A DNA stretch of 64,000 bases from the NCBI GenBank assembly GCA_019359015.1, contig JAHHID010000034.1, positions 1 through 64,000 on the forward strand, read 5' to 3'. The position numbers were made by a program, and so were the translations under genes. Of this stretch, positions 1 through 64,000 are shown one piece after another. Origin of the DNA: Spirirestis rafaelensis WJT71-NPBG6. GTDB taxonomy: Bacteria > Cyanobacteriota > Cyanobacteriia > Cyanobacteriales > Nostocaceae. Positions within the stretch are counted from its first letter, which is position 1. Every line of letters begins with the position of its first letter. Under the pieces are notes generated by a model. It made no database searches, was not told the DNA's origin, and worked only from the letters and a program-made list of their open reading frames with translations.

Positions 1-63
1 GCGATAACAATTTTCTAGTTCGTCAATACTTAGATGAGGTTCTATGGAAATGCGTCTTGGCAT
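1..63 (-). CDS. IS630-type transposase, N-terminal fragment cut by window edge
   Basis: Reading the minus strand from an ATG at 61-63 gives 21 codons, open to the window edge, beginning MPRRISIEPHLSIDEL. This resembles the N-terminus of cyanobacterial IS630-type transposases with a winged helix-turn-helix domain, many of which start with a basic M-P/A-R-K segment followed by EPHL-x-I-E/D-E-L. Only the first helix region is visible, so whether the gene is intact cannot be judged. The terminal repeat of the element should lie just right of position 63 but I could not define it. A cellular HTH protein is the main alternative. Confidence 0.5.
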   Translation of the reverse strand, partial: MPRRISIEPHLSIDELENCYR

Positions 64-550
64 ATACTTCGTAATCTAATCCACTTAGACGATTATACTA
101 TGTGCAATCAACCGGATTTGATATCATTAGATTATAGCTGGAAACTAGCGGCAAACACGCATTCAATTCGTGTTATTTTTTGGTGGGTAAGCTAATGAGC
201 ATTTGGCGTTGCATATTTTTGCTTTTTGGAAAAAGCCGTCAATGCTTCCCCCCCTCTCCCACTCTCCCCCTCCTCCCCTCTGCCCAAACAAGCAATATTA
301 TTTGTTTATCAGCTTAGTATGAGCGCGATGTCTGACGACAACCCTTCGCGAGTCCGTGTACGCACACTCACCCCACAAGCAGACATTACAGCGATTTTGA
401 TTCTAATTAGACTACATACAAACCTCGCTTCCATTCCTCTTTTCTGCAATGAGAGAGGCTTTGATTTTTCCCCCTTCACTACTAGGGTAGGGGGTTAGGT
501 TTCATATTTATGATTCATTTAACTGAAAACTGCTTAAATGATCAATCACC
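64..550. other. Intergenic region, no gene recognised
   Basis: This 487-base stretch separates the transposase fragment from the coiled-coil gene. It contains a C-rich run near 250-290 and a segment near 440-500 resembling dispersed noncoding repeat text common in Nostocales genomes. A 90-codon open frame at 226-498 is low-complexity at its start and shows no protein-like conservation, so I do not call it a gene. Confidence 0.5.
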
Positions 551-3289
551 TTAATCTGTGGGAAGCGATGCAATTAATTGCTGAAAGCGCTTATCTTTGA
601 CAATCTCATCAAAATCTATGTCGGTTTCTGCATCTTCTTTGTAACTTGGATTCAAGTCAATTGAGAAGTGCAGATTTTCTAAGGCTAATTCAACTTTCCT
701 TTGCAGGGCGTAACAGGCTGCTTTGTTGTAATATGCATTAGCGTAGTCAGGTTGAATTGAAAGTGCTTTATCGAAGCTATTAACCGCTTCCTCATCACGT
801 CCTAACCTAACTAGGGCATAACCTCGGTGATTCCAAGCTTTGTATGAATCTGGTTTTAGCTCAATAACTTTATCATAAGAAGCGATCGCCTGTTCATATT
901 CTTCCAACTCTTCTAAGGCTAAACCTCGATTAAACCAAGCTACTGCGTCATCTTTTTTAAATTGCGTAGCTTTATCAAACGAGATGAAAGCTTCTTGATG
1001 TCGTCGCAAATTTCCTAAGGCAACGCCGCGATCGCGCCATGCTTGATGATAATCTGGTTTCAGTTCAAGTGCTTTGTCATAAGAAGCGATCGCATCTTTG
1101 TATCGTTTCACCCTCGAATTAGCAATACCTACCTTAAACCAAGCAACAGCTTTTTCTGGCTCGATTTTCAGTGCTTTTTTATAGCAAGCGATCGCTTCTT
1201 CATAGCGTCTTTCTGATAAGAAAGCATCTCCTTTTTCCAGATAATCATCAGCATTCAACTTAACTCGAGGATATGCAGGTTCTTCTAATACTTCCGGCTG
1301 TTTTGATTCGTGTATTTTTTCCTCAACTGCACGATTCACCGCTTCTTGAATTAATGGAGGTGAACTTTCAGAAACTTGCTGTATAATTAATTCTTTTCTT
1401 TCTTCAGCATTTATCTGTAATTTAGATACTTTAGCTACATCTGACTCTAATTTTTCTAGCTTGTTCAGGATTCTATTCTTTTCTTGTTCTGCATCTTTCT
1501 CTAATTCAGAAATAAACTGTGAACCGAATTTTTCTAAATTCTCTATAATTAACTCTTTTCGTCGTTCAGCATTTTCTTGCGATTTATAAAGCTGAGAGGC
1601 TAATTCTGAATAGGTTTTTTCTAATTTTTCAATATATTGATTTTTTTGCTGTTGCGTTTCTGATTGCAATTCTGCTTCTAGCTTTTTCAGATTATGCAGT
1701 ATTACATCTTTTTGCTGTTGCGTCTCTGACTTGAATCCTAATACTTGAGATTGCAATTCTGCTTCTAGCTTTTTCAGATTTTCCAGCGTTACATCTTTTT
1801 GCTGTTGCGTTTCTGAATTAAATGCTGATATTTGAGATTGCAATTCTGCTTCTAGCTTTTTCAGATTTTCCAGCGTTACATCTTTTTGCTGTTGAGTTTC
1901 TGAATTAAATGCTGATATTTGAGATTGCAATTCTCCTTCTAGCTTTTTCAGATTTTCCAGCGTTACATCTTTTTGCTGTTGCGTTTCTGAATTAAATGCT
2001 GAGATTTGAGATTGCAATTCTGCTTCTAGCTTTTTCAGATTTTCCAGCGTTACATCTTTTTGCTGTTGAGTTTCTGAATTAAATGCTGATATTTGAGATT
2101 GTAATTCTGCTTCGACTTTTTTCAGATTATGCAGCGTTACATGTTTTTGTTGTAGAGTTTCTGAATTAAATGCTGAGATTTGAGATTGCAATTCTGCTTC
2201 TAGCTTTTTCAGATTATGCAGTGTTACATCTTTTTGCTGTTGCGTTTCTGCCTGAAATCCTGATACTTGTGATGTAAACTCTGATTGTATGCTTTGTAAA
2301 TTTTCCAGCGTGACATCTTTTTGCTGTTGCGTTTCTGACTCGATTGCTGATAGTTGTGATATAAACGCCGACTGTATGCTTTGTAAATTTTCCAGCGTGA
2401 CATCTTTTTGCTGTTGGGTTTCTGACTGTAATCCTGATACTTGTGATGTAAACTCTGATTTGATATTTTCTAGATTTTCCAGGATGCGAACTTGTTGTTT
2501 TTTAACATCCAACTGTAATTCTGAAAATTTCTCAGTGCCCGCAGATTCTAAAATTAATAAATTATTTAACGTTATATCTTTTTGTCTTTGAGCATCTGAC
2601 TGTAAATCAGATAGTTGAGAAGCAAAATCAAGTTCTAAATCTGCTACTTTTTGTTTAGCCGTTTTGATTTTATTCTCTAATTCGGCTAATAATTTTTCTT
2701 TTGATAAGAATTCAGATGTAAACCCAGATAAATTATCTTTTTCTGCTTTTATTTTTTCTTGTAGTGCTGCTGCTTCAACTTCTAATTGAGAAGTAGTACT
2801 TTTAACTTGGTGTATAATATTATCTGCTTCTTGCCTAACAGAACTTAACTGGTTTTGTACTTGTTTTACTTCCTCTAGCTGTTTCATCGCTCTATCAACG
2901 ATCGCACGAATTACCGCGCGACGAAATAGCCAAAGTGAAGCGATCGCACTTACTGGAAGTAAAGTTAATATAACTAGCCAGACGTTGCTCTGGATACTTC
3001 TACGAGCCAAAGCGCGATCGACTTCAGATTGCACTTGCTGTTTAATTCGCGTCTCTTCTCGATTCGATATAGTCGTTGGCGTTTGCTGGGGAGACACCTG
3101 TGACGCAGGTTGGCTTCTAGCAACACCAACAGAGAACACAAAGCTAGAAAAGATAATAGCGCTTCTCAACATTAAAGCAGAAACGCGCCTAGAGCAGCTT
3201 TGAGTTGATTTTTCTATATGCGCTCCACGGCGAAAACCGCAGGCTAGGCTAGAGTAGACGAGCTGATTTTTGCTCTTCATACAAACCAT
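551..3289 (-). CDS. Membrane-anchored coiled-coil protein with 29-residue repeats and C-terminal TPRs
   Basis: The 912-residue product has a hydrophobic segment near residues 41-58 that could be a signal, and a clear membrane helix near 102-122. A long charged coiled coil follows. About ten near-identical 29-residue repeats (core ETQQQKDVTLENLKKLEAEL) lie roughly between residues 270 and 560. The last ~220 residues hold about six TPR units of the EEAIACYKKALKIEPE type. The architecture suggests a membrane-tethered rod presenting a TPR protein-binding platform; no enzyme motif is seen. Starts at residue 4 or at residue 40 (codon at 3172) are possible, and the latter would put the signal-like segment at the N-terminus. 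The 87-bp DNA repeats make this gene prone to length change. Specific function unknown. Confidence 0.85.
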   Translation of the reverse strand: MVCMKSKNQLVYSSLACGFRRGAHIEKSTQSCSRRVSALMLRSAIIFSSFVFSVGVARSQPASQVSPQQTPTTISNREETRIKQQVQSEVDRALARRSIQSNVWLVILTLLPVSAIASLWLFRRAVIRAIVDRAMKQLEEVKQVQNQLSSVRQEADNIIHQVKSTTSQLEVEAAALQEKIKAEKDNLSGFTSEFLSKEKLLAELENKIKTAKQKVADLELDFASQLSDLQSDAQRQKDITLNNLLILESAGTEKFSELQLDVKKQQVRILENLENIKSEFTSQVSGLQSETQQQKDVTLENLQSIQSAFISQLSAIESETQQQKDVTLENLQSIQSEFTSQVSGFQAETQQQKDVTLHNLKKLEAELQSQISAFNSETLQQKHVTLHNLKKVEAELQSQISAFNSETQQQKDVTLENLKKLEAELQSQISAFNSETQQQKDVTLENLKKLEGELQSQISAFNSETQQQKDVTLENLKKLEAELQSQISAFNSETQQQKDVTLENLKKLEAELQSQVLGFKSETQQQKDVILHNLKKLEAELQSETQQQKNQYIEKLEKTYSELASQLYKSQENAERRKELIIENLEKFGSQFISELEKDAEQEKNRILNKLEKLESDVAKVSKLQINAEERKELIIQQVSESSPPLIQEAVNRAVEEKIHESKQPEVLEEPAYPRVKLNADDYLEKGDAFLSERRYEEAIACYKKALKIEPEKAVAWFKVGIANSRVKRYKDAIASYDKALELKPDYHQAWRDRGVALGNLRRHQEAFISFDKATQFKKDDAVAWFNRGLALEELEEYEQAIASYDKVIELKPDSYKAWNHRGYALVRLGRDEEAVNSFDKALSIQPDYANAYYNKAACYALQRKVELALENLHFSIDLNPSYKEDAETDIDFDEIVKDKRFQQLIASLPTD
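1640..2500 (-). repeat. 87-bp in-frame tandem repeats inside the coiled-coil gene
   Basis: Successive copies of acatctttttgctgttg begin at 1791, 1878 and 1965, giving an exact 87-bp period (29 codons). Copies at the centre of the array are nearly identical at the DNA level, while those at both ends diverge. A 29-residue period can be built as 7+11+11, compatible with a continuous coiled coil. Confidence 0.9.
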
Positions 3290-3393
3290 CCGTATCCATT
3301 GGTAAGTTTTTTAAGTGGGGAACCTATCTCTAATCTAGCAGCCCTGATTGAAGCGCATATTAGGTCTAACTTTTATTTACCACCTTTAGTATA

Positions 3394-3789
3394 TTATCGT
3401 CCATCGTTTGGACCTTGAAAAGCATCAAAAGCATCAAAAGCTAGCCCCAAACCCCAGCCCAAGATGGGCCAGTAAGCCCAATTTAAGTTACCATCTGTCA
3501 TAAAATCGATCACAACTAAGAAAGTATTAATGATGAGATACAAAAAAAGATGTGTCTTAAATTGGCGGCGACGATTATTACTCATATTACTTAATACCTG
3601 CTTCGCACGTTGTTTTTCCGATTGCTGCGTTAACTGTTTTTCTGCGTCTGCGATCGCTTCTTGAGATATCCCCAAATCTGCCGCCATTTCTAACAATTCC
3701 TGACGGGAAAAATCTCTACCCTCTGCCTTTTGTGTCATGGCTAGCTGGAGAATTTGTTGTACATCTTCTGAACGATAGGAATTTGACAT
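3394..3789 (-). CDS. Small protein with N-terminal helical domain and 2TM domain
   Basis: The 131-residue product starts MSNSYRSEDVQQ. It has a soluble helical N-terminal half with the pattern FSRQELLEMAADLGIS, then two membrane helices near residues 80-95 and 104-122, matching the cyanobacterial 2TM-domain family. The frame is open further upstream to 3876, but that extension is only a translated 9-bp tandem repeat (SPLSPL...), so I start at the ATG at 3787-3789. No catalytic residues are visible. Related proteins are of unknown function; the helical region resembles a small interaction domain placed at the membrane. Confidence 0.75.
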   Translation of the reverse strand: MSNSYRSEDVQQILQLAMTQKAEGRDFSRQELLEMAADLGISQEAIADAEKQLTQQSEKQRAKQVLSNMSNNRRRQFKTHLFLYLIINTFLVVIDFMTDGNLNWAYWPILGWGLGLAFDAFDAFQGPNDGR

Positions 3790-3798
3790 GTGGTGAGT

Positions 3799-3853
3799 GG
3801 GGAACAACGGGGACAACGGGGACAACGGGGACAACGGGGACAACGGGGACAAG
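3799..3853. repeat. 9-bp tandem repeat (ggggacaac)n
   Basis: Four exact copies of ggggacaac occupy 3809-3844, flanked by one near-copy on each side. The array sits just upstream of the 2TM gene start. Confidence 0.9.
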
Positions 3854-4097
3854 GGGATTAATGACCAATGCCCCATGCCCTATGCCCTATGCCCTAATCC
3901 CTAACCCTTTTACCTTTTTTTGATTTATATTTTTGTGCCCTATGCAGCCATCAGTTCTCAGATAAGGGAAGAAGGAACGGGCAACAGGCAATAGGGTAAT
4001 CTCCATAACTCTCAGCGAGAGATTAGCAGCAAAAGACTGCCACGCAGGCTACTCCATAATTTAGTATGATAAAAAAGTAAGGCTAAATAGTAAGAAC

Positions 4098-4104
4098 AAG
4101 GAGG
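4098..4104 (+). promoter_or_regulatory. Ribosome binding site deciding a TTG start
   Basis: The perfect Shine-Dalgarno sequence aaggagg lies 7 bases upstream of the TTG at 4112, supporting TTG as the start codon of the antitoxin. Confidence 0.8.
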
Positions 4105-4111
4105 CACACCT

Positions 4112-4351
4112 TTGGCTAAGAAAGTAACAATCACACTTGATGAAGATATTTTGGCTTTTATAGATAAGCGAGGTGCTAATAATGGAGAAACTCCTAACCG
4201 TAGTGGATACATCAACGATGTCTTGAGTCAGCATCGTCGTACAGTCCTAGAAGCAGAGATGATTGCAGCGCTTCAAGAAGATGCTAACGACCCAGAGTAT
4301 CAGGAAGAAATCGCACTTTGGGATTGCGTCGCTGGGGATGGAATTGAATAA
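4112..4351 (+). CDS. Ribbon-helix-helix antitoxin of a MazF-type pair
   Basis: The 79-residue product begins MAKKVTITLDEDILAFIDK, a typical ribbon-helix-helix N-terminus: a short beta strand, then a helix ending in NRSGYINDVLSQH. It should dimerise, bind its own promoter, and use its acidic C-terminal tail to block the toxin. The tail (residues ~50-79) is rich in Asp and Glu. The TTG start is supported by a strong ribosome site at 4098-4104. The stop codon overlaps the toxin ATG by one base (taatg), implying translational coupling. The antitoxin is of CopG/RHH type rather than the AbrB-like fold of classical MazE. Confidence 0.85.
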   Translation: MAKKVTITLDEDILAFIDKRGANNGETPNRSGYINDVLSQHRRTVLEAEMIAALQEDANDPEYQEEIALWDCVAGDGIE

Positions 4352-4707
4352 TGCCTAAAGGTAACTTAACTTATCGACGTGGAGAAATACGCTTTTGTAA
4401 ACTTGACACAACAGTGGGTACAGAATTACGAAAGACACGCTCTTGCCTAATTGTTCAGAATAATATAATGAACCAGCACGGTTTGTTAACAGTTGTAATG
4501 CCATTCAGACCAGGAAGTAAAAATGCTCCTTATGTTGTCAATGTCGTAGCATCTGCTATGAATGGTTTAGACCAAGACCGTTACATTGATGTTGGACAAA
4601 TTCGCAGTATTGATAATAGCCGAGTTCTTAGCTTAGTAGGAGTGTTGGAGGAAGAATATTGGCAATCAATTCGTGCAGCATTGAATATAGTACTTGAATT
4701 TTCTTGA
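4351..4707 (+). CDS. MazF/PemK-family endoribonuclease toxin
   Basis: The 118-residue product has the MazF/PemK pattern: an N-terminal RRGEIRFCKLD strand, the KTRSCLIVQNN segment carrying the basic/hydrophobic core, a central strand LLTVVMPF, and the GQIRSIDNSRV motif near residues 82-92. Members of this family cleave mRNA at short sequence motifs when the antitoxin is degraded. Length fits the family (about 105-120 residues). It is translationally coupled to the antitoxin. No truncation or frameshift is seen, so the pair looks functional. Confidence 0.88.
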   Translation: MPKGNLTYRRGEIRFCKLDTTVGTELRKTRSCLIVQNNIMNQHGLLTVVMPFRPGSKNAPYVVNVVASAMNGLDQDRYIDVGQIRSIDNSRVLSLVGVLEEEYWQSIRAALNIVLEFS

Positions 4708-4911
4708 TAAATCACCAATTAACCAGAAATTAAGGGAAAATTTCTCCTCTTTTTTGTATAAGTGGTATTACAGCAACTATTATTTAGTCTGACAGCAATA
4801 TATCCGAAGTTATAGCGATTCTCACCTAAGTTGTAGCTATGTATTCTTGTTGGTTTTGAGCTTTTTTTAGGTTGAAATACTTTTTATTTCATAAGGGGAT
4901 CGGTAGAACCT

Positions 4912-6396
4912 CTATTCAACTGTTTTACTTTTTACCTTTTCTTGCACTTTGGCAATGCTTTTACTAACCTTCTCTGCATCAGGAGATTTCAGCCGTTGTA
5001 ATATTTCCAAAGATGGCTGTAAATAGTTTATTGCAGTCGCAAAATCTCCTTGCTTTTGTGCTAAATCTCCTAAGCACCACAAAGTCATCGCTTTCCCTTG
5101 AATATTACCAACGCGTTCCTCTAATTCCAAAGACTGATTATAAAGTGCGATCGCTTCATCCACATCCCCACGCTTTGCGTAGATACCTGCAAGTTGGTGT
5201 AACGTCGCTGCTTTCCCTTGAATATTACCAACGCGTTCCTTTAATTCCAAAGACTGATTATAAAGTGCGATCGCTTCATCGACATCCCCACGATTTGCGT
5301 AGATACGTGCAAGTTGGTGTAACGTGGATGCTTTCCCTTGAATATCACCAACGCGTTCAGTTATTTCCAAAGACTGATTATAAAGTGCGATCGCTTCATC
5401 CACATCCCCACGATTAGCGTAGATACCAGCAAGTTGGTGTAACGTCGCTGCTTTCCCTTGAATATCACCAACGCGTTCCTTTAATTCCAAAGACTGATTA
5501 TAAAGTGCGATCGCTTCATCTATTTTCCCCAAATCATCATAAAGCCAACCTAAATTGTGGAGAATACTGGATTTTTCTTTAGCTAATTCTTGCTTATCAT
5601 CAACCAAATCTAAAGCTTTTTTAAGAAAATCTTCTGCTTTTTCAACCTCTCCAATGCTGCGATAGGCGATTCCTAACTCTTTGAAAATATTAATGCACCC
5701 ACGTATATTAGTTGATGCTTGATGATTATTATCCGGGCTGTATTCCATTAACAACCGCTGAAGTAAATCAATGCGCTCTTGTCTCTCTGCTAATTCCAAA
5801 CTTCCTCTTATTTTGTCAGAGTTAAGCGTTTGATCAATCGCATAGTCTTTGGTTTTTTCATCTGTTTGAAAATGAAAAACTCCTGCTCTCCAAGCCCAAA
5901 AATCTGGGGCGTATTTTGCCAAGCGAGTCAGGGCATAATTTGGTAAAAATAATAAAATAGGATGAGCAACGCTAGTTGTAAAAGCATCGCGGACAAAGTT
6001 TAGGTCTTGCAATACAGGGGGATATTCGCCAGACATTCCTATTGATTTTTCTAAGCCGATAATAATAATAACTAACTTTTTGTTTTTTTCAATTTTTATT
6101 CCGGCTAATTCTTCAACAATTGCATCACGCAGAAACCGCAATTCTTTATCCGAAAAATTCAATATTTTAAATTGTATTTCCTGACATTGTGGATGATTCT
6201 GTAGGATTTTAATTAAAGCATCTCTATCTTTAGCAAAGTTGATTTCTACAAAACCGATTGTTAACTTTTCATCGGCAAAATCGATAAATGTCAGCAGTTC
6301 TGCTAAGGACTGCTGATTAAGCGCCAAAAACTTTTCTTTCTCTGAATTAAACTTAAGGATTTTTTGTAATGAATTGTAAAGCTTCTTGAAAGGCAT
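4912..6396 (-). CDS. TPR protein partnered with an AAA ATPase
   Basis: The 494-residue product has an N-terminal alpha/beta domain (about residues 25-185) and then TPRs from about 225 to 475. Four TPR units of 40 residues are nearly identical (core GDVDEAIALYNQSLE). The N-terminal domain contains a strand LVIIIIGLE and the segment ILLFLPNYALTRLAKYAPDF, which resembles the N-terminal module of many cyanobacterial TPR proteins I recall, of unknown function; no P-loop is visible. The start overlaps the end of the upstream ATPase gene by 44 bases, so the two are almost certainly co-translated and act together. TPRs in such pairs commonly serve as sensor or scaffold surfaces. Function unknown. Confidence 0.8.
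   Translation of the reverse strand: MPFKKLYNSLQKILKFNSEKEKFLALNQQSLAELLTFIDFADEKLTIGFVEINFAKDRDALIKILQNHPQCQEIQFKILNFSDKELRFLRDAIVEELAGIKIEKNKKLVIIIIGLEKSIGMSGEYPPVLQDLNFVRDAFTTSVAHPILLFLPNYALTRLAKYAPDFWAWRAGVFHFQTDEKTKDYAIDQTLNSDKIRGSLELAERQERIDLLQRLLMEYSPDNNHQASTNIRGCINIFKELGIAYRSIGEVEKAEDFLKKALDLVDDKQELAKEKSSILHNLGWLYDDLGKIDEAIALYNQSLELKERVGDIQGKAATLHQLAGIYANRGDVDEAIALYNQSLEITERVGDIQGKASTLHQLARIYANRGDVDEAIALYNQSLELKERVGNIQGKAATLHQLAGIYAKRGDVDEAIALYNQSLELEERVGNIQGKAMTLWCLGDLAQKQGDFATAINYLQPSLEILQRLKSPDAEKVSKSIAKVQEKVKSKTVE
5090..5530 (-). repeat. 120-bp tandem repeats encoding 40-residue TPR units
   Basis: The phrase ttataaagtgcgatcgcttc recurs at an exact 120-bp spacing in four successive copies (first copy near 5140). 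Near identity at DNA level indicates recent unequal exchange or gene conversion. Confidence 0.9.
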
Positions 6397-7702
6397 TGCT
6401 TTGCCTCACAGTAGGGTTAATATAATTCCAGCGGGTTTTGCCGTTATATTCAAATACCCAAAGACTAAACAGCATCAACCGTCCGGTTTCATCTTTAGGA
6501 ACATCTTTAGTTAAACACACTTCGGCTAATTTAGAATAAAGTTCTGTCGGGATACTCCGCTCAAAGTTAAATTGCTCTTGCTTAATCGCATAATTAACAT
6601 CATCGGCAGTTACTTTATTATGTTTACGAGTTGCTGCTGTGAGAAAAGCTTTTGCCGTTATTTGCATTAATTGGCGTATATGACCACCGCTAGCTTTGGC
6701 TAATTCGAGCAAATCTTGACGCGATTCAAATACAGCGTCTATATCAACTCGTTGCTCTATCAAACTCGCAACCGCTTTTATCCCGACATCATTATATTCT
6801 AAATCGCAGCGTTGCTGCTCTAATTTATATATATTTACCATCGGCACAATATTGGGTGTGTCGAAAGCGTTACTTAAATTTTTTTCGGAATAAACTACAG
6901 AAATTGGTGCTGTAAAAACAATCGTACAATCTAAGCTTTGCAATTGTGCCGGATAGTCAAAAAATAAGTGATTAGCTACATTGAGCGGAACTCGATCCAA
7001 GTTATCAAATATAATTAAAAATCCCTTTTCATATTCAGGATATTTTTGCTTGAGCTTAACGAAAGCATCAGCCAATAATAAATTAATATCGGCTTGCAAA
7101 CGCCCGATATCTTTTTGCAGTAATTGGCGAATTATTTGCTTTTGTTTATCAGCCCCTTTAATTTGCGCTTGAATTTTCCCTAAAAGCTTAGAAATAAAGG
7201 GAATTTGTCCGCCACCTTCGGCACTGGCACTGCTAGTAAAAGACCTTTCAACTGTTTGTTCTGTTTCTTGAGTAATTTCTTGAAACCAAGATTCAAAGTT
7301 GTGTAAGAGTTTAGCGTCAAACTTTAAACCCAATTTATCTAGTTCATCAGCAACTTTTTTAATAATTACCAAATATAAATCTGTGTATTCAGCATCCAAA
7401 ATATCAATTTCCGCATCTGCTTCGATATAAATTACTTTGTATTCAACTTCCCAACGTTTCTGAATCTTCTTTAGTTCAGTACTTTTACCACATCCGCGAT
7501 GCCCAGTAAACAATATGCTGTCAAATTGTGCGGCATCGAGAAATTCTAACTGAGTATTAACACTTTCAATTGCTTCTGTGTTGCGGACGTTGGACAAGTC
7601 TACATAATATCGCTCAATGTCCGGACCTTCCAAGGGTTTGACATCACAAACGCGAAACGCTGCTTTCAAAGTAGTAGCGCGGTTAGGAGGAAATGAAGCC
7701 AT
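6353..7702 (-). CDS. P-loop AAA-type ATPase, first gene of an ATPase/TPR pair
   Basis: The 449-residue product has a Walker A motif GHRGCGKST at residues 67-75 and a Walker B strand FLIIFDNLD at 228-236. A C-terminal helical region follows, with a GGHIRQLMQITAKAF segment like the lid/winged-helix part of ORC/Cdc6- and KAP-type ATPases. A low-complexity Ser/Gly stretch (residues 154-165) and a helical insert separate Walker A from Walker B. It overlaps the downstream TPR gene by 44 bases. By analogy with STAND/AAA signalling NTPases it may be a nucleotide-driven switch whose output or sensor lies in the TPR partner; the biological role, including defence, is inference only. Confidence 0.78.
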   Translation of the reverse strand: MASFPPNRATTLKAAFRVCDVKPLEGPDIERYYVDLSNVRNTEAIESVNTQLEFLDAAQFDSILFTGHRGCGKSTELKKIQKRWEVEYKVIYIEADAEIDILDAEYTDLYLVIIKKVADELDKLGLKFDAKLLHNFESWFQEITQETEQTVERSFTSSASAEGGGQIPFISKLLGKIQAQIKGADKQKQIIRQLLQKDIGRLQADINLLLADAFVKLKQKYPEYEKGFLIIFDNLDRVPLNVANHLFFDYPAQLQSLDCTIVFTAPISVVYSEKNLSNAFDTPNIVPMVNIYKLEQQRCDLEYNDVGIKAVASLIEQRVDIDAVFESRQDLLELAKASGGHIRQLMQITAKAFLTAATRKHNKVTADDVNYAIKQEQFNFERSIPTELYSKLAEVCLTKDVPKDETGRLMLFSLWVFEYNGKTRWNYINPTVRQSNAFQEALQFITKNP

Positions 7703-7856
7703 CGGTTAAACCTAGTTAAAGTCTCCATGTGCCAATTTTAGGCGATCGCTCATGCCATCACCAAACACATTTTTTCCTAAAAAAAGGTTGAGATGAACAT
7801 TTGCTAAGTGGTAGCGTCTAAAAGGTGACACAGGAGTTGAACGGATTTTTCAAACT

Positions 7857-9863
7857 ATGAAGCGTTTTATCAGCCTTGCCTTAATATCTACCTTTTTCGT
7901 ACCACTCAACGCGATCGCTGCACCCCCCAGGAACCCAGACAGAACCGTAAATTGTGACATCTTGGTTGTCGGTGGTGGATTATCTGGGGTTGCGACAGCT
8001 TACGAAGCTTTACTCGCTGGTCGCACAGTTTGCCACACAGAAATTACCGATTGGTTGGGAGGACAAATATCTTCTCAGGGGACATCTGCGTTAGATGAAC
8101 GTCCAACGCAACGCGCAAAGCAATTTTACTCTCGCGGTTATCTAGAATTGCGAAGCCGGATTGAGAAGAAATATGGCAAACTTAACCCTGGTAACTGCTG
8201 GGTAAGCGAATCTTGCTTTCTTCCCCGCGATGGACATGAAATTCTCAGCCAAATGCTCAAAGATGCGGAGAAACGCGGCAAAGGCAAGTTGCAATTATAC
8301 CCAAACACCGTAGTTAAAGAGTTGGAACTTAGTAGCGATGGCAAAATCATTAATAGTGCGATCGCGATCGAACACAAACCAACTGCTTCTACACCGCTCA
8401 ACACCTATACTTTATCTCAAAGCATCGAAGACTCTTATCGCTACGAAAACTCATCTAAATTCACTAAAAACATTATTCGCTTTGTCCCCAAACAAACAAG
8501 CAAAGCTGGTAGCAATACACCTAATTGGTACGTTGTAGACACCAGCGAAACCGGAGAAATTATCGCTCTAGCTGATGTTCCTTACCGTTTGGGTATTGAC
8601 GATCGCTCTTACTTAGAACCTTCTTCTTCTAGTGCCACAAATGACCAGTATTGTACTCAAGGCTTTACCTACACCTTTGCAATGGAGGCAACCAAAGAAC
8701 CCCAACCGCAAACAATGCCTTCATTTTATGAGCAGTACTCGCCATATTACAGCTATGAATTAAAGCGGTTAGCTAGTTTCCCGTTAGTTTTCACCTACCG
8801 TCGGATTTGGAGTCCCCAACCAGGACAGCCAGGACAATTTGGCGGTGTCAAGTTTACAAATCCCGCACCTGGGGATATCTCCATGCAAAACTGGACTTGG
8901 GGTAACGATTATCGCCCAGGAACCGCCGAAGATAATTTAATCTACTCCCGTCAACAGTTGCAAGCTAGCGGGCAATTGCAGCCCGGAGGCTGGATGGGTG
9001 GACTGCGGACAGACGCTTTACGCAAAGCTGAAGAAAATGCCTTTGGATATTATTACTGGTTGGTAGCCGGGACGACAGATTCTCAATTGGGAGATGGTGT
9101 AAAACAGCCGCAACCCAATAACCGCTTTCTTTCCGGGCTAAATTCGCCGATGGGCACAGTGCATGGTTTATCGAAATATCCTTACATGCGCGAAGGACGA
9201 AGAATTATTGGGCGTCCTAGTTGGGGACAACCCGCAGGTTTTATGATTTGGGAAATTGATATTTCTCGCCGCGATTACAGCGATCCGTATTACGCAACAA
9301 CACTGGGAAATAAAGAATATCGCAGGTTACGAGCAGCACTTTCTGGTTTAGAAGCTGCATCAGTACTTTCCGGACAAACCCCAGCACAAAACGCTGCGCG
9401 GCGGACTCGTTCCACTATTTTCCCCGATGCTATAGGTATCGGTCACTACGCCATAGATTTCCATCCCTGCATGACTAACAGCCCCCCAGAAGCACCTGGT
9501 AACAAAGAACGTGAGGGTGAAAGACGCGGCGCCGGACAAGCTTACCCCTTCCAAATTGCCCTGAGAGCGATGATTCCCCAGAAAATCGACAATTTACTAG
9601 TTGGGGGTAAAAGTATTGCTACCAGTCACATTGCCGCCGCCGCATATCGAGTACACTCATTTGAGTGGTCAGCTGGCGCCGCTGCGGGAACTATCAGTGC
9701 GTTTGCTTTGAAAAATGCGATCGCACCTTACCAACTAGTAGACAATTTGCCGCAACCAGAACCGCAACTCGAAGCGGTCAAACGTCTGTTAGAACAAAAT
9801 GGCAATCCTACTGCTTTCCCCGACACCTCAATTTTCAATCAAAATTGGGAAGATTGGAAATAG
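7857..9863 (+). CDS. Exported FAD-dependent oxidoreductase
   Basis: The 668-residue product starts with a signal peptide (hydrophobic residues 4-20, likely cleaved after AIAA). A Rossmann FAD-binding motif follows in CDILVVGGGLSGVATAYEA (residues 33-51, glycines at 39-44). The body resembles the FAD_oxidored (PF12831-type) family, including a C-terminal nucleotide-contact segment near NLLVGGKSIATSHIAAAAYR. The substrate is unknown. A cyanobacterial periplasmic or lumenal location is inferred from the signal. An AGGAG-type ribosome site (acaggagttg) lies upstream of the ATG. It stands alone, with repeat-rich spacers on its 3' side. Confidence 0.82.
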   Translation: MKRFISLALISTFFVPLNAIAAPPRNPDRTVNCDILVVGGGLSGVATAYEALLAGRTVCHTEITDWLGGQISSQGTSALDERPTQRAKQFYSRGYLELRSRIEKKYGKLNPGNCWVSESCFLPRDGHEILSQMLKDAEKRGKGKLQLYPNTVVKELELSSDGKIINSAIAIEHKPTASTPLNTYTLSQSIEDSYRYENSSKFTKNIIRFVPKQTSKAGSNTPNWYVVDTSETGEIIALADVPYRLGIDDRSYLEPSSSSATNDQYCTQGFTYTFAMEATKEPQPQTMPSFYEQYSPYYSYELKRLASFPLVFTYRRIWSPQPGQPGQFGGVKFTNPAPGDISMQNWTWGNDYRPGTAEDNLIYSRQQLQASGQLQPGGWMGGLRTDALRKAEENAFGYYYWLVAGTTDSQLGDGVKQPQPNNRFLSGLNSPMGTVHGLSKYPYMREGRRIIGRPSWGQPAGFMIWEIDISRRDYSDPYYATTLGNKEYRRLRAALSGLEAASVLSGQTPAQNAARRTRSTIFPDAIGIGHYAIDFHPCMTNSPPEAPGNKEREGERRGAGQAYPFQIALRAMIPQKIDNLLVGGKSIATSHIAAAAYRVHSFEWSAGAAAGTISAFALKNAIAPYQLVDNLPQPEPQLEAVKRLLEQNGNPTAFPDTSIFNQNWEDWK

Positions 9864-9867
9864 GAAA

Positions 9868-9953
9868 TTAGGGACTGGGGACTGGTGACTAGAAAAAGAA
9901 TCATTCCCCATTCCCTATTCCTATTCCCTATTCCCTAGCCTCTAGTCCCCGAC
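9868..9953. repeat. Short G/C-rich tandem repeats (gggactg / attccct type)
   Basis: Degenerate heptamer-like repeats follow the oxidoreductase stop: gggactggggactgg, then cattccccattccctattcc. They resemble STRR arrays of heterocystous cyanobacteria. The two halves are roughly complementary and could pair in a transcript. Confidence 0.6.
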
Positions 9954-10002
9954 TATGAACTAAACTAGTAATTTGTAGTGTAGTTTTGTAAAATCCTCTT
10001 TT

Positions 10003-10329
10003 ATGATTACCAGACTTTCAGCAGCTGTTTACGGGATGGCGACAGCACCAACTGTAGCTCCTGAACGGTCTAGTCAAGCTACTCGCCAGCTTTATCCAAA
10101 CTTTAAAGTCATTGTGTTGAATGATGATTTTAATACATTTCAGCATGTTGCTGAGTGTTTGGTAAAGTATATACCAGGGATGACACCCGATCACGCTTGG
10201 GATTTGACTAACCAGGTGCATTACGAAGGTCAAGCGATCGTTTGGGTTGGTCCACAAGAACCAGCGGAACTGTATCATCAGCAGTTGCGTCGAGCTGGCT
10301 TAACAATGGCTCCTTTAGAAGCAGCATAA
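10003..10329 (+). CDS. clpS: ClpS adaptor for the ClpAP/ClpCP protease
   Basis: The 108-residue product contains the ClpS core: YPNFKVIVLNDDFNTFQHV (the N-D-D/F-N-T pocket loop for N-degrons), then CLVKYIPGM and AWDLTNQVHYEGQAIV, which includes the V-H contact region for the Clp ATPase N-domain. ClpS delivers proteins with destabilising N-terminal residues to the Clp protease. The ATG at 10036 (giving MATAPTVAPE...) is an alternative start, and neither start has a strong ribosome site. A DUF2103 gene begins 5 bases after its stop, so the two are probably co-transcribed. Confidence 0.9.
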   Translation: MITRLSAAVYGMATAPTVAPERSSQATRQLYPNFKVIVLNDDFNTFQHVAECLVKYIPGMTPDHAWDLTNQVHYEGQAIVWVGPQEPAELYHQQLRRAGLTMAPLEAA

Positions 10330-10334
10330 TTACA

Positions 10335-10628
10335 ATGGGCAAACCTACCGATGCCAGATTAGTTTGGAATCACTCAACCCACATTCCCGGTCTTATTCCT
10401 ATTTTAGAACGTCTCTGCCAGCACGAGGGACTGCAAACTGTCACACCGGGAGTGATTGGACGGGTGAGAGGTCACTGCCCAAAAATGCAATTGCGCGTGT
10501 CTGTACCGATTCGCGGAGGCTTCAAGGTAATCGCACGTCAGGGTAAAACGGTGCAAGAGGTGTTTATCCTGACCATTTTGGATCAGGATAAACTCGAAGA
10601 AGCGATCGCGATCGCTATGAGAAAGTAA
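10335..10628 (+). CDS. DUF2103 family protein (predicted metal-binding), downstream of clpS
   Basis: The 97-residue product starts MGKPTDARLVWNHSTHIPGL and resembles the DUF2103 family, described as predicted metal-binding proteins; His and Cys residues occur in WNHSTHIPG and GRVRGHCPKMQ. I use the ATG at 10335 because the longer frame to 10242 overlaps clpS out of frame. The spacer to the clpS stop is 5 bases. Function is unknown. The close coupling to clpS suggests a role connected with proteolysis or simply shared expression. Confidence 0.8.
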   Translation: MGKPTDARLVWNHSTHIPGLIPILERLCQHEGLQTVTPGVIGRVRGHCPKMQLRVSVPIRGGFKVIARQGKTVQEVFILTILDQDKLEEAIAIAMRK

Positions 10629-10662
10629 TAGTAATTTGTCCGCAGTCACAAAAGACAAATCG

Positions 10663-10983
10663 CTACTCCTGAACGTGCCGCACTGCAAATTTGTGTAGCG
10701 GCAGACTGAGAATGCAAGAAAATGTTAATAAATATGACAACGCTGTCATCATTCTCAACGACATCACTACCCCTGACCATTCGGGTAAAATAACTTTCTC
10801 AATACCAAAAGCAACGCAGTAAACTAACCAATAAGTAAAGCTCATTCTCAACAGAATTTGTTCTGTTTCCTCCCATTCATCTTTTTGCTGCTTGCAATCC
10901 CACAGAAGCAACAAACCAGCAATACAAGCCACAAAAGAAACAGCAACGACAAACTCGTGACAAATTAAGTTCACTGAATTCAT
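10663..10983 (-). CDS. Small three-helix membrane protein, unknown function
   Basis: From the ATG at 10981-10983 the product has 106 residues with predicted membrane segments near residues 11-28, 48-66 and 74-95 and a charged loop KQQKDEWEETE between the first two. The frame is open upstream to 11151, but that part is AT-rich, noncoding in appearance and ends in a heptamer repeat. It is convergent with the clpS/DUF2103 pair. No family recognised. Confidence 0.6.
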   Translation of the reverse strand: MNSVNLICHEFVVAVSFVACIAGLLLLWDCKQQKDEWEETEQILLRMSFTYWLVYCVAFGIEKVILPEWSGVVMSLRMMTALSYLLTFSCILSLPLHKFAVRHVQE

Positions 10984-11425
10984 GTTTGGATGTCCTAACT
11001 TATTCCCATTGTTGTTCAGTCTAAAGGAATAGTCCTTTGGGTTACAAAAAACTTTTACAAACTGCAATATCAACTGATAAAAGTGTAAATAATTGAAACG
11101 AATTATGAATTTATATTTTATAATTAGCGTTGGGCAATGGGCAATGGGCATTGGGCAATGGGTAATAGAAATTGAGAATTACTCCCTTCCCGCTCCAAGA
11201 ATACTTCATTTAACGAACCACCTTCTCTGCGATAAGCTATGCCGAACGCGAGTGCGTCTTTGCGCTTGAGAAGGCTTTACGCCAAGGTCTTGGTCTCGCA
11301 GAGAAGACGCTGGTCGTATACAAAAAAAGAAAAAAAGAGGATAGGTAATCTTGCACTCTTGTAGAAAGTTGGAATAAAGTCAAATCTTTTTTTCATGCCC
11401 GATGCCCAATTTCCTAATTTCTTTA
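10984..11425. other. Intergenic region with heptamer array and inverted repeat
   Basis: A gggcaat/gggcatt heptamer array lies at about 11130-11163. A perfect 11-bp inverted repeat, cttctctgcga at 11222-11232 and tcgcagagaag at 11296-11306, encloses about 63 bases. No gene or RNA family recognised. Confidence 0.7.
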
Positions 11426-11929
11426 TTAACAATCTTGGGTTTCACAAGCAGCAATGCTTACCCAGCTACTCGAACCGTCTTGCCAATGTTCTTTTTTCCA
11501 TATCGGTGCAGTATGTTTGAGAGTATCAATAGCATAACGGCAAGCTTCAAAGGCTTCACGGCGATGAGGACAACCCACCGCTACTAAAACGCTGATTTCG
11601 CCGATTTTCAAGCGTCCAACGCGATGATAAATCACAACTCGACTCACATCAGACCAAGAGGAGCGAATATCAGCCGCAATTTGATAAAATACCCGCAGCG
11701 CCATCGGTTCATAAGCTTGATACTCCAGTGACATCACAGCTTTACCATCTGTTTGATTGCGAACCATTCCACTCATCAGCACGATCGCACCGTTGGCTTG
11801 ATCGTCAACCTTAGCATAGGCTTCGTCAACAGACAATGGCGCAAAAGTAATCGTAAAGCTATCTTTAGCACTTGGTTTAATCGCAGAGGCAGGTGTTGTT
11901 GTCTTAACTGAGTTCATTTTATTCGGCAT
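11426..11929 (-). CDS. moaE: Molybdopterin synthase catalytic subunit MoaE
   Basis: The 167-residue product has MoaE hallmarks: GAIVLMSGMVRNQT, EYQAYEPMA, the HRVGRLKIGE motif, CPHRREAFEACRYAID, and the C-terminal PIWKKEHW segment with the catalytic lysines. MoaE uses thiocarboxylated MoaD to convert precursor Z (cPMP) to molybdopterin. The first ~25 residues are a low-complexity extension; Met5 is an alternative start. The moaD partner is not nearby. The product is needed for molybdoenzymes such as nitrate reductase. Confidence 0.93.
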   Translation of the reverse strand: MPNKMNSVKTTTPASAIKPSAKDSFTITFAPLSVDEAYAKVDDQANGAIVLMSGMVRNQTDGKAVMSLEYQAYEPMALRVFYQIAADIRSSWSDVSRVVIYHRVGRLKIGEISVLVAVGCPHRREAFEACRYAIDTLKHTAPIWKKEHWQDGSSSWVSIAACETQDC

Positions 11930-12624
11930 CAGTATCTACTCTTAAGTTTAAGCTTTGCTTACCAAGAAGGGGAAAAAGGAAGGGGTAAGGGTAAAGGAAG
12001 AAGAAAGAACTTTTGACTCTAGAGAACCGCACTTTGCAAGGGCAGAGGAGACATCACGAGCGGGTTCAACAGATGCCTCAGCGGGGGGGAAAATACGCAC
12101 GGCACTGTTTCACTGCATCAAAGTGGCTCCTTTAGATGTAACTTCTTTAAGGCTGTGTGGAATTTCCAGCAATAATCTTTAATCGAACTTTATTGGTTGA
12201 TCTACGCTATAACTACTAAGTAGTTCGACGTAAAACTCTAGCTCTACCTGGCTTTTTCTAAAAAAGATTGCCAATCAATACGTAATTACCGTTCCAATTA
12301 CGTAGATTTCAGGAACTTAATAAATAAAGTCGTCATCCTTCTAAAGACATATTACTATGGGTACAGTTAGCAAGTTACCTGCTGGTTATTTTTAAATATC
12401 CCGATAGTGACTTGTTAGAAGCTCAAAAGTTAGGCGATCGCGCTACTTGATTTGGGCAAACCAAGCGCTGCTAGTAAGCAGCAGATGTGTATGGCTGTTG
12501 TCAAGATTTAGAAAGTGCAGCATTGTCAAGCCATCACTCTTACACCTTCCCTGCTTGTTGAAGCGAGCAACAACCATAAATAAAACAAGGGCAAGTGTAA
12601 TTAAGTAATTGTTAGGTAAATTTA
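11930..12624. other. Intergenic region, no gene recognised
   Basis: This 695-base stretch has a purine-rich segment at about 11965-12010 and AT-rich unique sequence after it. A 75-codon open frame at 11955-12182 is purine-biased with no recognisable domain. I see nothing else supportable; it probably contains the promoter of the following kinase. Confidence 0.5.
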
Positions 12625-15030
12625 ATGAATACTTTAACTCTTAAAAACGAAGCAAGAAGGCTTGACGCTCTGCGTCAGTATCAAATCCTTGACACTCCAC
12701 CAGAAGAGGTATTTGACGATCTGGCATTTTTAGCCGCGCAAATCTGTGGCACAGCGATCGCCGTAATTAATCTTATAGACAGCAACCGTCACTGGTTCAA
12801 AGCTAAAGTCGGGCTGGATGTACAGCAAATGCCTAGAGAAATTGGGTTTTGTCCGTTTTGCATCGAAAAAGGCCATGCTTTGATTATCCCTGATACCTTG
12901 GCTGATGAACGATATGCCTCAGATCCTGTAGTTACGTCTGAACCTTATGTAAGATTTTACGCTGGTGTACCTTTGATAACACCAAGCGGAGAAGCGATTG
13001 GGACTGTGTGTATAGTCGATCAAAAGCCACGCCAAATTACTTTAGAACAGCTAGAAGCACTCAAAGCTCTTAGCCGTGCGATAATTAGACAATTAGAAAT
13101 CCGGCGGGATTTAGCTGAACTAGCAAGCATTAAAACTGATTACAAAAAAGCAAAAGAAGCACTGTGCCAAAGTGAATCTACACTACACAGCTTTTTCGAC
13201 AGCGCACCAATGATGATGGGAACTGTGGAGCTAAGGTATGATGACATCCGGCATATTTCTGGCAACGCTGCTAGTGCCAAATTTTTTGGACTCACTCCAG
13301 AAGCGATGAAAAATCGCTTTGCTAGTAATATGGGTGTACCTCAAAAGTATCTACATAAGTGGATTAATCACTACCGTCAAGCAGAAAAAACGCGATCGCC
13401 TGTCAGCTTTGAATATCTTCACGAAACTGAGGAGGCTAAAAAATGGTTTAAAGCTACTGTCTCCTCAATTGCTGCATGTTGCGATAGCCCTCAAAGATTT
13501 GCTTATGTAGTTGAGGATATCACAGAGCGCAAACAAGCAGAACAGCAAGTCCGCGAACAAGCAGCGTTACTTGATATCTCTGCAGATGCAATTGTTGTGC
13601 GAGATTTATCCAACAAAATTTTATTATGGAACAAAAGCGCCGAAAAGCTTTATGGTTGGAAAGCAGAAGAAGCTATGTGCCAGAATATTAATCAATTAGA
13701 TAATGAAGCATTGCCGCAGCAAGAAATTTACCAGACTGTTTTGTCAGATGGAAATTGGCAGGGTGAGTTACAAAAATATACCAAATCAGGCAAACAAATC
13801 ATCGTTGAAAGTCGTTGGACTTTAGTGTGTGATGAACATCAAAAAGCCAAATCAATTTTGGTTGTAGAGACTGACGTAACCCAGAAAAAACAGCTAGAAA
13901 CACAATTTTTACGTGCCCAGCGGATGGAGAGTATCGGCACACTTGCTAGTGGTATTGCTCATGATTTAAATAATATGCTCTCACCAATTTTGTTGTCAGT
14001 GCCACTGTTAAAGGCAAAACTTTCGGATGAGCGCAGTCAAAAGGTATTATCGATAGTAGAAAACAACGCCAAACGCGGTGCAAGTTTGGTGAAACAAGTG
14101 CTTTCTTTTGCGCGGGGAATTGAAGGCGATCGCACTGTGCTTCAGCTAAAACATCAGATTTTAGAAATGAAGCAAATTATCGAGCAAACATTTCCCAAAT
14201 CAATTACATTTCAGAAAGAAATTGAGCCAGACTTATGGCAAATTTGTGGCGATAGCACCCAAATACATCAAATATTGATCAATTTGTGTATCAATGCTCG
14301 TGATGCTATGCCCAATGGAGGGACATTAAAAATTTCTGCTAAGAATATTTTCATTGATGAAAGCTTTGCCAGAATGCATATTGATGCGAAAGTTGGTTCA
14401 TATATACTCTTGAGCATTACTGATACAGGAATTGGGATTTCTCAAGAAACGTTAGATAAAATTTTTGAGCCATTTTTTACAACAAAACAGTTTGGTAAAG
14501 GCACAGGTTTAGGACTTTCGACAGTAATCGGTATTGTTAAAGGTCACGGTGGCTTTATCACTGTGTCAAGTGCGCTCAACAAAGGCACGAAATTTAAAGT
14601 TTATTTGCCAGCGGTGAATACAGATGCAATCCGGCAAGAAGAAAATCAGGAAATACTCACCGGACATGAAGAGTTGATTTTGATTGTCGATGACGAAGCC
14701 TCGATTCGGGAGATTACCACAACCTCTCTAGAAAAATATAATTACAAAACAATTAGTGCAAGTGATGGCATTGAGGCGATCGCACTGTACGCCCAGCATA
14801 AAAATGAAATTAAAGCAACAATTATTGATATGATGATGCCCAACATGGATGGAGCCACCACCATTAACACCTTGAAAAAAATGAATCCGCTACTGCCTAT
14901 TGTTGTAGTCAGTGGATTGCCAACGAGCGAACAAGTCTTATTAAATAAAATATCTCAGCACGCAGCCTTTTTGCCAAAACCATATACGACACAAGAATTA
15001 TTACAAACTTTACATAGAGTCCTTAGTTAA
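12625..15030 (+). CDS. Hybrid histidine kinase: GAF-PAS-PAS-HisKA-HATPase-REC
   Basis: The 801-residue product has an N-terminal GAF domain (about residues 20-160) and two PAS domains (about 185-305 and 310-425). A HisKA domain follows with phospho-acceptor His446 in the context ASGIAHDLNN. The ATPase domain has an N-box NLCINARDAM (about 553-562), a G1 segment DTGIGI and a G2 segment GTGLGLS. A C-terminal receiver carries acidic residues DD689-690 and phospho-acceptor Asp735. The GAF domain lacks the DXCF/Cys signature of bilin-binding domains. No membrane segments, so it is cytosolic. From the second PAS onward it is closely similar to the 628-residue kinase at 19877-21763, pointing to duplication. 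The signal is unknown. Confidence 0.9.
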   Translation: MNTLTLKNEARRLDALRQYQILDTPPEEVFDDLAFLAAQICGTAIAVINLIDSNRHWFKAKVGLDVQQMPREIGFCPFCIEKGHALIIPDTLADERYASDPVVTSEPYVRFYAGVPLITPSGEAIGTVCIVDQKPRQITLEQLEALKALSRAIIRQLEIRRDLAELASIKTDYKKAKEALCQSESTLHSFFDSAPMMMGTVELRYDDIRHISGNAASAKFFGLTPEAMKNRFASNMGVPQKYLHKWINHYRQAEKTRSPVSFEYLHETEEAKKWFKATVSSIAACCDSPQRFAYVVEDITERKQAEQQVREQAALLDISADAIVVRDLSNKILLWNKSAEKLYGWKAEEAMCQNINQLDNEALPQQEIYQTVLSDGNWQGELQKYTKSGKQIIVESRWTLVCDEHQKAKSILVVETDVTQKKQLETQFLRAQRMESIGTLASGIAHDLNNMLSPILLSVPLLKAKLSDERSQKVLSIVENNAKRGASLVKQVLSFARGIEGDRTVLQLKHQILEMKQIIEQTFPKSITFQKEIEPDLWQICGDSTQIHQILINLCINARDAMPNGGTLKISAKNIFIDESFARMHIDAKVGSYILLSITDTGIGISQETLDKIFEPFFTTKQFGKGTGLGLSTVIGIVKGHGGFITVSSALNKGTKFKVYLPAVNTDAIRQEENQEILTGHEELILIVDDEASIREITTTSLEKYNYKTISASDGIEAIALYAQHKNEIKATIIDMMMPNMDGATTINTLKKMNPLLPIVVVSGLPTSEQVLLNKISQHAAFLPKPYTTQELLQTLHRVLS

Positions 15031-15031
15031 T

Positions 15032-15097
15032 GGGGCATTGGGCATGGGGCATTGGGCATGGGGCATTGGGCATTGGGCATTGGGCATTGGGCATTGG
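15032..15097. repeat. Heptamer array gggcatt/ggggcat
   Basis: At least eight tandem copies of gggcatt or ggggcat-type units directly follow the kinase stop codon, typical of cyanobacterial STRR arrays. Confidence 0.85.
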
Positions 15098-15110
15098 TTA
15101 AGAGTTTTTG

Positions 15111-15690
15111 ACACTCCCCGGCATAAATGCGCGGGGATTCTTAGTTCATCAAGCCCACTTAATTTAAATCCCTTGCAGTTTTTAAATCAGAGGTGGTTCT
15201 TTCCCTAAGCGTTTCTTTCCGAGTGCCCCTCGGTAGTTGTATTTCTACAAGTTCTTTTTTCTTACTTGAAACTTTTTTGTTTCAAAATCCTGTATTGTCT
15301 AGCCCCCATGAAGATTTTACCTATTCCTGGGCAGGAACTAGAACTATGGAATAGAACCCTATATCTTCAATTGTCAAGGTACAGATTACCGTTAGGTAGT
15401 TAGGTTTTTAGACAGGTTGAATACCATTCCTGTTACAATTATTGTAGCACTAAAAAGACTACAATGGCGCGAGAAAAGATATTAAGAGTTCGACTTTCTA
15501 ACGAAGAATGGGAAAAGCTAAACCTATACGCTCAACTGAAGCAGTATTCAATATCGGAAGTAATTCGCGACTACATAAAAAGCCTGAAAGCAGGATAAAT
15601 CCTGCTGCTAGCCTTCATCCCCGGTCTAAAGCACGAAAGACAGAACTACGTTCTTGTTTCTCCGGGGTTTTCGGCATTTCTCTTATAATC
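15111..15690. mobile_element. Internally deleted IS200/IS605-like element remnant
   Basis: The left part carries a hairpin at 15116-15136 (ccccggcat...atgcgcgggg). The right part has a second, longer hairpin whose arms ccccgg (15619-15624) and ccgggg (15662-15667) bracket agaactacgttct. Between them lie a minus-strand coding scrap, ending RTTSDLKTARDLN-stop near 15167, that reads like a TnpB C-terminal tail, and an intact small RHH gene. Terminal hairpins without inverted repeats, plus a small RHH gene, fit an IS200/IS605 (TnpB) element that lost its transposase. Exact ends are not determined. Confidence 0.5.
15464..15598 (+). CDS. Small ribbon-helix-helix protein in IS200/IS605-like remnant
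   Basis: This 44-codon gene begins MAREKILRVRLSNEEWEK and ends in EVIRDYIKSLKAG. The layout (basic beta strand RVRLS, then two helices with SISEVIRDYI) is that of a minimal ribbon-helix-helix DNA-binding protein. Similar small proteins accompany TnpB-type elements in cyanobacteria. Here it sits between the two terminal hairpins of the remnant and is not frameshifted. It may bind element ends or its own promoter; this is inference. Confidence 0.6.
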   Translation: MAREKILRVRLSNEEWEKLNLYAQLKQYSISEVIRDYIKSLKAG

Positions 15691-15721
15691 CATAATATTA
15701 AGGTTTTGAGCCTTAGAAGCT

Positions 15722-15763
15722 GAAACTTCGTGCTCGGAACTCGAAACTTCGTGCTCGGAACTT
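15722..15763. repeat. 21-bp direct repeat, two copies
   Basis: The 20-mer gaaacttcgtgctcggaact occurs at 15722-15741 and 15743-15762, with a partial third copy starting at 15764. Confidence 0.85.
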
Positions 15764-15847
15764 GAAACTTCTCGTTTTTCTCGTCTTTCTCGTTACAAAG
15801 CTCTGCCTTATAACGTAACTACTGGGCTGCTGCCTCCTGTAAAATCT

Positions 15848-15895
15848 GGAGGCAGAGCCTCCGGTAAGCATTCCCAGCCAGAGACTGGGAACGAG
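15848..15895. repeat. Dispersed intergenic repeat with ggaggcagagcctcc palindrome
   Basis: A palindromic 15-mer (ggaggc a gagcctcc type, 15848-15862) is followed by gcattcccag at 15868. The same two blocks recur at 43296-43310 and near 43353, so this is an interspersed repeat family. Confidence 0.7.
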
Positions 15896-15974
15896 TTACC
15901 AATGACGCCAGTTGCCTCAACGGAGGACACCTCCGCACGGCACTGGCTCCCCCATGCCCCATGCCCAATGACCA

Positions 15975-18900
15975 ATGACAAACCTAATTCTGGTTGTAGA
16001 CGACGACGATTTTATAAGAATGCAGCTGTGCGACTTGATGCAACAAGCAGGATATCAGGTGGCAGAAGCAACTAATGGTTCCGAAGCGCTAGCTGCTTAT
16101 ACTCAACTACAGCCAGAAATAGTGCTGATTGATGCCATCATGCCCGTGATGGATGGATTTACCTGCTGCGCGCAATTACAAAAACTTCCTGGTGGCGCAA
16201 GCACACCCATTTTAATGATTACTGCTCTTGACGATCAAGCATCTATAGAGCGAGCTTTTGCAGTGGGTGCGACTGATTATATTACCAAGCCAATTCAATG
16301 GCAAGTATTGCGTCAACGAGTGCATCGTTTGATGGAAGCTAGCCTTCATGTGAAGGCATTACGACAGCAAACAGAGCAAGCGCAAATGCGAGAAGCGCAA
16401 TTGCGGATGGCATTAGATGCAGCTCGCATGGGTACTTGGGATTGGGATGTCGTCACTAATAGAATAACTTGGTCAGATAACTTAGAACTGCTTTTTGGCT
16501 TAGAACCAGGTAGTTTTGAGACTACTTATGCAGCTTTTATTGAATGTGTTTATCCTCAAGACCGAAATTTTATTAGCCGCTCGGTAATTCAGGCAATTCG
16601 GGAAGAAACTGAATACGACATCGAATATCGCTTTGTTGCCCGCGATGGTAGCCTGGGTTGGGCAGCAAGTAAAGGAGTTGTTTTTCGCGACTCTTCCGGG
16701 ATGGCGTTGCGGATGTCTGGGGTGACAATTGACATCACCAAGCGCAAGCAAGCGGAAGAACGGATAGAACTTTACGCTAATCGGCAAGCGTTAGTGGCAG
16801 AACTTAGCCAAAGCGCTTTAGCTGGCACAAACTTTACTGAATTAATGAATTCAGCCGTGACGCTGGTTGCCCAATCCCTAAAAGTTGAGTATTGCAAAGT
16901 TTTGGAATTACTGCCTGACGGTGAGGCATTATTGTTACGGGCGGGTGTAGGCTGGCAACCAGGGCTGGTAGGAGAAGCGACCGTCGGTGCCGACAGAAAT
17001 TCTCAAGCTGGCTACACTTTGCTTTCTGCTGAACCTGTTATTGTTAATGACCTGCGTACAGAAACTAGGTTCAACGGACCCCCACTGCTGCATGATCATC
17101 AAGTAGTCAGCGGTATGAGTGTTGTTATTCAAGGTAAAGAGCGTCCTTTTGGCGTTTTAGGAGCACACACAACCCAAGCACGCAACTTCAGCCGAGACGA
17201 AATTTATTTTCTCCAAGCTATTGCCAATATTCTGGCTACAGCCAATGAACGGCAAAAAATCGAAGATGCACTTAAAGAAAGTGAGCAACGCTGGCAGTTA
17301 GCCGTGCAGGCTACTAATGATGGTATCTGGGACTGGAATATTAAAACTAATCAAATGTTCGTTTCAACTCGTTGGAAAGAAATGCTCGGTTATGAAGAGC
17401 AAGAGATTTCCAATTATTTAGATGAATGGTCAACACGAGTGCATCCAGATGATATCGTTCGGGTGAGACAACTTATTCAAGACCACTTTGCCAAAACAAC
17501 TCCGTTTTACATCAGTGAGCATCGAGTGCGGTGTAAACATAATGCTTACAAATGGATTTTGGATCGCGGTCAGGCACAGTGGGATGAAGACAATAATGTA
17601 ATAAGAATGGTTGGTTCTTATACGGATATTACTGAGCGCAAACTAGCAGAAGAACAACTGCACCAAAGTGAAGAGCGTTTCCAGATAGTTGTCCGTGCTA
17701 CCAATGATGTTGTTTGGGACTGGGATTTATTGACAAATAAGGTGTGGTGGAATCAAGCTGTGCAGACATTTGGATATTCGACAGAAAATGTAGGTTCAGA
17801 TACTACATGGTGGCGCGAACACATACACCCAGAGGATAAAGTCAGGGTTGTTTCTAATATGAACGCGGCGATCGCTAGTGGTAAGCAATTTTGGTCGAAT
17901 GAATACCGCTTTCTGCGTGGCGATAATACTTATGCTTACATTTTAGATCGCGGTTATGTCGTTTATGACAATACTGGCATTGCTGTGCGGATGATTGGTG
18001 CGATGATGGACATGAGCCATCACAAGCGAGTAGAAGAAGAGTTACTTAAGCAAAACATGCGATCGCAATTGTTCGGCGATGTCACTGTAAAAATTCGCGA
18101 GTCTTTAGATATTAATGAAATTCTCCACACCAGCGTCACCGAAGTGCAGCAACTGCTACACGCAGACCGTGTGGTTATCTTTCGGTTGTGGTCGGATGGT
18201 TCGGGAACGATAGTAAAAGAAGCTGTAGTTCCCGGTTTCCCCGTGCTTCAGGCATGGAATATTATCGACCCTTGCTTTAATGAAAGTTACATCGAAAAAT
18301 ACCGCTACGGCAGAATTGGTTCTATTCAGGACGTAGACAACGCTAGCATCCATCCTTGCTACTATGAAATGCTGCAATCGTTTGGTGCCAAAGCTAATTT
18401 AGTTGTTCCGATTCTCTTTAAAAATCAACTTTGGGGCTTACTAATTGCCCATCAGTGCGCTCATCCCCGCAACTGGACTACCTGGGAAGCAGAACTTTTG
18501 CGACAACTAGCAGACCAAATCGGTATTGCTGTCTCCCAAGCGCAACTTTTAGAACAAGAAACTCGCCAACGCGAAGAATTAGCCCGTTCCAATGATGAAC
18601 TACAACAATTTGCTTTTATCGCTTCCCACGATTTACAAGAGCCACTGCGGAAAATTAAAACATTTGGCGATCGCTTAAAAGCTACTTGCGGTGATGCATT
18701 CACTGCACAAGGACGCGATTATTTAGAACGAATGCAAAACGCCGCTCAACGAATGCAAAGTTTGATTGAAGACTTGCTGACACTTTCACGAGTTACCACC
18801 AGAGCACAACCTTTTGTATCTGTAGATTTAGCACAAGTAGCACAAGAGGTATTGTCTGATTTAGAAGTGGCTATCCAGCAATCCGACGCACATGTGGAAG

Positions 18901-19274
18901 TAGGCGAGTTAGCTACCATTACCGCCGATCCGCTCCAGATGCGGCAATTGTTACAAAACTTGATCGGCAACGCTTTAAAATTTCACCGCCAACAAGAACC
19001 GCCTTTTGTCAAAATCTACACTGAAGCTACTAGAATGATTAACGGTTCAGAACTTTGTCAGATCATCGTCGAAGATCAAGGTATTGGATTTGATGAAAAG
19101 TATCTCGGTCGCATCTTTAACATTTTTCAACGCCTGCACGGTCGCAGCGAATATGAAGGCACCGGCATCGGTTTAGCTATCTGCCGCAAAATTGCTGAAC
19201 GTCATAACGGAAGTATTACAGCCACAAGTATACCAGGAGCAGGAGCAAAATTTATTGTCACTCTACCGATGTAA
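15975..19274 (+). CDS. Sensor histidine kinase: REC-PAS-GAF-PAS-PAS-GAF(CBCR-like)-HisKA-HATPase
   Basis: The 1099-residue protein starts with a receiver (residues 1-125, phospho-acceptor Asp53). Then come PAS (about 140-265), GAF (about 270-425), two PAS/PAC units (about 435-560 and 565-690), a second GAF (about 705-860), HisKA with His885 in FIASHDLQEP, and a C-terminal ATPase domain with GTGIGLAIC. The second GAF carries both signatures of DXCF-type cyanobacteriochromes: DPCF at 765-768 and a canonical-position Cys795 before YYEMLQSFGAKANLVVPI. It also has LWGLLIAHQC downstream. Covalent bilin binding and light sensing are therefore plausible. The HisKA type (DLQEPLRKI) matches phytochrome-like kinases, and an Rcp1-like regulator follows at 19414, as in cph1-rcp1. 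Confidence 0.9.
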   Translation: MTNLILVVDDDDFIRMQLCDLMQQAGYQVAEATNGSEALAAYTQLQPEIVLIDAIMPVMDGFTCCAQLQKLPGGASTPILMITALDDQASIERAFAVGATDYITKPIQWQVLRQRVHRLMEASLHVKALRQQTEQAQMREAQLRMALDAARMGTWDWDVVTNRITWSDNLELLFGLEPGSFETTYAAFIECVYPQDRNFISRSVIQAIREETEYDIEYRFVARDGSLGWAASKGVVFRDSSGMALRMSGVTIDITKRKQAEERIELYANRQALVAELSQSALAGTNFTELMNSAVTLVAQSLKVEYCKVLELLPDGEALLLRAGVGWQPGLVGEATVGADRNSQAGYTLLSAEPVIVNDLRTETRFNGPPLLHDHQVVSGMSVVIQGKERPFGVLGAHTTQARNFSRDEIYFLQAIANILATANERQKIEDALKESEQRWQLAVQATNDGIWDWNIKTNQMFVSTRWKEMLGYEEQEISNYLDEWSTRVHPDDIVRVRQLIQDHFAKTTPFYISEHRVRCKHNAYKWILDRGQAQWDEDNNVIRMVGSYTDITERKLAEEQLHQSEERFQIVVRATNDVVWDWDLLTNKVWWNQAVQTFGYSTENVGSDTTWWREHIHPEDKVRVVSNMNAAIASGKQFWSNEYRFLRGDNTYAYILDRGYVVYDNTGIAVRMIGAMMDMSHHKRVEEELLKQNMRSQLFGDVTVKIRESLDINEILHTSVTEVQQLLHADRVVIFRLWSDGSGTIVKEAVVPGFPVLQAWNIIDPCFNESYIEKYRYGRIGSIQDVDNASIHPCYYEMLQSFGAKANLVVPILFKNQLWGLLIAHQCAHPRNWTTWEAELLRQLADQIGIAVSQAQLLEQETRQREELARSNDELQQFAFIASHDLQEPLRKIKTFGDRLKATCGDAFTAQGRDYLERMQNAAQRMQSLIEDLLTLSRVTTRAQPFVSVDLAQVAQEVLSDLEVAIQQSDAHVEVGELATITADPLQMRQLLQNLIGNALKFHRQQEPPFVKIYTEATRMINGSELCQIIVEDQGIGFDEKYLGRIFNIFQRLHGRSEYEGTGIGLAICRKIAERHNGSITATSIPGAGAKFIVTLPM

Positions 19275-19413
19275 TTTGCTTTCGTGATTTTTTATTGCTC
19301 GCCAGGGTTTATCATACCCCCATGAGATATTTAATCTTACAACACTACTTGATAATTTGTTGCGATTTAATACCAACTAGATACAATCACCAGCGCTAAG
19401 GGGAAAATTCATA

Positions 19414-19911
19414 GTGAAAGGTCGGCAAACAACCGTCACAATTTTGATGGCGGATGATGATGAAGACGACTGTTTGTTAGCTCGTGAAGCATTGGCAGAA
19501 AGCAGATTGTCAAATGAGTTACACATTGTAAGTGATGGTGAAGAGTTGATGGATTATCTGTACCACCGTGGTCAGTATACCAATGCTAAACTTGCACCGC
19601 GTCCGGGTTTGATTTTGCTCGATTTAAACATGCCAAAAAAAGACGGTCGGGAAGCACTCAGAGAAATTAAAGCCGACGCTAATCTGAGAAAAATTCCGAT
19701 TGTTGTGCTGACTACTTCTAGAGCAGAAGAAGATATTTACCGTACTTACGATTTGGGTGCAAACTCGTTCATCATTAAGCCTGTCACCTTCGCCTCTTTA
19801 GTTGAGGTAATGAAAACAATAGGCAAATACTGGTTTGAAATTGTGGAACTACCACTAGAAGTAGTGGGAGGGAGAAATGAACAACAGTCCAATCAAAGTT
19901 CTTCTAGTTGA
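19414..19911 (+). CDS. Rcp1-like single-domain response regulator
   Basis: The 165-residue product is a stand-alone receiver: acidic cluster DDDEDD (residues 14-19), phospho-acceptor Asp70 in LILLDLNMPKKDG, switch Thr in VVLTTS, and Lys in FIIKPV. Its insert RGQYTNAKLAPRPG before the phospho-acceptor is typical of Rcp1-type regulators that pair with phytochrome kinases. A GTG start at 19414 is preceded by aagggg. It follows the CBCR-like kinase by 139 bases and overlaps the next kinase by 35 bases, so it likely relays phosphate within this cluster. Confidence 0.9.
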   Translation: MKGRQTTVTILMADDDEDDCLLAREALAESRLSNELHIVSDGEELMDYLYHRGQYTNAKLAPRPGLILLDLNMPKKDGREALREIKADANLRKIPIVVLTTSRAEEDIYRTYDLGANSFIIKPVTFASLVEVMKTIGKYWFEIVELPLEVVGGRNEQQSNQSSSS

Positions 19912-21763
19912 CGATGACGAAGATGATTATATTTTGACTCGTGATTGGTTCGATGAATTTCAGGTAACTGGTAGCGAACTCGAATGGGTAAGTAGTTATG
20001 CAAAAGCTAGAGAAGCGATCGCTCAAAATCGCCACGATATCTATCTGGTTGATTATCGTTTGGGTGAGGGGGATGGACTGGAGTTGTTGAGCGAAGCGAT
20101 CGCCAATGGTTGCGTTACTCCCTTTATTTTACTTACCGGGAAAGGCGATCGCGAAATAGATATTGAGGCAATGAAGGCAGGTGCAGCAGATTATTTAGAA
20201 AAAAGTCAGATGACAGCACCTTTGTTAGAGCGTTCGATTCGCTACGCGATTGAGCGCAAACAAACAGAACAGAAAATTCGCGAACAAGCTGCTTTACTTG
20301 ATATCGCTACCGATGCTATTTTCGTGCGCGATTTGGACAATAAAATTTTATTTTGGAACAAAGCAGCCGAACGTTTATATGGTTGCAGGAAAGAAGAAGC
20401 GATCGGCAAAAGAATCCAAGAGCTTTGGCAAACCAAACATGTAATGCAACTGCAAGAAGCTCTCAACATTCTGATGAAAAATGGCTCTTGGGAAGGAGAG
20501 TTATATCAAACAACCAAATACGACAAAGAAATCATCGTCGAAAGCCGCTGGACATTAGTACCATTTGAAAAAAGCTCACAATCAATTCTAGTTGTTAACA
20601 CTGACATTACGCAGAAAAAACAACTGGAAGCGCAATTTTTACGCGCCCAAAGACTAGAAAGCATTGGCACTTTAGCTAGCGGTATTGCCCACGACCTAAA
20701 CAATGTCCTCGCACCGATTTTAATGACCGCACAGCTTCTAGAGACACAATTGCATGATGCGCGGAGTAAGCGACTGCTGCCGATATTAGTAACCAACGCC
20801 AAACGTGGAGCAAATTTAGTCAAGCAAGTATTATCTTTTACTCGCGGCGTAGAAGGCGATCGCACAATCTTACAATTAAAGCACTTAATATTAGAAATTC
20901 GCCAAGTTATTAAAGAAACATTTCCTAAATCAATAGAAGTTGATTGCCAGACCTCACGAAATCTTTGGACTGTTTCTGGAGATGCTACCCAGTTGCATCA
21001 AGTACTAATGAATTTGTGTGTCAATGCTCGTGATGCTATGCCCAATGGCGGAACTTTGACAATCTCTGCCGAAAATTTTCTCGTAGATGAGCACTATGCC
21101 AAAATGCATCTTGACGCTAAAATTGGTTCCTATATCGTCGTTATAGTTGCTGATACAGGAATTGGCATTACACATGAAGTATTAGACCGGATTTTTGAGC
21201 CATTTTTTACCACTAAAGAACTCGGTAAAGGCACAGGTTTAGGGCTTTCCACAGTGCTTGGTATTGTCAAAAGTCACGGTGGTTTCATCAATGTATACAG
21301 CGAGGTAGGGAGAGGCAGCAAATTTGAAGTATATTTACCCGCTCAGGAAACAGCAGAAACCCCCGAAGAAAAAGAACAAGAATTGCCACATGGCAGCGGA
21401 GAATTGGTTTTAATCATCGATGATGAACCTTCGATTCGAGAAATTACCAAAACATCCCTAGAAGCCTATAACTATAAAGCGATAACCGCTAGCGATGGCA
21501 TAGAAGCGATCGCCCTTTATGCAGAATATCGCGATAAAATATCTATTGTCTTAACAGATATGCTAATGCCCTCAATGGATGGGATCACAACCATTCGCAC
21601 TTTGCACAAAATTAACCCTAACGTCAAGATTATTGCCATCAGCGGACTTGCTACTAGCGATAAAATGAATGCAGCATACGATCTAGGAATCAAAGCTTTT
21701 TTATCCAAACCTTACACCGCAAAGCAATTATTGGAAACAATTAACATAGTCAAAAATACTTAG
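19877..21763 (+). CDS. Hybrid histidine kinase: REC-PAS-HisKA-HATPase-REC
   Basis: The 628-residue product has an N-terminal receiver (VDDDEDD at 11-17, phospho-acceptor Asp59) and a PAS domain (about 135-255). HisKA carries His272 in ASGIAHDLNN. The ATPase domain has NLCVNARDAM (379-388) and GTGLGLS. A C-terminal receiver has DD515-516 and Asp561. A strong ribosome site (gggaggga) lies inside the end of the preceding regulator gene, so the two are translationally coupled. The PAS-kinase-receiver part closely parallels the kinase at 12625-15030. Two receivers in one chain suggest a phosphorelay. Cytosolic; signal unknown. Confidence 0.9.
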   Translation: MNNSPIKVLLVDDDEDDYILTRDWFDEFQVTGSELEWVSSYAKAREAIAQNRHDIYLVDYRLGEGDGLELLSEAIANGCVTPFILLTGKGDREIDIEAMKAGAADYLEKSQMTAPLLERSIRYAIERKQTEQKIREQAALLDIATDAIFVRDLDNKILFWNKAAERLYGCRKEEAIGKRIQELWQTKHVMQLQEALNILMKNGSWEGELYQTTKYDKEIIVESRWTLVPFEKSSQSILVVNTDITQKKQLEAQFLRAQRLESIGTLASGIAHDLNNVLAPILMTAQLLETQLHDARSKRLLPILVTNAKRGANLVKQVLSFTRGVEGDRTILQLKHLILEIRQVIKETFPKSIEVDCQTSRNLWTVSGDATQLHQVLMNLCVNARDAMPNGGTLTISAENFLVDEHYAKMHLDAKIGSYIVVIVADTGIGITHEVLDRIFEPFFTTKELGKGTGLGLSTVLGIVKSHGGFINVYSEVGRGSKFEVYLPAQETAETPEEKEQELPHGSGELVLIIDDEPSIREITKTSLEAYNYKAITASDGIEAIALYAEYRDKISIVLTDMLMPSMDGITTIRTLHKINPNVKIIAISGLATSDKMNAAYDLGIKAFLSKPYTAKQLLETINIVKNT

Positions 21764-21780
21764 TGGTTAATTGTTCGTTG

Positions 21781-21942
21781 GGGAGCATCCCAATTTTGCC
21801 GCAATACCCTAGAAGGGTATCGCTATACGCACAAAGCCTGCCTTCGCAGGCTGTGAGTATTCAAGCCTGCGAAGGCAGGCTTTGTTTATTTAGCCCCAGG
21901 CTTATAGCCTGAGGGGCTTTTATGCCAAATTGGGATGCTCCC
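21781..21942. mobile_element. MITE, 162 bp, with 19-bp terminal inverted repeats
   Basis: The left end gggagcatcccaattttgc (21781-21799) and the right end gccaaattgggatgctccc (21924-21942) are inverted repeats with one mismatch. The element is flanked by perfect 8-bp direct repeats gttcgttg at 21773-21780 and 21943-21950, a clean target-site duplication. Internally there are two nested palindromes, agcctgcc...ggcaggct and gccccaggc...gcctgaggggc. There is no coding capacity, so it must have been mobilised in trans by a transposase making 8-bp duplications. Confidence 0.88.
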
Positions 21943-21992
21943 GTTCGTTGTTAGTTTTTTTTCTACCCGCTATTACCCATTACGCACTCCCC

Positions 21993-22373
21993 ATGACACC
22001 TGAAGTTTTAGCCGCTAACACAGCTTTTTATCGAGCTTTTGAAAAGAAAGACATCGAAGCAATGAGTGTAGTATGGTCGCAGGGAACTGGTAGTCTTTGT
22101 ATTCACCCCGGATGGAATGTGCTGCGGGGTTGGAAGGATGTTCGCACCTCTTGGGAACAGATATTTAAAAATACTGCGTACATTGAAATCAACACAGACA
22201 TAATTACTACAGAAGTTCGCGATAATATCGCCTACATTGTACTTGTAGAAAACGTCTTTCAAGTCATTGAGGGTAGACGAATTCAAGCACAATCAATGGC
22301 TACCAACGTATTTGAACTTCTTGGTGGAAAGTGGTATTTAATTCATCATCATGGTAGCCCGATTATGCGGTAG
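21993..22373 (+). CDS. SnoaL/NTF2-like family protein
   Basis: From the ATG at 21993 the product has 126 residues: an N-terminal helix NTAFYRAFEKKDIEAMSVVW, a strand-rich core with HPGWNVLRGWKDV, and a C-terminal FELLGGKWYLIHHHGSPI, the pattern of the SnoaL-like/NTF2 fold. These cone-shaped proteins act as small enzymes or ligand-binding proteins; the substrate cannot be told. The frame is open further upstream to 21930, but that start lies inside the MITE, so I reject it. Confidence 0.8.
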   Translation: MTPEVLAANTAFYRAFEKKDIEAMSVVWSQGTGSLCIHPGWNVLRGWKDVRTSWEQIFKNTAYIEINTDIITTEVRDNIAYIVLVENVFQVIEGRRIQAQSMATNVFELLGGKWYLIHHHGSPIMR

Positions 22374-22399
22374 AAGATAGGGTTTGGGGGAGATGGGGA

Positions 22400-22503
22400 G
22401 CAGGGGGGGACAAGGGGGACAGGGTGACAAGGTGACAAGGCAAATTATTCTTTTTTCCCAATGCCCAATGCCCAATGCCCAATGCCCAATGCCCAATGCC
22501 CAA
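22400..22503. repeat. Two short tandem arrays between convergent genes
   Basis: A gggggacaag/ggtgacaag array lies at about 22400-22440. Six exact tandem copies of cccaatg follow at 22457-22498, plus a partial seventh. They separate the SnoaL-like gene from pyrR. Confidence 0.85.
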
Positions 22504-22506
22504 TTC

Positions 22507-23043
22507 CTAATCTCCAATTAACTCCACGGCATCTCTTCCATCCCAATCTTGCAGGTAAACTTTGACAACTTCTTCTTTGGCGGTGGGCAGTTGCTTACCG
22601 ATAAAATCAGGATGAATTGGTAACTCACGATGACCTCTGTCTACCAGTACAGCTAAACGAACCACTTCTGGTCTGCCATACTCTTGTATTGCATTCAAAG
22701 CAGCGCGAATTGTCCGTCCTTTAAAAATTACATCATCTACAAGGACAACCGTTTTTCCTGTCAGGTCAATAGAAATATCACTTTTTGCAGGAGTTCGCAA
22801 GCCAATTTGGTCAAGGTCATCCCGATATAATGTAATATCTATTGCTCCTACTGACACGGATACATTTTCTAGTGTCTCTATCTGACGTGCTAGCAATTCA
22901 GCTAACAGTGCCCCTCTAGAATAAATACCCAATAGTACTAAGTCGGATAAATCACGTGTCCTTTCGACGATTTGAGAAGCGAGACGGGTTACGGTACGAC
23001 GTATTTCTTCTGCTGACAGAATTTGAACGACTTTAGCAGACAT
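22507..23043 (-). CDS. pyrR: PyrR, pyrimidine regulator/uracil phosphoribosyltransferase
   Basis: The product is 178 residues from [14 protein letters not shown] (Met5 of a slightly longer frame to 23055). It carries the PRPP-binding loop [19 protein letters not shown], the N-terminal [12 protein letters not shown] segment and the [11 protein letters not shown] motif diagnostic of PyrR. PyrR binds pyr mRNA as an attenuator in Bacillus and has uracil phosphoribosyltransferase activity. In cyanobacteria the RNA-binding role is less certain. No pyr genes adjoin it, so it acts at a distance. Confidence 0.93.
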
Positions 23044-23179
23044 AATCATAAACAATACCCTGAGTTATTGATTATACTGTGTGTTTTTTTTAAAAGGGGT
23101 AATGAGGAATGGGTTATGGGGGTTAGAGAAAAGTTTATTTTTCTCTTGCGTTATGTACGCAGTTCGACTATCTAGATCA

Positions 23180-24148
23180 TTACCTTTTTACGAGCAAAAA
23201 TAATAGAGATATACTTGGCAACAACCACAGTAAAAAGCAATATCGAGTTAATTGCAAAGCTTTCTGGATGTGAGTTGGTGCGATCGCATAAATCGCATCT
23301 CCTAGCAGTGGTTTATATGAAGCTATACCGCGATACCAGTTTGTACCTCCCATTTGCACACCCAAAATAGCAGCATAACAGCACTCGCTCCAACCAGAGT
23401 TAGGACTGGAGTCTTTAATTGCATCTCGCTGACAAATCCGCCAAACATGCAATGGTTTACCTGATAAAAGCGCTAATGTTATGACTGTCAACCGACAAGG
23501 AAGCCAAGTTAAACAATCTTCTAACCGCGCACTGAACCAACCTAAATAAGTATAGGGTGGCGATCGGTAGCCCACCATTGAATCAAGTGTACTACTAGCT
23601 TTGTATGCTAGAGCAAGGGGCGCTGCCCCCACAAATGGCAAAAATGCTCCCACAATTGCATAAAAAAGAGGAGCCATGACCCCATCAGTAGCATTTTCCG
23701 TAACTGTTTCCAGAACAGCTCGCAAAATTTCTGGTTCGGTGAGGTTTTGTGTATCTCGTCCTACATAATTACTTAAAATAGACCGAGCATCTTCAATTTG
23801 TCCTGTACCTAAAGGTAGTAAAACTGAAGAAGCTGCTGTTCTTAAACTTTTCAAAGCAAAACAGCTAGCCAGAAGAATACTTTCTAATATTATTCCCAAT
23901 AGCGGATGCAGCCATCTTGCAGTTTGAATTATAAAAGCGCCAACAATCCCGCTACCAATTATGACGCTTGTGCCTAGTAAAATTCCAGCTATTCGCTGTG
24001 TTATCGAATTGTGACAAAATTGAAATGCGAATTTGCTCAAACGAGAAATGGCCCATCCCATAACTTGCACTGGATGAGGAAAACCCGAAGGATCGCCGAT
24101 TAAGTAATCTAAAGTGGCGGCAATGATTAAAATAACAGATGGTGTCAT
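23180..24148 (-). CDS. cobD: Adenosylcobinamide-phosphate synthase (CobD/CbiB)
   Basis: The 322-residue integral membrane protein begins MTPSVILIIAATLDYLIGDP and has the CbiB signature segments GDPSGFPHPVQVMGWAIS, YVGRDTQNL and ETVTENATDGVMAPLFYA. It also has DSMVGYRSPPYTYLGWFSAR, with several membrane helices. It attaches the aminopropanol arm to adenosylcobyric acid in cobalamin synthesis. The only other B12 gene in the window is cobO near 41.4 kb, so the pathway is dispersed. I did not recognise a cobalamin riboswitch upstream. Confidence 0.93.
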   Translation of the reverse strand: MTPSVILIIAATLDYLIGDPSGFPHPVQVMGWAISRLSKFAFQFCHNSITQRIAGILLGTSVIIGSGIVGAFIIQTARWLHPLLGIILESILLASCFALKSLRTAASSVLLPLGTGQIEDARSILSNYVGRDTQNLTEPEILRAVLETVTENATDGVMAPLFYAIVGAFLPFVGAAPLALAYKASSTLDSMVGYRSPPYTYLGWFSARLEDCLTWLPCRLTVITLALLSGKPLHVWRICQRDAIKDSSPNSGWSECCYAAILGVQMGGTNWYRGIASYKPLLGDAIYAIAPTHIQKALQLTRYCFLLWLLPSISLLFLLVKR

Positions 24149-24159
24149 TGGTTATGAGT

Positions 24160-24205
24160 CAAAGGTCAACAGTCAAAAATCAACAGTTAACAGTTAACAG
24201 TTCAG
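24160..24205. repeat. Heptamer-like array (caacagt / aacagtt)
   Basis: Degenerate tandem units caacagt and taacagt lie between cobD and the Rrf2 gene. A related tgactat/gactatt array occurs at about 25562-25600. Confidence 0.6.
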
Positions 24206-24228
24206 AATTTTAGACTATGGACTATAGA

Positions 24229-24672
24229 CTAAACAATAAAGCTAGCTTCTTCCCCTTGAGCTGCTTGCCAACTACGAGCATCGTAATAGAGATCTGCTAG
24301 GGTAATACTATATAAAGCTTCTTTAAGTTTTTGCTGTAGTCTCTGCCATAGAGTAAATGTTACCCAATCTTCAGCTTGTGTTCTTTTGATGTCAGAATAA
24401 GGTAATTGGGTAATGCTTTCACCGACTGCTTCTAAAATTTGTCCTACAGAGATTAATTCCGGCGATCGCGCTAATTGATATCCACCAACACTGCCGCGAA
24501 TTGATTTTACCAAGCCGGCACGACGCATTTCTATAAGTAATTTTTCTAAATAAGGAGCGGGGATATCTTGACGAAGCGCGATCGATCTGACAGATACAGG
24601 ATTATATCCTACCTGTAAGCTCAAATCTAGCAACGCTTTTACACTATAGTGTCCTTTGGTCGTTAGTTTCAT
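24229..24672 (-). CDS. Rrf2-family transcriptional regulator
   Basis: The 147-residue product begins MKLTTKGHYSVKALLDL and has the Rrf2 winged helix: a helix-turn-helix around VSVRSIALRQDIPAPYLEKLL and the wing GSVGGYQLARSPE. The three cysteines that bind a [2Fe-2S] cluster in IscR/NsrR are absent (I see no Cys in the chain). It therefore probably does not sense through such a cluster, or does so by another mode as RirA/CymR-like members do. It is divergent from the cyAbrB gene; targets are unknown. Confidence 0.9.
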   Translation of the reverse strand: MKLTTKGHYSVKALLDLSLQVGYNPVSVRSIALRQDIPAPYLEKLLIEMRRAGLVKSIRGSVGGYQLARSPELISVGQILEAVGESITQLPYSDIKRTQAEDWVTFTLWQRLQQKLKEALYSITLADLYYDARSWQAAQGEEASFIV

Positions 24673-25102
24673 TCTGCAACGCCTTTGTAAGCTTGTAAGT
24701 TGTTAGTTATTTAAGTTAGATTACAGCCACTAACCACTAAGCACTAACCACCAATCACTGGCTATCGACACGCGGATCAGTTTTGCTTATCATCCTGTGT
24801 CTCAATTATCGCGCCCTAGCAAGTGAACAACTTATTTGAGCGATAATGCAAGGAAACTTAAACAAATATAGTGTAGCAGTGTTTCACAAACTATAGATAT
24901 CTCCATAACAATCTTCTTTAAGATATATTCTCCGGAAAATATTGGATCAATCGTAAGATTTTTGTCGATTCGTGTAATATACTTGGCTAGGCTGAGATAA
25001 AAACGAAATAATTCCCACTCACGATTTTGAGCGTGCGAGCTATTTGTCAGCTAAAATAAAATCGATTCAAAAAATTCAACCATTCATTTTCGATCTAAGT
25101 TG
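24673..25102. promoter_or_regulatory. Divergent promoter region between Rrf2 gene and cyAbrB
   Basis: This 430-base AT-rich region separates two divergently read transcription factor genes, so it should hold both promoters. A caccaat/actaacc repeat patch lies near 24720-24765. No operator could be defined by eye. Confidence 0.4.
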
Positions 25103-25519
25103 ATGGCTAAACAGAAAAAAATTGAACCCCTAGTCGGTCAAGAACTGCTCCATAAAGTCAAAGAGCTAGAGAATGTAAGCAAGGAAGACAAAGCTAAGAA
25201 GTGTGGCTACTACACCGTTACCAAAAACGGTATAGAGCGCGTCAATATGATGAAGTTCTTAAATGCCCTAATTGATGCTGAAGGCATTCAGTTGGACAGC
25301 GCTCCCAGTGCGAATGGGCGTGGTGGACGTAGTGCTAGTTATAGAATTAGCGTGCAGTCTAATGGTAATTTGCTGATAGGATCGGCGTACACAAAACAGA
25401 TGGGTCTGAAAGCCGGAGATGAGTTTCTAATTACTTTAGGCAAAAAGCACATTCGTCTGCGACAAGTAGACGCAGACGAAAAAGAAGGTGCTGATGTACT
25501 CGAAGAAGCTACAGCTTAA
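25103..25519 (+). CDS. Cyanobacterial AbrB-type transcriptional regulator (cyAbrB)
   Basis: The 138-residue product begins MAKQKKIEPLVGQELLHKV. The N-terminal half has AKKCGYYTVTKNGIERVNMMKFLNAL, and the C-terminal half is the AbrB-like DNA-binding segment SYRISVQSNGNLLIGSAYTKQMGLKAGDEF. CyAbrBs are cyanobacteria-specific and carry the AbrB domain at the C-terminus, unlike Bacillus AbrB. They control nitrogen and carbon metabolism and, in Anabaena, heterocyst-related genes. I start at the ATG; a TTG directly precedes it. Which of the two cyAbrB paralogues it is cannot be settled here. Confidence 0.92.
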   Translation: MAKQKKIEPLVGQELLHKVKELENVSKEDKAKKCGYYTVTKNGIERVNMMKFLNALIDAEGIQLDSAPSANGRGGRSASYRISVQSNGNLLIGSAYTKQMGLKAGDEFLITLGKKHIRLRQVDADEKEGADVLEEATA

Positions 25520-25596
25520 TAAGTAGTCAAGAGTTAATAATCAATAGTCAAAAGTCTATAGTCGATGTTTTTTGACTGTTGACTATTGACTATTGA

Positions 25597-27495
25597 CTAC
25601 TGACGAATAGCTAGACCAGTTTTTTGCATTACTGGTAAATAGTGGTGAATTGCTTTGCGCGTTACTGCTAAATTGCACGTTAAAGCGATTTGCTCTTTTT
25701 GTAGTAAACCTAAAATGCGTTCGTGGTTGTCTCGTGCTACCACAGGTAACTGTTGTAAACCTCGAACAGACATTCGGTCTAATGCCTCAGATAAAGGTTC
25801 ATCGCAGTAAGCATAAACAATTTCTGTAGTACAAATTTCCATAAGACTTTGATTGGATATTTGCGCCTGGATTTCGCCTTGTAAATTTGGGTATTCCAAA
25901 ACAGAAAGAGCGCGGTTAATATTTTCTAGAGAAAGGATACCAACTAATCGCTCTGCCTCATCAATTACTAAAGCACAAGATTGGCGATCGCGTGTCATTT
26001 CCAAAGCTGCCTCTAACACCTTCATAGTTAACGGCAGCTTTTTTGGACATGAAACCATAGCATCTTCTACCAAAATTGAAGAGAGTATTTCTGCTTTTTC
26101 ATCTTTCAATTCCGCAAGACCGATTTGCTGTAAATTTGAATTAGAGTTGAAAGTTGGCTTCATCCGCTCCACTAACCAAAAACTCAAACCCACCGCCGCC
26201 ATCAAGGGTAAAACAATGCGATAGTCTCGCGTTAATTCAAACAATAATAAAATTGATGTTAACGGCGCTCTGACACTTGCAGCCAAAACTGCCGCCATTC
26301 CCACCATTGCGTATGCTGGAGGAGCCGCCATTTGTGCGGCGATTCCTGGAATTAGCAAAGCCAAAATTTTCGCGTAAGCTGCTCCAAAAGAAGCACCTAA
26401 AAACATTGCTGGGGCAAACACCCCACCAACAAAACCACTACCAGCACTAATTGCTGTCATCAGCAGTTTGACTATTAGCAGTACAACCAAAAGTGAAAGC
26501 GAAAACTTCACATCTTGAAGCATCGCTTCCACAGTTCCATAACCGATACCCAAAATTTGGGGTAATTGTAAAGCTACAATACCAACTAAAGCACCGCCAA
26601 TAATTGGATGAATTGGCTGGGGAATGCGTCCCAAAAATTCAAAACCGGGAACTTTCCCCTCAAAACACGCTTTCGCCAAATGAATTGACTGGGTATAAGT
26701 CAAAGAGACTAAACTTGCTCCCAAACCCAAGCCAAGATAAAGTGGTAATTCTAGAGGACTAATGACTTGATAAACAGGTAAAGCAAAAGCGGGTTGTGTT
26801 CCTAAACCAATTTGAGCAATCAACGCAGCTACCACCGCTGCTAACAGCACCACACTGACGGCAGAACTAGCGAAAGATGTCGCACCTAATACCACCTCTA
26901 AAGCAAAAAACACACCAGCTATCGGCGCATTGAAGCCCGCAGCCAAGCCAGCCGCAGCCCCAGCAGCCAAAAGCAAGCGCTGTCGCTCTTGAGAGACTTG
27001 CATCACTTGAGACATCAACATCCCCAAATTTGCGCCAACTTCCACACTCGGTCCTTCGGGTCCGAGGGAAGCACCACTTCCTAAAGAAACAGAAGCCGCT
27101 AACATCTTGGTTACTGGTCGTAGTTGTCGCGTAACTTCTGTTCCTTGGGAGGCGATGAGAGTTGAAAGCCCAGGTCCAAAGTCTTGAGTGCGCCAGCGCA
27201 TCAAGCCGACAATTAAGCCCCCAAGAATCGGAACACAGGCTAAAGTCCAAGCACCCCAATGAGCGATCGCGCCCATGAAATTTTCCAGCATCAGGCGGTG
27301 AATTAGCTCAATCAAATAGTGAAACGTGACGATACCCATACCTGTGCCGCCACCAATTAGCACCGCTAAAAAGAGCACAACAGTTTCTGGAGATGGTTGA
27401 AAACGATTAACTAGGCGAGTTAAGCGCAGGGAAAAAGTAGGAAAGGCAGGTTGTTCCGTTACCTTCCTAAGTTCAGCGGGAGGCAGGAGAGTCAT
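25597..27495 (-). CDS. ClC-family chloride channel/antiporter with CBS domains
   Basis: The 632-residue product has the ClC core with GSGAS at 139-143, GPEGP at 145-149 (gating Glu147), AAGLAAGFNAPIAGVFFALE and GGVFAPAMFLGA. A CBS pair follows at about 480-605. The second residue of the GxEGP motif is Pro rather than the common Lys/Arg. Membrane protein moving chloride, or exchanging it for protons. CBS domains usually bind adenine nucleotides and gate transport. Convergent with cyAbrB. Confidence 0.92.
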   Translation of the reverse strand: MTLLPPAELRKVTEQPAFPTFSLRLTRLVNRFQPSPETVVLFLAVLIGGGTGMGIVTFHYLIELIHRLMLENFMGAIAHWGAWTLACVPILGGLIVGLMRWRTQDFGPGLSTLIASQGTEVTRQLRPVTKMLAASVSLGSGASLGPEGPSVEVGANLGMLMSQVMQVSQERQRLLLAAGAAAGLAAGFNAPIAGVFFALEVVLGATSFASSAVSVVLLAAVVAALIAQIGLGTQPAFALPVYQVISPLELPLYLGLGLGASLVSLTYTQSIHLAKACFEGKVPGFEFLGRIPQPIHPIIGGALVGIVALQLPQILGIGYGTVEAMLQDVKFSLSLLVVLLIVKLLMTAISAGSGFVGGVFAPAMFLGASFGAAYAKILALLIPGIAAQMAAPPAYAMVGMAAVLAASVRAPLTSILLLFELTRDYRIVLPLMAAVGLSFWLVERMKPTFNSNSNLQQIGLAELKDEKAEILSSILVEDAMVSCPKKLPLTMKVLEAALEMTRDRQSCALVIDEAERLVGILSLENINRALSVLEYPNLQGEIQAQISNQSLMEICTTEIVYAYCDEPLSEALDRMSVRGLQQLPVVARDNHERILGLLQKEQIALTCNLAVTRKAIHHYLPVMQKTGLAIRQ

Positions 27496-28043
27496 TGATA
27501 GGGGGGGTAAATGTAAGAAAAAAATTAAATTTTTATGTGTTAATTCTTATTGTGAAGCATTCTTTATCATCTAGACAAGTAAAGAGTTTGTGTGTTAATT
27601 GCTTAGTTTTTTTGCTTCCTTTACAAAGCTTTCGTAAAAAATTGCCACTTATTCATACTTTTATAGGGATAATGGTTGAATGGAAGAGAATTAATGGTCA
27701 ATGGTGAGCGGTAGGGTGCGAGGAAGGCGCAGACTCTATTCTCTGCATAGAAAATATAGTACCTGTAAGCTCAGGACGCACACCCACGCGAGCGGCAACT
27801 AGAAGTCATAACTACTCAAATGTAGCTATACTCGTGTTGCAGCTAGAAGTTTTGAGCAGTTGCCACTCGAAACTTCAGAACTTAAGCCATGCTTAGTAAA
27901 ATAAGCATCCCGCTTGTCGTATAAATACTTGATGTGTGATTCATGATTTATGTCAAACCACAGTCAGTAATTTACAACCCTGTTCGGGAATTCAATATAG
28001 CTATTCTTATAGAGCGAGTAAGTGGACTAAGCGGACAAGGTAG
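27496..28043. other. Intergenic region, no gene recognised
   Basis: This 548-base spacer contains an imperfect inverted repeat near 27795-27870 (gcggcaactagaag ... gttgccactcgaa). A 70-codon open frame at 27495-27707 lacks protein-like features. No RNA family recognised. Confidence 0.4.
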
Positions 28044-28421
28044 ATGAATACACACACCTTTGATAATCATTATGTTACTTGCCCAATTTGCCGGAGAAAT
28101 GCAACGCCAAAGCCAGTTAAGACGTGCATTGGGTTATTTACCTGTCCTTATTGCCAGGAACGCCTAGTAGTTTGTCAAAGCGGTCACTACGTCCGTGATC
28201 CTTTTATCTTGAGACAGATGATAATCTCATCATCACTACGTCGTCAAAGCAGTCCTTTAGCTAGAATTATACGAGATTTTATCGTTCTGAAGCGTCCTTT
28301 GCTAGCTTTAGCTGTAGGAAGTGCTATTTTTTTAGGGATGATTGGTATCACTCAGCAAAAGACCTCTGATTCCGATTCCCAAATTCTTCCAAGAACAGAG
28401 AAGGTGGAGAATAGGGAATAG
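28044..28421 (+). CDS. Zinc-ribbon-like single-pass membrane protein, unknown
   Basis: The 125-residue product has cysteine pairs CPIC (13-16) and CPYC (34-37) plus Cys28 and Cys44, suggesting a treble-clef or zinc-ribbon N-terminal domain. A basic linker and one membrane helix near residues 84-103 follow. GHYVRDPF follows the last Cys. It could be a membrane-tethered zinc-binding regulator; no family was recognised. The C-terminal tail ends in a repeat-rich spacer, so the exact stop may have shifted through repeat slippage. Confidence 0.6.
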   Translation: MNTHTFDNHYVTCPICRRNATPKPVKTCIGLFTCPYCQERLVVCQSGHYVRDPFILRQMIISSSLRRQSSPLARIIRDFIVLKRPLLALAVGSAIFLGMIGITQQKTSDSDSQILPRTEKVENRE

Positions 28422-28548
28422 GGAATAGGGCAATGGGCATGGGGCATGGGGCATGGGGACTTGAAGAGGGGAGAGGGGAAAAGGGAAAAGGGACTCATGG
28501 GAAAAGCCCGATGCCCGATGCCCATTGCCCAATGCCCAATTCCCCTAT
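28416..28548. repeat. STRR-like arrays (gggaata, ggggcat, gatgccc)
   Basis: Tandem gggaata and ggggcat units lie at about 28418-28458 and cgatgcc/gcccaat units at about 28508-28545. They form roughly complementary halves between two convergent genes, able to fold as a long imperfect hairpin. Confidence 0.75.
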
Positions 28549-30162
28549 TCAATATGTGTCTTTTGTAATCAGTGTTAAACCTTCGGTTTGGTCAATTCGC
28601 TTCACTGATTCTAAATGGAGATTTTTTAGAGCAGATGCATCGAGTAAAAAGTAGGGTTGCTCGTTGTATTGCCAATAATATTGTAGTTCAGCACCAGAAG
28701 CGGGAATAATGTTGCGATCGCTATAAAAATTCAACGACGGGCGATTATACGGAAAAGATGTATAAATCTTCCTAACTGTGGGTTTTGCTCGCTGAATCAT
28801 CATAGCGACTGGTTTAACAGGATAAGCTTCTTCTAATTCCCAAACCCAATAGTTTGATTTCATCAACAGCAGCAGCGAAATATAACTTCCCCAAAACAAA
28901 ATCTTCAGAAATTGTCCGTCTCCTCGCTCTGCTAAAATAGCGGCTAGAGCCATAGTTATAGCTACGGCAGCAAAAATCATCTGTAAGTCAGATTTACCTG
29001 TTGTGCCCCAACTGTAATAAATGCTGCCAGCAGAAGCTACTACAGCCAACAATGAAAAACTAGCTACCCAAGCGCGCGGATAAGATGACTGTAAAGATCG
29101 ATTTTCTGTCTCTGCCAGCAGCGCACCAAAAGCTAAAGCTAAACTGGGGTAAATCGGAAAGACGTACCAGGGTAGTTTGGTTCCCATGACGGAAATAGCT
29201 AGCAGGTAAACAGCACTCCACACCAGCACGAGTTTTGCCCAGCTAAGATTGCGATTTTCCCAAATTAAGCGTAACGCTTGCGGCAAAAACATCAGCCAGG
29301 GCCATGCGTACTTTAAAATTTCTAACAGATAGTACCAGGGTGGTCCAGAATGATTCTCAACATTTGTGCCAATGCGGTTGAGGGATTGACCGATAATACC
29401 AATACGGGCGAAACTTTCACCATAATGTATCCATTGGGAACCATACCAGAAAATTATCGGTATACTGCCAATGGTGATGGCTGTCCACATATACCAACTC
29501 GTGAGAAGTCGTGGGGTATCCCACAGAAGAAATAAAAATGCGATCGCTCCTAATAATATGCCTAACATGCCTTTAGTTAGACAAATTAAGCCAAAACCGA
29601 TGCCGATACCCAGACAGTAACGTAAATCTCGACGCGATCGCAATACACACAACATCATCACCATAAAAAAGCAGATTACGGCACCATCTAACATTGCCAA
29701 GCGTCCATGACGCACTACCGGCAACATCGTTAGATAAATCAAAGCACTGTAAATCGCTGCCCAACGTTGGCGAAATATCTCTCGACCAATGCAATACAAC
29801 AAAGGTACAGAAATAGCTGTTAACATTGCTCCTGGTAAGCGCGTAGTCCACTCATTCACACCCAATAGCGAATAAGTCCAGGCAATTAGCAAATGCATCA
29901 GCGGTGGCTTATTGTGATATGGTACACCTCCTAGCATCGGATAAAGCCAACGCATTGAACCGGCGGGAGCACGCCAAATTTCACGGGCAACTTGTGCCAC
30001 AGTACCTTCATCCCAATCTCGCAGTGGCAATTCCCCAAGATTTATGCTAAATAGCAACACCGCTGCCAACAACAGCACTATCACCCATCCCCAATCAATC
30101 CTTTTCTCAACCACGCGATATTGTTTTTCTAGACGACTCCAAGTAAAGCTTCCTTCTTGCAT
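28549..30162 (-). CDS. GT39/ArnT-like membrane glycosyltransferase
   Basis: The 537-residue polytopic protein has the PMT/ArnT N-terminal signature: LRDWDEGTVAQVAREI, with the catalytic Asp-Glu in the first periplasmic loop, and HNKPPLMHLLIAW. RHGRLAMLDG and about a dozen membrane helices follow. Such enzymes move sugars from polyprenyl-phosphate carriers to lipid or protein acceptors on the outer face of the inner membrane. The acceptor is not evident from the neighbours. Confidence 0.88.
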   Translation of the reverse strand: MQEGSFTWSRLEKQYRVVEKRIDWGWVIVLLLAAVLLFSINLGELPLRDWDEGTVAQVAREIWRAPAGSMRWLYPMLGGVPYHNKPPLMHLLIAWTYSLLGVNEWTTRLPGAMLTAISVPLLYCIGREIFRQRWAAIYSALIYLTMLPVVRHGRLAMLDGAVICFFMVMMLCVLRSRRDLRYCLGIGIGFGLICLTKGMLGILLGAIAFLFLLWDTPRLLTSWYMWTAITIGSIPIIFWYGSQWIHYGESFARIGIIGQSLNRIGTNVENHSGPPWYYLLEILKYAWPWLMFLPQALRLIWENRNLSWAKLVLVWSAVYLLAISVMGTKLPWYVFPIYPSLALAFGALLAETENRSLQSSYPRAWVASFSLLAVVASAGSIYYSWGTTGKSDLQMIFAAVAITMALAAILAERGDGQFLKILFWGSYISLLLLMKSNYWVWELEEAYPVKPVAMMIQRAKPTVRKIYTSFPYNRPSLNFYSDRNIIPASGAELQYYWQYNEQPYFLLDASALKNLHLESVKRIDQTEGLTLITKDTY

Positions 30163-30425
30163 AATCTAGGATAATAAGTATGAAAAGCACACTTCGATTA
30201 CACTCCAGACGTTTTGGAGTCTCCAATGTTGCAAATACGTAACAATCACAGCCGCATGAATAATTCCTAGATTTAAAATTAGCTCAAATTTTGGCGTTCG
30301 GGAATAATCTTTTTTAATATTTTCTTCTCATAATTATTTTTTAAATTATTTAACAAATATTTCCCGAAAAAACTGATACCCATAATACAATACACAATAT
30401 TCTACCGCTATTGGAGAGTCTATCA
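30163..30425. other. AT-rich divergent intergenic region
   Basis: This 263-base region separates the GT39 gene from a divergent membrane protein gene. A ribosome site (ttggag at 30411-30416) precedes the ATG at 30426 and supports that start. Confidence 0.5.
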
Positions 30426-32042
30426 ATGAATCTACCTGTTATTTTCGACTTGGCGTTAGGTTTAGTATTTACTTACTTAATATTAAGTTTATTAGCCTCA
30501 GAAATTCAAGAACTGATTGCCACTGTCTTGCAATGGCGGGCTGAACACCTAAAAAAATCAGTTGAAATATTTTTAGCTGGTGATGTTCTGGACTCAGAAG
30601 ATCAAAATGTGATTGAACTAGCTAATAATATTTATTCTCATCCTTTAGTAAAAAATATTAACCAAGAAGCTAAAGGATTTCTTGTCACCTTACCGCGCAG
30701 ACTTACTTGGGGAATTGGCTCATTATATCGTTCAGTAAAAACAGCGCGACCAGGAGGTGATCAAGAAGAAACTATTTTTGGAGAGAGGAAACGTAGCGGT
30801 CCTTCTTACATTCCTTCAGAGATATTTGCGACTACGCTAATGGAAACCTTGCAATTACCGACGCTGGTTCAGACATTAACTGAATCCAGATTAGAAAAAT
30901 TTAAGAATGCCCAATTAGCTAAAATAGAACAAGTTTTAGTCGAATTGCAACAACAGGCAAATGAGGATGAACCTTCGGCTCCCTTCATTAATACTATGTT
31001 TCAGCAATATGCAGAAACTCAAGCCGATTTTGAACAAATAACTTGGAATTTTCAAAATCAAAAAGCTGACTTGAAGACTAGTGTTACTCGTTTGGCAGAA
31101 AGTCTGGATAGATATATAGAAGTTTTTCAGACCGAGATGCCGAAACAGGATGTATTTGACAAAGCATTGCGAAAAATAAAATTTGTTAAAAAAGATATTT
31201 TTGCAGATATAGAACAGGCAATTTTGTCAGGAGGTTTACGACCTAATCTCAATGAAGTTGTCGAATCTGTTAGAAGAGATAGTGCTATTTACAACGAAAT
31301 TAAAGAAGCCGTAAAAGATAAAGAAAGCGCCACACATCAAGGATTTATAAATATAGCTGAAAGTATAGATTTAATTGAAAAACTGCCGAAATCTGTTGTA
31401 GAAAATCTTACTGTTTTAGGAAAACGTGCCCAATCAAGGATTCAAACTACAGAAGAAGGTATTCATACGTTACAAAAAGAAATTGAACGCACGTTTGATA
31501 GCTCAATGGAAAGAGCTTCTGGAGTTTATAAACGCAATGCTAAAGGAGTAGCGATTATGCTCGGCTTAAGTCTTGCTATCATCGCTAATGCGGATGCATT
31601 TCACATGATTAGTAGACTATCAAAAGATTCGGCTTTGCGAGAAACAATTACTAATAATGCTGGGGAAATATTACTGAAAAATCAAAATAATCAGGCGTTC
31701 GCCAATCCAAATTCTCAGGGAGAACCAGATAATAGTGCAACCCTAGATGTAATAAGAGAGCAAGCTGATAGGGCTTTAGACAATGTTGCTTTACCGATTG
31801 GGTGGTCTGATGTTAACTTAAATCAGCAAATTGCCTGGACACCTAACAAAAACCAGAGTTTCCCTTTTTTGAGAATTTTATATATGATTCCTGGTTGGAT
31901 TTTCAGTGGTATTGCTATTGGTATGGGTGCGCCATTTTGGTTCGATTTACTTGGTAAATTTGTGAATGTGCGTAATGTAGGTAGACGACCTGCATCTTAT
32001 TCTAGAAGTCAAGTTGATAATGATGAAAATGTAGGAGGGTGA
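30426..32042 (+). CDS. Large membrane protein with N- and C-terminal helices, unknown
   Basis: The 538-residue product begins MNLPVIFDLALGLVFTYLIL, with a first membrane helix near residues 5-27 directly followed by SEIQELIATVLQWRAEHLKK. A long charged, helical cytosolic region (about 30-370) follows. C-terminal helices lie near AIMLGLSLAIIANADAF and near LYMIPGWIFSGIAIGMG before PFWFDLLGKFVNVRN. Proteins with the same N-terminal and C-terminal phrases occur in many bacteria without known function. The ATG at 30426 has ggag 10 bases upstream, whereas the TTG at 30411 overlaps that site. Confidence 0.72.
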   Translation: MNLPVIFDLALGLVFTYLILSLLASEIQELIATVLQWRAEHLKKSVEIFLAGDVLDSEDQNVIELANNIYSHPLVKNINQEAKGFLVTLPRRLTWGIGSLYRSVKTARPGGDQEETIFGERKRSGPSYIPSEIFATTLMETLQLPTLVQTLTESRLEKFKNAQLAKIEQVLVELQQQANEDEPSAPFINTMFQQYAETQADFEQITWNFQNQKADLKTSVTRLAESLDRYIEVFQTEMPKQDVFDKALRKIKFVKKDIFADIEQAILSGGLRPNLNEVVESVRRDSAIYNEIKEAVKDKESATHQGFINIAESIDLIEKLPKSVVENLTVLGKRAQSRIQTTEEGIHTLQKEIERTFDSSMERASGVYKRNAKGVAIMLGLSLAIIANADAFHMISRLSKDSALRETITNNAGEILLKNQNNQAFANPNSQGEPDNSATLDVIREQADRALDNVALPIGWSDVNLNQQIAWTPNKNQSFPFLRILYMIPGWIFSGIAIGMGAPFWFDLLGKFVNVRNVGRRPASYSRSQVDNDENVGG

Positions 32043-32180
32043 GAAAAAGTGAGGAGAACGGAGTTAGGAGTCAATCCTTGAAAAACAGAAGATTGAAAAT
32101 GCTCCACCTTATACTAATATTTATCCACATATACGCACATAATTCTCCTAAATTCTGGCTCCTGACTCCTGAATTCTTCG

Positions 32181-33473
32181 TTAAAAAATAAATATAATTT
32201 GCAATTGCCAATTTTTATCGTGGCGAATAATCTCAATTTGGCGAATGAATTCTCGTAGGTAAAATCGTCGCTCCGCTTCTGATAAGTCTAACCAAAATTG
32301 GGGAATTGAAACAGCTTGAGCAACAGAACGCAAGTTCACTGGTGGGAGTGTTGCTAGCTTTGCTTGGAGTGCAGAAATTTCTGTGCGGAGTTTGTATGCT
32401 CTTAATTTTGCTGTTTCTACATCTAAAATTCCAGTTTCCACTAAGGTGGGTAGCTGTTCGAGTATTTCTTGCTGGCGATCGCTCTTTTCTCCTAAACTAT
32501 TCTTAACCGCATCTAATTGGGGAAAATTCATCTTAGCTACTGCATTGGGTAAGTCACGACAAACCGCTTCAATTGTCTTTTCCAAAATTTGTGCGTAGGG
32601 AATAGCGCGGCATTTTGGGCTTTTAGTGCAGCTAATTGGACGTAAATAAAGATACTCTTTATCTTGGTTACGCTGAGTCACACGGGTAACTGTCATATGT
32701 GATTGACACTCGCCACAAATAACCAAACCGGCTAGAGAACGCGGTGCGCTTGCAGTTCGAGATGGCAAACGGCTGTTACGGCGTAAAAGTCGATCAACTT
32801 GCGCTGCTTCCTCCTTAGTAACAATTGGCACATGTGTACTAGCAATTATTTCCCCGTTCTGATAAGCGGTATCGCCGCGATATACTGGGTTTGTCAGCCA
32901 GCGTCGCCCAGTAGTGACAGAGATTTTCTTAGCATATTTTTTCGCCAGATAACGTACTGCTCCCCGTAGAGAACCATAAAGCAGAAAGTTATCAAAAAAA
33001 TCCTTGACTACTGGCGAAGTACTACGGTCAATGATGTATTTACCGTTACCTCTGCGGTAGCCATAGGGTGCTTTGCCTGGTGGTGGCGCAGCATCCAAAC
33101 GATTGCGGGCGTGTCCTTGGCGGATGCGACGGCTGCGTTGCTGGCGCTGAATTTCGTGTAATAATTTGAATAAGTCAACACGGAAATGGGGAGTTTCTGA
33201 AGAGTAAGCTTGTTCAGTGGCAATTATTGCTACTCCCATCGCTTCGAGTTGCGTGACAGCATCACTTACTTGTTCTACAGTATCCCCGAATTCCTCTAAT
33301 CGGCGAATGAGCAGATAATTTGCTGGTTCGGTTTGACAATCAGTGAATAATTTTTGTAACTGCGATCGCTTACCCAAATCTTCATAAACTCGATCCACCT
33401 CTGATCCCCAACTATTAGGATCGGGTGTGGCTTCCAGTAGAGGGTCAGTGTAAGTGTAAGCGATGATTTTCAT
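32181..33473 (-). CDS. Serine-recombinase homologue with degenerate catalytic domain
   Basis: The 430-residue product has the large serine recombinase layout: an N-terminal resolvase-like domain (about 1-130), a Recombinase domain (PPGKAPYGYRRGNGKYIID ... NPVYRGDTAYQNGEII), a zinc ribbon (CGEC ... CTKSPKC) and a C-terminal coiled coil. The usual Y-x-R-V-S active site is replaced by AYTYTDP. The L-D-R-L-G-R motif reads LEEFGDT, so the nucleophile serine and key arginines appear absent. I start at MKIIAYTY; the longer frame to 33506 runs into an aaaattc repeat. It is stand-alone, with no cargo genes or att repeats seen. A DNA-binding role without recombination is plausible. Confidence 0.8.
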   Translation of the reverse strand: MKIIAYTYTDPLLEATPDPNSWGSEVDRVYEDLGKRSQLQKLFTDCQTEPANYLLIRRLEEFGDTVEQVSDAVTQLEAMGVAIIATEQAYSSETPHFRVDLFKLLHEIQRQQRSRRIRQGHARNRLDAAPPPGKAPYGYRRGNGKYIIDRSTSPVVKDFFDNFLLYGSLRGAVRYLAKKYAKKISVTTGRRWLTNPVYRGDTAYQNGEIIASTHVPIVTKEEAAQVDRLLRRNSRLPSRTASAPRSLAGLVICGECQSHMTVTRVTQRNQDKEYLYLRPISCTKSPKCRAIPYAQILEKTIEAVCRDLPNAVAKMNFPQLDAVKNSLGEKSDRQQEILEQLPTLVETGILDVETAKLRAYKLRTEISALQAKLATLPPVNLRSVAQAVSIPQFWLDLSEAERRFYLREFIRQIEIIRHDKNWQLQIIFIF

Positions 33474-33502
33474 AGAATTTGGAGTCAACCCCTGCGGGGA
33501 AT

Positions 33503-33528
33503 TCAAAGTTCAAAATTCAAAATTCAAA
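33503..33528. repeat. Heptamer array aaaattc
   Basis: The phrase ttcaaaattcaaaattcaaa lies just upstream of the recombinase gene. A matching array occurs at 62452-62476. Confidence 0.8.
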
Positions 33529-33745
33529 ATGAAGAATCCCCATAAATAAATAATGGTGCAAGAAACAAGGATGCCTTTTCAAGAGCGCTATGCGTCTCGG
33601 AAAAATTTTTTTTACATTTTCTATAAATAAATTCAGGGGCTTGTATCCTTTTTTTTTTGAATGCGTGAATTTTGAATTGGAGCGAAGCGATGGTCAGGAG
33701 TCAGGAGTTAGGAGTTAGGAGTCACCCCCACTCCCCCACTCCTCC

Positions 33746-34105
33746 TCACTGCTGACTCAACTCGATAATATTCCCATCTGGATCTTGGGTGAAAAGGGCG
33801 GGGCGACCGGATGCGCTGGGTTGTATAAAACAATTATGATTTAGTAGTTGCTGTTTTGCTGCATCCAAGTCGGTGACAGAGAAAGCGATATGAGGGTTGC
33901 GTCCCCATTTTTCATTTTGGTTTTCTGTGGGGACGGTGGGTGCGACTATTAGGTGAAGTTGAGATTCGCCAATTTGATACCACGCACCAGGGTATTTTAG
34001 GGAGCGATCAACTTTGGACAATCCTAATACTTTGCCATAAAAGTGTTCGGATTGTTCTAGGTTAGTGACGAGAATGGCGGTATGTAGACTTTTGGTTATT
34101 TGCAT
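33746..34105 (-). CDS. VOC (glyoxalase/bleomycin-resistance fold) family protein
   Basis: The 119-residue product has two beta-alpha-beta-beta-beta halves: HTAILVTNLEQSEHFYGKVLGL, then ESQLHLIV, NPHIAFSVTDLDAAKQQL and DPDGNIIELSQ. His8, His (LHLIV), His (PHIAF) and Glu (IIEL) are the usual metal-binding positions. It could be a glyoxalase-like lyase, dioxygenase or binding protein; the substrate is unknown. It is divergent from the next gene. Confidence 0.85.
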   Translation of the reverse strand: MQITKSLHTAILVTNLEQSEHFYGKVLGLSKVDRSLKYPGAWYQIGESQLHLIVAPTVPTENQNEKWGRNPHIAFSVTDLDAAKQQLLNHNCFIQPSASGRPALFTQDPDGNIIELSQQ

Positions 34106-34160
34106 TTTTGGTGATATGCGATCGCCTTTATTTCGATTGTGACAATCAATGAGGATAAAT

Positions 34161-34595
34161 ATGGATGCTCAATTAACAAGTAATGAAATCAATCTTGCAC
34201 GCGAGACTTTACACGATTTCGACCCCGCACAGCACGCGTTAAATAACTTAGAAAAGCATAATGGCAAATTGCAACGCTCTTTTGAGGATTTATGGGCAGA
34301 AAAAAATGGTCCACCACCGACGAAGGAGCGCAAATCACTTTGGGAAGTAACGCTGAAGGTACTACGTCAGGAACTATGCGGAGATGAAGGTTTTCGCGGT
34401 CAACTTAGTGAATATACTAAAAATCCAGGAAGTACACCTTTGCTGACAGGGTTGATAGTCTCCCTTGTGGGTGTGGCAGCGACGCATGGCTTACCGCTCG
34501 ATCCGGCGATCGCTACTATAGTTGTTTTGTATATCCTTAAAATTGGACTTAATATCTTTTGCGAATATACTGAACCGACTGCTGAGGCTGCTTGA
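34161..34595 (+). CDS. Hypothetical protein with C-terminal hydrophobic segment
   Basis: The 144-residue product starts MDAQLTSNEINLARETL. The ATG at 34161 has gagga at 34151-34155, while the upstream ATG at 34149 overlaps that site. A helical soluble region with PPTKERKSLWEVTLKVLRQEL is followed by two hydrophobic stretches, LLTGLIVSLVGVAATHGLPL and IATIVVLYILKIGLNIF. A hairpin membrane anchor is possible. No family recognised; it might be related to small helical proteins of conflict systems but I cannot support that. Confidence 0.65.
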   Translation: MDAQLTSNEINLARETLHDFDPAQHALNNLEKHNGKLQRSFEDLWAEKNGPPPTKERKSLWEVTLKVLRQELCGDEGFRGQLSEYTKNPGSTPLLTGLIVSLVGVAATHGLPLDPAIATIVVLYILKIGLNIFCEYTEPTAEAA

Positions 34596-34652
34596 TATCT
34601 AAGTGAAATAACATCATGCAGCTTATCATCATTAATCAAAACCCCATAAACG

Positions 34653-34684
34653 TTGTAGAGACGTTACATGTAACGTCTCTACAA
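34653..34684. repeat. 32-bp perfect palindrome of the gtagagacg family
   Basis: The halves ttgtagagacgttaca and tgtaacgtctctacaa form a perfect palindrome. A relative built on gtagagacgcgatt lies at 53969-53996. Such elements are frequent in Nostocales intergenic DNA. No T-run follows, so terminator activity is uncertain. Confidence 0.85.
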
Positions 34685-34724
34685 TATCAAATATGTAATG
34701 TATTACCGTTGAAACAAAATGCGA

Positions 34725-35879
34725 TTAGGGTGGATCAAGTTTAAGAAACAAATTTTCGGGAACCACTTGTGTGGAGAGAGCGAGCGCCATTTTTGTTTTT
34801 CGCAACATAGCGGCTCTTCTCAAAGCCTTTAATTCTCTTGCCATGTAATCACCAACAACAGTTTCCGAACATTTACTTTGCCACCAATTTAAAGATTCTT
34901 GGTGTATTTCTTGCATGAGTTCCTGATTGTCGAGCAGCTTTTCCATCAGCGCTTCTAATTCTCGCCAATCGTTTATCTGAATCGCAGGTGAACCATCTAA
35001 ATACCATCGTGAAGGCAAAGCTTCTGTCACAACAATGCAACCATATTTCATTGCCTCAAAAAAGCGAGTTGTTTCAAACGATGTACCTCTAGGAACAAGA
35101 CATATTTTTGTATTCATCATTGTTTCAGAATAGCTGCTTGCTACTTCGCTGCTTCTTCCGTGGTACCCATCAGTAATTGATAATTCAACTTTCCAATCGG
35201 GATATTTTTCTTTAATTTTCTTGAGACTTAACATCATAAGTTTGCGAGCCAGAGTTTTGGGAGTTCCCAACCAGTACTTCAAAGACCAGATAGGATAAGA
35301 CCTGTGTACTACGCTGCCTGAAAAATAAGTGTCATACAGACGGTTTTGTATGTCCTTAATTGGTAGATCCTGAGAGTTGTTGTAACCTAAAGGAATTTCG
35401 TATATTGGGGCAATTTTATCTGTGTTCAGTAGCCAGCTTTTGAACCGATGAAATTGGTAATTGATCACCCCAGGCATCCGGACAAGGAAGATTCTCAAAA
35501 ATTGAATTAGCGTCAGCAAGTTTAGATGACAAGGCTTGAGGAGAGGATTACATCCGAGTATGGGGTGCGTGCCAATACACTTAAATACGGCTCCTACCTT
35601 GTGAGCATACTTTGGTATCCGATACCACTCGTCACCAAGTACCACAGCTACAACATTTTCCCCATATGATGGCAGTTCATCAATTTCGTCCCAAGTAACG
35701 TAGAAGACAAGACCGTTTATTCTCAAGCTCTTTTCCATAGCTTGTAAAATTTTACTCACATAAGTTGCTAATCCAAGGTCAATCGGAGGATTGGCATCGT
35801 ATATGTTCCACGGAATTACTTCTTGATTTCGCCTGATGTAGATATAGTATTGATTTGAAAGCGATTTAACCTGAGGCAT
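34725..35879 (-). CDS. Exostosin-like glycosyltransferase
   Basis: The 384-residue product contains the exostosin (GT47-type) C-terminal signature SETMMNTKICLVPRGTSFE, then TTRFFEAMKYGCIVVTEALP. This corresponds to the CLVPRG...RFFEA...GCIPV pattern. No signal peptide or membrane helix is evident, so it is probably cytosolic and acts on nucleotide sugars in polysaccharide or glycolipid synthesis. Donor and acceptor are unknown. It stands alone, with long spacers on both sides. Confidence 0.75.
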   Translation of the reverse strand: MPQVKSLSNQYYIYIRRNQEVIPWNIYDANPPIDLGLATYVSKILQAMEKSLRINGLVFYVTWDEIDELPSYGENVVAVVLGDEWYRIPKYAHKVGAVFKCIGTHPILGCNPLLKPCHLNLLTLIQFLRIFLVRMPGVINYQFHRFKSWLLNTDKIAPIYEIPLGYNNSQDLPIKDIQNRLYDTYFSGSVVHRSYPIWSLKYWLGTPKTLARKLMMLSLKKIKEKYPDWKVELSITDGYHGRSSEVASSYSETMMNTKICLVPRGTSFETTRFFEAMKYGCIVVTEALPSRWYLDGSPAIQINDWRELEALMEKLLDNQELMQEIHQESLNWWQSKCSETVVGDYMARELKALRRAAMLRKTKMALALSTQVVPENLFLKLDPP

Positions 35880-36605
35880 ATGAGTATTGGTAAATCAAGT
35901 ATTTAGATTGGTTTCTAGCATTTTTTGTACCTAGTGATACTTGTTTTTTGCTAGAAATTCGTATATATATTAGCCCTTTAGAAAATTTATATAAACTAAA
36001 TAGACGAATATTGGTCAACTCTTTACGTATATTTCGGTAATTTAAAGTTTCTGTGATTTGTTACAAATACTACTTTTATGAGAGATTTTTGTGATCTAAA
36101 TATCATTTTTTGTGTAATCTCACAGCGGTGGCTATAAATGAGCAGGTTAAGAAGATTTAAAGGTGAGATTATAAGTATAAAATAGCACTTAAATATTGAA
36201 AATCAGATGCTCATATGCAACGCTAATAAAAGAGGGACGCATATGAGCATCCCTAGAATAGGATGATTATCTTCAAAACAGGGCTTTCTGGCGCATCACG
36301 AATTAAAAAGTAAGCAGCAAATTCTCCAACTTCTACCTTGACGGGCTTGTGTATTGAGCAAATGTTTGAAAAACTAGCTTATAGAAAGAATCATCAGTGG
36401 TGCTGAATTTTGGGTGCTGAGGACCCAGCACGGGCAAGTATCCTCAAAGAAGGGCGATGTATATCTCAAACATCAGAACTTCCGAAGGAACCTCAGTTAA
36501 AGCGAGTAGCGTTGTGGAGTGTGAAGGCAGGGAGTTAATCATCTCCTAGTCTGTGGCTTTTGTGTGCCCCTCCCATAACGCCTGAATAACTATTCCCACA
36601 CCACA
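35880..36605. other. Long intergenic region with hairpin and possible gene remnants
   Basis: This 726-base region has an AT-rich first part and a strong hairpin at 36206-36251. Two short protein-like frames follow: on the minus strand, ending at about 36269, a phrase VEVGEFAAYFLIRDAPESP; on the plus strand 36407-36538, a 42-codon frame including RCISQTSELPKEPQLKRVAL. A small hairpin gtgctg...cagcac lies at about 36414-36431. These could be remnants of a mobile element or an uncharacterised RNA leader of the cyclase gene. Confidence 0.45.
36206..36251. repeat. 13-bp perfect inverted repeat hairpin
   Basis: The arms gatgctcatatgc (36206-36218) and gcatatgagcatc (36239-36251) enclose a 20-base A-rich loop. 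No T-run follows on either strand. It lies 355 bases upstream of the adenylate cyclase start. Confidence 0.85.
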
Positions 36606-38966
36606 ATGAAATACCAGGTACTAGACCGGATTTTTAACAAAGCTTTGTCTTTACGCAAATTTGAACGCTTGGAGCTTGATGAGAACTTCTGCATTATAGA
36701 TACATCCGAGCAAGTTCAACGATTTGCCGCTCGTCCTGAAGAGGTAATGCTAGGAAAAGATGTCCGGCTAAGTTTTCCGGAATTTATTGGGATTGAACAT
36801 ATTCTCATTTCTATCCTGCAAGGTGAACAGGAACTATTTGAATTAGAGACTATTGCACGCTTTTATGAAGACAAATCAGATATATATATCAATATATATA
36901 TTATTGGCGAACAAGGTGAAAAAGAATTTGCTAATAGATTAGTTATCTTGCTTGAAGATATTAGTGAAAGAATATTTTTCCAACAAAACCTCAAGCAGAA
37001 GCTTAATGAATCTACTTTATTATTAAACTCCTTAGTCACGTACAAAAGTTACATGGATGAAGTTATCGCTTCAATGGCAGATGCCTTTTTAGTGACAACT
37101 AATTCCGGAAAAATTCAAAAACTCAATCGAGCAGCACAAGAACTATTCGGTTTTACCGAAGAAGAATTAATAAATCAGCCAATTTCTTTAATAATTGATG
37201 ATAGCTTTTTCCTGCAAAGGCTGATTCGGCAGCCTTCTTTATATCACAAGTATTTCCAGAATATAGAATTAGTTTGTAGAACGAAAAAACGAGAAAAGCT
37301 TTTAGTTGCCTTTTCTTGTTCAGTTATTCAGAAAAAAACAGATGGCTTAGAAGATATTGTTTATATTGGTCGGAATATTACTGCTAGAGAACGCAGACAA
37401 CAGCTTCATGCAGTACAGTATGCCATAACACGCATTTTATCAGAATCTCAAAGCGTAAAACAAACAATACCAAAAATTTTGCAGGCAATTTGTGAAAATT
37501 TAGGATGGGATTTAGGGCAACTTTGGACAGCAAATCAATATTTAGCCACATCAGCGTCCAGAGAAAAGAAAGATAAAATAAATCCTATACTTAGATGTGT
37601 GGAAATGTGGTCGGGTCGAACAATCACCGTTCGAGAATTTAAAGCGATCGCGTGGCAAACTACGTATACCCTTGGTGTTGGTTTCCCTGGTCGAATTTGG
37701 GCAAAACGTTCGCCCCTTTGGACTAAGGATATTATGCATAATTCTGACTTTTCGCGAACCCAAAAAGCTGCTGCCACAGGATTGCACGCTGCATTTGGTT
37801 TCCCAATTATAGATGACACTGAAGTTTTAGGCGTGATGGTTTTCTTCAATCGTGAAGTACAACCTAAAAATGTAGAATTACTACAAATGATGGCTTCTAT
37901 TAGTAGCCAAATTGTTCATTTTCTCAAGCAAAAACAAGCAAATGATCTTGTTTTAAAAAGTGAAGAAAGATATCGAGATTTAGTTGAAAACGCTAACGAC
38001 TTGATTCAATCTGTTAATGCTTATGGTCGTTTTGAATATGTCAATCGTGCGTGGCGAGAAACTCTAGGATATAGTGATGCTGAAATTGCTCAAATGAATG
38101 TATTTGACATTATACATCCTGATTTTCAATCTTATTCTCGACAAATGTTTTATAGTGTGCTGTCAGGAGAAAAATTTGAGCAATTTCAAACTGCATTCGT
38201 TACTAAATATGGTCAAAAAATCTTTGTAGAAGGAAACATAAATTGTAAATTGGTGAGAGGAAAACCAGTTGCAACTCGCGGCATTTTTCGTAACATCACT
38301 CAGCGGCTAGAAGTTGAAGAAGCACTGCATTATCAACAGAAACAAACTGAAGGCTTGTTGCTAAATATTTTGCCAGAAGCAATAGCTAACCGTCTCAAAC
38401 AACAATTAGGGACGATCGCCGAAGACTTTGCTGATGTTACAGTTTTATTTGCAGATATCGTTGGCTTTACAGAAATCGCTTCTTCTCTAAGTGCGATTCA
38501 ACTTGTAAGGTTACTCAACCAAATTTTTTCAGATTTCGATCGCCTAAGTGACCAATATAATTTAGAGAAAATCAAAACCATTGGCGATGCTTATATGGTA
38601 GTTGGTGGCTTACCCAGACGCAGCCCACATCATGCCCAGGCGATCGCTCAAATGGCACTCGATATGCAAATAGCGATCGCTAAATTTAATGCCGAAAATC
38701 AGCAAAACTTCTCGATTCGTATCGGCATCCATAGCGGTTCCGTAGTTGCTGGAGTAATCGGTATCAAAAAACTTCCTTATGACCTCTGGGGAGACACCGT
38801 GAACATCGCCAGCCGCATGGAATCCCAAGGTTTTACCAACAAAATCCAAGTATCGGAAACCACCTATCAACACTTGCGTGATGAATTTTTGTTTGAAAAG
38901 CGCGGTGAAATCGAAGTTAAAGGTAAAGGGAAAATGACAACTTATTTGTTGATTGGGAGGAAATAA
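36606..38966 (+). CDS. Adenylate cyclase with PAS and GAF sensor domains
   Basis: The 786-residue product has a PAS-like domain (about 15-125), PAS (about 145-260), GAF (about 265-435) and PAS (about 450-575). A class III cyclase domain occupies about 590-786. Metal-binding aspartates lie in LFADIVGFT (Asp617) and in TIGDAYM. The purine-specifying Lys in EKIKTIGD and Asp in YDLWGDTVN point to ATP rather than GTP. The transition-state Asn/Arg lie in NIASRM. No membrane helices, so it is cytosolic and makes cAMP. The GAF lacks bilin-binding signatures. The last PAS precedes a coiled linker LLLNILPEAIANRL typical of cyclases. Confidence 0.92.
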   Translation: MKYQVLDRIFNKALSLRKFERLELDENFCIIDTSEQVQRFAARPEEVMLGKDVRLSFPEFIGIEHILISILQGEQELFELETIARFYEDKSDIYINIYIIGEQGEKEFANRLVILLEDISERIFFQQNLKQKLNESTLLLNSLVTYKSYMDEVIASMADAFLVTTNSGKIQKLNRAAQELFGFTEEELINQPISLIIDDSFFLQRLIRQPSLYHKYFQNIELVCRTKKREKLLVAFSCSVIQKKTDGLEDIVYIGRNITARERRQQLHAVQYAITRILSESQSVKQTIPKILQAICENLGWDLGQLWTANQYLATSASREKKDKINPILRCVEMWSGRTITVREFKAIAWQTTYTLGVGFPGRIWAKRSPLWTKDIMHNSDFSRTQKAAATGLHAAFGFPIIDDTEVLGVMVFFNREVQPKNVELLQMMASISSQIVHFLKQKQANDLVLKSEERYRDLVENANDLIQSVNAYGRFEYVNRAWRETLGYSDAEIAQMNVFDIIHPDFQSYSRQMFYSVLSGEKFEQFQTAFVTKYGQKIFVEGNINCKLVRGKPVATRGIFRNITQRLEVEEALHYQQKQTEGLLLNILPEAIANRLKQQLGTIAEDFADVTVLFADIVGFTEIASSLSAIQLVRLLNQIFSDFDRLSDQYNLEKIKTIGDAYMVVGGLPRRSPHHAQAIAQMALDMQIAIAKFNAENQQNFSIRIGIHSGSVVAGVIGIKKLPYDLWGDTVNIASRMESQGFTNKIQVSETTYQHLRDEFLFEKRGEIEVKGKGKMTTYLLIGRK

Positions 38967-39058
38967 GGAGTGGGGGAGTCGAGGAGTGGGGGAGTCGAGG
39001 ACAAGGAGAATAATTCTTCTTTCCCCCCATCCCCCCCTCTCCCTGTCCCCCTCCTCCA

Positions 39059-40246
39059 CTACGGAGTATTAGGAATTAACCTACCACAGGGATAAGTTGC
39101 TGCTTCATTAGAAGCGTTATCAGCCATAACAGCGGGGATTTTATCTACTGGTTGAGTTTTGGCTGCAAGATAGTCTTGACGCAGTTTCTCGGTTATTTCT
39201 TCTCGTCTGTCGTATATTCGCTTTAGAGGGCGAGGCTGGCACTGGTTCATCACGTATGCTGTTACCAGTGGTAAAGCGATCGTGCTATCTGTGTAACAAA
39301 CAATCGTGCTGGGTAATTCTTCTGGGTCAATTTTACCCCAGCTAACGGCTTCTGAGGGAGTAGCCCCAGATAAACCGCCGGTATCTGGACGCGCATCGGT
39401 AAACTGTATAAAGTAATCGTGTCCCCGTTCTTCTAGTCCCAGGACTTCATGAATTTGTGGTTGGGTTTGTAGCAAAAAATTCTTGGGACTACCACCACCG
39501 ATAATTACAGCCGCACTTTTGCCTTCAGATTCGCCTTTTGAGTCGCGTGCAGTGTAGGCGATCGCTGCCGTCTCGTTCACGTCAATTGAGGGATCTAAAA
39601 TCAATTTAGAGCCTTCTAACGCCAAAGCCGCCACATTCATCCCAATTGAACTATCACCAGGAGAAGACGTATAAATCGGTACGCCACATTCATAAGCTGT
39701 CGCAAGCAAACAAGAATGCTGCACTCCTAATTGCTTTTCGACTTCCCGGACATATTTACCTAGCAAATAGTGAAATTCAGCCGTTCCCATCCGCTTCTGG
39801 AATGGCTCTGCTTGCAAAATCTTGCGGATAAAAGCATCAGTTTCCAACAGCACATCGTAGCCAAAGATAATGTCATAAATACGGATAGTGCTTTGCTGAC
39901 GCAGTTTCACATCATCTAAAAATGGATTACCTGCAAACAGTTCAAAACCCAATCCATAATGCATATCGTGGTAAAGATTCGCACCAGTGCTAATCATCCA
40001 GTCAATAAAGCCGTTGCGAATCAGGGGTGCTAGCGCAGAAACTCCAAATCCTGCTGGTGTCATTGCACCGGAAAGGCTAACTCCCACGGTTACACCTTCG
40101 GTTAGCACATCCTTACTCAGCAGTTGGCAGATTTCTCGCAAACGCGCCGAGTTATAGGCGGTGAAGTAATTATCAATCAAATCAACCACACTAACATTGG
40201 TTGACATCGGTGTAGGTGAGATTTTTTGACCCAGCTGTTTTGACAT
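39059..40246 (-). CDS. Deoxyhypusine-synthase-like protein (polyamine metabolism)
   Basis: The 395-residue product starts [13 protein letters not shown] and belongs to the deoxyhypusine synthase family: [51 protein letters not shown], and GGGSPKNF carrying the active-site-like lysine. [25 protein letters not shown] also matches. Bacteria lack eIF5A; bacterial members are linked to homospermidine or related polyamine synthesis. I infer spermidine/NAD-dependent aminobutyl transfer. The frame extends to 40270 but the ATG at 40244-40246 fits homologues better. Confidence 0.85.
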
Positions 40247-40288
40247 TTTGCACTCCCGCAGAGTAAACACGCTCCCATGTAATGTTAA

Positions 40289-40894
40289 CTAGCTTTGAGT
40301 AATTTCTTGCATCACCTGTAGGTACGAATCGTAAGTACTCTGGGAAAAACAGACAAAAATCACCTGTTTTATTGAGCGATCGCTCTGTAAAAACTTATTA
40401 ACTTCACTCAGGGCAATTTTACTAGCACGTTCTATTGGAAATCGATAAACACCTGTACTAATTGCCGGAAAAGCGATCGTTTCAATTTTGTATTCTTCTG
40501 CTAAAGCTAAACTCTGACGATAACAACTGGCTAACAACTCATCTTCACCATGATTTCCACTCTCCCACACCGGACCGACTGTGTGAATTACCCATTTTGC
40601 CGGGAGGTTATAACCTTTAGTTATTTTAGCTTCGCCAGTTTCACAGCCGTTCAACTTACGGCATTCTTCTAGCAATTCTCGTCCAGCAGCGCGGTGAATT
40701 GCCCCATCTACACCACCCCCACCAAGTAGAGAAGTATTTGCTGCATTGACGATCGCATCAACTTTCAATTGAGTAATATCACCTTGAACCACTTCGATTT
40801 GCGTCATTGTCCCTGGTTTGCTGTTTTCTAAAATCATAGCTGCACGAATTGCTGCAAGTGCAGAATTGCTTGAATCTAAAGCGTTATCAATCAT
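40289..40894 (-). CDS. Macrodomain protein (ADP-ribosyl/O-acetyl-ADP-ribose hydrolase type)
   Basis: The macrodomain begins at residue 30 with [14 protein letters not shown]. It shows [23 protein letters not shown], which combines the catalytic-type Asn/Asp with a glycine loop, and then [22 protein letters not shown] and [13 protein letters not shown]. This matches MacroD-type hydrolases that remove ADP-ribose from proteins or O-acetyl-ADP-ribose. The first 29 residues may be untranslated if the ATG at 40805-40807 is used. The long start lies 5 bases after the upstream DUF6508 gene, suggesting an operon. Confidence 0.88.
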
Positions 40895-40899
40895 GGACG

Positions 40900-41238
40900 C
40901 TAAATGACCCCTAGAAAAGCGCGATCGCAGCGGACGTGGGTTGTCAATAATTTTTGTAAGGTAGAAATGTCAGCAGAATTTAACAATTCTGGATGTTGGA
41001 TGAAACGTTGAGCTTCGTTCTGCCAAGTTGTCCAATCAAAGGAAATGACAAAATTTTCTTGGTAAAGTGCTTTAATGAATTTCTCAAATTCTTTAGAATA
41101 GCAATAAGGGTCTAAAGTTAAGGATTCAGTTTGTATATTATATAGTTTTGCTTTTTTGCTAGAAAGTATCGGTAAGAAAGCTAACACTGTATCAATATTT
41201 TTCCGGGTAATCTCGCTGGACATATCCAATAATGCCAT
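40900..41238 (-). CDS. DUF6508-type protein upstream of macrodomain gene
   Basis: The 112-residue product contains [51 protein letters not shown] and [12 protein letters not shown], resembling the DUF6508 family (the FDW-x-x-W and LLTxHxRxDR segments). Function unknown. It precedes a macrodomain gene by 5 bases. The pairing suggests a link with ADP-ribose metabolism or stress response, but this is inference only. Confidence 0.7.
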
Positions 41239-41415
41239 TTAATTAAAATGGTATAAACAACCAAATTCTGATTCATTTTATAAGGAATTGCGGATTAGGG
41301 ATTTTGGTTGATTTTGCTTAAAATCCCACCCCAAAGGTACGCGGATTTTTCCCAATCCCTAGTCCCTAGTACCCAGTACCCTTTATTAGTCGTTGAGAGT
41401 AATTTACATAGATTG

Positions 41416-42093
41416 ATGAAACCCGATACCACAACAGAATTTAACTCAGACCCAGAAATTGATCGCTTAATCGATGAAGTAATAACCTCTTCTTTAACGG
41501 ATGAGCAGTATCGCAAAAAGATGCAGCGACGTAAGGAAGTCCAAGATCAACGCATAGCGAATGCTGTCCCGGAAAAAGGGTTAGTTATTATTAATACCGG
41601 TAATGGTAAGGGGAAAACTACTGCCGCGTTGGGGATGGTATTGCGATCGCTTGGTCATGGATATAAGGTGGCGATCGTCCAATTTATTAAAGGTGCATGG
41701 GAACCTTCAGAAAAAAAGGTTTTCAGTATGTGGCAAGACCAGTTAGAATTTCATGCTATGGGCGAAGGCTTTACCTGGGAAACTCAAGACCGCGATCGCG
41801 ACCTCGATAAAGCTTACGACGCTTGGCAAAAATCATTAGAATACATCCGCAATCCAGACTTCAAGCTGGTGCTGTTAGATGAAATTAATATCGCTGTGAA
41901 AATGGGTTATTTACAAGTTGACGAAATTTTAGCAGGTTTACAGCAAAAAACACCTGAAAAACACGTTATTCTCACAGGTAGAGGCGCACCAGCGGCTTTA
42001 ATTGAACGAGCCGATTTAGTTACAGAAATGACTTTAGTTAAGCATCCTTTTCGCGATCAAGGCGTGAAGGCGCAAGCTGGGATTGAGTTTTAA
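41416..42093 (+). CDS. cobO: Cob(I)yrinic acid a,c-diamide adenosyltransferase (CobO/CobA)
   Basis: From MKPDTTTEFNSDPEI the product has 225 residues with the P-loop NTGNGKGKTTAALGM (GNGKGKTT at 62-69), KVAIVQFIKGAWEPSE, and the Walker B-like LVLLDEINIAVKMGYL. HVILTGRGAPAALIERADLVTEM follows. The enzyme adenosylates cobalt of corrinoids using ATP in B12 synthesis and salvage. The frame is open to 41308, but the upstream part is repeat-like text and lacks homology. Confidence 0.92.
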   Translation: MKPDTTTEFNSDPEIDRLIDEVITSSLTDEQYRKKMQRRKEVQDQRIANAVPEKGLVIINTGNGKGKTTAALGMVLRSLGHGYKVAIVQFIKGAWEPSEKKVFSMWQDQLEFHAMGEGFTWETQDRDRDLDKAYDAWQKSLEYIRNPDFKLVLLDEINIAVKMGYLQVDEILAGLQQKTPEKHVILTGRGAPAALIERADLVTEMTLVKHPFRDQGVKAQAGIEF

Positions 42094-42162
42094 TTTTCAA
42101 TGATGAATGATCGATGATGCCAAAACTCATTATTCATCGTTCATCATTCAGCATTCATTATT

Positions 42163-42966
42163 TTACTCACTTTTGATATCACCATCTGAAGCTTGATTGC
42201 ACATCTGCAAAATTCGGTGATCGTTATCACTGACAGAATTTAATTTATGATAGTCTTGTAGAGCCAGTGAGTACGCATAAGTCATTGGCTCATCCGGATC
42301 TAGTTTCGGTAATGTATTTGCCGCAGCCACCTGTTCTAGACCTCCTTCACCTGGCGCAGTAACCGTCATCGCCAATGCTCCTGAGGACTCGATATTGCCT
42401 TGAAAACAACTAAACTCAGAACTGGGCATATACAACGCACCCATCACCTGATTTTGTCGCTTTTGAAATACAATATATCCTTGCCCAAGTTGGTTTGGTT
42501 GTGGAGATTGACCGTAAAGATAAACCCCATCTTGTTTGGGAAAGTTCGCGCTTTGAACTCCGGCGTTTTTTGTCGCTTTTTGACTGTCAGTAAGTAGTGC
42601 GGTAGTTGTAGGTACTGTTTTTAATTGTTTAGATGCTTTTGGCGCTGCTTTCGCTTGAGTGTTAGCTTTTGCAGAATTTTGAGCCGCACCCGCTCTACGA
42701 AGTTTTACTCGCTCGTTGTTTGTAGAAGATACCTTGTCATAATCCTCTTGGTTAAGACTAGCGTTAGCCTGGATTTGTCTTTGTTGTAAAACAGCGTTTC
42801 TAGAAACTTGCAAATCCGTAACCAGCAACGTTGATGTTTCTACTGTTTTTATTTGGTTGCTCAAAACTGGTTTAGCCTGTTCGCCAATAACACCAACGGT
42901 TATAACTAAGCCAGCGAGGGGAATTGTCCATTTGCGAGGGGGAAATAATTTATTAATATGCAGCAC
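42163..42966 (-). CDS. Exported protein of unknown function, cyanobacterial type
   Basis: The 267-residue product has an N-terminal hydrophobic helix (about residues 14-28, IPLAGLVITVGVIG) after basic residues, consistent with a signal or anchor. A low-complexity Ala/Lys/Thr/Gln-rich region spans about 80-140. A C-terminal globular part has QDGVYLYGQSPQPNQLGQGY and YIVFQKRQNQVMGALYMPSS, with two Cys (FSCFQGN and QMCNQA) that could form a disulfide. No family name could be assigned. It is convergent with cobO. Confidence 0.7.
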   Translation of the reverse strand: MLHINKLFPPRKWTIPLAGLVITVGVIGEQAKPVLSNQIKTVETSTLLVTDLQVSRNAVLQQRQIQANASLNQEDYDKVSSTNNERVKLRRAGAAQNSAKANTQAKAAPKASKQLKTVPTTTALLTDSQKATKNAGVQSANFPKQDGVYLYGQSPQPNQLGQGYIVFQKRQNQVMGALYMPSSEFSCFQGNIESSGALAMTVTAPGEGGLEQVAAANTLPKLDPDEPMTYAYSLALQDYHKLNSVSDNDHRILQMCNQASDGDIKSE

Positions 42967-43373
42967 CCAAATTCTCCTGTGAAAAACTTACTACGTACTC
43001 TGCCACCTATTTAAACCGTAACCAAGTATCTAGGGATCAAGGCTCTGTCAAAGGTTTGATTTATATTGTGCGGAAAAACACACTTTCAAGAAAGGAAGTT
43101 TTTATCTAGTTTTTAAGCGTTAATTAGAAAATACTATTGTTTAAGCGATTTTCGCTTCATTAAGTAAATTCACTCTCTGGAGTGAGGTTTTCGGAAAATT
43201 CCTAATATATTTTTATTTAACTTTTTTATTTTCATAAATAATATTTATTTTCAGCCACCTCTCGTTCCTTGGCTCTGCCAGGGAATGTACTTTTTGGAGG
43301 CAGAGCCTCCATTACTGAAGGTCGAGGCAGCAGCCCTGTTGTATGCATTCCCAGCAAGAGTGCTAGAAACGAC
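42967..43373. other. Intergenic region containing dispersed ggaggcagagcctcc repeat
   Basis: AT-rich DNA up to about 43255 is followed by a copy of the interspersed repeat also found at 15848-15895: palindrome at 43296-43310, then gcattcccag at about 43354. The promoter of the exported-protein gene should lie near 42970-43020. Nothing else seen. Confidence 0.6.
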
Positions 43374-43404
43374 AAAAAAAATCGCCCCCTGAATTCAGGA
43401 GGCG
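43374..43404 (-). terminator. Rho-independent terminator of the sigma factor gene
   Basis: On the minus strand a stem gcctcctg/cagggggc with loop aatt (43384-43404) is followed by eight Ts (43374-43381 on the plus strand are A). It lies 28 bases after the sigma factor stop. Confidence 0.85.
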
Positions 43405-43431
43405 CGTCGCCTAGAGCGATATAGCTTATAA

Positions 43432-44415
43432 CTAGCTAGCAACGTACTCTTTAACATTTGCGCGACGACGACGCAGATGAGCAAGGGCTTGATGCTCTAA
43501 TTGGCGGACGCGCTCGCGGCTAAGGCTTAAGCGTTCGCCAACTTTCGCCAGAGACATTTCGTTACCATCTTCTAAACCAAAGCGCAAAGCCAAAACTTCT
43601 CGCTGTTGGGGGGTGAGTTCAGCCAGAAGGGTGTTCAAGTCTTGACGCAAGAATTCTTGAGTCATGTAATACTCAGGTGATGGTCCATCATCTTCGAGCA
43701 TTTCTTGCAACTCAGTATCTTGATTATCGCCAACTCGTACATCTAAAGAAACTGGCTGACGCGCCATATTTAGGTATTCGCGAATTTGAGCGGGTTCTAG
43801 CTCAAGCTCTTTGGCAATTTCTGCCGGTGTTGGCGATCGCCCTAACTTTTGAGCTAGTTCGCGCTGTACTTTTTTGATTTTGTTCAGCTTCTCGGTAATG
43901 TGGATCGGTAAGCGAATAGTCCGACCTTGTTGAGCGATCGCCCGCGTAATCGCTTGACGAATCCACCAGTAAGCGTAAGTTGAGAACTTATAACCCCGTG
44001 TCGGGTCAAATTTCTCTACACCTCTCTCTAATCCTAGAGTTCCCTCTTGGATCAAATCGAGAAACTCCATGTTACGCTTTTGGTACTTTTTCGCAATAGC
44101 GACGACTAAGCGCAAATTCGCTTCAATCATCTTTTGCTTTGCCCGCTTACCTTGATGCACAAGCTGTGTAACCTCTGCCTCTGGCTGGTTAACGTGGCTT
44201 GCCCACTCCTCTAAGCTTATTTCGCGGTGCAGTTTCTTTTCTAAAGCCTCTTTGGCTTCCACTAACTTCATCATGTGTTGCACCTGCTTCCCAAAGATGA
44301 TTTCTTGATCACGGGTTAGCAGTGGTACACGACCAATCTCGCGCAGATAGGTTCGCACCATATCAGCCGTGAATTTGGTGTTAGTGTTTTCAGTTTGGGT
44401 GTTAGCAGTAGGCAT
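43432..44415 (-). CDS. Group 2 RNA polymerase sigma factor (SigB/SigD type)
   Basis: The 327-residue product shows sigma-70 region 1.2 (DMVRTYLREIGRVPLLTRDQE) and region 2 (NLRLVVAIAKKYQKRN, EFLDLIQEGTLGL, then GYKFSTYAYWWIRQAITRAI). Region 3 includes LPIHITEKLNKIKK. Region 4 includes TPQQREVLALRFGLEDG and LSRERVRQLEHQALAHLR. It lacks the long region 1.1 of SigA, so it is a non-essential group 2 factor responding to conditions such as light, carbon or nitrogen. Which paralogue it is cannot be fixed from sequence alone. A strong terminator follows. Confidence 0.92.
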   Translation of the reverse strand: MPTANTQTENTNTKFTADMVRTYLREIGRVPLLTRDQEIIFGKQVQHMMKLVEAKEALEKKLHREISLEEWASHVNQPEAEVTQLVHQGKRAKQKMIEANLRLVVAIAKKYQKRNMEFLDLIQEGTLGLERGVEKFDPTRGYKFSTYAYWWIRQAITRAIAQQGRTIRLPIHITEKLNKIKKVQRELAQKLGRSPTPAEIAKELELEPAQIREYLNMARQPVSLDVRVGDNQDTELQEMLEDDGPSPEYYMTQEFLRQDLNTLLAELTPQQREVLALRFGLEDGNEMSLAKVGERLSLSRERVRQLEHQALAHLRRRRANVKEYVAS

Positions 44416-45161
44416 TGGTGCGTGGTCCTCTTTTCCGTAAACACAATAAATATTTAATTACTAGGGCGGATGGGGAAAGATTGTGTTTTGATCTCACCAC
44501 ATTATGAACTACCGAAGACAATCATATTAGTACAGGTTTTGTCAAGACGGTGCTCCCTTTAGATAGGTTTCCCTATCCTCCCTAAATCTTTAAGTCGTTA
44601 GAAGTACGCGCTCTTTATTTCCCTTGATTTCTTTTCGTCCTCATTCGCTAGCAGCGACAGTAAGAATACGAAGTCAGTATGAGTTCTACTTATTTAATAT
44701 TACGACAAATTAGTCGGATAGTAAAGGAGTTCAGATAAATCTTTCCATTATAAGGCAAAAATGTTGATTTGCCAAAAAAAAATGGCGAGAAATTGTTTTG
44801 TGCCCTTACTATATATAGTGACGCTAAAACCCCCCTCGCGGGTGCCCGAAATTAGCCGGATAACCGAACTGATTAATTGTAATATTACGAAATTAGGGAT
44901 TAGGGACTGGGGATTAGAGAATGGGGATTAGGGATTAGGATTCTTCGGAGAACTTTAGTAATCAATTCACATCTGTAAAAAAGCATTTTATTTCTAGTAG
45001 TCTGCCAAGGTAACTTTGCGGGGTTTATGGTAAGAAAATCAAGTTCTTTCCCCCCCTGCTTCCGCTGCTTCCGCTGCCTCCCCTGCCTGCCTTCACCCGT
45101 CATTTTTGGGTTGGTTGAGTACTAGTCCCCAGTCCCCAGTCCCCAGTCCCCAGTCAGCAAA
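44416..45161. other. Intergenic region with repeat arrays
   Basis: This 746-base region holds the sigma factor promoter. It also contains a gggatta/ggggatt array at about 44893-44938, and four tandem copies of ccccagt at about 45126-45154. A short inverted repeat gatagg/cctatc lies at about 44559-44575. No gene recognised. Confidence 0.6.
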
Positions 45162-46892
45162 TTAAAAACCAAGATCGGCTTTAGCTAGTTCAGCAGCAGC
45201 AAAGACTTCTGCGTCTGGCTTTTCTTCCCAAGCCGTATCGCCAATTTCTGCATAGAAAGTTGAGTCGTAAGGACGGGTACGCACCACTACAGGCATAGGT
45301 ACGGCATGTCCTAAAATTAAAGCTTGTTGCTTTGAGTCTAACTTGGCTAAGACCGATCGCAAGCCACCACCACCAGAGACACCTGTAAAAATCGCGTCGA
45401 TGTCTTTCTCATCATTGAGCAAAGCGGTGATGCGAGTGCCAATTTGTGACATAACTTCATTATCTATGCCTGAAGGACGTTGATCGACCACCAGAAGTGT
45501 AACGAAATATTTCCGCAATTCGCGGGCGATCGTTCCAAAGATGGTACTTTGGACAATAGCGGGGTCAAGAAAGCGGTGCGCTTCCTCGATGGTAATCATT
45601 AATGGCATTGGGCGATCGCATGGATTTTTACTTTGCAAGAACTTGTCAGCTTTTTTGACATACTTCTCGTGAATGCGTTTGGTAATCATGTTCGTTACCA
45701 ACATGTAAGAAAGCATGTTGGATTGGGAACCAAACTCTATCACAACATTCTTCCCAGCTTCCAAACATTGCAAAATCTTATCGATGTAGTTTTGCGGGCA
45801 AGCCGCTCGTATATACTTTAAACTATCCATCCGCAAAAGTTTGCGTTGCAAAGCCATAATCGAACCTTTATGTCCTCGCTTTTCATCGCAGAACATCTCG
45901 ATTTCTTCGTTCGTCATGTTCAGCAATTGGATAATCCAAGTTTTACCGAATTCGGAAAACAAAATATTGGCATTATCTAATGCTGCATCCGACAGTCCTA
46001 AATCCCGACTGCATAATTTAATATCTTCGACATCGATTTGGTCGTAACTTAGATATAGTTCTTGTGCATCGCGCACACCCCGACGTTTTGTAGATTCTGG
46101 GTCAAGGGTGTAAACTTCAACTTGACTGGGAAATAACTGCTTTAAACCTTTAACAGTATTAACATTTTTACCTTCCGCTACAGCTTCCCAACCATACTCC
46201 GAATGCATATCAAAAATTAAATTAACTGCTGCGCTTTTGCGAATCACACCAGCTAAAAGTAAGCGTGTCAAAAAGGATTTACCAGTACCAGATTTGCCAA
46301 AAACGCCGTTACTGCGTTCAACAAAACGATTTAAATCAATACAAACTGGTACATCCATATCCAACGGTTTCCCGATGGAGAAATTTTTTCTTTGCGGATC
46401 GTCTTCCCAACCAAATACTCGGCGAAAATCGTCTTCACTTGCTTCGTAAACTTGGCTAAAGTGACTAGGAATAGTTTTAACTGGTAACAGTTCCATCGTC
46501 GTGCTGGTTTGCGGTTGAAAAGATGCTAAACCCGTTGCCGATGGTACAAAGGGATTAACTGATTTGCCATTTGTGGCTGAATAAGATTCATTATTTTCAG
46601 GAGTGAACATCAACATCGGTGAGAGGTTGATAGTTCCGTAAGTACCGCTTCCACCTAAAACTTCTCTTAAGAAAGTGTCTTCCCAACTCGGAGGATTAGC
46701 GATAATTCTTTGGTTAGCAGTTCCTAGCGCTACATCTGTCAGCATACAGAAAAAACGCGATCGCATTCCTTGCACGACTAAAAACTTACCCACCCGCATA
46801 TCTTCAACCGAAATATCCGGGTGTAATCTTACTTCTAATCCTTCTGTGAGAGAACCTTGTATTACTGAACCTAACGGTTGTCCCAAATTCAT
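45162..46892 (-). CDS. HerA-like DNA-translocating ATPase
   Basis: The 576-residue product has an N-terminal HAS-barrel-like region (GSVIQGSLTEGLEVRL, GKFLVVQG). Walker A is GKSGTGKS at 199-206, followed by LIFDMHSEYGW, and Walker B is MPLMITIEEAHRFL. A C-terminal sensor region has RELRKYFVTLLVVDQRPSGI, the layout of HerA/FtsK-family hexameric ATPases (DUF87). HerA works with the NurA nuclease in end resection or with other effectors in phage defence. No NurA-like gene adjoins it here. Cyanobacterial homologues appear to be housekeeping genes of unknown role. Confidence 0.85.
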   Translation of the reverse strand: MNLGQPLGSVIQGSLTEGLEVRLHPDISVEDMRVGKFLVVQGMRSRFFCMLTDVALGTANQRIIANPPSWEDTFLREVLGGSGTYGTINLSPMLMFTPENNESYSATNGKSVNPFVPSATGLASFQPQTSTTMELLPVKTIPSHFSQVYEASEDDFRRVFGWEDDPQRKNFSIGKPLDMDVPVCIDLNRFVERSNGVFGKSGTGKSFLTRLLLAGVIRKSAAVNLIFDMHSEYGWEAVAEGKNVNTVKGLKQLFPSQVEVYTLDPESTKRRGVRDAQELYLSYDQIDVEDIKLCSRDLGLSDAALDNANILFSEFGKTWIIQLLNMTNEEIEMFCDEKRGHKGSIMALQRKLLRMDSLKYIRAACPQNYIDKILQCLEAGKNVVIEFGSQSNMLSYMLVTNMITKRIHEKYVKKADKFLQSKNPCDRPMPLMITIEEAHRFLDPAIVQSTIFGTIARELRKYFVTLLVVDQRPSGIDNEVMSQIGTRITALLNDEKDIDAIFTGVSGGGGLRSVLAKLDSKQQALILGHAVPMPVVVRTRPYDSTFYAEIGDTAWEEKPDAEVFAAAELAKADLGF

Positions 46893-46899
46893 ATCTTAA

Positions 46900-47096
46900 T
46901 TTGTTAGTTGTTAGTTGGAGCGTTGTTAGTTGGAGCGTGGATAGTTGGAGCGTGAATAGTGGATAGTGACAGTTGTTAATTGTTGGTTGTGAAAAATTAC
47001 TCCTAACTCCTAGCTCTTAACCACGCTCAGACTAACATCTATCCACAACCTCCTAACTCTTAACCACGTTCCAACGCTCCATCTATCCACTAACTC
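46900..47096. repeat. Inverted pair of short-repeat arrays
   Basis: Units gttagttggagcg and gatagttggagcg at about 46905-46965 are matched by complementary ccaacgctcc/ctatcca units at about 47040-47090. The spacer can fold into a long imperfect hairpin between the HerA-like and GST genes. Confidence 0.7.
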
Positions 47097-47888
47097 TTAA
47101 TCAATTTGAATTGAAGTTGGAGCACTACCTGTGGTAGTTGTAGGTATTAATGGTATGCGATATTGACTATAAAGGCGATCGCGCCAGGTGAAGAATGGTT
47201 CGTAAAGGGGATTATCTGCTAATCCTGGGACACCTTTACCTCTAAGGCTGACTGGTAAATCTAGATAGGGACCATCGGGAAACTTCAGCAAAATCGACAA
47301 GCCCGCCACGGCAAAGTCTGCTAAGGTAGGTTGATCTCCGACTAAATAAGGACTTTCTGCCAGTATCAGCGTTAAGGCTTCTAAGTCTTGCTTTAAGTCG
47401 GTCATGGCGCTAGTTACCACATCAGGAGTATAACCTACTCCAATACCCAAAACTTTTAGTAAATCGTTTGGTACTCCTTGAATTAGAGTTTTGAAAACAT
47501 CTGGTGTCGAAGTAGGTAATAAAGCCTTGCGGAAATTTTGGTCTTGACTAATCGCCGAAAATAACGCCTTGTGGCTTTTGATACCAATGGACTCATCTGC
47601 CCATTCTTCCATCATTAAGCATAAACCGCGTTGCTTTGAATCTCTGGGTATCAGTGGGCGATCGGGATATTGTAAGTCTAAATACTTAGCGATCGCTGTG
47701 GAATCAGCGATATATTTATTACCATCTTTCAGCACTGGCACTTGTCGCTGACCAGTCAACCGGAAGATATCTACTTGTCCAATTCCAGGTGTAATTTCAA
47801 TTTTGCGGTACGCTAATCCCTTATAATCAAGGAGCAGGCGTGCTTTCTCTGAGTAATGAGATAGTTCAAATTGGTATAATTCCAGCAT
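47097..47888 (-). CDS. Glutathione S-transferase family protein
   Basis: The 263-residue product has a thioredoxin-like N-terminal domain (LELYQFELSHYSEKARLLLD, then GQRQVPVLKDGNKYIADST with the cis-Pro and the Asp-Ser glutathione contact). A helical C-terminal domain has YLVGDQPTLADFAVAGLS. Ser or Tyr near residues 10-12 could be the catalytic residue. Soluble; may conjugate or reduce electrophiles. The substrate is unknown. Confidence 0.9.
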   Translation of the reverse strand: MLELYQFELSHYSEKARLLLDYKGLAYRKIEITPGIGQVDIFRLTGQRQVPVLKDGNKYIADSTAIAKYLDLQYPDRPLIPRDSKQRGLCLMMEEWADESIGIKSHKALFSAISQDQNFRKALLPTSTPDVFKTLIQGVPNDLLKVLGIGVGYTPDVVTSAMTDLKQDLEALTLILAESPYLVGDQPTLADFAVAGLSILLKFPDGPYLDLPVSLRGKGVPGLADNPLYEPFFTWRDRLYSQYRIPLIPTTTTGSAPTSIQID

Positions 47889-48551
47889 CTTTCCTACCCT
47901 GTAATCGGTGCGTTTATCAACTTTACAATTGTATCTTTAGTAGTATAGATTTTCATTAGCAATTAATTTATTTTGCACGAAACTAATCGAGACGAATCTT
48001 GATTTTTTGGTAAATGCACGATTTTGGCAAAAATAGTATTTACTATTCAATAAGTCGCCATGAAAGCTTGCATCATTGTAGATAATTTTAGATAAAAAGT
48101 TGCTTGCATCGCGTCTTTTATTCTGTACTTTTTCGCGCATTTCTGGTGGTGCTTATTAGACAAACAAACGAGAGTGAGAAACACTTTTGTATAGAAAGCT
48201 ACTTTTTCCCCAAGTTAACAATTTTTTTGATGAAATTTGTGTGGAGATTGCTATCTGGTAAAGTTTTTTATCTCAAATAGTTGCTTTTTGTTTGGGTGAC
48301 GCAATATGAAGACAGAAAATTGGGTGAGGGCGATCGCCTATACAAACCTAGTGATAAACTTTACTTGATTCATCTTATATTTGCTACAGGCGATACCTTC
48401 CAACCTTCGGTGGAAGAATTTCCGGATGGCTGAATTGTATCACCACCGCATATTTTGAACAAAAAAACTTACTTCTTTGGTTAGATTTTATGTGTAGCGA
48501 AATGTTATAACTCTTTATGTAACCTGTGGAAATTAAAACCAAACAAAATTT
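47889..48551. other. Intergenic region, no convincing gene
   Basis: AT-rich spacer between the GST gene and the fasciclin gene. It contains a small hairpin cttcca accttcgg tggaag at about 48398-48417. A 67-codon minus-strand frame at 47937-48140 lacks protein-like features. Confidence 0.5.
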
Positions 48552-49445
48552 ATGAACGTTGATTATAACAGAAAATTGCTGACTAAGTTACTAGGAGTAT
48601 TAGGAGCAACCAGCGCTACTTTCCTCATGAGTTTTTCGGTTAGAGCCAATGAGGTACTAAATCCTAATCCTAGTGTTTTTTCAGAAACGCCCTACAACCG
48701 TGGTCAACGTGTTTTGGTAAACGCTGAATATACACCGACTGAGCCAGAATTAGCGAAACAGGGAAAGAAGCCTACACCAGGGAAAAACACCGTATCTCAG
48801 AGTAACCAAAGAGGCGGTATAAATCCTAGACCTAGTATTTTCAATGAGGCTCCTTATAACCGTGGTGGTAGCACTGCACCTGGTCAAACACCTAGCGCAA
48901 CACCTACTACCCCAGAAGTTACACCGATCCCAGCACCCACACCTGGAACTACAGAGACACCCACCGCACCGACACCTAGCCAGACACCCAGCCCAACTAA
49001 ACCGTCTGGAGGAAGTTCCAGCACCTCAGGTAAGAACTTGTTAGCGCTAGCGGAGGCTGACGGCTCTTTTACAACTTTAACTAAGGCGTTGAAAGCAGCT
49101 GGACTGACAGAGACTTTACAAGGTAAAGATAATTACACTCTTTTTGCGCCCACGGATGCGGCATTTGCTAAATTACCACAAGATGCGGTGCGCGATTTGT
49201 TGAAGCCAGAAAATAAAGAAGTGTTGGTTAAGCTTTTGACTTACCATGTGGTAAAAGGTCAAGTATTATCTACTGATTTGAAATCTGGCGAAGTGAAAAG
49301 CGTTGAAGGCGGTGCGATTAACGTTAAAGTTGATCCGGCAGCTGGCGTAACCGTTAATGAAGCTAAGGTGACCAAGGCAGATATCAGAGGTAGTAACGGC
49401 GTTATTCATGCGATCGATCAAGTGATTTTACCTCCTGATTTGTAA
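48552..49445 (+). CDS. Secreted fasciclin (FAS1) domain protein
   Basis: The 297-residue product has a signal peptide (hydrophobic residues about 9-28, likely cleaved near VRA). A motif NPNPSVFSETPYNRG at 37-51 is repeated as NPRPSIFNEAPYNRG at 91-105. A Pro/Thr-rich linker (about 107-155) and one FAS1 domain (about 160-297) follow. FAS1 boxes are visible: DNYTLFAPTDAAFAKLP, LLTYHVVKGQV and NGVIHAIDQVILP. FAS1 domains mediate adhesion or matrix contacts; the linker resembles an extended cell-wall spacer. A terminator follows. Confidence 0.9.
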   Translation: MNVDYNRKLLTKLLGVLGATSATFLMSFSVRANEVLNPNPSVFSETPYNRGQRVLVNAEYTPTEPELAKQGKKPTPGKNTVSQSNQRGGINPRPSIFNEAPYNRGGSTAPGQTPSATPTTPEVTPIPAPTPGTTETPTAPTPSQTPSPTKPSGGSSSTSGKNLLALAEADGSFTTLTKALKAAGLTETLQGKDNYTLFAPTDAAFAKLPQDAVRDLLKPENKEVLVKLLTYHVVKGQVLSTDLKSGEVKSVEGGAINVKVDPAAGVTVNEAKVTKADIRGSNGVIHAIDQVILPPDL

Positions 49446-49478
49446 TCTCATAAGTTTTCCGAATTTGGAAATAAGAAT

Positions 49479-49512
49479 AACCCGTTCAAATGTTACTTTG
49501 GACGGGTTTTTT
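49479..49512 (+). terminator. Rho-independent terminator of the fasciclin gene
   Basis: The arms aacccgttcaaa (49479-49490) and tttggacgggtt (49497-49508) pair with one mismatch around a 6-base loop and run into a T-tract. Confidence 0.88.
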
Positions 49513-49519
49513 AAAGTGC

Positions 49520-50509
49520 TTAATAGTGCTGCAATGTAGTATTAACTTGCAGCTTAATTTCTTGATTGTTACTGTTTTTCATCTTTTCCAAAGCTATAAT
49601 CACAGCACGATCGCTATATACAATTTGTCCTAGTCGCTTGACTGTATAAAGCTTGTAAGCATCCGAAGTATGCTGCAAGTCAGTCAGCAAATATGCTTTA
49701 TAGTGTTCGAGAAAGTAATTTTCAAAGCATAAAGCGCGATCGCATAACTTACGCAGTTGCTTTCTGTCATCTGCATCTGACGGTACTAAATAATTCCACT
49801 GATAACGACATTGCTGATAAACTGCTTCTATAAGCGGTGTCCACTCATCGTTTATCCAGCGACGGTATTGTGTAACACAATGCTGCTTACTGACAACATA
49901 TTGTTTTGCCGTGAGTGCAATTAGTGCTGTTGCCGGACATAAAACATTCAACACTAAATCTTTGGTTCCATATTGAATTATCCCATCAGCGCGTATCGGA
50001 CGGCGATCGTAGCCGTAAAACTCACCCGCAGGATCGGGATAATCTAACGGAAACCTCAACACCTCCGGATTACCACGTATCCGCGCTAACAATCGGTATT
50101 GAAAATGCATATTGTCGCGAATAAAATCATCAATCGGCTTTAGCGGAACTTGAGCGCGGATATCTTCTCCATACATTAATAGAGAGGCTTTTTGGAATCT
50201 GACAGCACCAATGCGAAACAACGCTTCCTCACTATCTGGAGTGATGCCAAGTTCGATAGAACACATCTGCTGATAAGATTCGAGAGTTTGTGCAAATTGT
50301 TGTCTTTCTTCAGCCTCAAGTTTGCCTTTAAAGACAACACGCATATCAATATCACTAGTGGCTACTGCACTGTGATTGGCATAACTTCCTTCTAGATAAT
50401 AACCGCGAATTCTATTTGGGAAACTCTGCTCAAGCAAGTTGATAATTTCACACAGTAATAAGTCAACCTTGGGGACTTTGGTTGAGTTGAGGAGAGTAAT
50501 ATTATTCAT
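49520..50509 (-). CDS. Nucleotidyltransferase-fold protein
   Basis: The 329-residue product has a nucleotidyltransferase motif: YYLEGSYANHSAVATSDIDM (residues about 38-57), with GS followed by DxD-type Asp residues, and later RVVFKG. The C-terminal two thirds is helical, with VLNVLCPATALIALTAKQYVV. The fold resembles aminoglycoside or tRNA-type nucleotidyltransferases and could adenylate a protein, RNA or small molecule. It lies 18 bases after the PaaK-like ligase gene on the same strand, so the two are probably co-transcribed and may act on related substrates. Confidence 0.75.
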   Translation of the reverse strand: MNNITLLNSTKVPKVDLLLCEIINLLEQSFPNRIRGYYLEGSYANHSAVATSDIDMRVVFKGKLEAEERQQFAQTLESYQQMCSIELGITPDSEEALFRIGAVRFQKASLLMYGEDIRAQVPLKPIDDFIRDNMHFQYRLLARIRGNPEVLRFPLDYPDPAGEFYGYDRRPIRADGIIQYGTKDLVLNVLCPATALIALTAKQYVVSKQHCVTQYRRWINDEWTPLIEAVYQQCRYQWNYLVPSDADDRKQLRKLCDRALCFENYFLEHYKAYLLTDLQHTSDAYKLYTVKRLGQIVYSDRAVIIALEKMKNSNNQEIKLQVNTTLQHY

Positions 50510-50527
50510 CAGCTTTTGCGAAAATTG

Positions 50528-52033
50528 CTACTTGCGTGTATAACGATGCTTCACCCCTACGGGGAAATATTCCGGATCGCCGATCGCTGCTAATATCACT
50601 TTTGGCATTTGATATTCTTGGGGGACGTAATTAGCAAACTCGCTGTTGAGCCGCTTTAATTGTGAGAGAATTGAATTGGCGATCGCTTGAGTTTTCTCTT
50701 CACTACCCTCCACCTCAGGCGCCAACTCCACAACGACAGATAAAAAGCGGTTCTTGTCTGCATCTTCCTTCACCTGCAATACAAACTTACCCGTCACCCA
50801 TTCTTTAATTACAGGTTGCTCTAATCCTACCGTTACATTTTCTGGGTAAATATTCGCGCCAAAGTAAGAAACCGTAAAATTAGAACGTCCGAAAACATAA
50901 ACAAAAGGTAATTGATTAATTCCCCTTCCACCCTGATTTTCTAACTCTGCAACAGGGTTAAATCCCCACTCTGCCAAAAATTGCAACATGGCATCGTAAC
51001 TAATTATCCCGCCAGTATCTAAAATGTTATAACGTATCAAGGGGATGCCATTATTTCCCGTAAAGAACAAAGTGCCATCCTCAACTTCAAAAAAGCGACT
51101 TAAAGGGTCATACTGTACCAATGTAGGTAAACGAGATTCCCCAAATAAAGCTTTCGCAGCATCAGCATTTTCTGCCAAAAAACGGCGAATGCAGATACTT
51201 AAAGGTGTTTCATTGCCCAAAACACCTGCATCCGCAGTTCCATAAAGTGATGCTGAATCGTAACAGGGATTTTGCGAATTAATTCTTTCACCAACCAAAC
51301 TGCGCCATTCTTCACTAAATACTTCTCCTGCCATAACTAACTTAACTTGATATTGCTGCCATTCCACACCACGAGCAATACCTGTATCAATTACATCTTT
51401 CAGAAATGGCGGATATCCTAACAATACAACTTGCTCGAAAGCTGAACCAAGTTCTTGCACAACTCGCAAGATTTCTTCTTTGTTGTTACCTGGTGTAATT
51501 ACTGTGATAGGATAACCTTTGCTGCCAAGATAGCGACAGCAATTAGTTGTAAACATTCCACCTACCCAGGTTCCTAAAGTGAAACAAATCACGGCTAAAG
51601 TGCTTTTGGAATCTGCATGAAAGCTGTCGTGGAATATCTGCTCAAAACGTATCGCAATTTGCAGTTCATCTGTAAAGAAACGTGTCCAAAATGTCGGTTT
51701 ACCTGTTGAACCTGAGGAAGCCGCTATCATGTCACATGCTTGTAATCCGTGGCGACACAAGTCAGCTAAAGGATGACGCGAGATATAATTTTCTTTGGTG
51801 ATCGGAGGTAGTTTTTGGAAATCCTCAAAGGTTTGGATAGAGGCAGGATTTATATTCTGTTGTGCTAAAAAAGTCTTGTAAGCGGGTACGTTAGCAGCGA
51901 TTTCGTGAAATAATGCCAAGGCTGCTGATTCGCTTTTAGTGTTTATATGGCGTTGTAATAGCGTTTCTAGAGGTGTAGTTATAAACTCTTGAAAAGCTTT
52001 AATTGCCCGCTGCTGTTGTGATTGAATGTTCAT
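50528..52033 (-). CDS. PaaK-like AMP-forming ligase (ANL superfamily)
   Basis: The 501-residue product has the phosphate-binding loop MIAASSGSTGKPTFWTRF, central LYGTADAGVLG (the Y-G-x-T-E-like motif) and NGIPLIRYNILDTGG. The C-terminal end GVKHRYTRK places the catalytic lysine. It resembles phenylacetate-CoA ligase and related acyl-adenylating enzymes. The substrate is unknown. Downstream, 18 bases away, lies a nucleotidyltransferase-fold gene. The pair may be a small biosynthetic or modification unit. Confidence 0.82.
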   Translation of the reverse strand: MNIQSQQQRAIKAFQEFITTPLETLLQRHINTKSESAALALFHEIAANVPAYKTFLAQQNINPASIQTFEDFQKLPPITKENYISRHPLADLCRHGLQACDMIAASSGSTGKPTFWTRFFTDELQIAIRFEQIFHDSFHADSKSTLAVICFTLGTWVGGMFTTNCCRYLGSKGYPITVITPGNNKEEILRVVQELGSAFEQVVLLGYPPFLKDVIDTGIARGVEWQQYQVKLVMAGEVFSEEWRSLVGERINSQNPCYDSASLYGTADAGVLGNETPLSICIRRFLAENADAAKALFGESRLPTLVQYDPLSRFFEVEDGTLFFTGNNGIPLIRYNILDTGGIISYDAMLQFLAEWGFNPVAELENQGGRGINQLPFVYVFGRSNFTVSYFGANIYPENVTVGLEQPVIKEWVTGKFVLQVKEDADKNRFLSVVVELAPEVEGSEEKTQAIANSILSQLKRLNSEFANYVPQEYQMPKVILAAIGDPEYFPVGVKHRYTRK

Positions 52034-52120
52034 AGCACTTCATTTTGATGACTATCCTGGAGGGGGGACAAGAGGAAAGGGGGAGGGGAAGAGGGGGAGA
52101 GGGGGGAAGTAGAATAAGTT

Positions 52121-52203
52121 TCCCCCACTCCCCCACTCCCCCACTCCTCCACTCCCCCACTCCTCCACTTCCCCACTCCTCCACTTCTCCACTTCTCCAC
52201 TCC
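52121..52203. repeat. Tandem cccccact/cctccact array
   Basis: About ten tandem copies of 8-10 bp units (cccccactc, cctccactc, ttctccact) lie between two divergently read genes, preceded by a G-rich run at 52061-52106 that is its approximate complement. Confidence 0.85.
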
Positions 52204-52279
52204 CTATTCATAATTTTGCGTAAATGGGACTCTGCCCGTTGTAGCAATAAAGAAAACCCTTCATTCACCCTTGGGCATC

Positions 52280-53953
52280 ATGCAAGTCTATTGCAGTAAA
52301 CAACACGCAAATAATCAGAGTAACCGATTTTGTATCCACTGCGGTGAGCCGTTGCCTCTAGCTACGGGGAAGGTGGTGGAGAATCGCTATCATATTTTAC
52401 GGCAATTGGGGCAGGGCGGTTTTGGACGCACTTATTTGGCTCTTGATAAAAATCAATCGAATGAAAATTGCGTGCTGAAGGAATTTGCACCCCAAGTTGA
52501 AGCGCAACAAGATTTATTAAAAGCGAAAGAATTATTTGAACGCGAAGCAAGTGTTTTAAAGAAACTTCAGCATCCGCAGATTCCGCGTTTTCACGCTTCG
52601 TTACAAGCTAAGTTAGGCAATAAAGATTTTTTCTTTTTGGTGCAAGATTATGTAGAAGGTGATAATTATTACGAATTATTAGAACAACGTCAAACTTTTA
52701 GTGAGGATGAGGTAATTAAGTTACTGCAACAAATTTTGCCTGTGTTGTCGTATATTCACTCACTAGATGTCGTTCACCGCGATATTTCTCCTGATAATCT
52801 GATTTTGCGGAGTTCTGATAATTTGCCGGTGTTGATTGATTTTGGCGGTGTGAAGCAATTACCTGCGAGTAAGGGTTTTTGGTTTACTCAGTTGGGTGGA
52901 AATCGCACGTTGTTGGGTAAAAAGGGCTACGCACCAGAAGAACAGTTACGTCAGGGAAAGGCTTTTCCAAGTAGCGATTTGTACTCTTTAGCGGTGACAG
53001 CGCTGGTATTGTTAACAGGTAAGGAACCGCAACATCTTTACGATAGCTATCAAGGTGTTTGGCGTTGGGGACAGGAAATTAAAGTCAGTTCGCAACTAGA
53101 AGCGGTGTTAAAAAGGATGCTTGCTTATAAACCAAGCGATCGCTATCAAACAGCGAATGAAGTTATCAAAGATTTAAACTTTTCTATCGCTGTTAAAGCC
53201 GCAAATCCGCACATAACCAAACTGAAAACTATGATAGCCGCTCCTGGGCGACAACGCGCTGGTGCTGTGGTGAGTAGTCTCCACAAAAGATCGCAATTAG
53301 TCGCTGGTGCGCTACCTTTACCTGTTTGGCTTCGTCCTTTTGCTGTTAGTTTGGTGGGGACAACTGCGGTTGTTTTAACTTTCGCTGGTACTTGGGCGGT
53401 AGTAAATGCCGTTGGGAGTGCTGTATCATCAATATCTGTATCTGTCCCCTCAATTTCTCTACCGAAATTACCGGGGGGATCGAATCCGGGAAGTAAACCC
53501 ACAAATGATAAACAAATAAGTCAAATTGTTAATCGTCGTGAAGAATTAGAAATTCCTCAAGGATTTTTTACCCGGACTGTCGATAATTTATTTTATACAG
53601 AAAAACCAGAATTACAGGGACGCACTCTTACATCTAACCCAGAAGATAATGCTTTACGCAAAGAATGGTACGGTGTAGCTGACAACTTGCTGGATAAACT
53701 AGAACAGGCTAAACTCAGTACGTCATCGCGTCGGAAGTTGGGAAATTACGGTTCTCAAGATTACGAGGCTTGGAGACGCAAAGCGCAAGCAGGACAGTTA
53801 GGTGATTATACAATTAGTCAATTGAACAGAGACACAAATCAAAAATTTGATCGCTTGTTCCCAGGTCAGCGACGTGGGAAACTCAATCAAAAGACTCTCG
53901 GTCAAATTTGGTATGCGATCGCTGCCGATCAAGTTAATAAACGACAACAATAA
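52280..53953 (+). CDS. Zinc-ribbon Ser/Thr protein kinase with C-terminal extracytoplasmic module
   Basis: The 557-residue product (ATG at 52280; TTG at 52271 also in frame) opens with a zinc ribbon (Cys5, Cys18, Cys21 and a His). A Hanks-type kinase domain follows (about 37-300): GQGGFGRTYLA, VLKEFA, VVHRDISPDNLI and LIDFGGVKQL. A membrane helix lies near 355-375. The final ~145 residues form a module with two similar halves, each having an F-x-x-L/P...G-R/K-x-L and W-Y/x-A pattern. The paralogue just downstream has the same module. The kinase probably signals from outside stimuli to cytosolic Ser/Thr targets. Confidence 0.88.
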   Translation: MQVYCSKQHANNQSNRFCIHCGEPLPLATGKVVENRYHILRQLGQGGFGRTYLALDKNQSNENCVLKEFAPQVEAQQDLLKAKELFEREASVLKKLQHPQIPRFHASLQAKLGNKDFFFLVQDYVEGDNYYELLEQRQTFSEDEVIKLLQQILPVLSYIHSLDVVHRDISPDNLILRSSDNLPVLIDFGGVKQLPASKGFWFTQLGGNRTLLGKKGYAPEEQLRQGKAFPSSDLYSLAVTALVLLTGKEPQHLYDSYQGVWRWGQEIKVSSQLEAVLKRMLAYKPSDRYQTANEVIKDLNFSIAVKAANPHITKLKTMIAAPGRQRAGAVVSSLHKRSQLVAGALPLPVWLRPFAVSLVGTTAVVLTFAGTWAVVNAVGSAVSSISVSVPSISLPKLPGGSNPGSKPTNDKQISQIVNRREELEIPQGFFTRTVDNLFYTEKPELQGRTLTSNPEDNALRKEWYGVADNLLDKLEQAKLSTSSRRKLGNYGSQDYEAWRRKAQAGQLGDYTISQLNRDTNQKFDRLFPGQRRGKLNQKTLGQIWYAIAADQVNKRQQ

Positions 53954-53968
53954 GGTTAGTGGTTGGTG

Positions 53969-53996
53969 GTAGAGACGCGATTAATCGCGTCTGTAC
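53969..53996. repeat. 28-bp palindrome of the gtagagacg family
   Basis: gtagagacgcgatt pairs with aatcgcgtctgtac with one mismatch. It is a relative of the 34653-34684 element. Confidence 0.75.
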
Positions 53997-54039
53997 AATG
54001 TTAGTAGTTAGTGGTTAGTAGTTCATAAAATAATTAACA

Positions 54040-54108
54040 ACCGACAACCAACAACTCACAACTCACAACTCACAACCAACAACTAACATCCAACCACTAA
54101 CTAAATTA
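54040..54108. repeat. caaccaacaac/aactcac tandem repeats
   Basis: Three tandem aactcac heptamers are flanked by caaccaac units immediately upstream of the second kinase. Confidence 0.7.
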
Positions 54109-54110
54109 TT

Positions 54111-56327
54111 ATGAATTTCGTTTATTGTTCCAAAGGACACGGAAATCCTGCTGGTAGTAGCTTTTGTCTTCATTGTGGTGAAAAGCTAAATCAAAATCTG
54201 ATGAGTCAGGGTATCCAACCGGGACAAACTTTAGGCGATCGCTATATTATTGTACGTCTACTCGGTCAAGGAGGGTTCGGACGCACTCATTTAGCTGAAG
54301 ATATCAACCGCTTTCGGGAACTTTGTGTTTTAAAGGAATTCTCCCCCCAAGTTCAAACTCCCTACGTTTTACAAAAAGCCGAAGAACTGTTTCAGCGAGA
54401 AGCAACTGTTCTTTACAAATTGCAACATCCGCAAATTCCCCGCTTTCGAGAATTGTTTCGCAGCAACTTGGGCGGTAAAGAATATCTCTTTTTGGTGCAA
54501 GATTATGTAGAAGGGCAACCTTACAACGCTTTATTAAATACTCGCTTACAGCAAGGTTTGCGGTTTAGTGAAGCCGAAGTGCGTCAATTGTTGCTGCAAC
54601 TTCTGCCAGTTTTAGATTATATCCACTCTTTGGGAGTTATTCACCGGGATATTTCACCCGATAACTTAATTCTTCGCACCGCTGACCAATTGCCAATCTT
54701 AATTGACTTTGGCGGGGTGAAACAAGTCGTCGCAGCCGTCGCTTCAGAATATTACCAAAACGGTGCAGGTGCGGCTACACCAGCCGCAACGCTACTCGGT
54801 AAGGTGGGATACGCGCCCTCAGAACAGATGCAAACCGGGCTGGTGTCGCCTCACAGCGATTTGTATGCTTTAGCCGCAACCGTGTTAGTTTTACTGACAG
54901 GTAGACAACCGCAAGATTTAATTGATACTCATACGCTAACTTGGCAATGGCGACGCGAAGTTAGTTTAAGCCCGAATTTGGGACAGGTGTTAGAAAGAAT
55001 GCTATCACCTAGACCAAGCGATCGCTTTCAATCTGCGCGGCAAGTATTAGAAGCATTAAAGACATCACCTGTCAACTATCCGCCCACTCAATATCCTCCG
55101 ACCGAATCAACATCTGCCACCGTAGCAGTAGCCCCCCCTCCCCCTCTCTCCCCCTTGCCCCCAACCCCACTTCGTGGGGACCCCAAAGCCCCCACTCCTC
55201 CGTCCCCCGATATTCCTCAACCACAAAATTCGTGGACATCAGGAAAAAGCTTGCTGGTAGGATTGGCGCTAGCTGGGGTTGTTGGTATTGGTTGGTTAGG
55301 AACAAACTTGATACTGTCTCGTGGCGGAGATTCTTCACAAGATACGTCGCAACCTACACCCGACGTTACACCAAGCAATAATCAGCCAACCGATCCGCTA
55401 GCGCAGTACTCACCAGAAGAACGCGCACGAAAAGAAAGATTACGCGATCGCCGTGAACAATTAGGTATAGATTCCAATTTTTATGTTAACTTGGTAAATC
55501 AAGTCTTTTGGGAGAGAAATCCCAGCTTAAAGGGACGCAAACTGAGCGATAATCCTGAAGATGACAGCTTGCGGGCTGAGTGGGATAAAACAGCCGCCGA
55601 ATTGTTAGATAAGCTTGCGCCACTGAGTAGAAATGCACGTCAGCAATTAGGAAATTATACAGCAGCACAACGCGATCGCTATAAAGCCCAAGTCAATAAA
55701 ATCAACGTTGGTAGTCGTTCTTTGTATGATTTGGGCGATGCGGCATTTTATCAGCAATTTCCCGAACAGCGCGGTAAAAATTTTACAAATACACCCATCG
55801 GACAAGTTTGGCAAGGATTTGTTAGTGATAAAGTTCAGGCGATCGTTTCAGGTAGAGCTTTTGAGAAACTTGTATTTGATCAAGGTGCTAACGGCAAAAC
55901 TGTTAGCGGTACTCTCAAAGCTGCTGATGGCAAAGTATTTATTGCTGAACTTGCCAAGAATCAATTCATGGATATTAAACTACAAGCAAATTCGCAAGTT
56001 TTGCTATCAGTTTATTCACCTTCTGGCAAAATCAAATTTTTAGAAGATTCTACAAAACGTTCATTATCTACTGAACTTTCAGAAGACGGATATTATGAGT
56101 TTGTCGTCGTTTCCACAGCATCAAAACCACTAGATTATAAACTTAGCATCACCGCCGAAAATCCCGCACCAACGCCAATACTCACACCGACACCCACGGA
56201 AACTTCTACACCGATACCAACGCCAATATCAACGCCAACACCAACACCGACACCGACACCCACGGAAACTTCTACGCCAACATCCACACCGACATCGACA
56301 CCGACTCAGACTGAGACAAAACCTTAG
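54111..56327 (+). CDS. Zinc-ribbon Ser/Thr protein kinase with PT-rich tail
   Basis: The 738-residue product has an N-terminal zinc ribbon (Cys6, Cys19, Cys22) and a kinase domain (about 40-310; GQGGFGRTHLA, VLKEFS, VIHRDISPDN, DFGGVK). A Pro-rich linker (about 325-375) and a membrane helix near 382-402 follow. The duplicated module shared with the upstream kinase spans about 440-580. Next is a beta-sandwich-like domain (about 585-685; VSGTLKAADGKVFIAELAKN, PPC-like). The low-complexity Thr/Pro tail (about 688-735) is encoded by cgacaccg-type repeats. It is an enlarged paralogue of the preceding kinase. Confidence 0.88.
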   Translation: MNFVYCSKGHGNPAGSSFCLHCGEKLNQNLMSQGIQPGQTLGDRYIIVRLLGQGGFGRTHLAEDINRFRELCVLKEFSPQVQTPYVLQKAEELFQREATVLYKLQHPQIPRFRELFRSNLGGKEYLFLVQDYVEGQPYNALLNTRLQQGLRFSEAEVRQLLLQLLPVLDYIHSLGVIHRDISPDNLILRTADQLPILIDFGGVKQVVAAVASEYYQNGAGAATPAATLLGKVGYAPSEQMQTGLVSPHSDLYALAATVLVLLTGRQPQDLIDTHTLTWQWRREVSLSPNLGQVLERMLSPRPSDRFQSARQVLEALKTSPVNYPPTQYPPTESTSATVAVAPPPPLSPLPPTPLRGDPKAPTPPSPDIPQPQNSWTSGKSLLVGLALAGVVGIGWLGTNLILSRGGDSSQDTSQPTPDVTPSNNQPTDPLAQYSPEERARKERLRDRREQLGIDSNFYVNLVNQVFWERNPSLKGRKLSDNPEDDSLRAEWDKTAAELLDKLAPLSRNARQQLGNYTAAQRDRYKAQVNKINVGSRSLYDLGDAAFYQQFPEQRGKNFTNTPIGQVWQGFVSDKVQAIVSGRAFEKLVFDQGANGKTVSGTLKAADGKVFIAELAKNQFMDIKLQANSQVLLSVYSPSGKIKFLEDSTKRSLSTELSEDGYYEFVVVSTASKPLDYKLSITAENPAPTPILTPTPTETSTPIPTPISTPTPTPTPTPTETSTPTSTPTSTPTQTETKP

Positions 56328-56357
56328 TGGTCTGCCAAATTGATTATAAGGGGTTAA

Positions 56358-56391
56358 AGATCCCCGACTTCTTAAAAGTTGTCGGGGATCT
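56358..56391. repeat. Hairpin repeat agatccccgac...gtcggggatct
   Basis: An 11-bp perfect stem (56358-56368 with 56381-56391) lies between convergent genes. No T-run follows. A related stem ttcccgactt/aagtcgggaa occurs at 58480-58506. It may act as a bidirectional terminator or be a dispersed repeat. Confidence 0.75.
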
Positions 56392-56444
56392 AAATACCTG
56401 CGACTCATCAAGATTAATGCTTACTACGAGTCATCAAAGTATAA

Positions 56445-58412
56445 TTACCGTCTTAGCGGAATGCGAAGTACTTGCCCAGGAACAAGTACAGTTGGGTCGG
56501 GTCCAATCACATCTCGATTAGCCTCGTAGATGAGATTTAACAGATTGCCATCTCCATCTCCATAAGCTCTCTCAGCTATCAAAAATAGATAGTCACCTTG
56601 TTGCACAAGATATGTTTGACCAGGTACGGGTGTAGTGTTTCCTTCCAGTATTGGAATGTAAAGTATCTGCCCTAGTATGAGCGAGTTAGGGTTAGGTCCA
56701 ATCACATTTTTGTTAGCGTCGTAAATTACTCTGAAGAAACTCTCATTACCGTAAGCTCTCTGAGCTATCTTCGACAGATCGTCACCTTGTCCCACAACAT
56801 ATGTTCTGCTAGGTATGGGTTGTTGAATTGGCGGGGTGGGGAAATTTCGAGGTTGGTTAGGCAAGTTCTTCAGGAAACTGATACTTGGCGAGAAAAAGTA
56901 CTCACCCCCCTTGAGTGTGACAAAATTTGCAAAGTTGACATCGACTTTCTTGGTTGGTTGATCCCGCTCTTTTAACCAATTTTGGGGTGGCTTCGGCTCT
57001 TCTTTAATCAGGGGGTCACTCTGACCAGGTAAGCTTTGACCACTTACTGCATCCAATCCGGTCTTGTCGTAATTTTTATTTTCTACATTGCGGGACTTGG
57101 ACATATCGGGTTCAAGGAATCTGGGATTGTTGCTCCAGAACCGTTGAATAAACTCAAACTGTTCCCAGATATCAGACTGGTAGCACATGAATAGCAACCC
57201 AACACCACCCTTAGGTAGATTATCGAGGTTGCCAGAGAAGTTGCTGAGTAGTCCATAGGTCATTCCGCGCCGCGCAATGCGATGTCCAAGCTCCTGATCT
57301 TTGCTTTGGGCAAAAGGTCCACCTTTTCTGACCGATTCGTTTCGGGGATTGGTCGTGCGAAGATGCGACTGGAATGGGCATTTTAGTCCAGCAGGATCGC
57401 TAGAATAGCTAAAGTTATTTAGGTTAGTACCCCCGTCACTGGACTTGATAACAAGTGGAGTGCCATCTTCAAAACGTCCCACTGCCATTGCACCAGCCAG
57501 CTTAGGAGAAATCCCTAATGCTTGACCCAAGGCAACTTCAGCCTTTTTGAATCCTTGAACATTTTGCTCAAGTTTGCGAAAGACAAGAAAACTACCAAAG
57601 CTAACATTTTGAGTGCCAAAAGGATCTGGAATCAGGACAAGATTGAGTGGTGCGCTGAAAAGTTTTTTAGCGGTTTCGCCTTCTTCCAGGTCTACATCTT
57701 GCTTGAAAAAGAGCGGTTTACCGATACCATCTGTAAAGCCAAAATGCTCAACAACACTCTTTTCTGGAGAATTTTGAAACTCTCGACGTACCGTATTGGC
57801 TCGTTCGATAGTGGCTATCGTCGCAATATCCTTCAGATTTTGAAGAATTTCTGATTCTTTATTACTCAGATCTGTTGGATTGTTAGCTGCAATGATTACC
57901 AACGCATCAATTTCCGGCTGGAATCCTGGCTCCCAAGCGCTAACTGGCGGGTCTATAAGTGCGTACTGTCGCGTCTTCATACCGTTTTGGAAGACATCAG
58001 CGTAGTCATTGTTAAGTTGGTTTTCGGTAGGGTTAGGTTTTGTTCGTTTTTGAAGATTGGCACCTTTCGGTTGAATAGAATCAGGGAAACCTAGTTTTTC
58101 GTAGCCTGAGGAAGATAAAGAGAAGTGTACAAATAGACCACCATCAATTTTTTTCTCCCTCCAAGCAACAGCATCATCTAACTGCTTTTTGGCTGATGTA
58201 ATATTTTGAGCGGCAAATTGAGCGATCCATTGCCTAAGTGCAACAATTTTTTCTGGATTTTCCCTGGTATTGGGAAAAGTTAAGAAAATCTGTACAGAGT
58301 TGTTTCTTCCATGTGGTTTGAGAATGTTGCCTTGCAAGTCTTGAAGAACATCTTGATATTCTTGTTGGGTATGGTCAATTGGTGCTTTGTTGGAATTGAG
58401 GTCTAATGGCAT
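56445..58412 (-). CDS. DyP-type heme peroxidase with two C-terminal LysM domains
   Basis: The 655-residue product has the DyP core with GFTDG at 225-229 (catalytic Asp228) and proximal heme ligand His350 in CPFQSHLRTTNPR. The distal LLFMCYQSDIWEQFE segment is typical of the family. After a Pro-rich linker, two LysM domains follow at about 537-588 and 600-652, each with the G-D-x-L-x-x-I-A-x-R-A-Y-G pattern. LysM domains bind peptidoglycan or chitin-like glycans. I see no signal peptide, so either export is non-classical or binding occurs after lysis. An aggtatttctggag ribosome site lies upstream of the ATG. It is the last gene of the cluster with the GMC-DUF1080 fusion. Confidence 0.88.
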   Translation of the reverse strand: MPLDLNSNKAPIDHTQQEYQDVLQDLQGNILKPHGRNNSVQIFLTFPNTRENPEKIVALRQWIAQFAAQNITSAKKQLDDAVAWREKKIDGGLFVHFSLSSSGYEKLGFPDSIQPKGANLQKRTKPNPTENQLNNDYADVFQNGMKTRQYALIDPPVSAWEPGFQPEIDALVIIAANNPTDLSNKESEILQNLKDIATIATIERANTVRREFQNSPEKSVVEHFGFTDGIGKPLFFKQDVDLEEGETAKKLFSAPLNLVLIPDPFGTQNVSFGSFLVFRKLEQNVQGFKKAEVALGQALGISPKLAGAMAVGRFEDGTPLVIKSSDGGTNLNNFSYSSDPAGLKCPFQSHLRTTNPRNESVRKGGPFAQSKDQELGHRIARRGMTYGLLSNFSGNLDNLPKGGVGLLFMCYQSDIWEQFEFIQRFWSNNPRFLEPDMSKSRNVENKNYDKTGLDAVSGQSLPGQSDPLIKEEPKPPQNWLKERDQPTKKVDVNFANFVTLKGGEYFFSPSISFLKNLPNQPRNFPTPPIQQPIPSRTYVVGQGDDLSKIAQRAYGNESFFRVIYDANKNVIGPNPNSLILGQILYIPILEGNTTPVPGQTYLVQQGDYLFLIAERAYGDGDGNLLNLIYEANRDVIGPDPTVLVPGQVLRIPLRR

Positions 58413-58479
58413 TATTTACTCCAGAAATACCTTGTGTGTTTTTCGATTAAGCGATCGCTTTCTTGCTGTTATGGTTAGA

Positions 58480-58506
58480 TTCCCGACTTATTGAAGAAGT
58501 CGGGAA
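58480..58506. repeat. Hairpin repeat ttcccgactt...aagtcgggaa
   Basis: A 10-bp perfect stem (58480-58489 with 58497-58506) and 7-base loop lie in the spacer between the interrupted small gene and the DyP gene. It is related to the 56358-56391 element. Confidence 0.75.
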
Positions 58507-58538
58507 GGAACGCAAGGAGCGATCGCACTAAGAGTGTT

Positions 58539-58820
58539 CTAATTGAGGTCTTTGATTAAATCGCAACTCAAAGATGGCTCTACCTTGGCAGAATCCATAT
58601 TCGAGGTGATGCTGACGACCACGCAACGCTGATTGGTTGGATTGACTCCACTTGGGTCTAACGTTGCCAAATCAACTTTGTAATAAATGGTGTTGTTCCT
58701 TCCGAATGATGGCTAACCTCGTCGGATTTGTAGGATTGCCTCTTTCTCACCGAGTACTGTTGATGCCACCTCAACACACTTCTCGATTAAGCGATCGCGC
58801 TGTACTGTGTCCTTAGTCAT
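58539..58820 (-). pseudogene. Small gene interrupted by one in-frame TAG, inside the oxidoreductase/peroxidase cluster
   Basis: On the minus strand the ATG at 58818-58820 opens a frame MTKDTVQRDRLIEKCVEVAS that runs 35 codons to a TAG at 58713-58715. It continues in the same frame as PSFGRNNTIYYKVDLATLDP... to a stop at 58539-58541. The full span is 93 codons with one nonsense codon and no frameshift. The second half reads like ordinary protein (NQRCVVVSITSNMDS). It starts 17 bases after the GMC-DUF1080 stop, so it belonged to the same operon. The TAG could come from a Gln or Trp codon by one base change. No family recognised; readthrough or a sequencing error are alternatives. Confidence 0.65.
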
Positions 58821-58837
58821 GGTTATTTATCTTTTAA

Positions 58838-61393
58838 TTACAATTCTTTAATCCGAATGTTGCGGAACTGAACGACCTCGGTATGGCACTGCAAGCCAAT
58901 GAAACCTTCTGAACGCTTCTTCTTACCGTCGCTGGGATCGGCAAATCCTAGGAGTTCCGGGAAGGTTCCTGCACTAACCAATTGGTTATTCAGTTTGACT
59001 TCAATCTCATTGCCTTGAACTGTGATTTCATAGCTGTTCCAGTAGCTTGGATTACCAGAGTTGCGGGGGCTGATTACCTTAGCAGCCCATCGTTGAGCGG
59101 GGAAAACCTCGTATACTGCACCCGTCTTGTGTAAGGGGCTACCGTAGATGTTATTGGGAAAGTCGTTACCGCGCTCATCGATTTGGATTTCGGTGCTGGA
59201 GTGATAGAAGTTATCCTTATCATCAAGAGCCTTAGGTTCTGGTGTTCGCAGGAAGATACCAGAATTAGCTTCGATGTCAAAGGCTTTCCATTCCAACTTC
59301 AAGATGAAATCCTTGAATTGTTTGCGAGTAAACCAGAGAACACCAAGTCCGACGCTCTTATCACCAACACCTGCACCTAGAACTGGGATACTTTGATTTT
59401 GCACATCAAAGAAGTTTTGGCTACCTGATGTTGCTATTTCCCAGCCATCAGTCTTGAAGTTGCCGCGATAAAGGGTTTCAAAGCCTTGTTCTTCGCCAAC
59501 ATTCGCAACTTCGGTGTAGCGTTCAATAATTGAGCGAGCAATCTTACGAGATAGGGTTAGTCCTGTGGGCACTGGATTGGCTGAACCAACAGTGGGGAAA
59601 ATCGACTGATCTACACAGTAGGCATTAGATACGTGGTGGAAACGACCATTAACATCTGTGACGGATTTGGTGTAGTCAGTGCCCATCCAGAGGGTGCCAG
59701 ATTCATGATAGGTAGTTCCAGATGGATCTTCGCCTCCACCAAAGAAATGAATTGGAGCGTTATCATCGCGACTGGTTGCACTGCCTGGGGGCTGGTTAGC
59801 TAACGCCTCAATGAAGGCAAAAGCTGCTTGAGCCTGAGCCACTCGAACAGCTTTGTCATCAGGCGTTTCAACTAAATTTACAAAGGCTTTAGGTATCCGC
59901 AGGGGCTGACCGTTCTCAAAGTAGACATCATCGCCAGTGCCGCCGAAAGGATTAACACTCATCCAACTGACGTTGTTATTGCTATCAATGGGGCTGGTTC
60001 TGTAGCCAAAAGTTTCTCCAGTGGTGCGAATGCCGATAACAACTCTGTCCCCCAGACCTTTCTGGGCTTCGAGAATCGACTGCACATCATCTAAATTGGG
60101 TATCATCCGGTACAGAAACTCTTCTGGATTGTCAGCGGCACCGGGGAAGGCTCCTGTATTCACATTGGGAGCAGCATAAAATTGAAAATGGAATTGCCCT
60201 GCTCCCTGTGATGTCTGAGTTGAACCTTGAACATGCAACGCAGCAGTCCTCAAAGTGGTATCAGTTGCTGTGATTCCTAGGGCATTTCGGGAGACTTTCC
60301 AGACAAAATTACCACGAACGTGGGACATCAGGTTTCGCCCCATCAACTCTCCACCAGGCGCTAATTGACGGGGACGAGGGAAGGAATTTAAAGCTAGGCG
60401 TGTGGAGTTGATAGTATTGCCAGCGATGATCACCATAGCACTGGGCTTGAGATTCAACCTCACCACACGAGCTTTGCTCTTATCCTTTGGCGCAGAGGGA
60501 TCGACCAGAGCAACCACAACCTGGGTTACAACGCCATTGACTGTTTCTAGTTTGATAACTTCAGCGTAAGGAACCAGGAATAGCTTACTTGATAGATCTC
60601 CTTTCTCTTTGGCTTCGCGGATGGAGTCGAGCAGTAAAGGTAGGCTGCTGAACTTATCGATGCTGAACAAGCCAGAAACCGGTGACTCACCCTGCACGGC
60701 GATTGGCGGTGGCAGTACTGCTTTGAGAGATGGGACACGCTGCTTTTCGATAATGTCCTTGCCGCTTTTGAACAACGCATCATACAAAGAGCCCTTGATA
60801 AAGTCTTGGACAGGATAGGCACCGATTTCTCGCTCAATAAACTCATATCCATCAGATACAGACCCATCTGGCTGAGTTTTGCGGAATAGATACTCCTGAA
60901 CATCCTTAGGCCACAGCCTATCGCCATTTTCATCGACTTTCTCAACATCAGCATCGACTAAACGTGGTGTCCATCCTCCCCAGAAGAGTGATTTGCCACC
61001 TATACAGCGATGGTGTTGGACAAAAGAAGAACCCCGCACTTGACCTGGATCAACCAAGTTTTCTTCCACAAGCGAACCGATATCGCCTACACGAGTTAAG
61101 TTTTGAACATGTTCGCTAATCAGAAATGGACCAGACTCTAAAACCAAAACTCGTGGGGCTTGGTCTGGATTTGCCGTCCGGCGACCAAACTCGAATAGCT
61201 TGGTAGCGGTGTATGCACCATACATCCCTGAGCCAATTACCACCGCGTCGAACTCACCACCTGCTTGTGCTGCTAGAATTTCTTCCCAGGTATTGCAAAC
61301 GAAACGAGCGATCGCATCTATTGAGAATGTCGTTCTTTGGATGTCTGGAAGCTGAATTTGTTGTCCAGAATCTACTAATTTATTCAATGGCAT
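58838..61393 (-). CDS. GMC oxidoreductase fused to DUF1080 (3-keto-glycoside hydrolase-like) domain
   Basis: The 851-residue product has two parts. Residues about 45-630 form a GMC flavin oxidoreductase: FAD motif AVVIGSGMYGAYTATKL (GSGMYG at 54-59), CIGGKSLFWGGWTPR, the active-site segment HESGTLWMG (His563), and ANPVPTGLTLS (Asn606). Residues about 638-851 match DUF1080: LYRGNFKTDGWEIA, EWKAFDIEANSGIFLRT, SSTEIQIDERG, and WNSYEITVQGNEIEVKLN. DUF1080 members include enzymes cleaving 3-keto-disaccharides, and GMC enzymes include glycoside 3-dehydrogenases. The fusion suggests oxidation then cleavage of a glycoside in one chain. No signal peptide seen. It is the first gene of the cluster. Confidence 0.88.
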   Translation of the reverse strand: MPLNKLVDSGQQIQLPDIQRTTFSIDAIARFVCNTWEEILAAQAGGEFDAVVIGSGMYGAYTATKLFEFGRRTANPDQAPRVLVLESGPFLISEHVQNLTRVGDIGSLVEENLVDPGQVRGSSFVQHHRCIGGKSLFWGGWTPRLVDADVEKVDENGDRLWPKDVQEYLFRKTQPDGSVSDGYEFIEREIGAYPVQDFIKGSLYDALFKSGKDIIEKQRVPSLKAVLPPPIAVQGESPVSGLFSIDKFSSLPLLLDSIREAKEKGDLSSKLFLVPYAEVIKLETVNGVVTQVVVALVDPSAPKDKSKARVVRLNLKPSAMVIIAGNTINSTRLALNSFPRPRQLAPGGELMGRNLMSHVRGNFVWKVSRNALGITATDTTLRTAALHVQGSTQTSQGAGQFHFQFYAAPNVNTGAFPGAADNPEEFLYRMIPNLDDVQSILEAQKGLGDRVVIGIRTTGETFGYRTSPIDSNNNVSWMSVNPFGGTGDDVYFENGQPLRIPKAFVNLVETPDDKAVRVAQAQAAFAFIEALANQPPGSATSRDDNAPIHFFGGGEDPSGTTYHESGTLWMGTDYTKSVTDVNGRFHHVSNAYCVDQSIFPTVGSANPVPTGLTLSRKIARSIIERYTEVANVGEEQGFETLYRGNFKTDGWEIATSGSQNFFDVQNQSIPVLGAGVGDKSVGLGVLWFTRKQFKDFILKLEWKAFDIEANSGIFLRTPEPKALDDKDNFYHSSTEIQIDERGNDFPNNIYGSPLHKTGAVYEVFPAQRWAAKVISPRNSGNPSYWNSYEITVQGNEIEVKLNNQLVSAGTFPELLGFADPSDGKKKRSEGFIGLQCHTEVVQFRNIRIKEL

Positions 61394-61819
61394 GATGATT
61401 TATTCCCGATTATTAGTTTTCGGCACTTGTGAGGCTTTTTCCTGAGTACGCGATCAATTTTTGAGTAAGCAAAATTTACACAGAACTTTTCTGTGTCGCG
61501 CAGATATTGCCTTCTACGCCCTTACATTTAGCGCAGATAGGGAAATTGACATAAGTTCAGCGAAACGTATTCAAAGATGCGATTTTTTTCGCTCTCTTCT
61601 ACTTATCTAATTGGGGAAACTTTTTTGAATTATGCAGTTACTGGCAAATTTACAGCTAAAAATTTAGGAGAAAATATATAAAACTATGTTTTTTAGATAT
61701 TTAATAAATTAGCATCTACCAAAAGATAGATTTTAGCAGAATGCTGTTACTGAATATGAAAAAAATTACTGAAGGCACGAATTGGACTATTGCCAAAGCG
61801 CGATCGCTATTTTTGGCAT
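61394..61819. promoter_or_regulatory. Intergenic region upstream of the GMC-DUF1080 operon
   Basis: This 426-base AT-rich stretch separates the oxidoreductase cluster from the NUDIX gene and should contain the cluster promoter. No gene, RNA or clear operator was recognised. Confidence 0.4.
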
Positions 61820-62437
61820 TCAATCGAAATCCGTCGGTAAATTTGGATCGCGGTGATGTTGAAAAAATCGCGTAATTTGCCCTGGTGTGACGCGTCCGAG
61901 AGATAATTCGGGAATATTATCTTCTTCAAAAAATCCTACTTCCTCGGTTTCAATGCTTGCGGAAGGAGAACCCCCAACTAATTCACACAGAAAAAATAGC
62001 TTGTAAACGTAATGCACAAACGGTGGATGTCCTTGTCTATCTCTATCATAGACAGCCAAAACTTTTACAGCGCGAGTTAAATAACCGGATTCTTCAAAAA
62101 CTTCTCTAACAGTGACTTCACTTGGGGAATCACCAATATCAGCCCATCCACCAGGTAAAGTCCAACAGCCATCTGATCGCTCTTTAACTAACAATATCGT
62201 ATCGCCTTGAAAGACAGCTCCGCGCACATCAACTTTCGGAGTAGCGTAGCCGACATCACGGGCGAATAAATCCAGAATATAGCTGTGTTCTGTATTTGAG
62301 TAAGTCGCCATTATTTCCGCAGCAATTTCCCGCAATTGTTGAAAGCGCTGAATGTCAAAAGGATTTTCGGAATATGTCAAACCATTTTGAGCGATCGCTT
62401 CTAACTTTTGCGTCCATTCAAGCCATTTTGGTTCCAC
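61820..62437 (-). CDS. NUDIX hydrolase with N-terminal helical domain
   Basis: The 205-residue product has a helical N-terminal domain (about 1-65, EWTQKLEAIAQNGLTY) typical of a NUDIX subfamily. The NUDIX box GGWADIGDSPSEVTVREVFEESGY lies near 96-119 (given here as its key residues G, E and R-E-x-x-E-E-S-G). It should hydrolyse a nucleoside diphosphate linked to another moiety; the exact substrate is not predictable. It lies downstream of pgk on the same strand, separated by a 110-base repeat-containing spacer. Confidence 0.9.
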   Translation of the reverse strand: MEPKWLEWTQKLEAIAQNGLTYSENPFDIQRFQQLREIAAEIMATYSNTEHSYILDLFARDVGYATPKVDVRGAVFQGDTILLVKERSDGCWTLPGGWADIGDSPSEVTVREVFEESGYLTRAVKVLAVYDRDRQGHPPFVHYVYKLFFLCELVGGSPSASIETEEVGFFEEDNIPELSLGRVTPGQITRFFQHHRDPNLPTDFD

Positions 62438-62451
62438 AACAAATCAATTAA

Positions 62452-62476
62452 AAATTCAAAATTCAAAATTCAAAAT
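62452..62476. repeat. Heptamer array aaaattc
   Basis: Three tandem aaaattc units match the array at 33503-33528. A 12-bp inverted repeat (gtaaaaggtaaa at 62485-62496 with tttaccttttac at 62513-62524) follows and could terminate pgk transcripts. Confidence 0.75.
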
Positions 62477-62547
62477 GAAGAAAAGTAAAAGGTAAATAGA
62501 TTGTCTCTTACTTTTACCTTTTACCTTTTTACTTTTACCTTGTTTGA

Positions 62548-63750
62548 TTACGCTTCATCTAATGCGACAATTCCGGGTAATTCCTTACCTTCGAGTAACT
62601 CCAAACTAGCGCCACCACCAGTAGAGATGTGGCTCATTTGATCGGCTAAACCGACCTTTTCCACAGCTGCTACAGAGTCACCACCGCCGATAATGGTGAT
62701 AGCGCCTTTTTTGCTGATCTCGGCTAAAGTGTGAGCGATCGCTTCTGTACCTGCGGCAAACTTATCAAACTCAAACACACCCATCGGACCATTCCAAATC
62801 ACCGTCTTGCAGTCTGCAAGGGCTTCTTGGAACACTTTTATTGAGTCGGGACCAATATCCAAACCCATCCAACCATCGGGGATACTGTCAATGCTGACGG
62901 TTTGAGAATTGGCATCAGGGGCAAAATTATCTGCTACAACCACATCTGTGGGAAGCAGCAAGTCAACACCGCGTTCTTTCGCTTTAGCTTCCAAAGACTT
63001 CGCCAACTCTAGTTTGTCTTCTTCCACCAAAGACTTACCGACATTCAAACCACGGGCTTTGTAGAAAGTGAAAATCATTCCACCACCGATGATTAGCTTG
63101 TCGCATTTTTCCAGCAGTGCTTCAATCACACCGATTTTACTGGAAACTTTGGAACCGCCGATAATTGCTACTAGAGGACGTTGAGGATTGGCGATCGCGT
63201 TTTGCAAATACTGCAATTCCTTCTCAATCAAATATCCCCCAACCGAAGGACTGAGATATTTAGTCACACCTTCGGTAGATGCGTGGGCGCGGTGTGCCGT
63301 GCCAAAAGCATCATTGACATACAAATCAGCATTTGCGGCTAGTTTTTTCGCAAATTCTGGATCGTTTTTCTCCTCTTCTTTGTAGAAGCGGACATTTTCT
63401 AGCAACAACACTTGTCCATTTTGCAACGCTCCCACTTTGGCTGCAACGTCATCACCGATGGAGTCATCAGTTTTGACAACTTCTTGCCCTAGCAAGTCAG
63501 ACAAGCGCTTTGCAACTGGTGTCAGGCGCAATTTGTCATCCACTCCTTTGGGACGCCCAAAATGGCTTACTAGAATCACTTTAGCGCCCTTCTGCGTCAA
63601 ATCCTGGATAGTTGGCAGCGCCGCACGAATGCGAGTATCGTCTGTAATGTTGCCACTATCGTCTAGAGGCACGTTGAAGTCAACCCGCACCAAAGCCCGT
63701 TTGCCGGATAAGTCAGAAGCAGATAAATTTGCTAAAGTTTTTTTGGACAT
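62548..63750 (-). CDS. pgk: Phosphoglycerate kinase
   Basis: The 400-residue product is a full-length phosphoglycerate kinase: [20 protein letters not shown] and [10 protein letters not shown] form the substrate-binding N-terminal domain. [46 protein letters not shown] and [14 protein letters not shown] follow. The C-terminal [11 protein letters not shown] completes the nucleotide site. It catalyses the reversible 1,3-bisphosphoglycerate/3-phosphoglycerate step of glycolysis and the Calvin cycle in the cytosol. Divergent from a universal stress protein gene. Confidence 0.97.
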
Positions 63751-63840
63751 AGTACAAACCTCGCGATCGCCTTTTTGTTATTTTTTGTAAGTAGAGCCAT
63801 TCCAGATTTTACCGGAGTAAGGGCTACGCAGGTGAATCAG

Positions 63841-64000
63841 ATGTTCAAAACAGTTTTATTTCCACTCGATCAAAGCCGCGAAGCGCGGGAAGCCGCTGAC
63901 GTGGTTGCCAACATCGTGCAAAAGTACGGTAGTCGCTTAGTGCTGCTGTCTGTGGTTGAAGAACCTAACCCAGACGCACCAACTACAGATCCCATGATCT
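63841..64000 (+). CDS. Universal stress protein family, N-terminal part (cut by window end)
   Basis: The frame opens at ATG 63841 with MFKTVLFPLDQSREAREAAD and continues to VLLSVVEEPNPDAPTTDP at the window edge. The first strand, the D-x-S motif and the LVLLSVVEE strand are the UspA-fold signature. About 53 codons are visible and the C-terminal G-x-x-G-x-x-x-x-x-G-S/T nucleotide motif lies outside. Role in stress response inferred from family. Confidence 0.85.
   Translation, partial: MFKTVLFPLDQSREAREAADVVANIVQKYGSRLVLLSVVEEPNPDAPTTDPMI

Follow-up and report, generated by a model that had tools for sequence, protein, structure and literature searches.

The 3-keto route for breaking down glycosides is so far known from separate oxidoreductase and cleavage proteins. 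In one of the closest described systems, that of Caulobacter crescentus, LacA is a GMC enzyme and LacC belongs to the Gluconate_2-dh3 family. Fungal pyranose oxidase and peroxidase systems are a second point of comparison; here H2O2 is supplied to lignin-type peroxidases. The physiological roles of DyP-type peroxidases are, to our knowledge, mostly unknown. LacABC and a DUF1080 protein constitute the proposed 3′-ketolactose route of C. crescentus; by the account in excerpts of PMC9007349, these are separate proteins, the DUF1080 protein carrying a putative signal peptide and LacABC being membrane-bound in the periplasm. The same excerpts list a 3-ketotrehalose hydrolase in the DUF1080 family and describe the proposed 3′-ketolactose hydrolase, identified by genetics, as a DUF1080 protein beside the lactose 3-dehydrogenase (PMC9007349). 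In the route that starts from the oxidase PsG3Ox, excerpts of PMC10628242 assign cleavage of the 3-keto-glycosides to TIM-barrel Mn2+ eliminases.

Here we describe a gene pair in a window of 64,000 nucleotides (the whole stretch of DNA analyzed) in which a GMC oxidoreductase is fused to a DUF1080 domain and lies next to a DyP-type peroxidase. As in C. crescentus, a putative sugar 3-oxidizing flavoenzyme and a PF06439 protein are encoded near each other. In contrast to that system, the window encodes them as a single chain without a signal-like stretch and adds a DyP partner, and no match to Gluconate_2-dh3 (PF13618) was found in any of the six fusion genomes searched (Caulobacter control positive). 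The locus is also like the fungal systems in that a sugar oxidase would feed H2O2 to a peroxidase; the fungal enzymes, however, are secreted, unfused, and without a ketosugar-cleaving domain. Among the papers listed in our literature search, few of them subscription papers, none describes this domain combination. The mechanism that we propose, and for the most part infer, is plausible and resembles in kind the pairing of LacA with a DUF1080 protein. Its new parts are the covalent fusion, the dedicated DyP clade, and in-place swapping.

A GMC oxidoreductase and a DUF1080 domain are joined in one chain

The fusion gene occupies positions 58838 to 61393 on the minus strand and encodes 851 amino acids. 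The initial annotation had described a single chain joining the two domains, and both the open frame and a PF06439 match of 108.6 bits (curated cut-off, 26.8) confirmed it. The GMC part spans residues 1 to 628 (59510 to 61393, minus strand; boundary approximate, from Pfam and alignment), and the 3-keto-disaccharide hydrolase (DUF1080) domain spans residues 645 to 849 (58847 to 59461, minus strand). The fusion is the only PF06439 match in its genome, and its closest named relatives, in both a collection scan and a tree, are from Scytonema.

Sequence models place the GMC half in the superfamily only. Pfam reported GMC_oxred_C at residues 496 to 612 (56.0 bits) and, at E ≤ 0.1, no N-terminal GMC model for the fusion. 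The N-terminal region has a G-x-G-x-x-G motif, and a profile of 15 fusions matched solved glucose dehydrogenase over profile positions 46 to 189. Besides glucose dehydrogenase, the solved proteins that this profile retrieved were fructose dehydrogenase and pyranose oxidase (E values for the three, 9e-11 to 1e-7) and HMF oxidase (3e-7). The pyranose oxidase model TIGR02462 scored 23.6 bits against a cut-off of 544.9, which puts the protein outside that equivalog.

We also examined the predicted structure. The AF2 model of the fusion is weak (pLDDT 67.6, pTM 0.60) and without a reliable domain interface. A Foldseek search with it ranked the FAD-dependent C-glycoside oxidase 7dve first, followed by fructose dehydrogenase, pyranose 2-oxidase, glucose dehydrogenase, and the bacterial structures 7qva and 7qfd (mangiferin or glucose bound), which we take to be PsG3Ox. 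TM-scores normalized to the first seven targets were 0.48 to 0.63, and two non-sugar GMC enzymes, fatty acid photodecarboxylase and HMF oxidase, came close behind at ranks 12 and 15, so the search indicates a class and not a specific enzyme. Within that limit, the predicted fold suggests that the GMC half resembles C-glycoside and pyranose oxidases.

His563 (codon at 59705 to 59707, minus strand) and Asn606 (59576 to 59578, minus strand) are invariant in all 17 aligned fusions. They match H440 and N484 of PsG3Ox by motif and spacing (43 versus 44 residues) rather than by direct alignment; both PsG3Ox residues are essential, their alanine variants being inactive in the data excerpted from PMC10646112. 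According to the same excerpts, PsG3Ox binds FAD non-covalently despite having His127 at the flavinylation position (PMC10646112). The equivalent position in the window's fusion, aligned by eye, reads S-L-F-W, with Phe and no histidine, so FAD is likely to be bound non-covalently. The bacterial glycoside 3-oxidases and C-glycoside oxidases (PsG3Ox; 7dve, 7qva) are like the GMC half in predicted fold, in the His-Asn pair by motif, and probably in FAD attachment. They differ from it in lacking a fused DUF1080 domain, in the His127 that PsG3Ox has where the window's protein has Phe, and in their low sequence identity to it. Because the fold is common to GMC oxidases and dehydrogenases, use of O2 cannot be read from the sequence.

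The DUF1080 half aligned with solved DUF1080 proteins across almost its full length. All 17 aligned fusions have the same residue at seven positions of this half: Glu735, Gln737, Trp785, Asn786, Asn802, Gln835, and His837. As a reference we used L046, a Planctomycetaceae protein with two canonical DUF1080 repeats and no GMC domain. N710, S711, G712, W785, N786, N802, Q835, and H837 are identical in seven fusions and both L046 repeats, whereas E735 and Q737, which align with Glu and Gln of solved relatives, are kept in one of the two repeats. The concern that the DUF1080 part might have been stripped of conserved residues was therefore not borne out, most of those conserved in canonical DUF1080 proteins being present. 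No paper naming DUF1080 catalytic residues turned up in the literature searched. One DUF1080 relative is reported, in excerpts of PMC10881899, to be an endo-glucanase with activity on xanthan and lichenan; it is therefore not certain that the fusion cleaves a 3-keto substrate.

The adjacent gene encodes a DyP-type peroxidase with LysM repeats

The DyP gene (56445 to 58412, minus strand; 655 amino acids) follows the fusion in the same orientation after a gap of 425 bp. As first described, it carries two C-terminal LysM domains, at about residues 537 to 588 (56649 to 56804, minus strand; ends approximate) and at residues 601 to 652 (56457 to 56612, minus strand). Curated family scores fall on both sides of their cut-offs: the Pfam matches to DyP_N (27.8 against 27.5) and Dyp_perox_C (24.5 against 20) lie above, and TIGR01413, at 93.7 bits against 100.5 (E = 1.3e-26), lies below. 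G225, D228, G229, and H350, which we take to be the GxxDG motif and the heme-ligand histidine of DyP-type peroxidases, are invariant across 17 aligned DyPs. The closest solved structure is Alr1585 of Anabaena (5c2i; E = 1.6e-93), which differs in being a 468-residue chain without LysM. Searched against its own genome at E ≤ 1e-5, the window's DyP matched only itself.

LysM occurs in 12 of the 17 aligned DyPs and is missing from 7 of the 18 DyPs in full fusion-DyP pairs; we therefore regard it as an accessory that certain lineages carry. Among solved structures, the LysM repeats are matched best by the potassium-binding protein Kbp, which is cytoplasmic. Hydropathy analysis of the first 45 residues found no signal-peptide-like stretch in 18 fusions or in 18 partner DyPs. 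The initial annotation had proposed a LysM-anchored system directed at the cell wall. With no hydrophobic N-terminus in any of the 18 and LysM patchy within the clade, that part of the proposal is dropped, and both proteins are probably cytoplasmic.

An interrupted small gene separates the fusion from the peroxidase

Between the two genes lies the frame of a small gene of about 94 codons (58820 to 58539, minus strand) broken by one in-frame TAG at 58715 to 58713, again as originally noted. Uninterrupted relatives of 94 to 95 codons exist, and the window's copy is therefore the remnant of a genuine gene. Among the 28 loci compared (see below), the gene is intact at 5 (L034, L039, L040, L041, and L072), positioned between fusion and DyP; it is damaged at 2, the window and L032, where the second part alone was found and the first is missing; and it was not found at the remaining 21. 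Across 388 genomes of the window's order it occurs in 3, always at this locus, one of the three being the interrupted copy in the window. An AF2 model (pLDDT 87) has one helix and three strands and gave no PDB match at E ≤ 0.001. Pfam returned nothing for the two intact copies scanned, and a profile of the gene searched against PDB sequences gave E values of 0.36 and worse only. With this distribution, an essential third component is rejected: the small gene is dispensable.

The fusion pairs with a single clade of DyP-type peroxidases

To determine how broadly the pair is conserved, we collected further fusion loci. Scanning an 84,980-species collection once yielded 15 distinct loci. Among 388 genomes of the window's order, matches at E ≤ 1e-30 were patchy and came from 12; of these, G276 holds a GMC fragment alone, and in G311 the fusion runs into the end of a contig. 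Four further matches came from plasmid records, three of them used in the comparison. Left out of the count were L044, which nearly duplicates L043; L046, which lacks a GMC domain; and L003 with L047 to L059, which were superseded by longer stretches or were the same records. Including the window, 27 stretches were compared; 26 hold the fusion family, and L045, from Streptomyces, has a broken GMC alone. Three of the 26 fusions are incomplete: L061 (truncated), L068 (contig end), and L071 (the GMC fragment of G276).

A DyP adjoins the fusion or fusion fragment at 19 of these 26 loci. Nostoc sp. WHI and Nostoc sp. KVJ20 each hold a second fusion copy (L107 and L115, respectively), and both of these copies have a DyP as well, which brings the total to 21 of 28 loci, in either gene order. 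Failure of the two genes to neighbor each other elsewhere had been named beforehand as grounds for abandoning the proposed partnership, and it is this count that sustains it. At L067, the adjoining DyP is only distantly related to that of the window (25% identity). After the DyP, the most recurrent neighbor family is the small gene (6 of 26 loci), and flanking genes differ at most loci. In the 18 full pairs, from which L067, L068, and L071 are omitted for a distant DyP or partial contigs, the two genes lie on the same strand with a gap of 19 to 917 bp; the DyP comes after the fusion in 15 and before it in 3 (L042, from a Polyangiaceae metagenome-assembled genome [MAG]; L060; and L064). One fusion-DyP pair sits on a plasmid predicted to be conjugative.

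No DyP adjoins the fusion at seven loci (L033, L035, L043, L061, L062, L069, and L070). Searching the genomes of L033, L043, L069, and L070 with the window's DyP at E ≤ 1e-5 gave no match, which means that a fusion can be retained in the absence of this DyP. For L061 and L062 the search covered plasmid records only, and L035 comes from the same genome as L107, whose fusion has a DyP.

In what appear to be the same 388 genomes, 47 had a DyP match at E ≤ 1e-60, distributed over 9 of the 12 fusion genomes and 38 of the 376 others (a slightly different table, with 10 and 37, gave P = 1.5e-8 and was not relied on). Nine of the 12 fusion genomes, but none of the 376 others, carry a DyP at least 58% identical to the window's, the remaining DyPs being at most 47% identical (Fisher P = 4e-16, uncorrected for kinship, so that the P value overstates the case). 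A maximum-likelihood tree unites all 18 partner DyPs in a single clade (support, 100/99) and separates them from 21 further cyanobacterial DyPs, those for which the order scan gave loci; the tree includes neither L067 nor Alr1585. Chance adjacency is rejected on the 21 of 28 loci, the contrast of 9 of 12 with 0 of 376, and the single clade: the pairing of the fusion with one DyP clade is not due to chance.

In two wider scans, the fusion appeared in 3 of 244 genomes drawn from the phylum, all three in the window's order, and, among 282 genomes from the phylum to which the Polyangiaceae MAG belongs, in that one MAG. Both scans used E ≤ 1e-80, a threshold strict enough for more divergent fusions to escape.

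Oxidase, cleaving domain, and peroxidase are exchanged in place

Pairwise comparison of related loci revealed abrupt changes between conserved flanks. Between L032 (Scytonema sp. NIES-4073) and L072 (genome G015), DNA identity is 88% over 429 bp upstream and over 5.9 kb downstream, including the DyP (94% protein identity); between these flanks the fusions are 44% (GMC) and 36% (DUF1080) identical at the protein level. L069 and L070 have flanks at 95 to 97% and GMC halves at 81% protein identity, with DUF1080 halves at 40%. The L069 DUF1080 half is 68% identical to the window's and groups with the Scytonema type in a tree, its exact join being weak (84/63). At L033, between the same flanks, an FAD enzyme (PF01494) occupies the place of the missing DyP. 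From these replacements we conclude that the cassette consists of exchangeable units, namely the oxidase gene, the cleaving domain, and the peroxidase. Divergence of the DUF1080 domain is high overall, down to 31 to 37% identity to the window's. The exchange could reflect a change of substrate or diversifying selection.

A candidate oxidative deglycosylation cassette

We propose that the pair may form a soluble, probably intracellular cassette for oxidative deglycosylation. The GMC half would act on a glucosyl unit of a glycoside or disaccharide, oxidizing a secondary hydroxyl, most likely at C3; its FAD would be reoxidized by O2 to give H2O2. Within the same chain, the ketosugar would then pass to the DUF1080 half, and this half would break the labile glycosidic bond by elimination and hydration. 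The neighboring DyP would consume the H2O2, either on a released phenol-like aglycone or in mere disposal. The choice of O2 as acceptor is suggested by the peroxidase partner and by the absence of Gluconate_2-dh3 from six of six genomes, the latter favoring it a little. Of this scheme, the domain architecture, the conserved residues, an approximate fold class, and the tight link to one DyP clade are observed; C3 regiochemistry, O2 use, channeling, location, substrate, and the fate of the peroxide are inferred. We hold this reading tentatively, at a probability of roughly 45%.

Two alternatives keep the sugar-oxidizing flavoenzyme and change one step. The DUF1080 domain may be a non-catalytic, lectin-like, carbohydrate-binding beta-sandwich that places the GMC half on a glycan, the fusion then being an H2O2-making sugar oxidase that feeds the DyP. 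The structural resemblance of DUF1080 to GH16 noted in excerpts of PMC10881899 fits this idea, as do the fall of DUF1080 identity to 31 to 37% and the loss of Glu735 and Gln737 from one of the two canonical L046 copies. However, a mere binder would be expected to drift, whereas Glu735, Gln737, Asn802, Gln835, and His837 do not vary among the 17 aligned fusions and the last three are common to both L046 copies; a purely binding role is thus doubtful. Alternatively, the GMC half may be a dehydrogenase with an acceptor other than O2, with the DyP serving the same pathway otherwise, for example in tailoring a glycosylated secondary metabolite with peroxide from elsewhere. Fructose and glucose dehydrogenases do appear among the fold and profile neighbors, and the DyP is missing at 7 of 28 loci. 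We nevertheless consider this unlikely, given that Gluconate_2-dh3 matched in 0 of 6 fusion genomes and that a peroxidase is the main conserved partner, other families reaching at most 6 of 26 loci.

The pattern of exchange raises the question of conflict between cells: the fusion might make toxic peroxide against competitors, with the DyP protecting the producer or amplifying the attack, and swapping would be the product of diversifying selection. The contrast at L032 and L072 between fusions 44/36% identical by domain and a DyP at 94% within DNA at about 88%, the replaced DUF1080 segment between 95 to 97% flanks at L069 and L070, the patchy spread (12 of 388 genomes), and the pair on a predicted conjugative plasmid would all suit a weapon. 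Swapping also fits a change of substrate, however, the N-termini show no secretion-signal-like stretch, and in the neighborhoods, where no family other than the DyP and the small gene exceeds 5 of 26 loci, no common immunity or secretion gene is evident; a weapon or defense is accordingly improbable. That the neighborhood is coincidental or merely inherited is hardly credible. The loci come mostly from one cyanobacterial order, as simple inheritance would have it, but both gene orders occur, flanks mostly differ, a Polyangiaceae MAG carries the pair, and in two genomes a second fusion, only 41 to 51% identical, also has its own DyP.

If the oxidative deglycosylation reading is true, the combination of fusion and dedicated peroxidase would allow the channeling of a reactive ketosugar, and whether H2O2 is used or discarded, to be tested directly with a single gene pair, and a distinct DyP clade would gain a candidate function. 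The pairing suggests a small oxidative pathway for breaking sugar-linked compounds in some cyanobacteria. A bolder version, which we think rather unlikely, has a self-closing stoichiometry: each glycoside would yield one H2O2 and one aglycone, the dedicated DyP would oxidize that aglycone, and modules swapped in place under diversifying selection would change the glycoside and keep the circuit.

Surroundings of the locus

A link to viruses was rejected, since none of six pattern matches in viral contigs encodes a relative. Alpha-amylase-family neighbors at L060, L062, and L069 could be taken to point to an alpha-glucan substrate; as a post hoc observation, this was not counted as evidence. The genome carrying the window is 7.07 Mb in 143 contigs, with the window on contig C34. 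On one side of the cassette lie a Nudix gene and one further gene, presumably encoding phosphoglycerate kinase. Past the DyP, on the opposite strand, are a protein kinase gene (Pfam) and a second gene resembling that kinase. Among these outer neighbors, only the kinase family is seen again elsewhere, at a single further locus, L041.

Replacement of modules within conserved flanks

At five of the compared loci, conserved flanks enclose a unit that has been replaced, and this unit is the entire gene for the GMC oxidoreductase-DUF1080 fusion (L032 from Scytonema sp. NIES-4073 and L072 from genome G015), its DUF1080 half (L069 and L070), or the DyP peroxidase gene (L033). Truncated and broken relatives were also detected. 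On an Azospirillum plasmid (L061), a truncated fusion at 6040-6843 retains only the GMC end and the DUF1080 domain; close to it lie one gene for an IS3 transposase and another for a metallopeptidase of type M4, and an M4 gene is also located at most 6 kb from the fusion in locus L060. In Streptomyces (L045), pieces of a broken GMC gene at 8001-9145 match the GMC half of the fusion, with one TGA within the matching region and no DUF1080 match for this gene.

Genes neighboring the fusion and DyP

Three loci carry a gene of the alpha-amylase family (PF00128) near the fusion: on a Rhizobium plasmid it overlaps the fusion stop (L062, 8406-10310), in L069 it precedes the fusion by 76 bp on the upstream side (4663-6552), and in L060 it lies 3.4 kb downstream (12006-13901). 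Considered post hoc, these three neighbors hint at an alpha-glucoside as the fusion substrate. An 18.5-kb locus with identical gene layout was present on two Mastigocoleus testarum contigs (L043 and L044), perhaps as an assembly duplicate.

Beyond DyP in the window, two adjacent plus-strand genes occupy 52271-56327, one of which encodes a protein kinase according to Pfam. Both cluster by similarity with a 2,084-aa neighbor of the fusion in locus L041. Inspection of the window sequence by eye also revealed a perfect hairpin at 58481-58505 (9-bp stem, 7-base loop), which lacks a T tail, was absent from the terminator scan output, and is flanked by the interrupted small gene on one side and DyP on the other.
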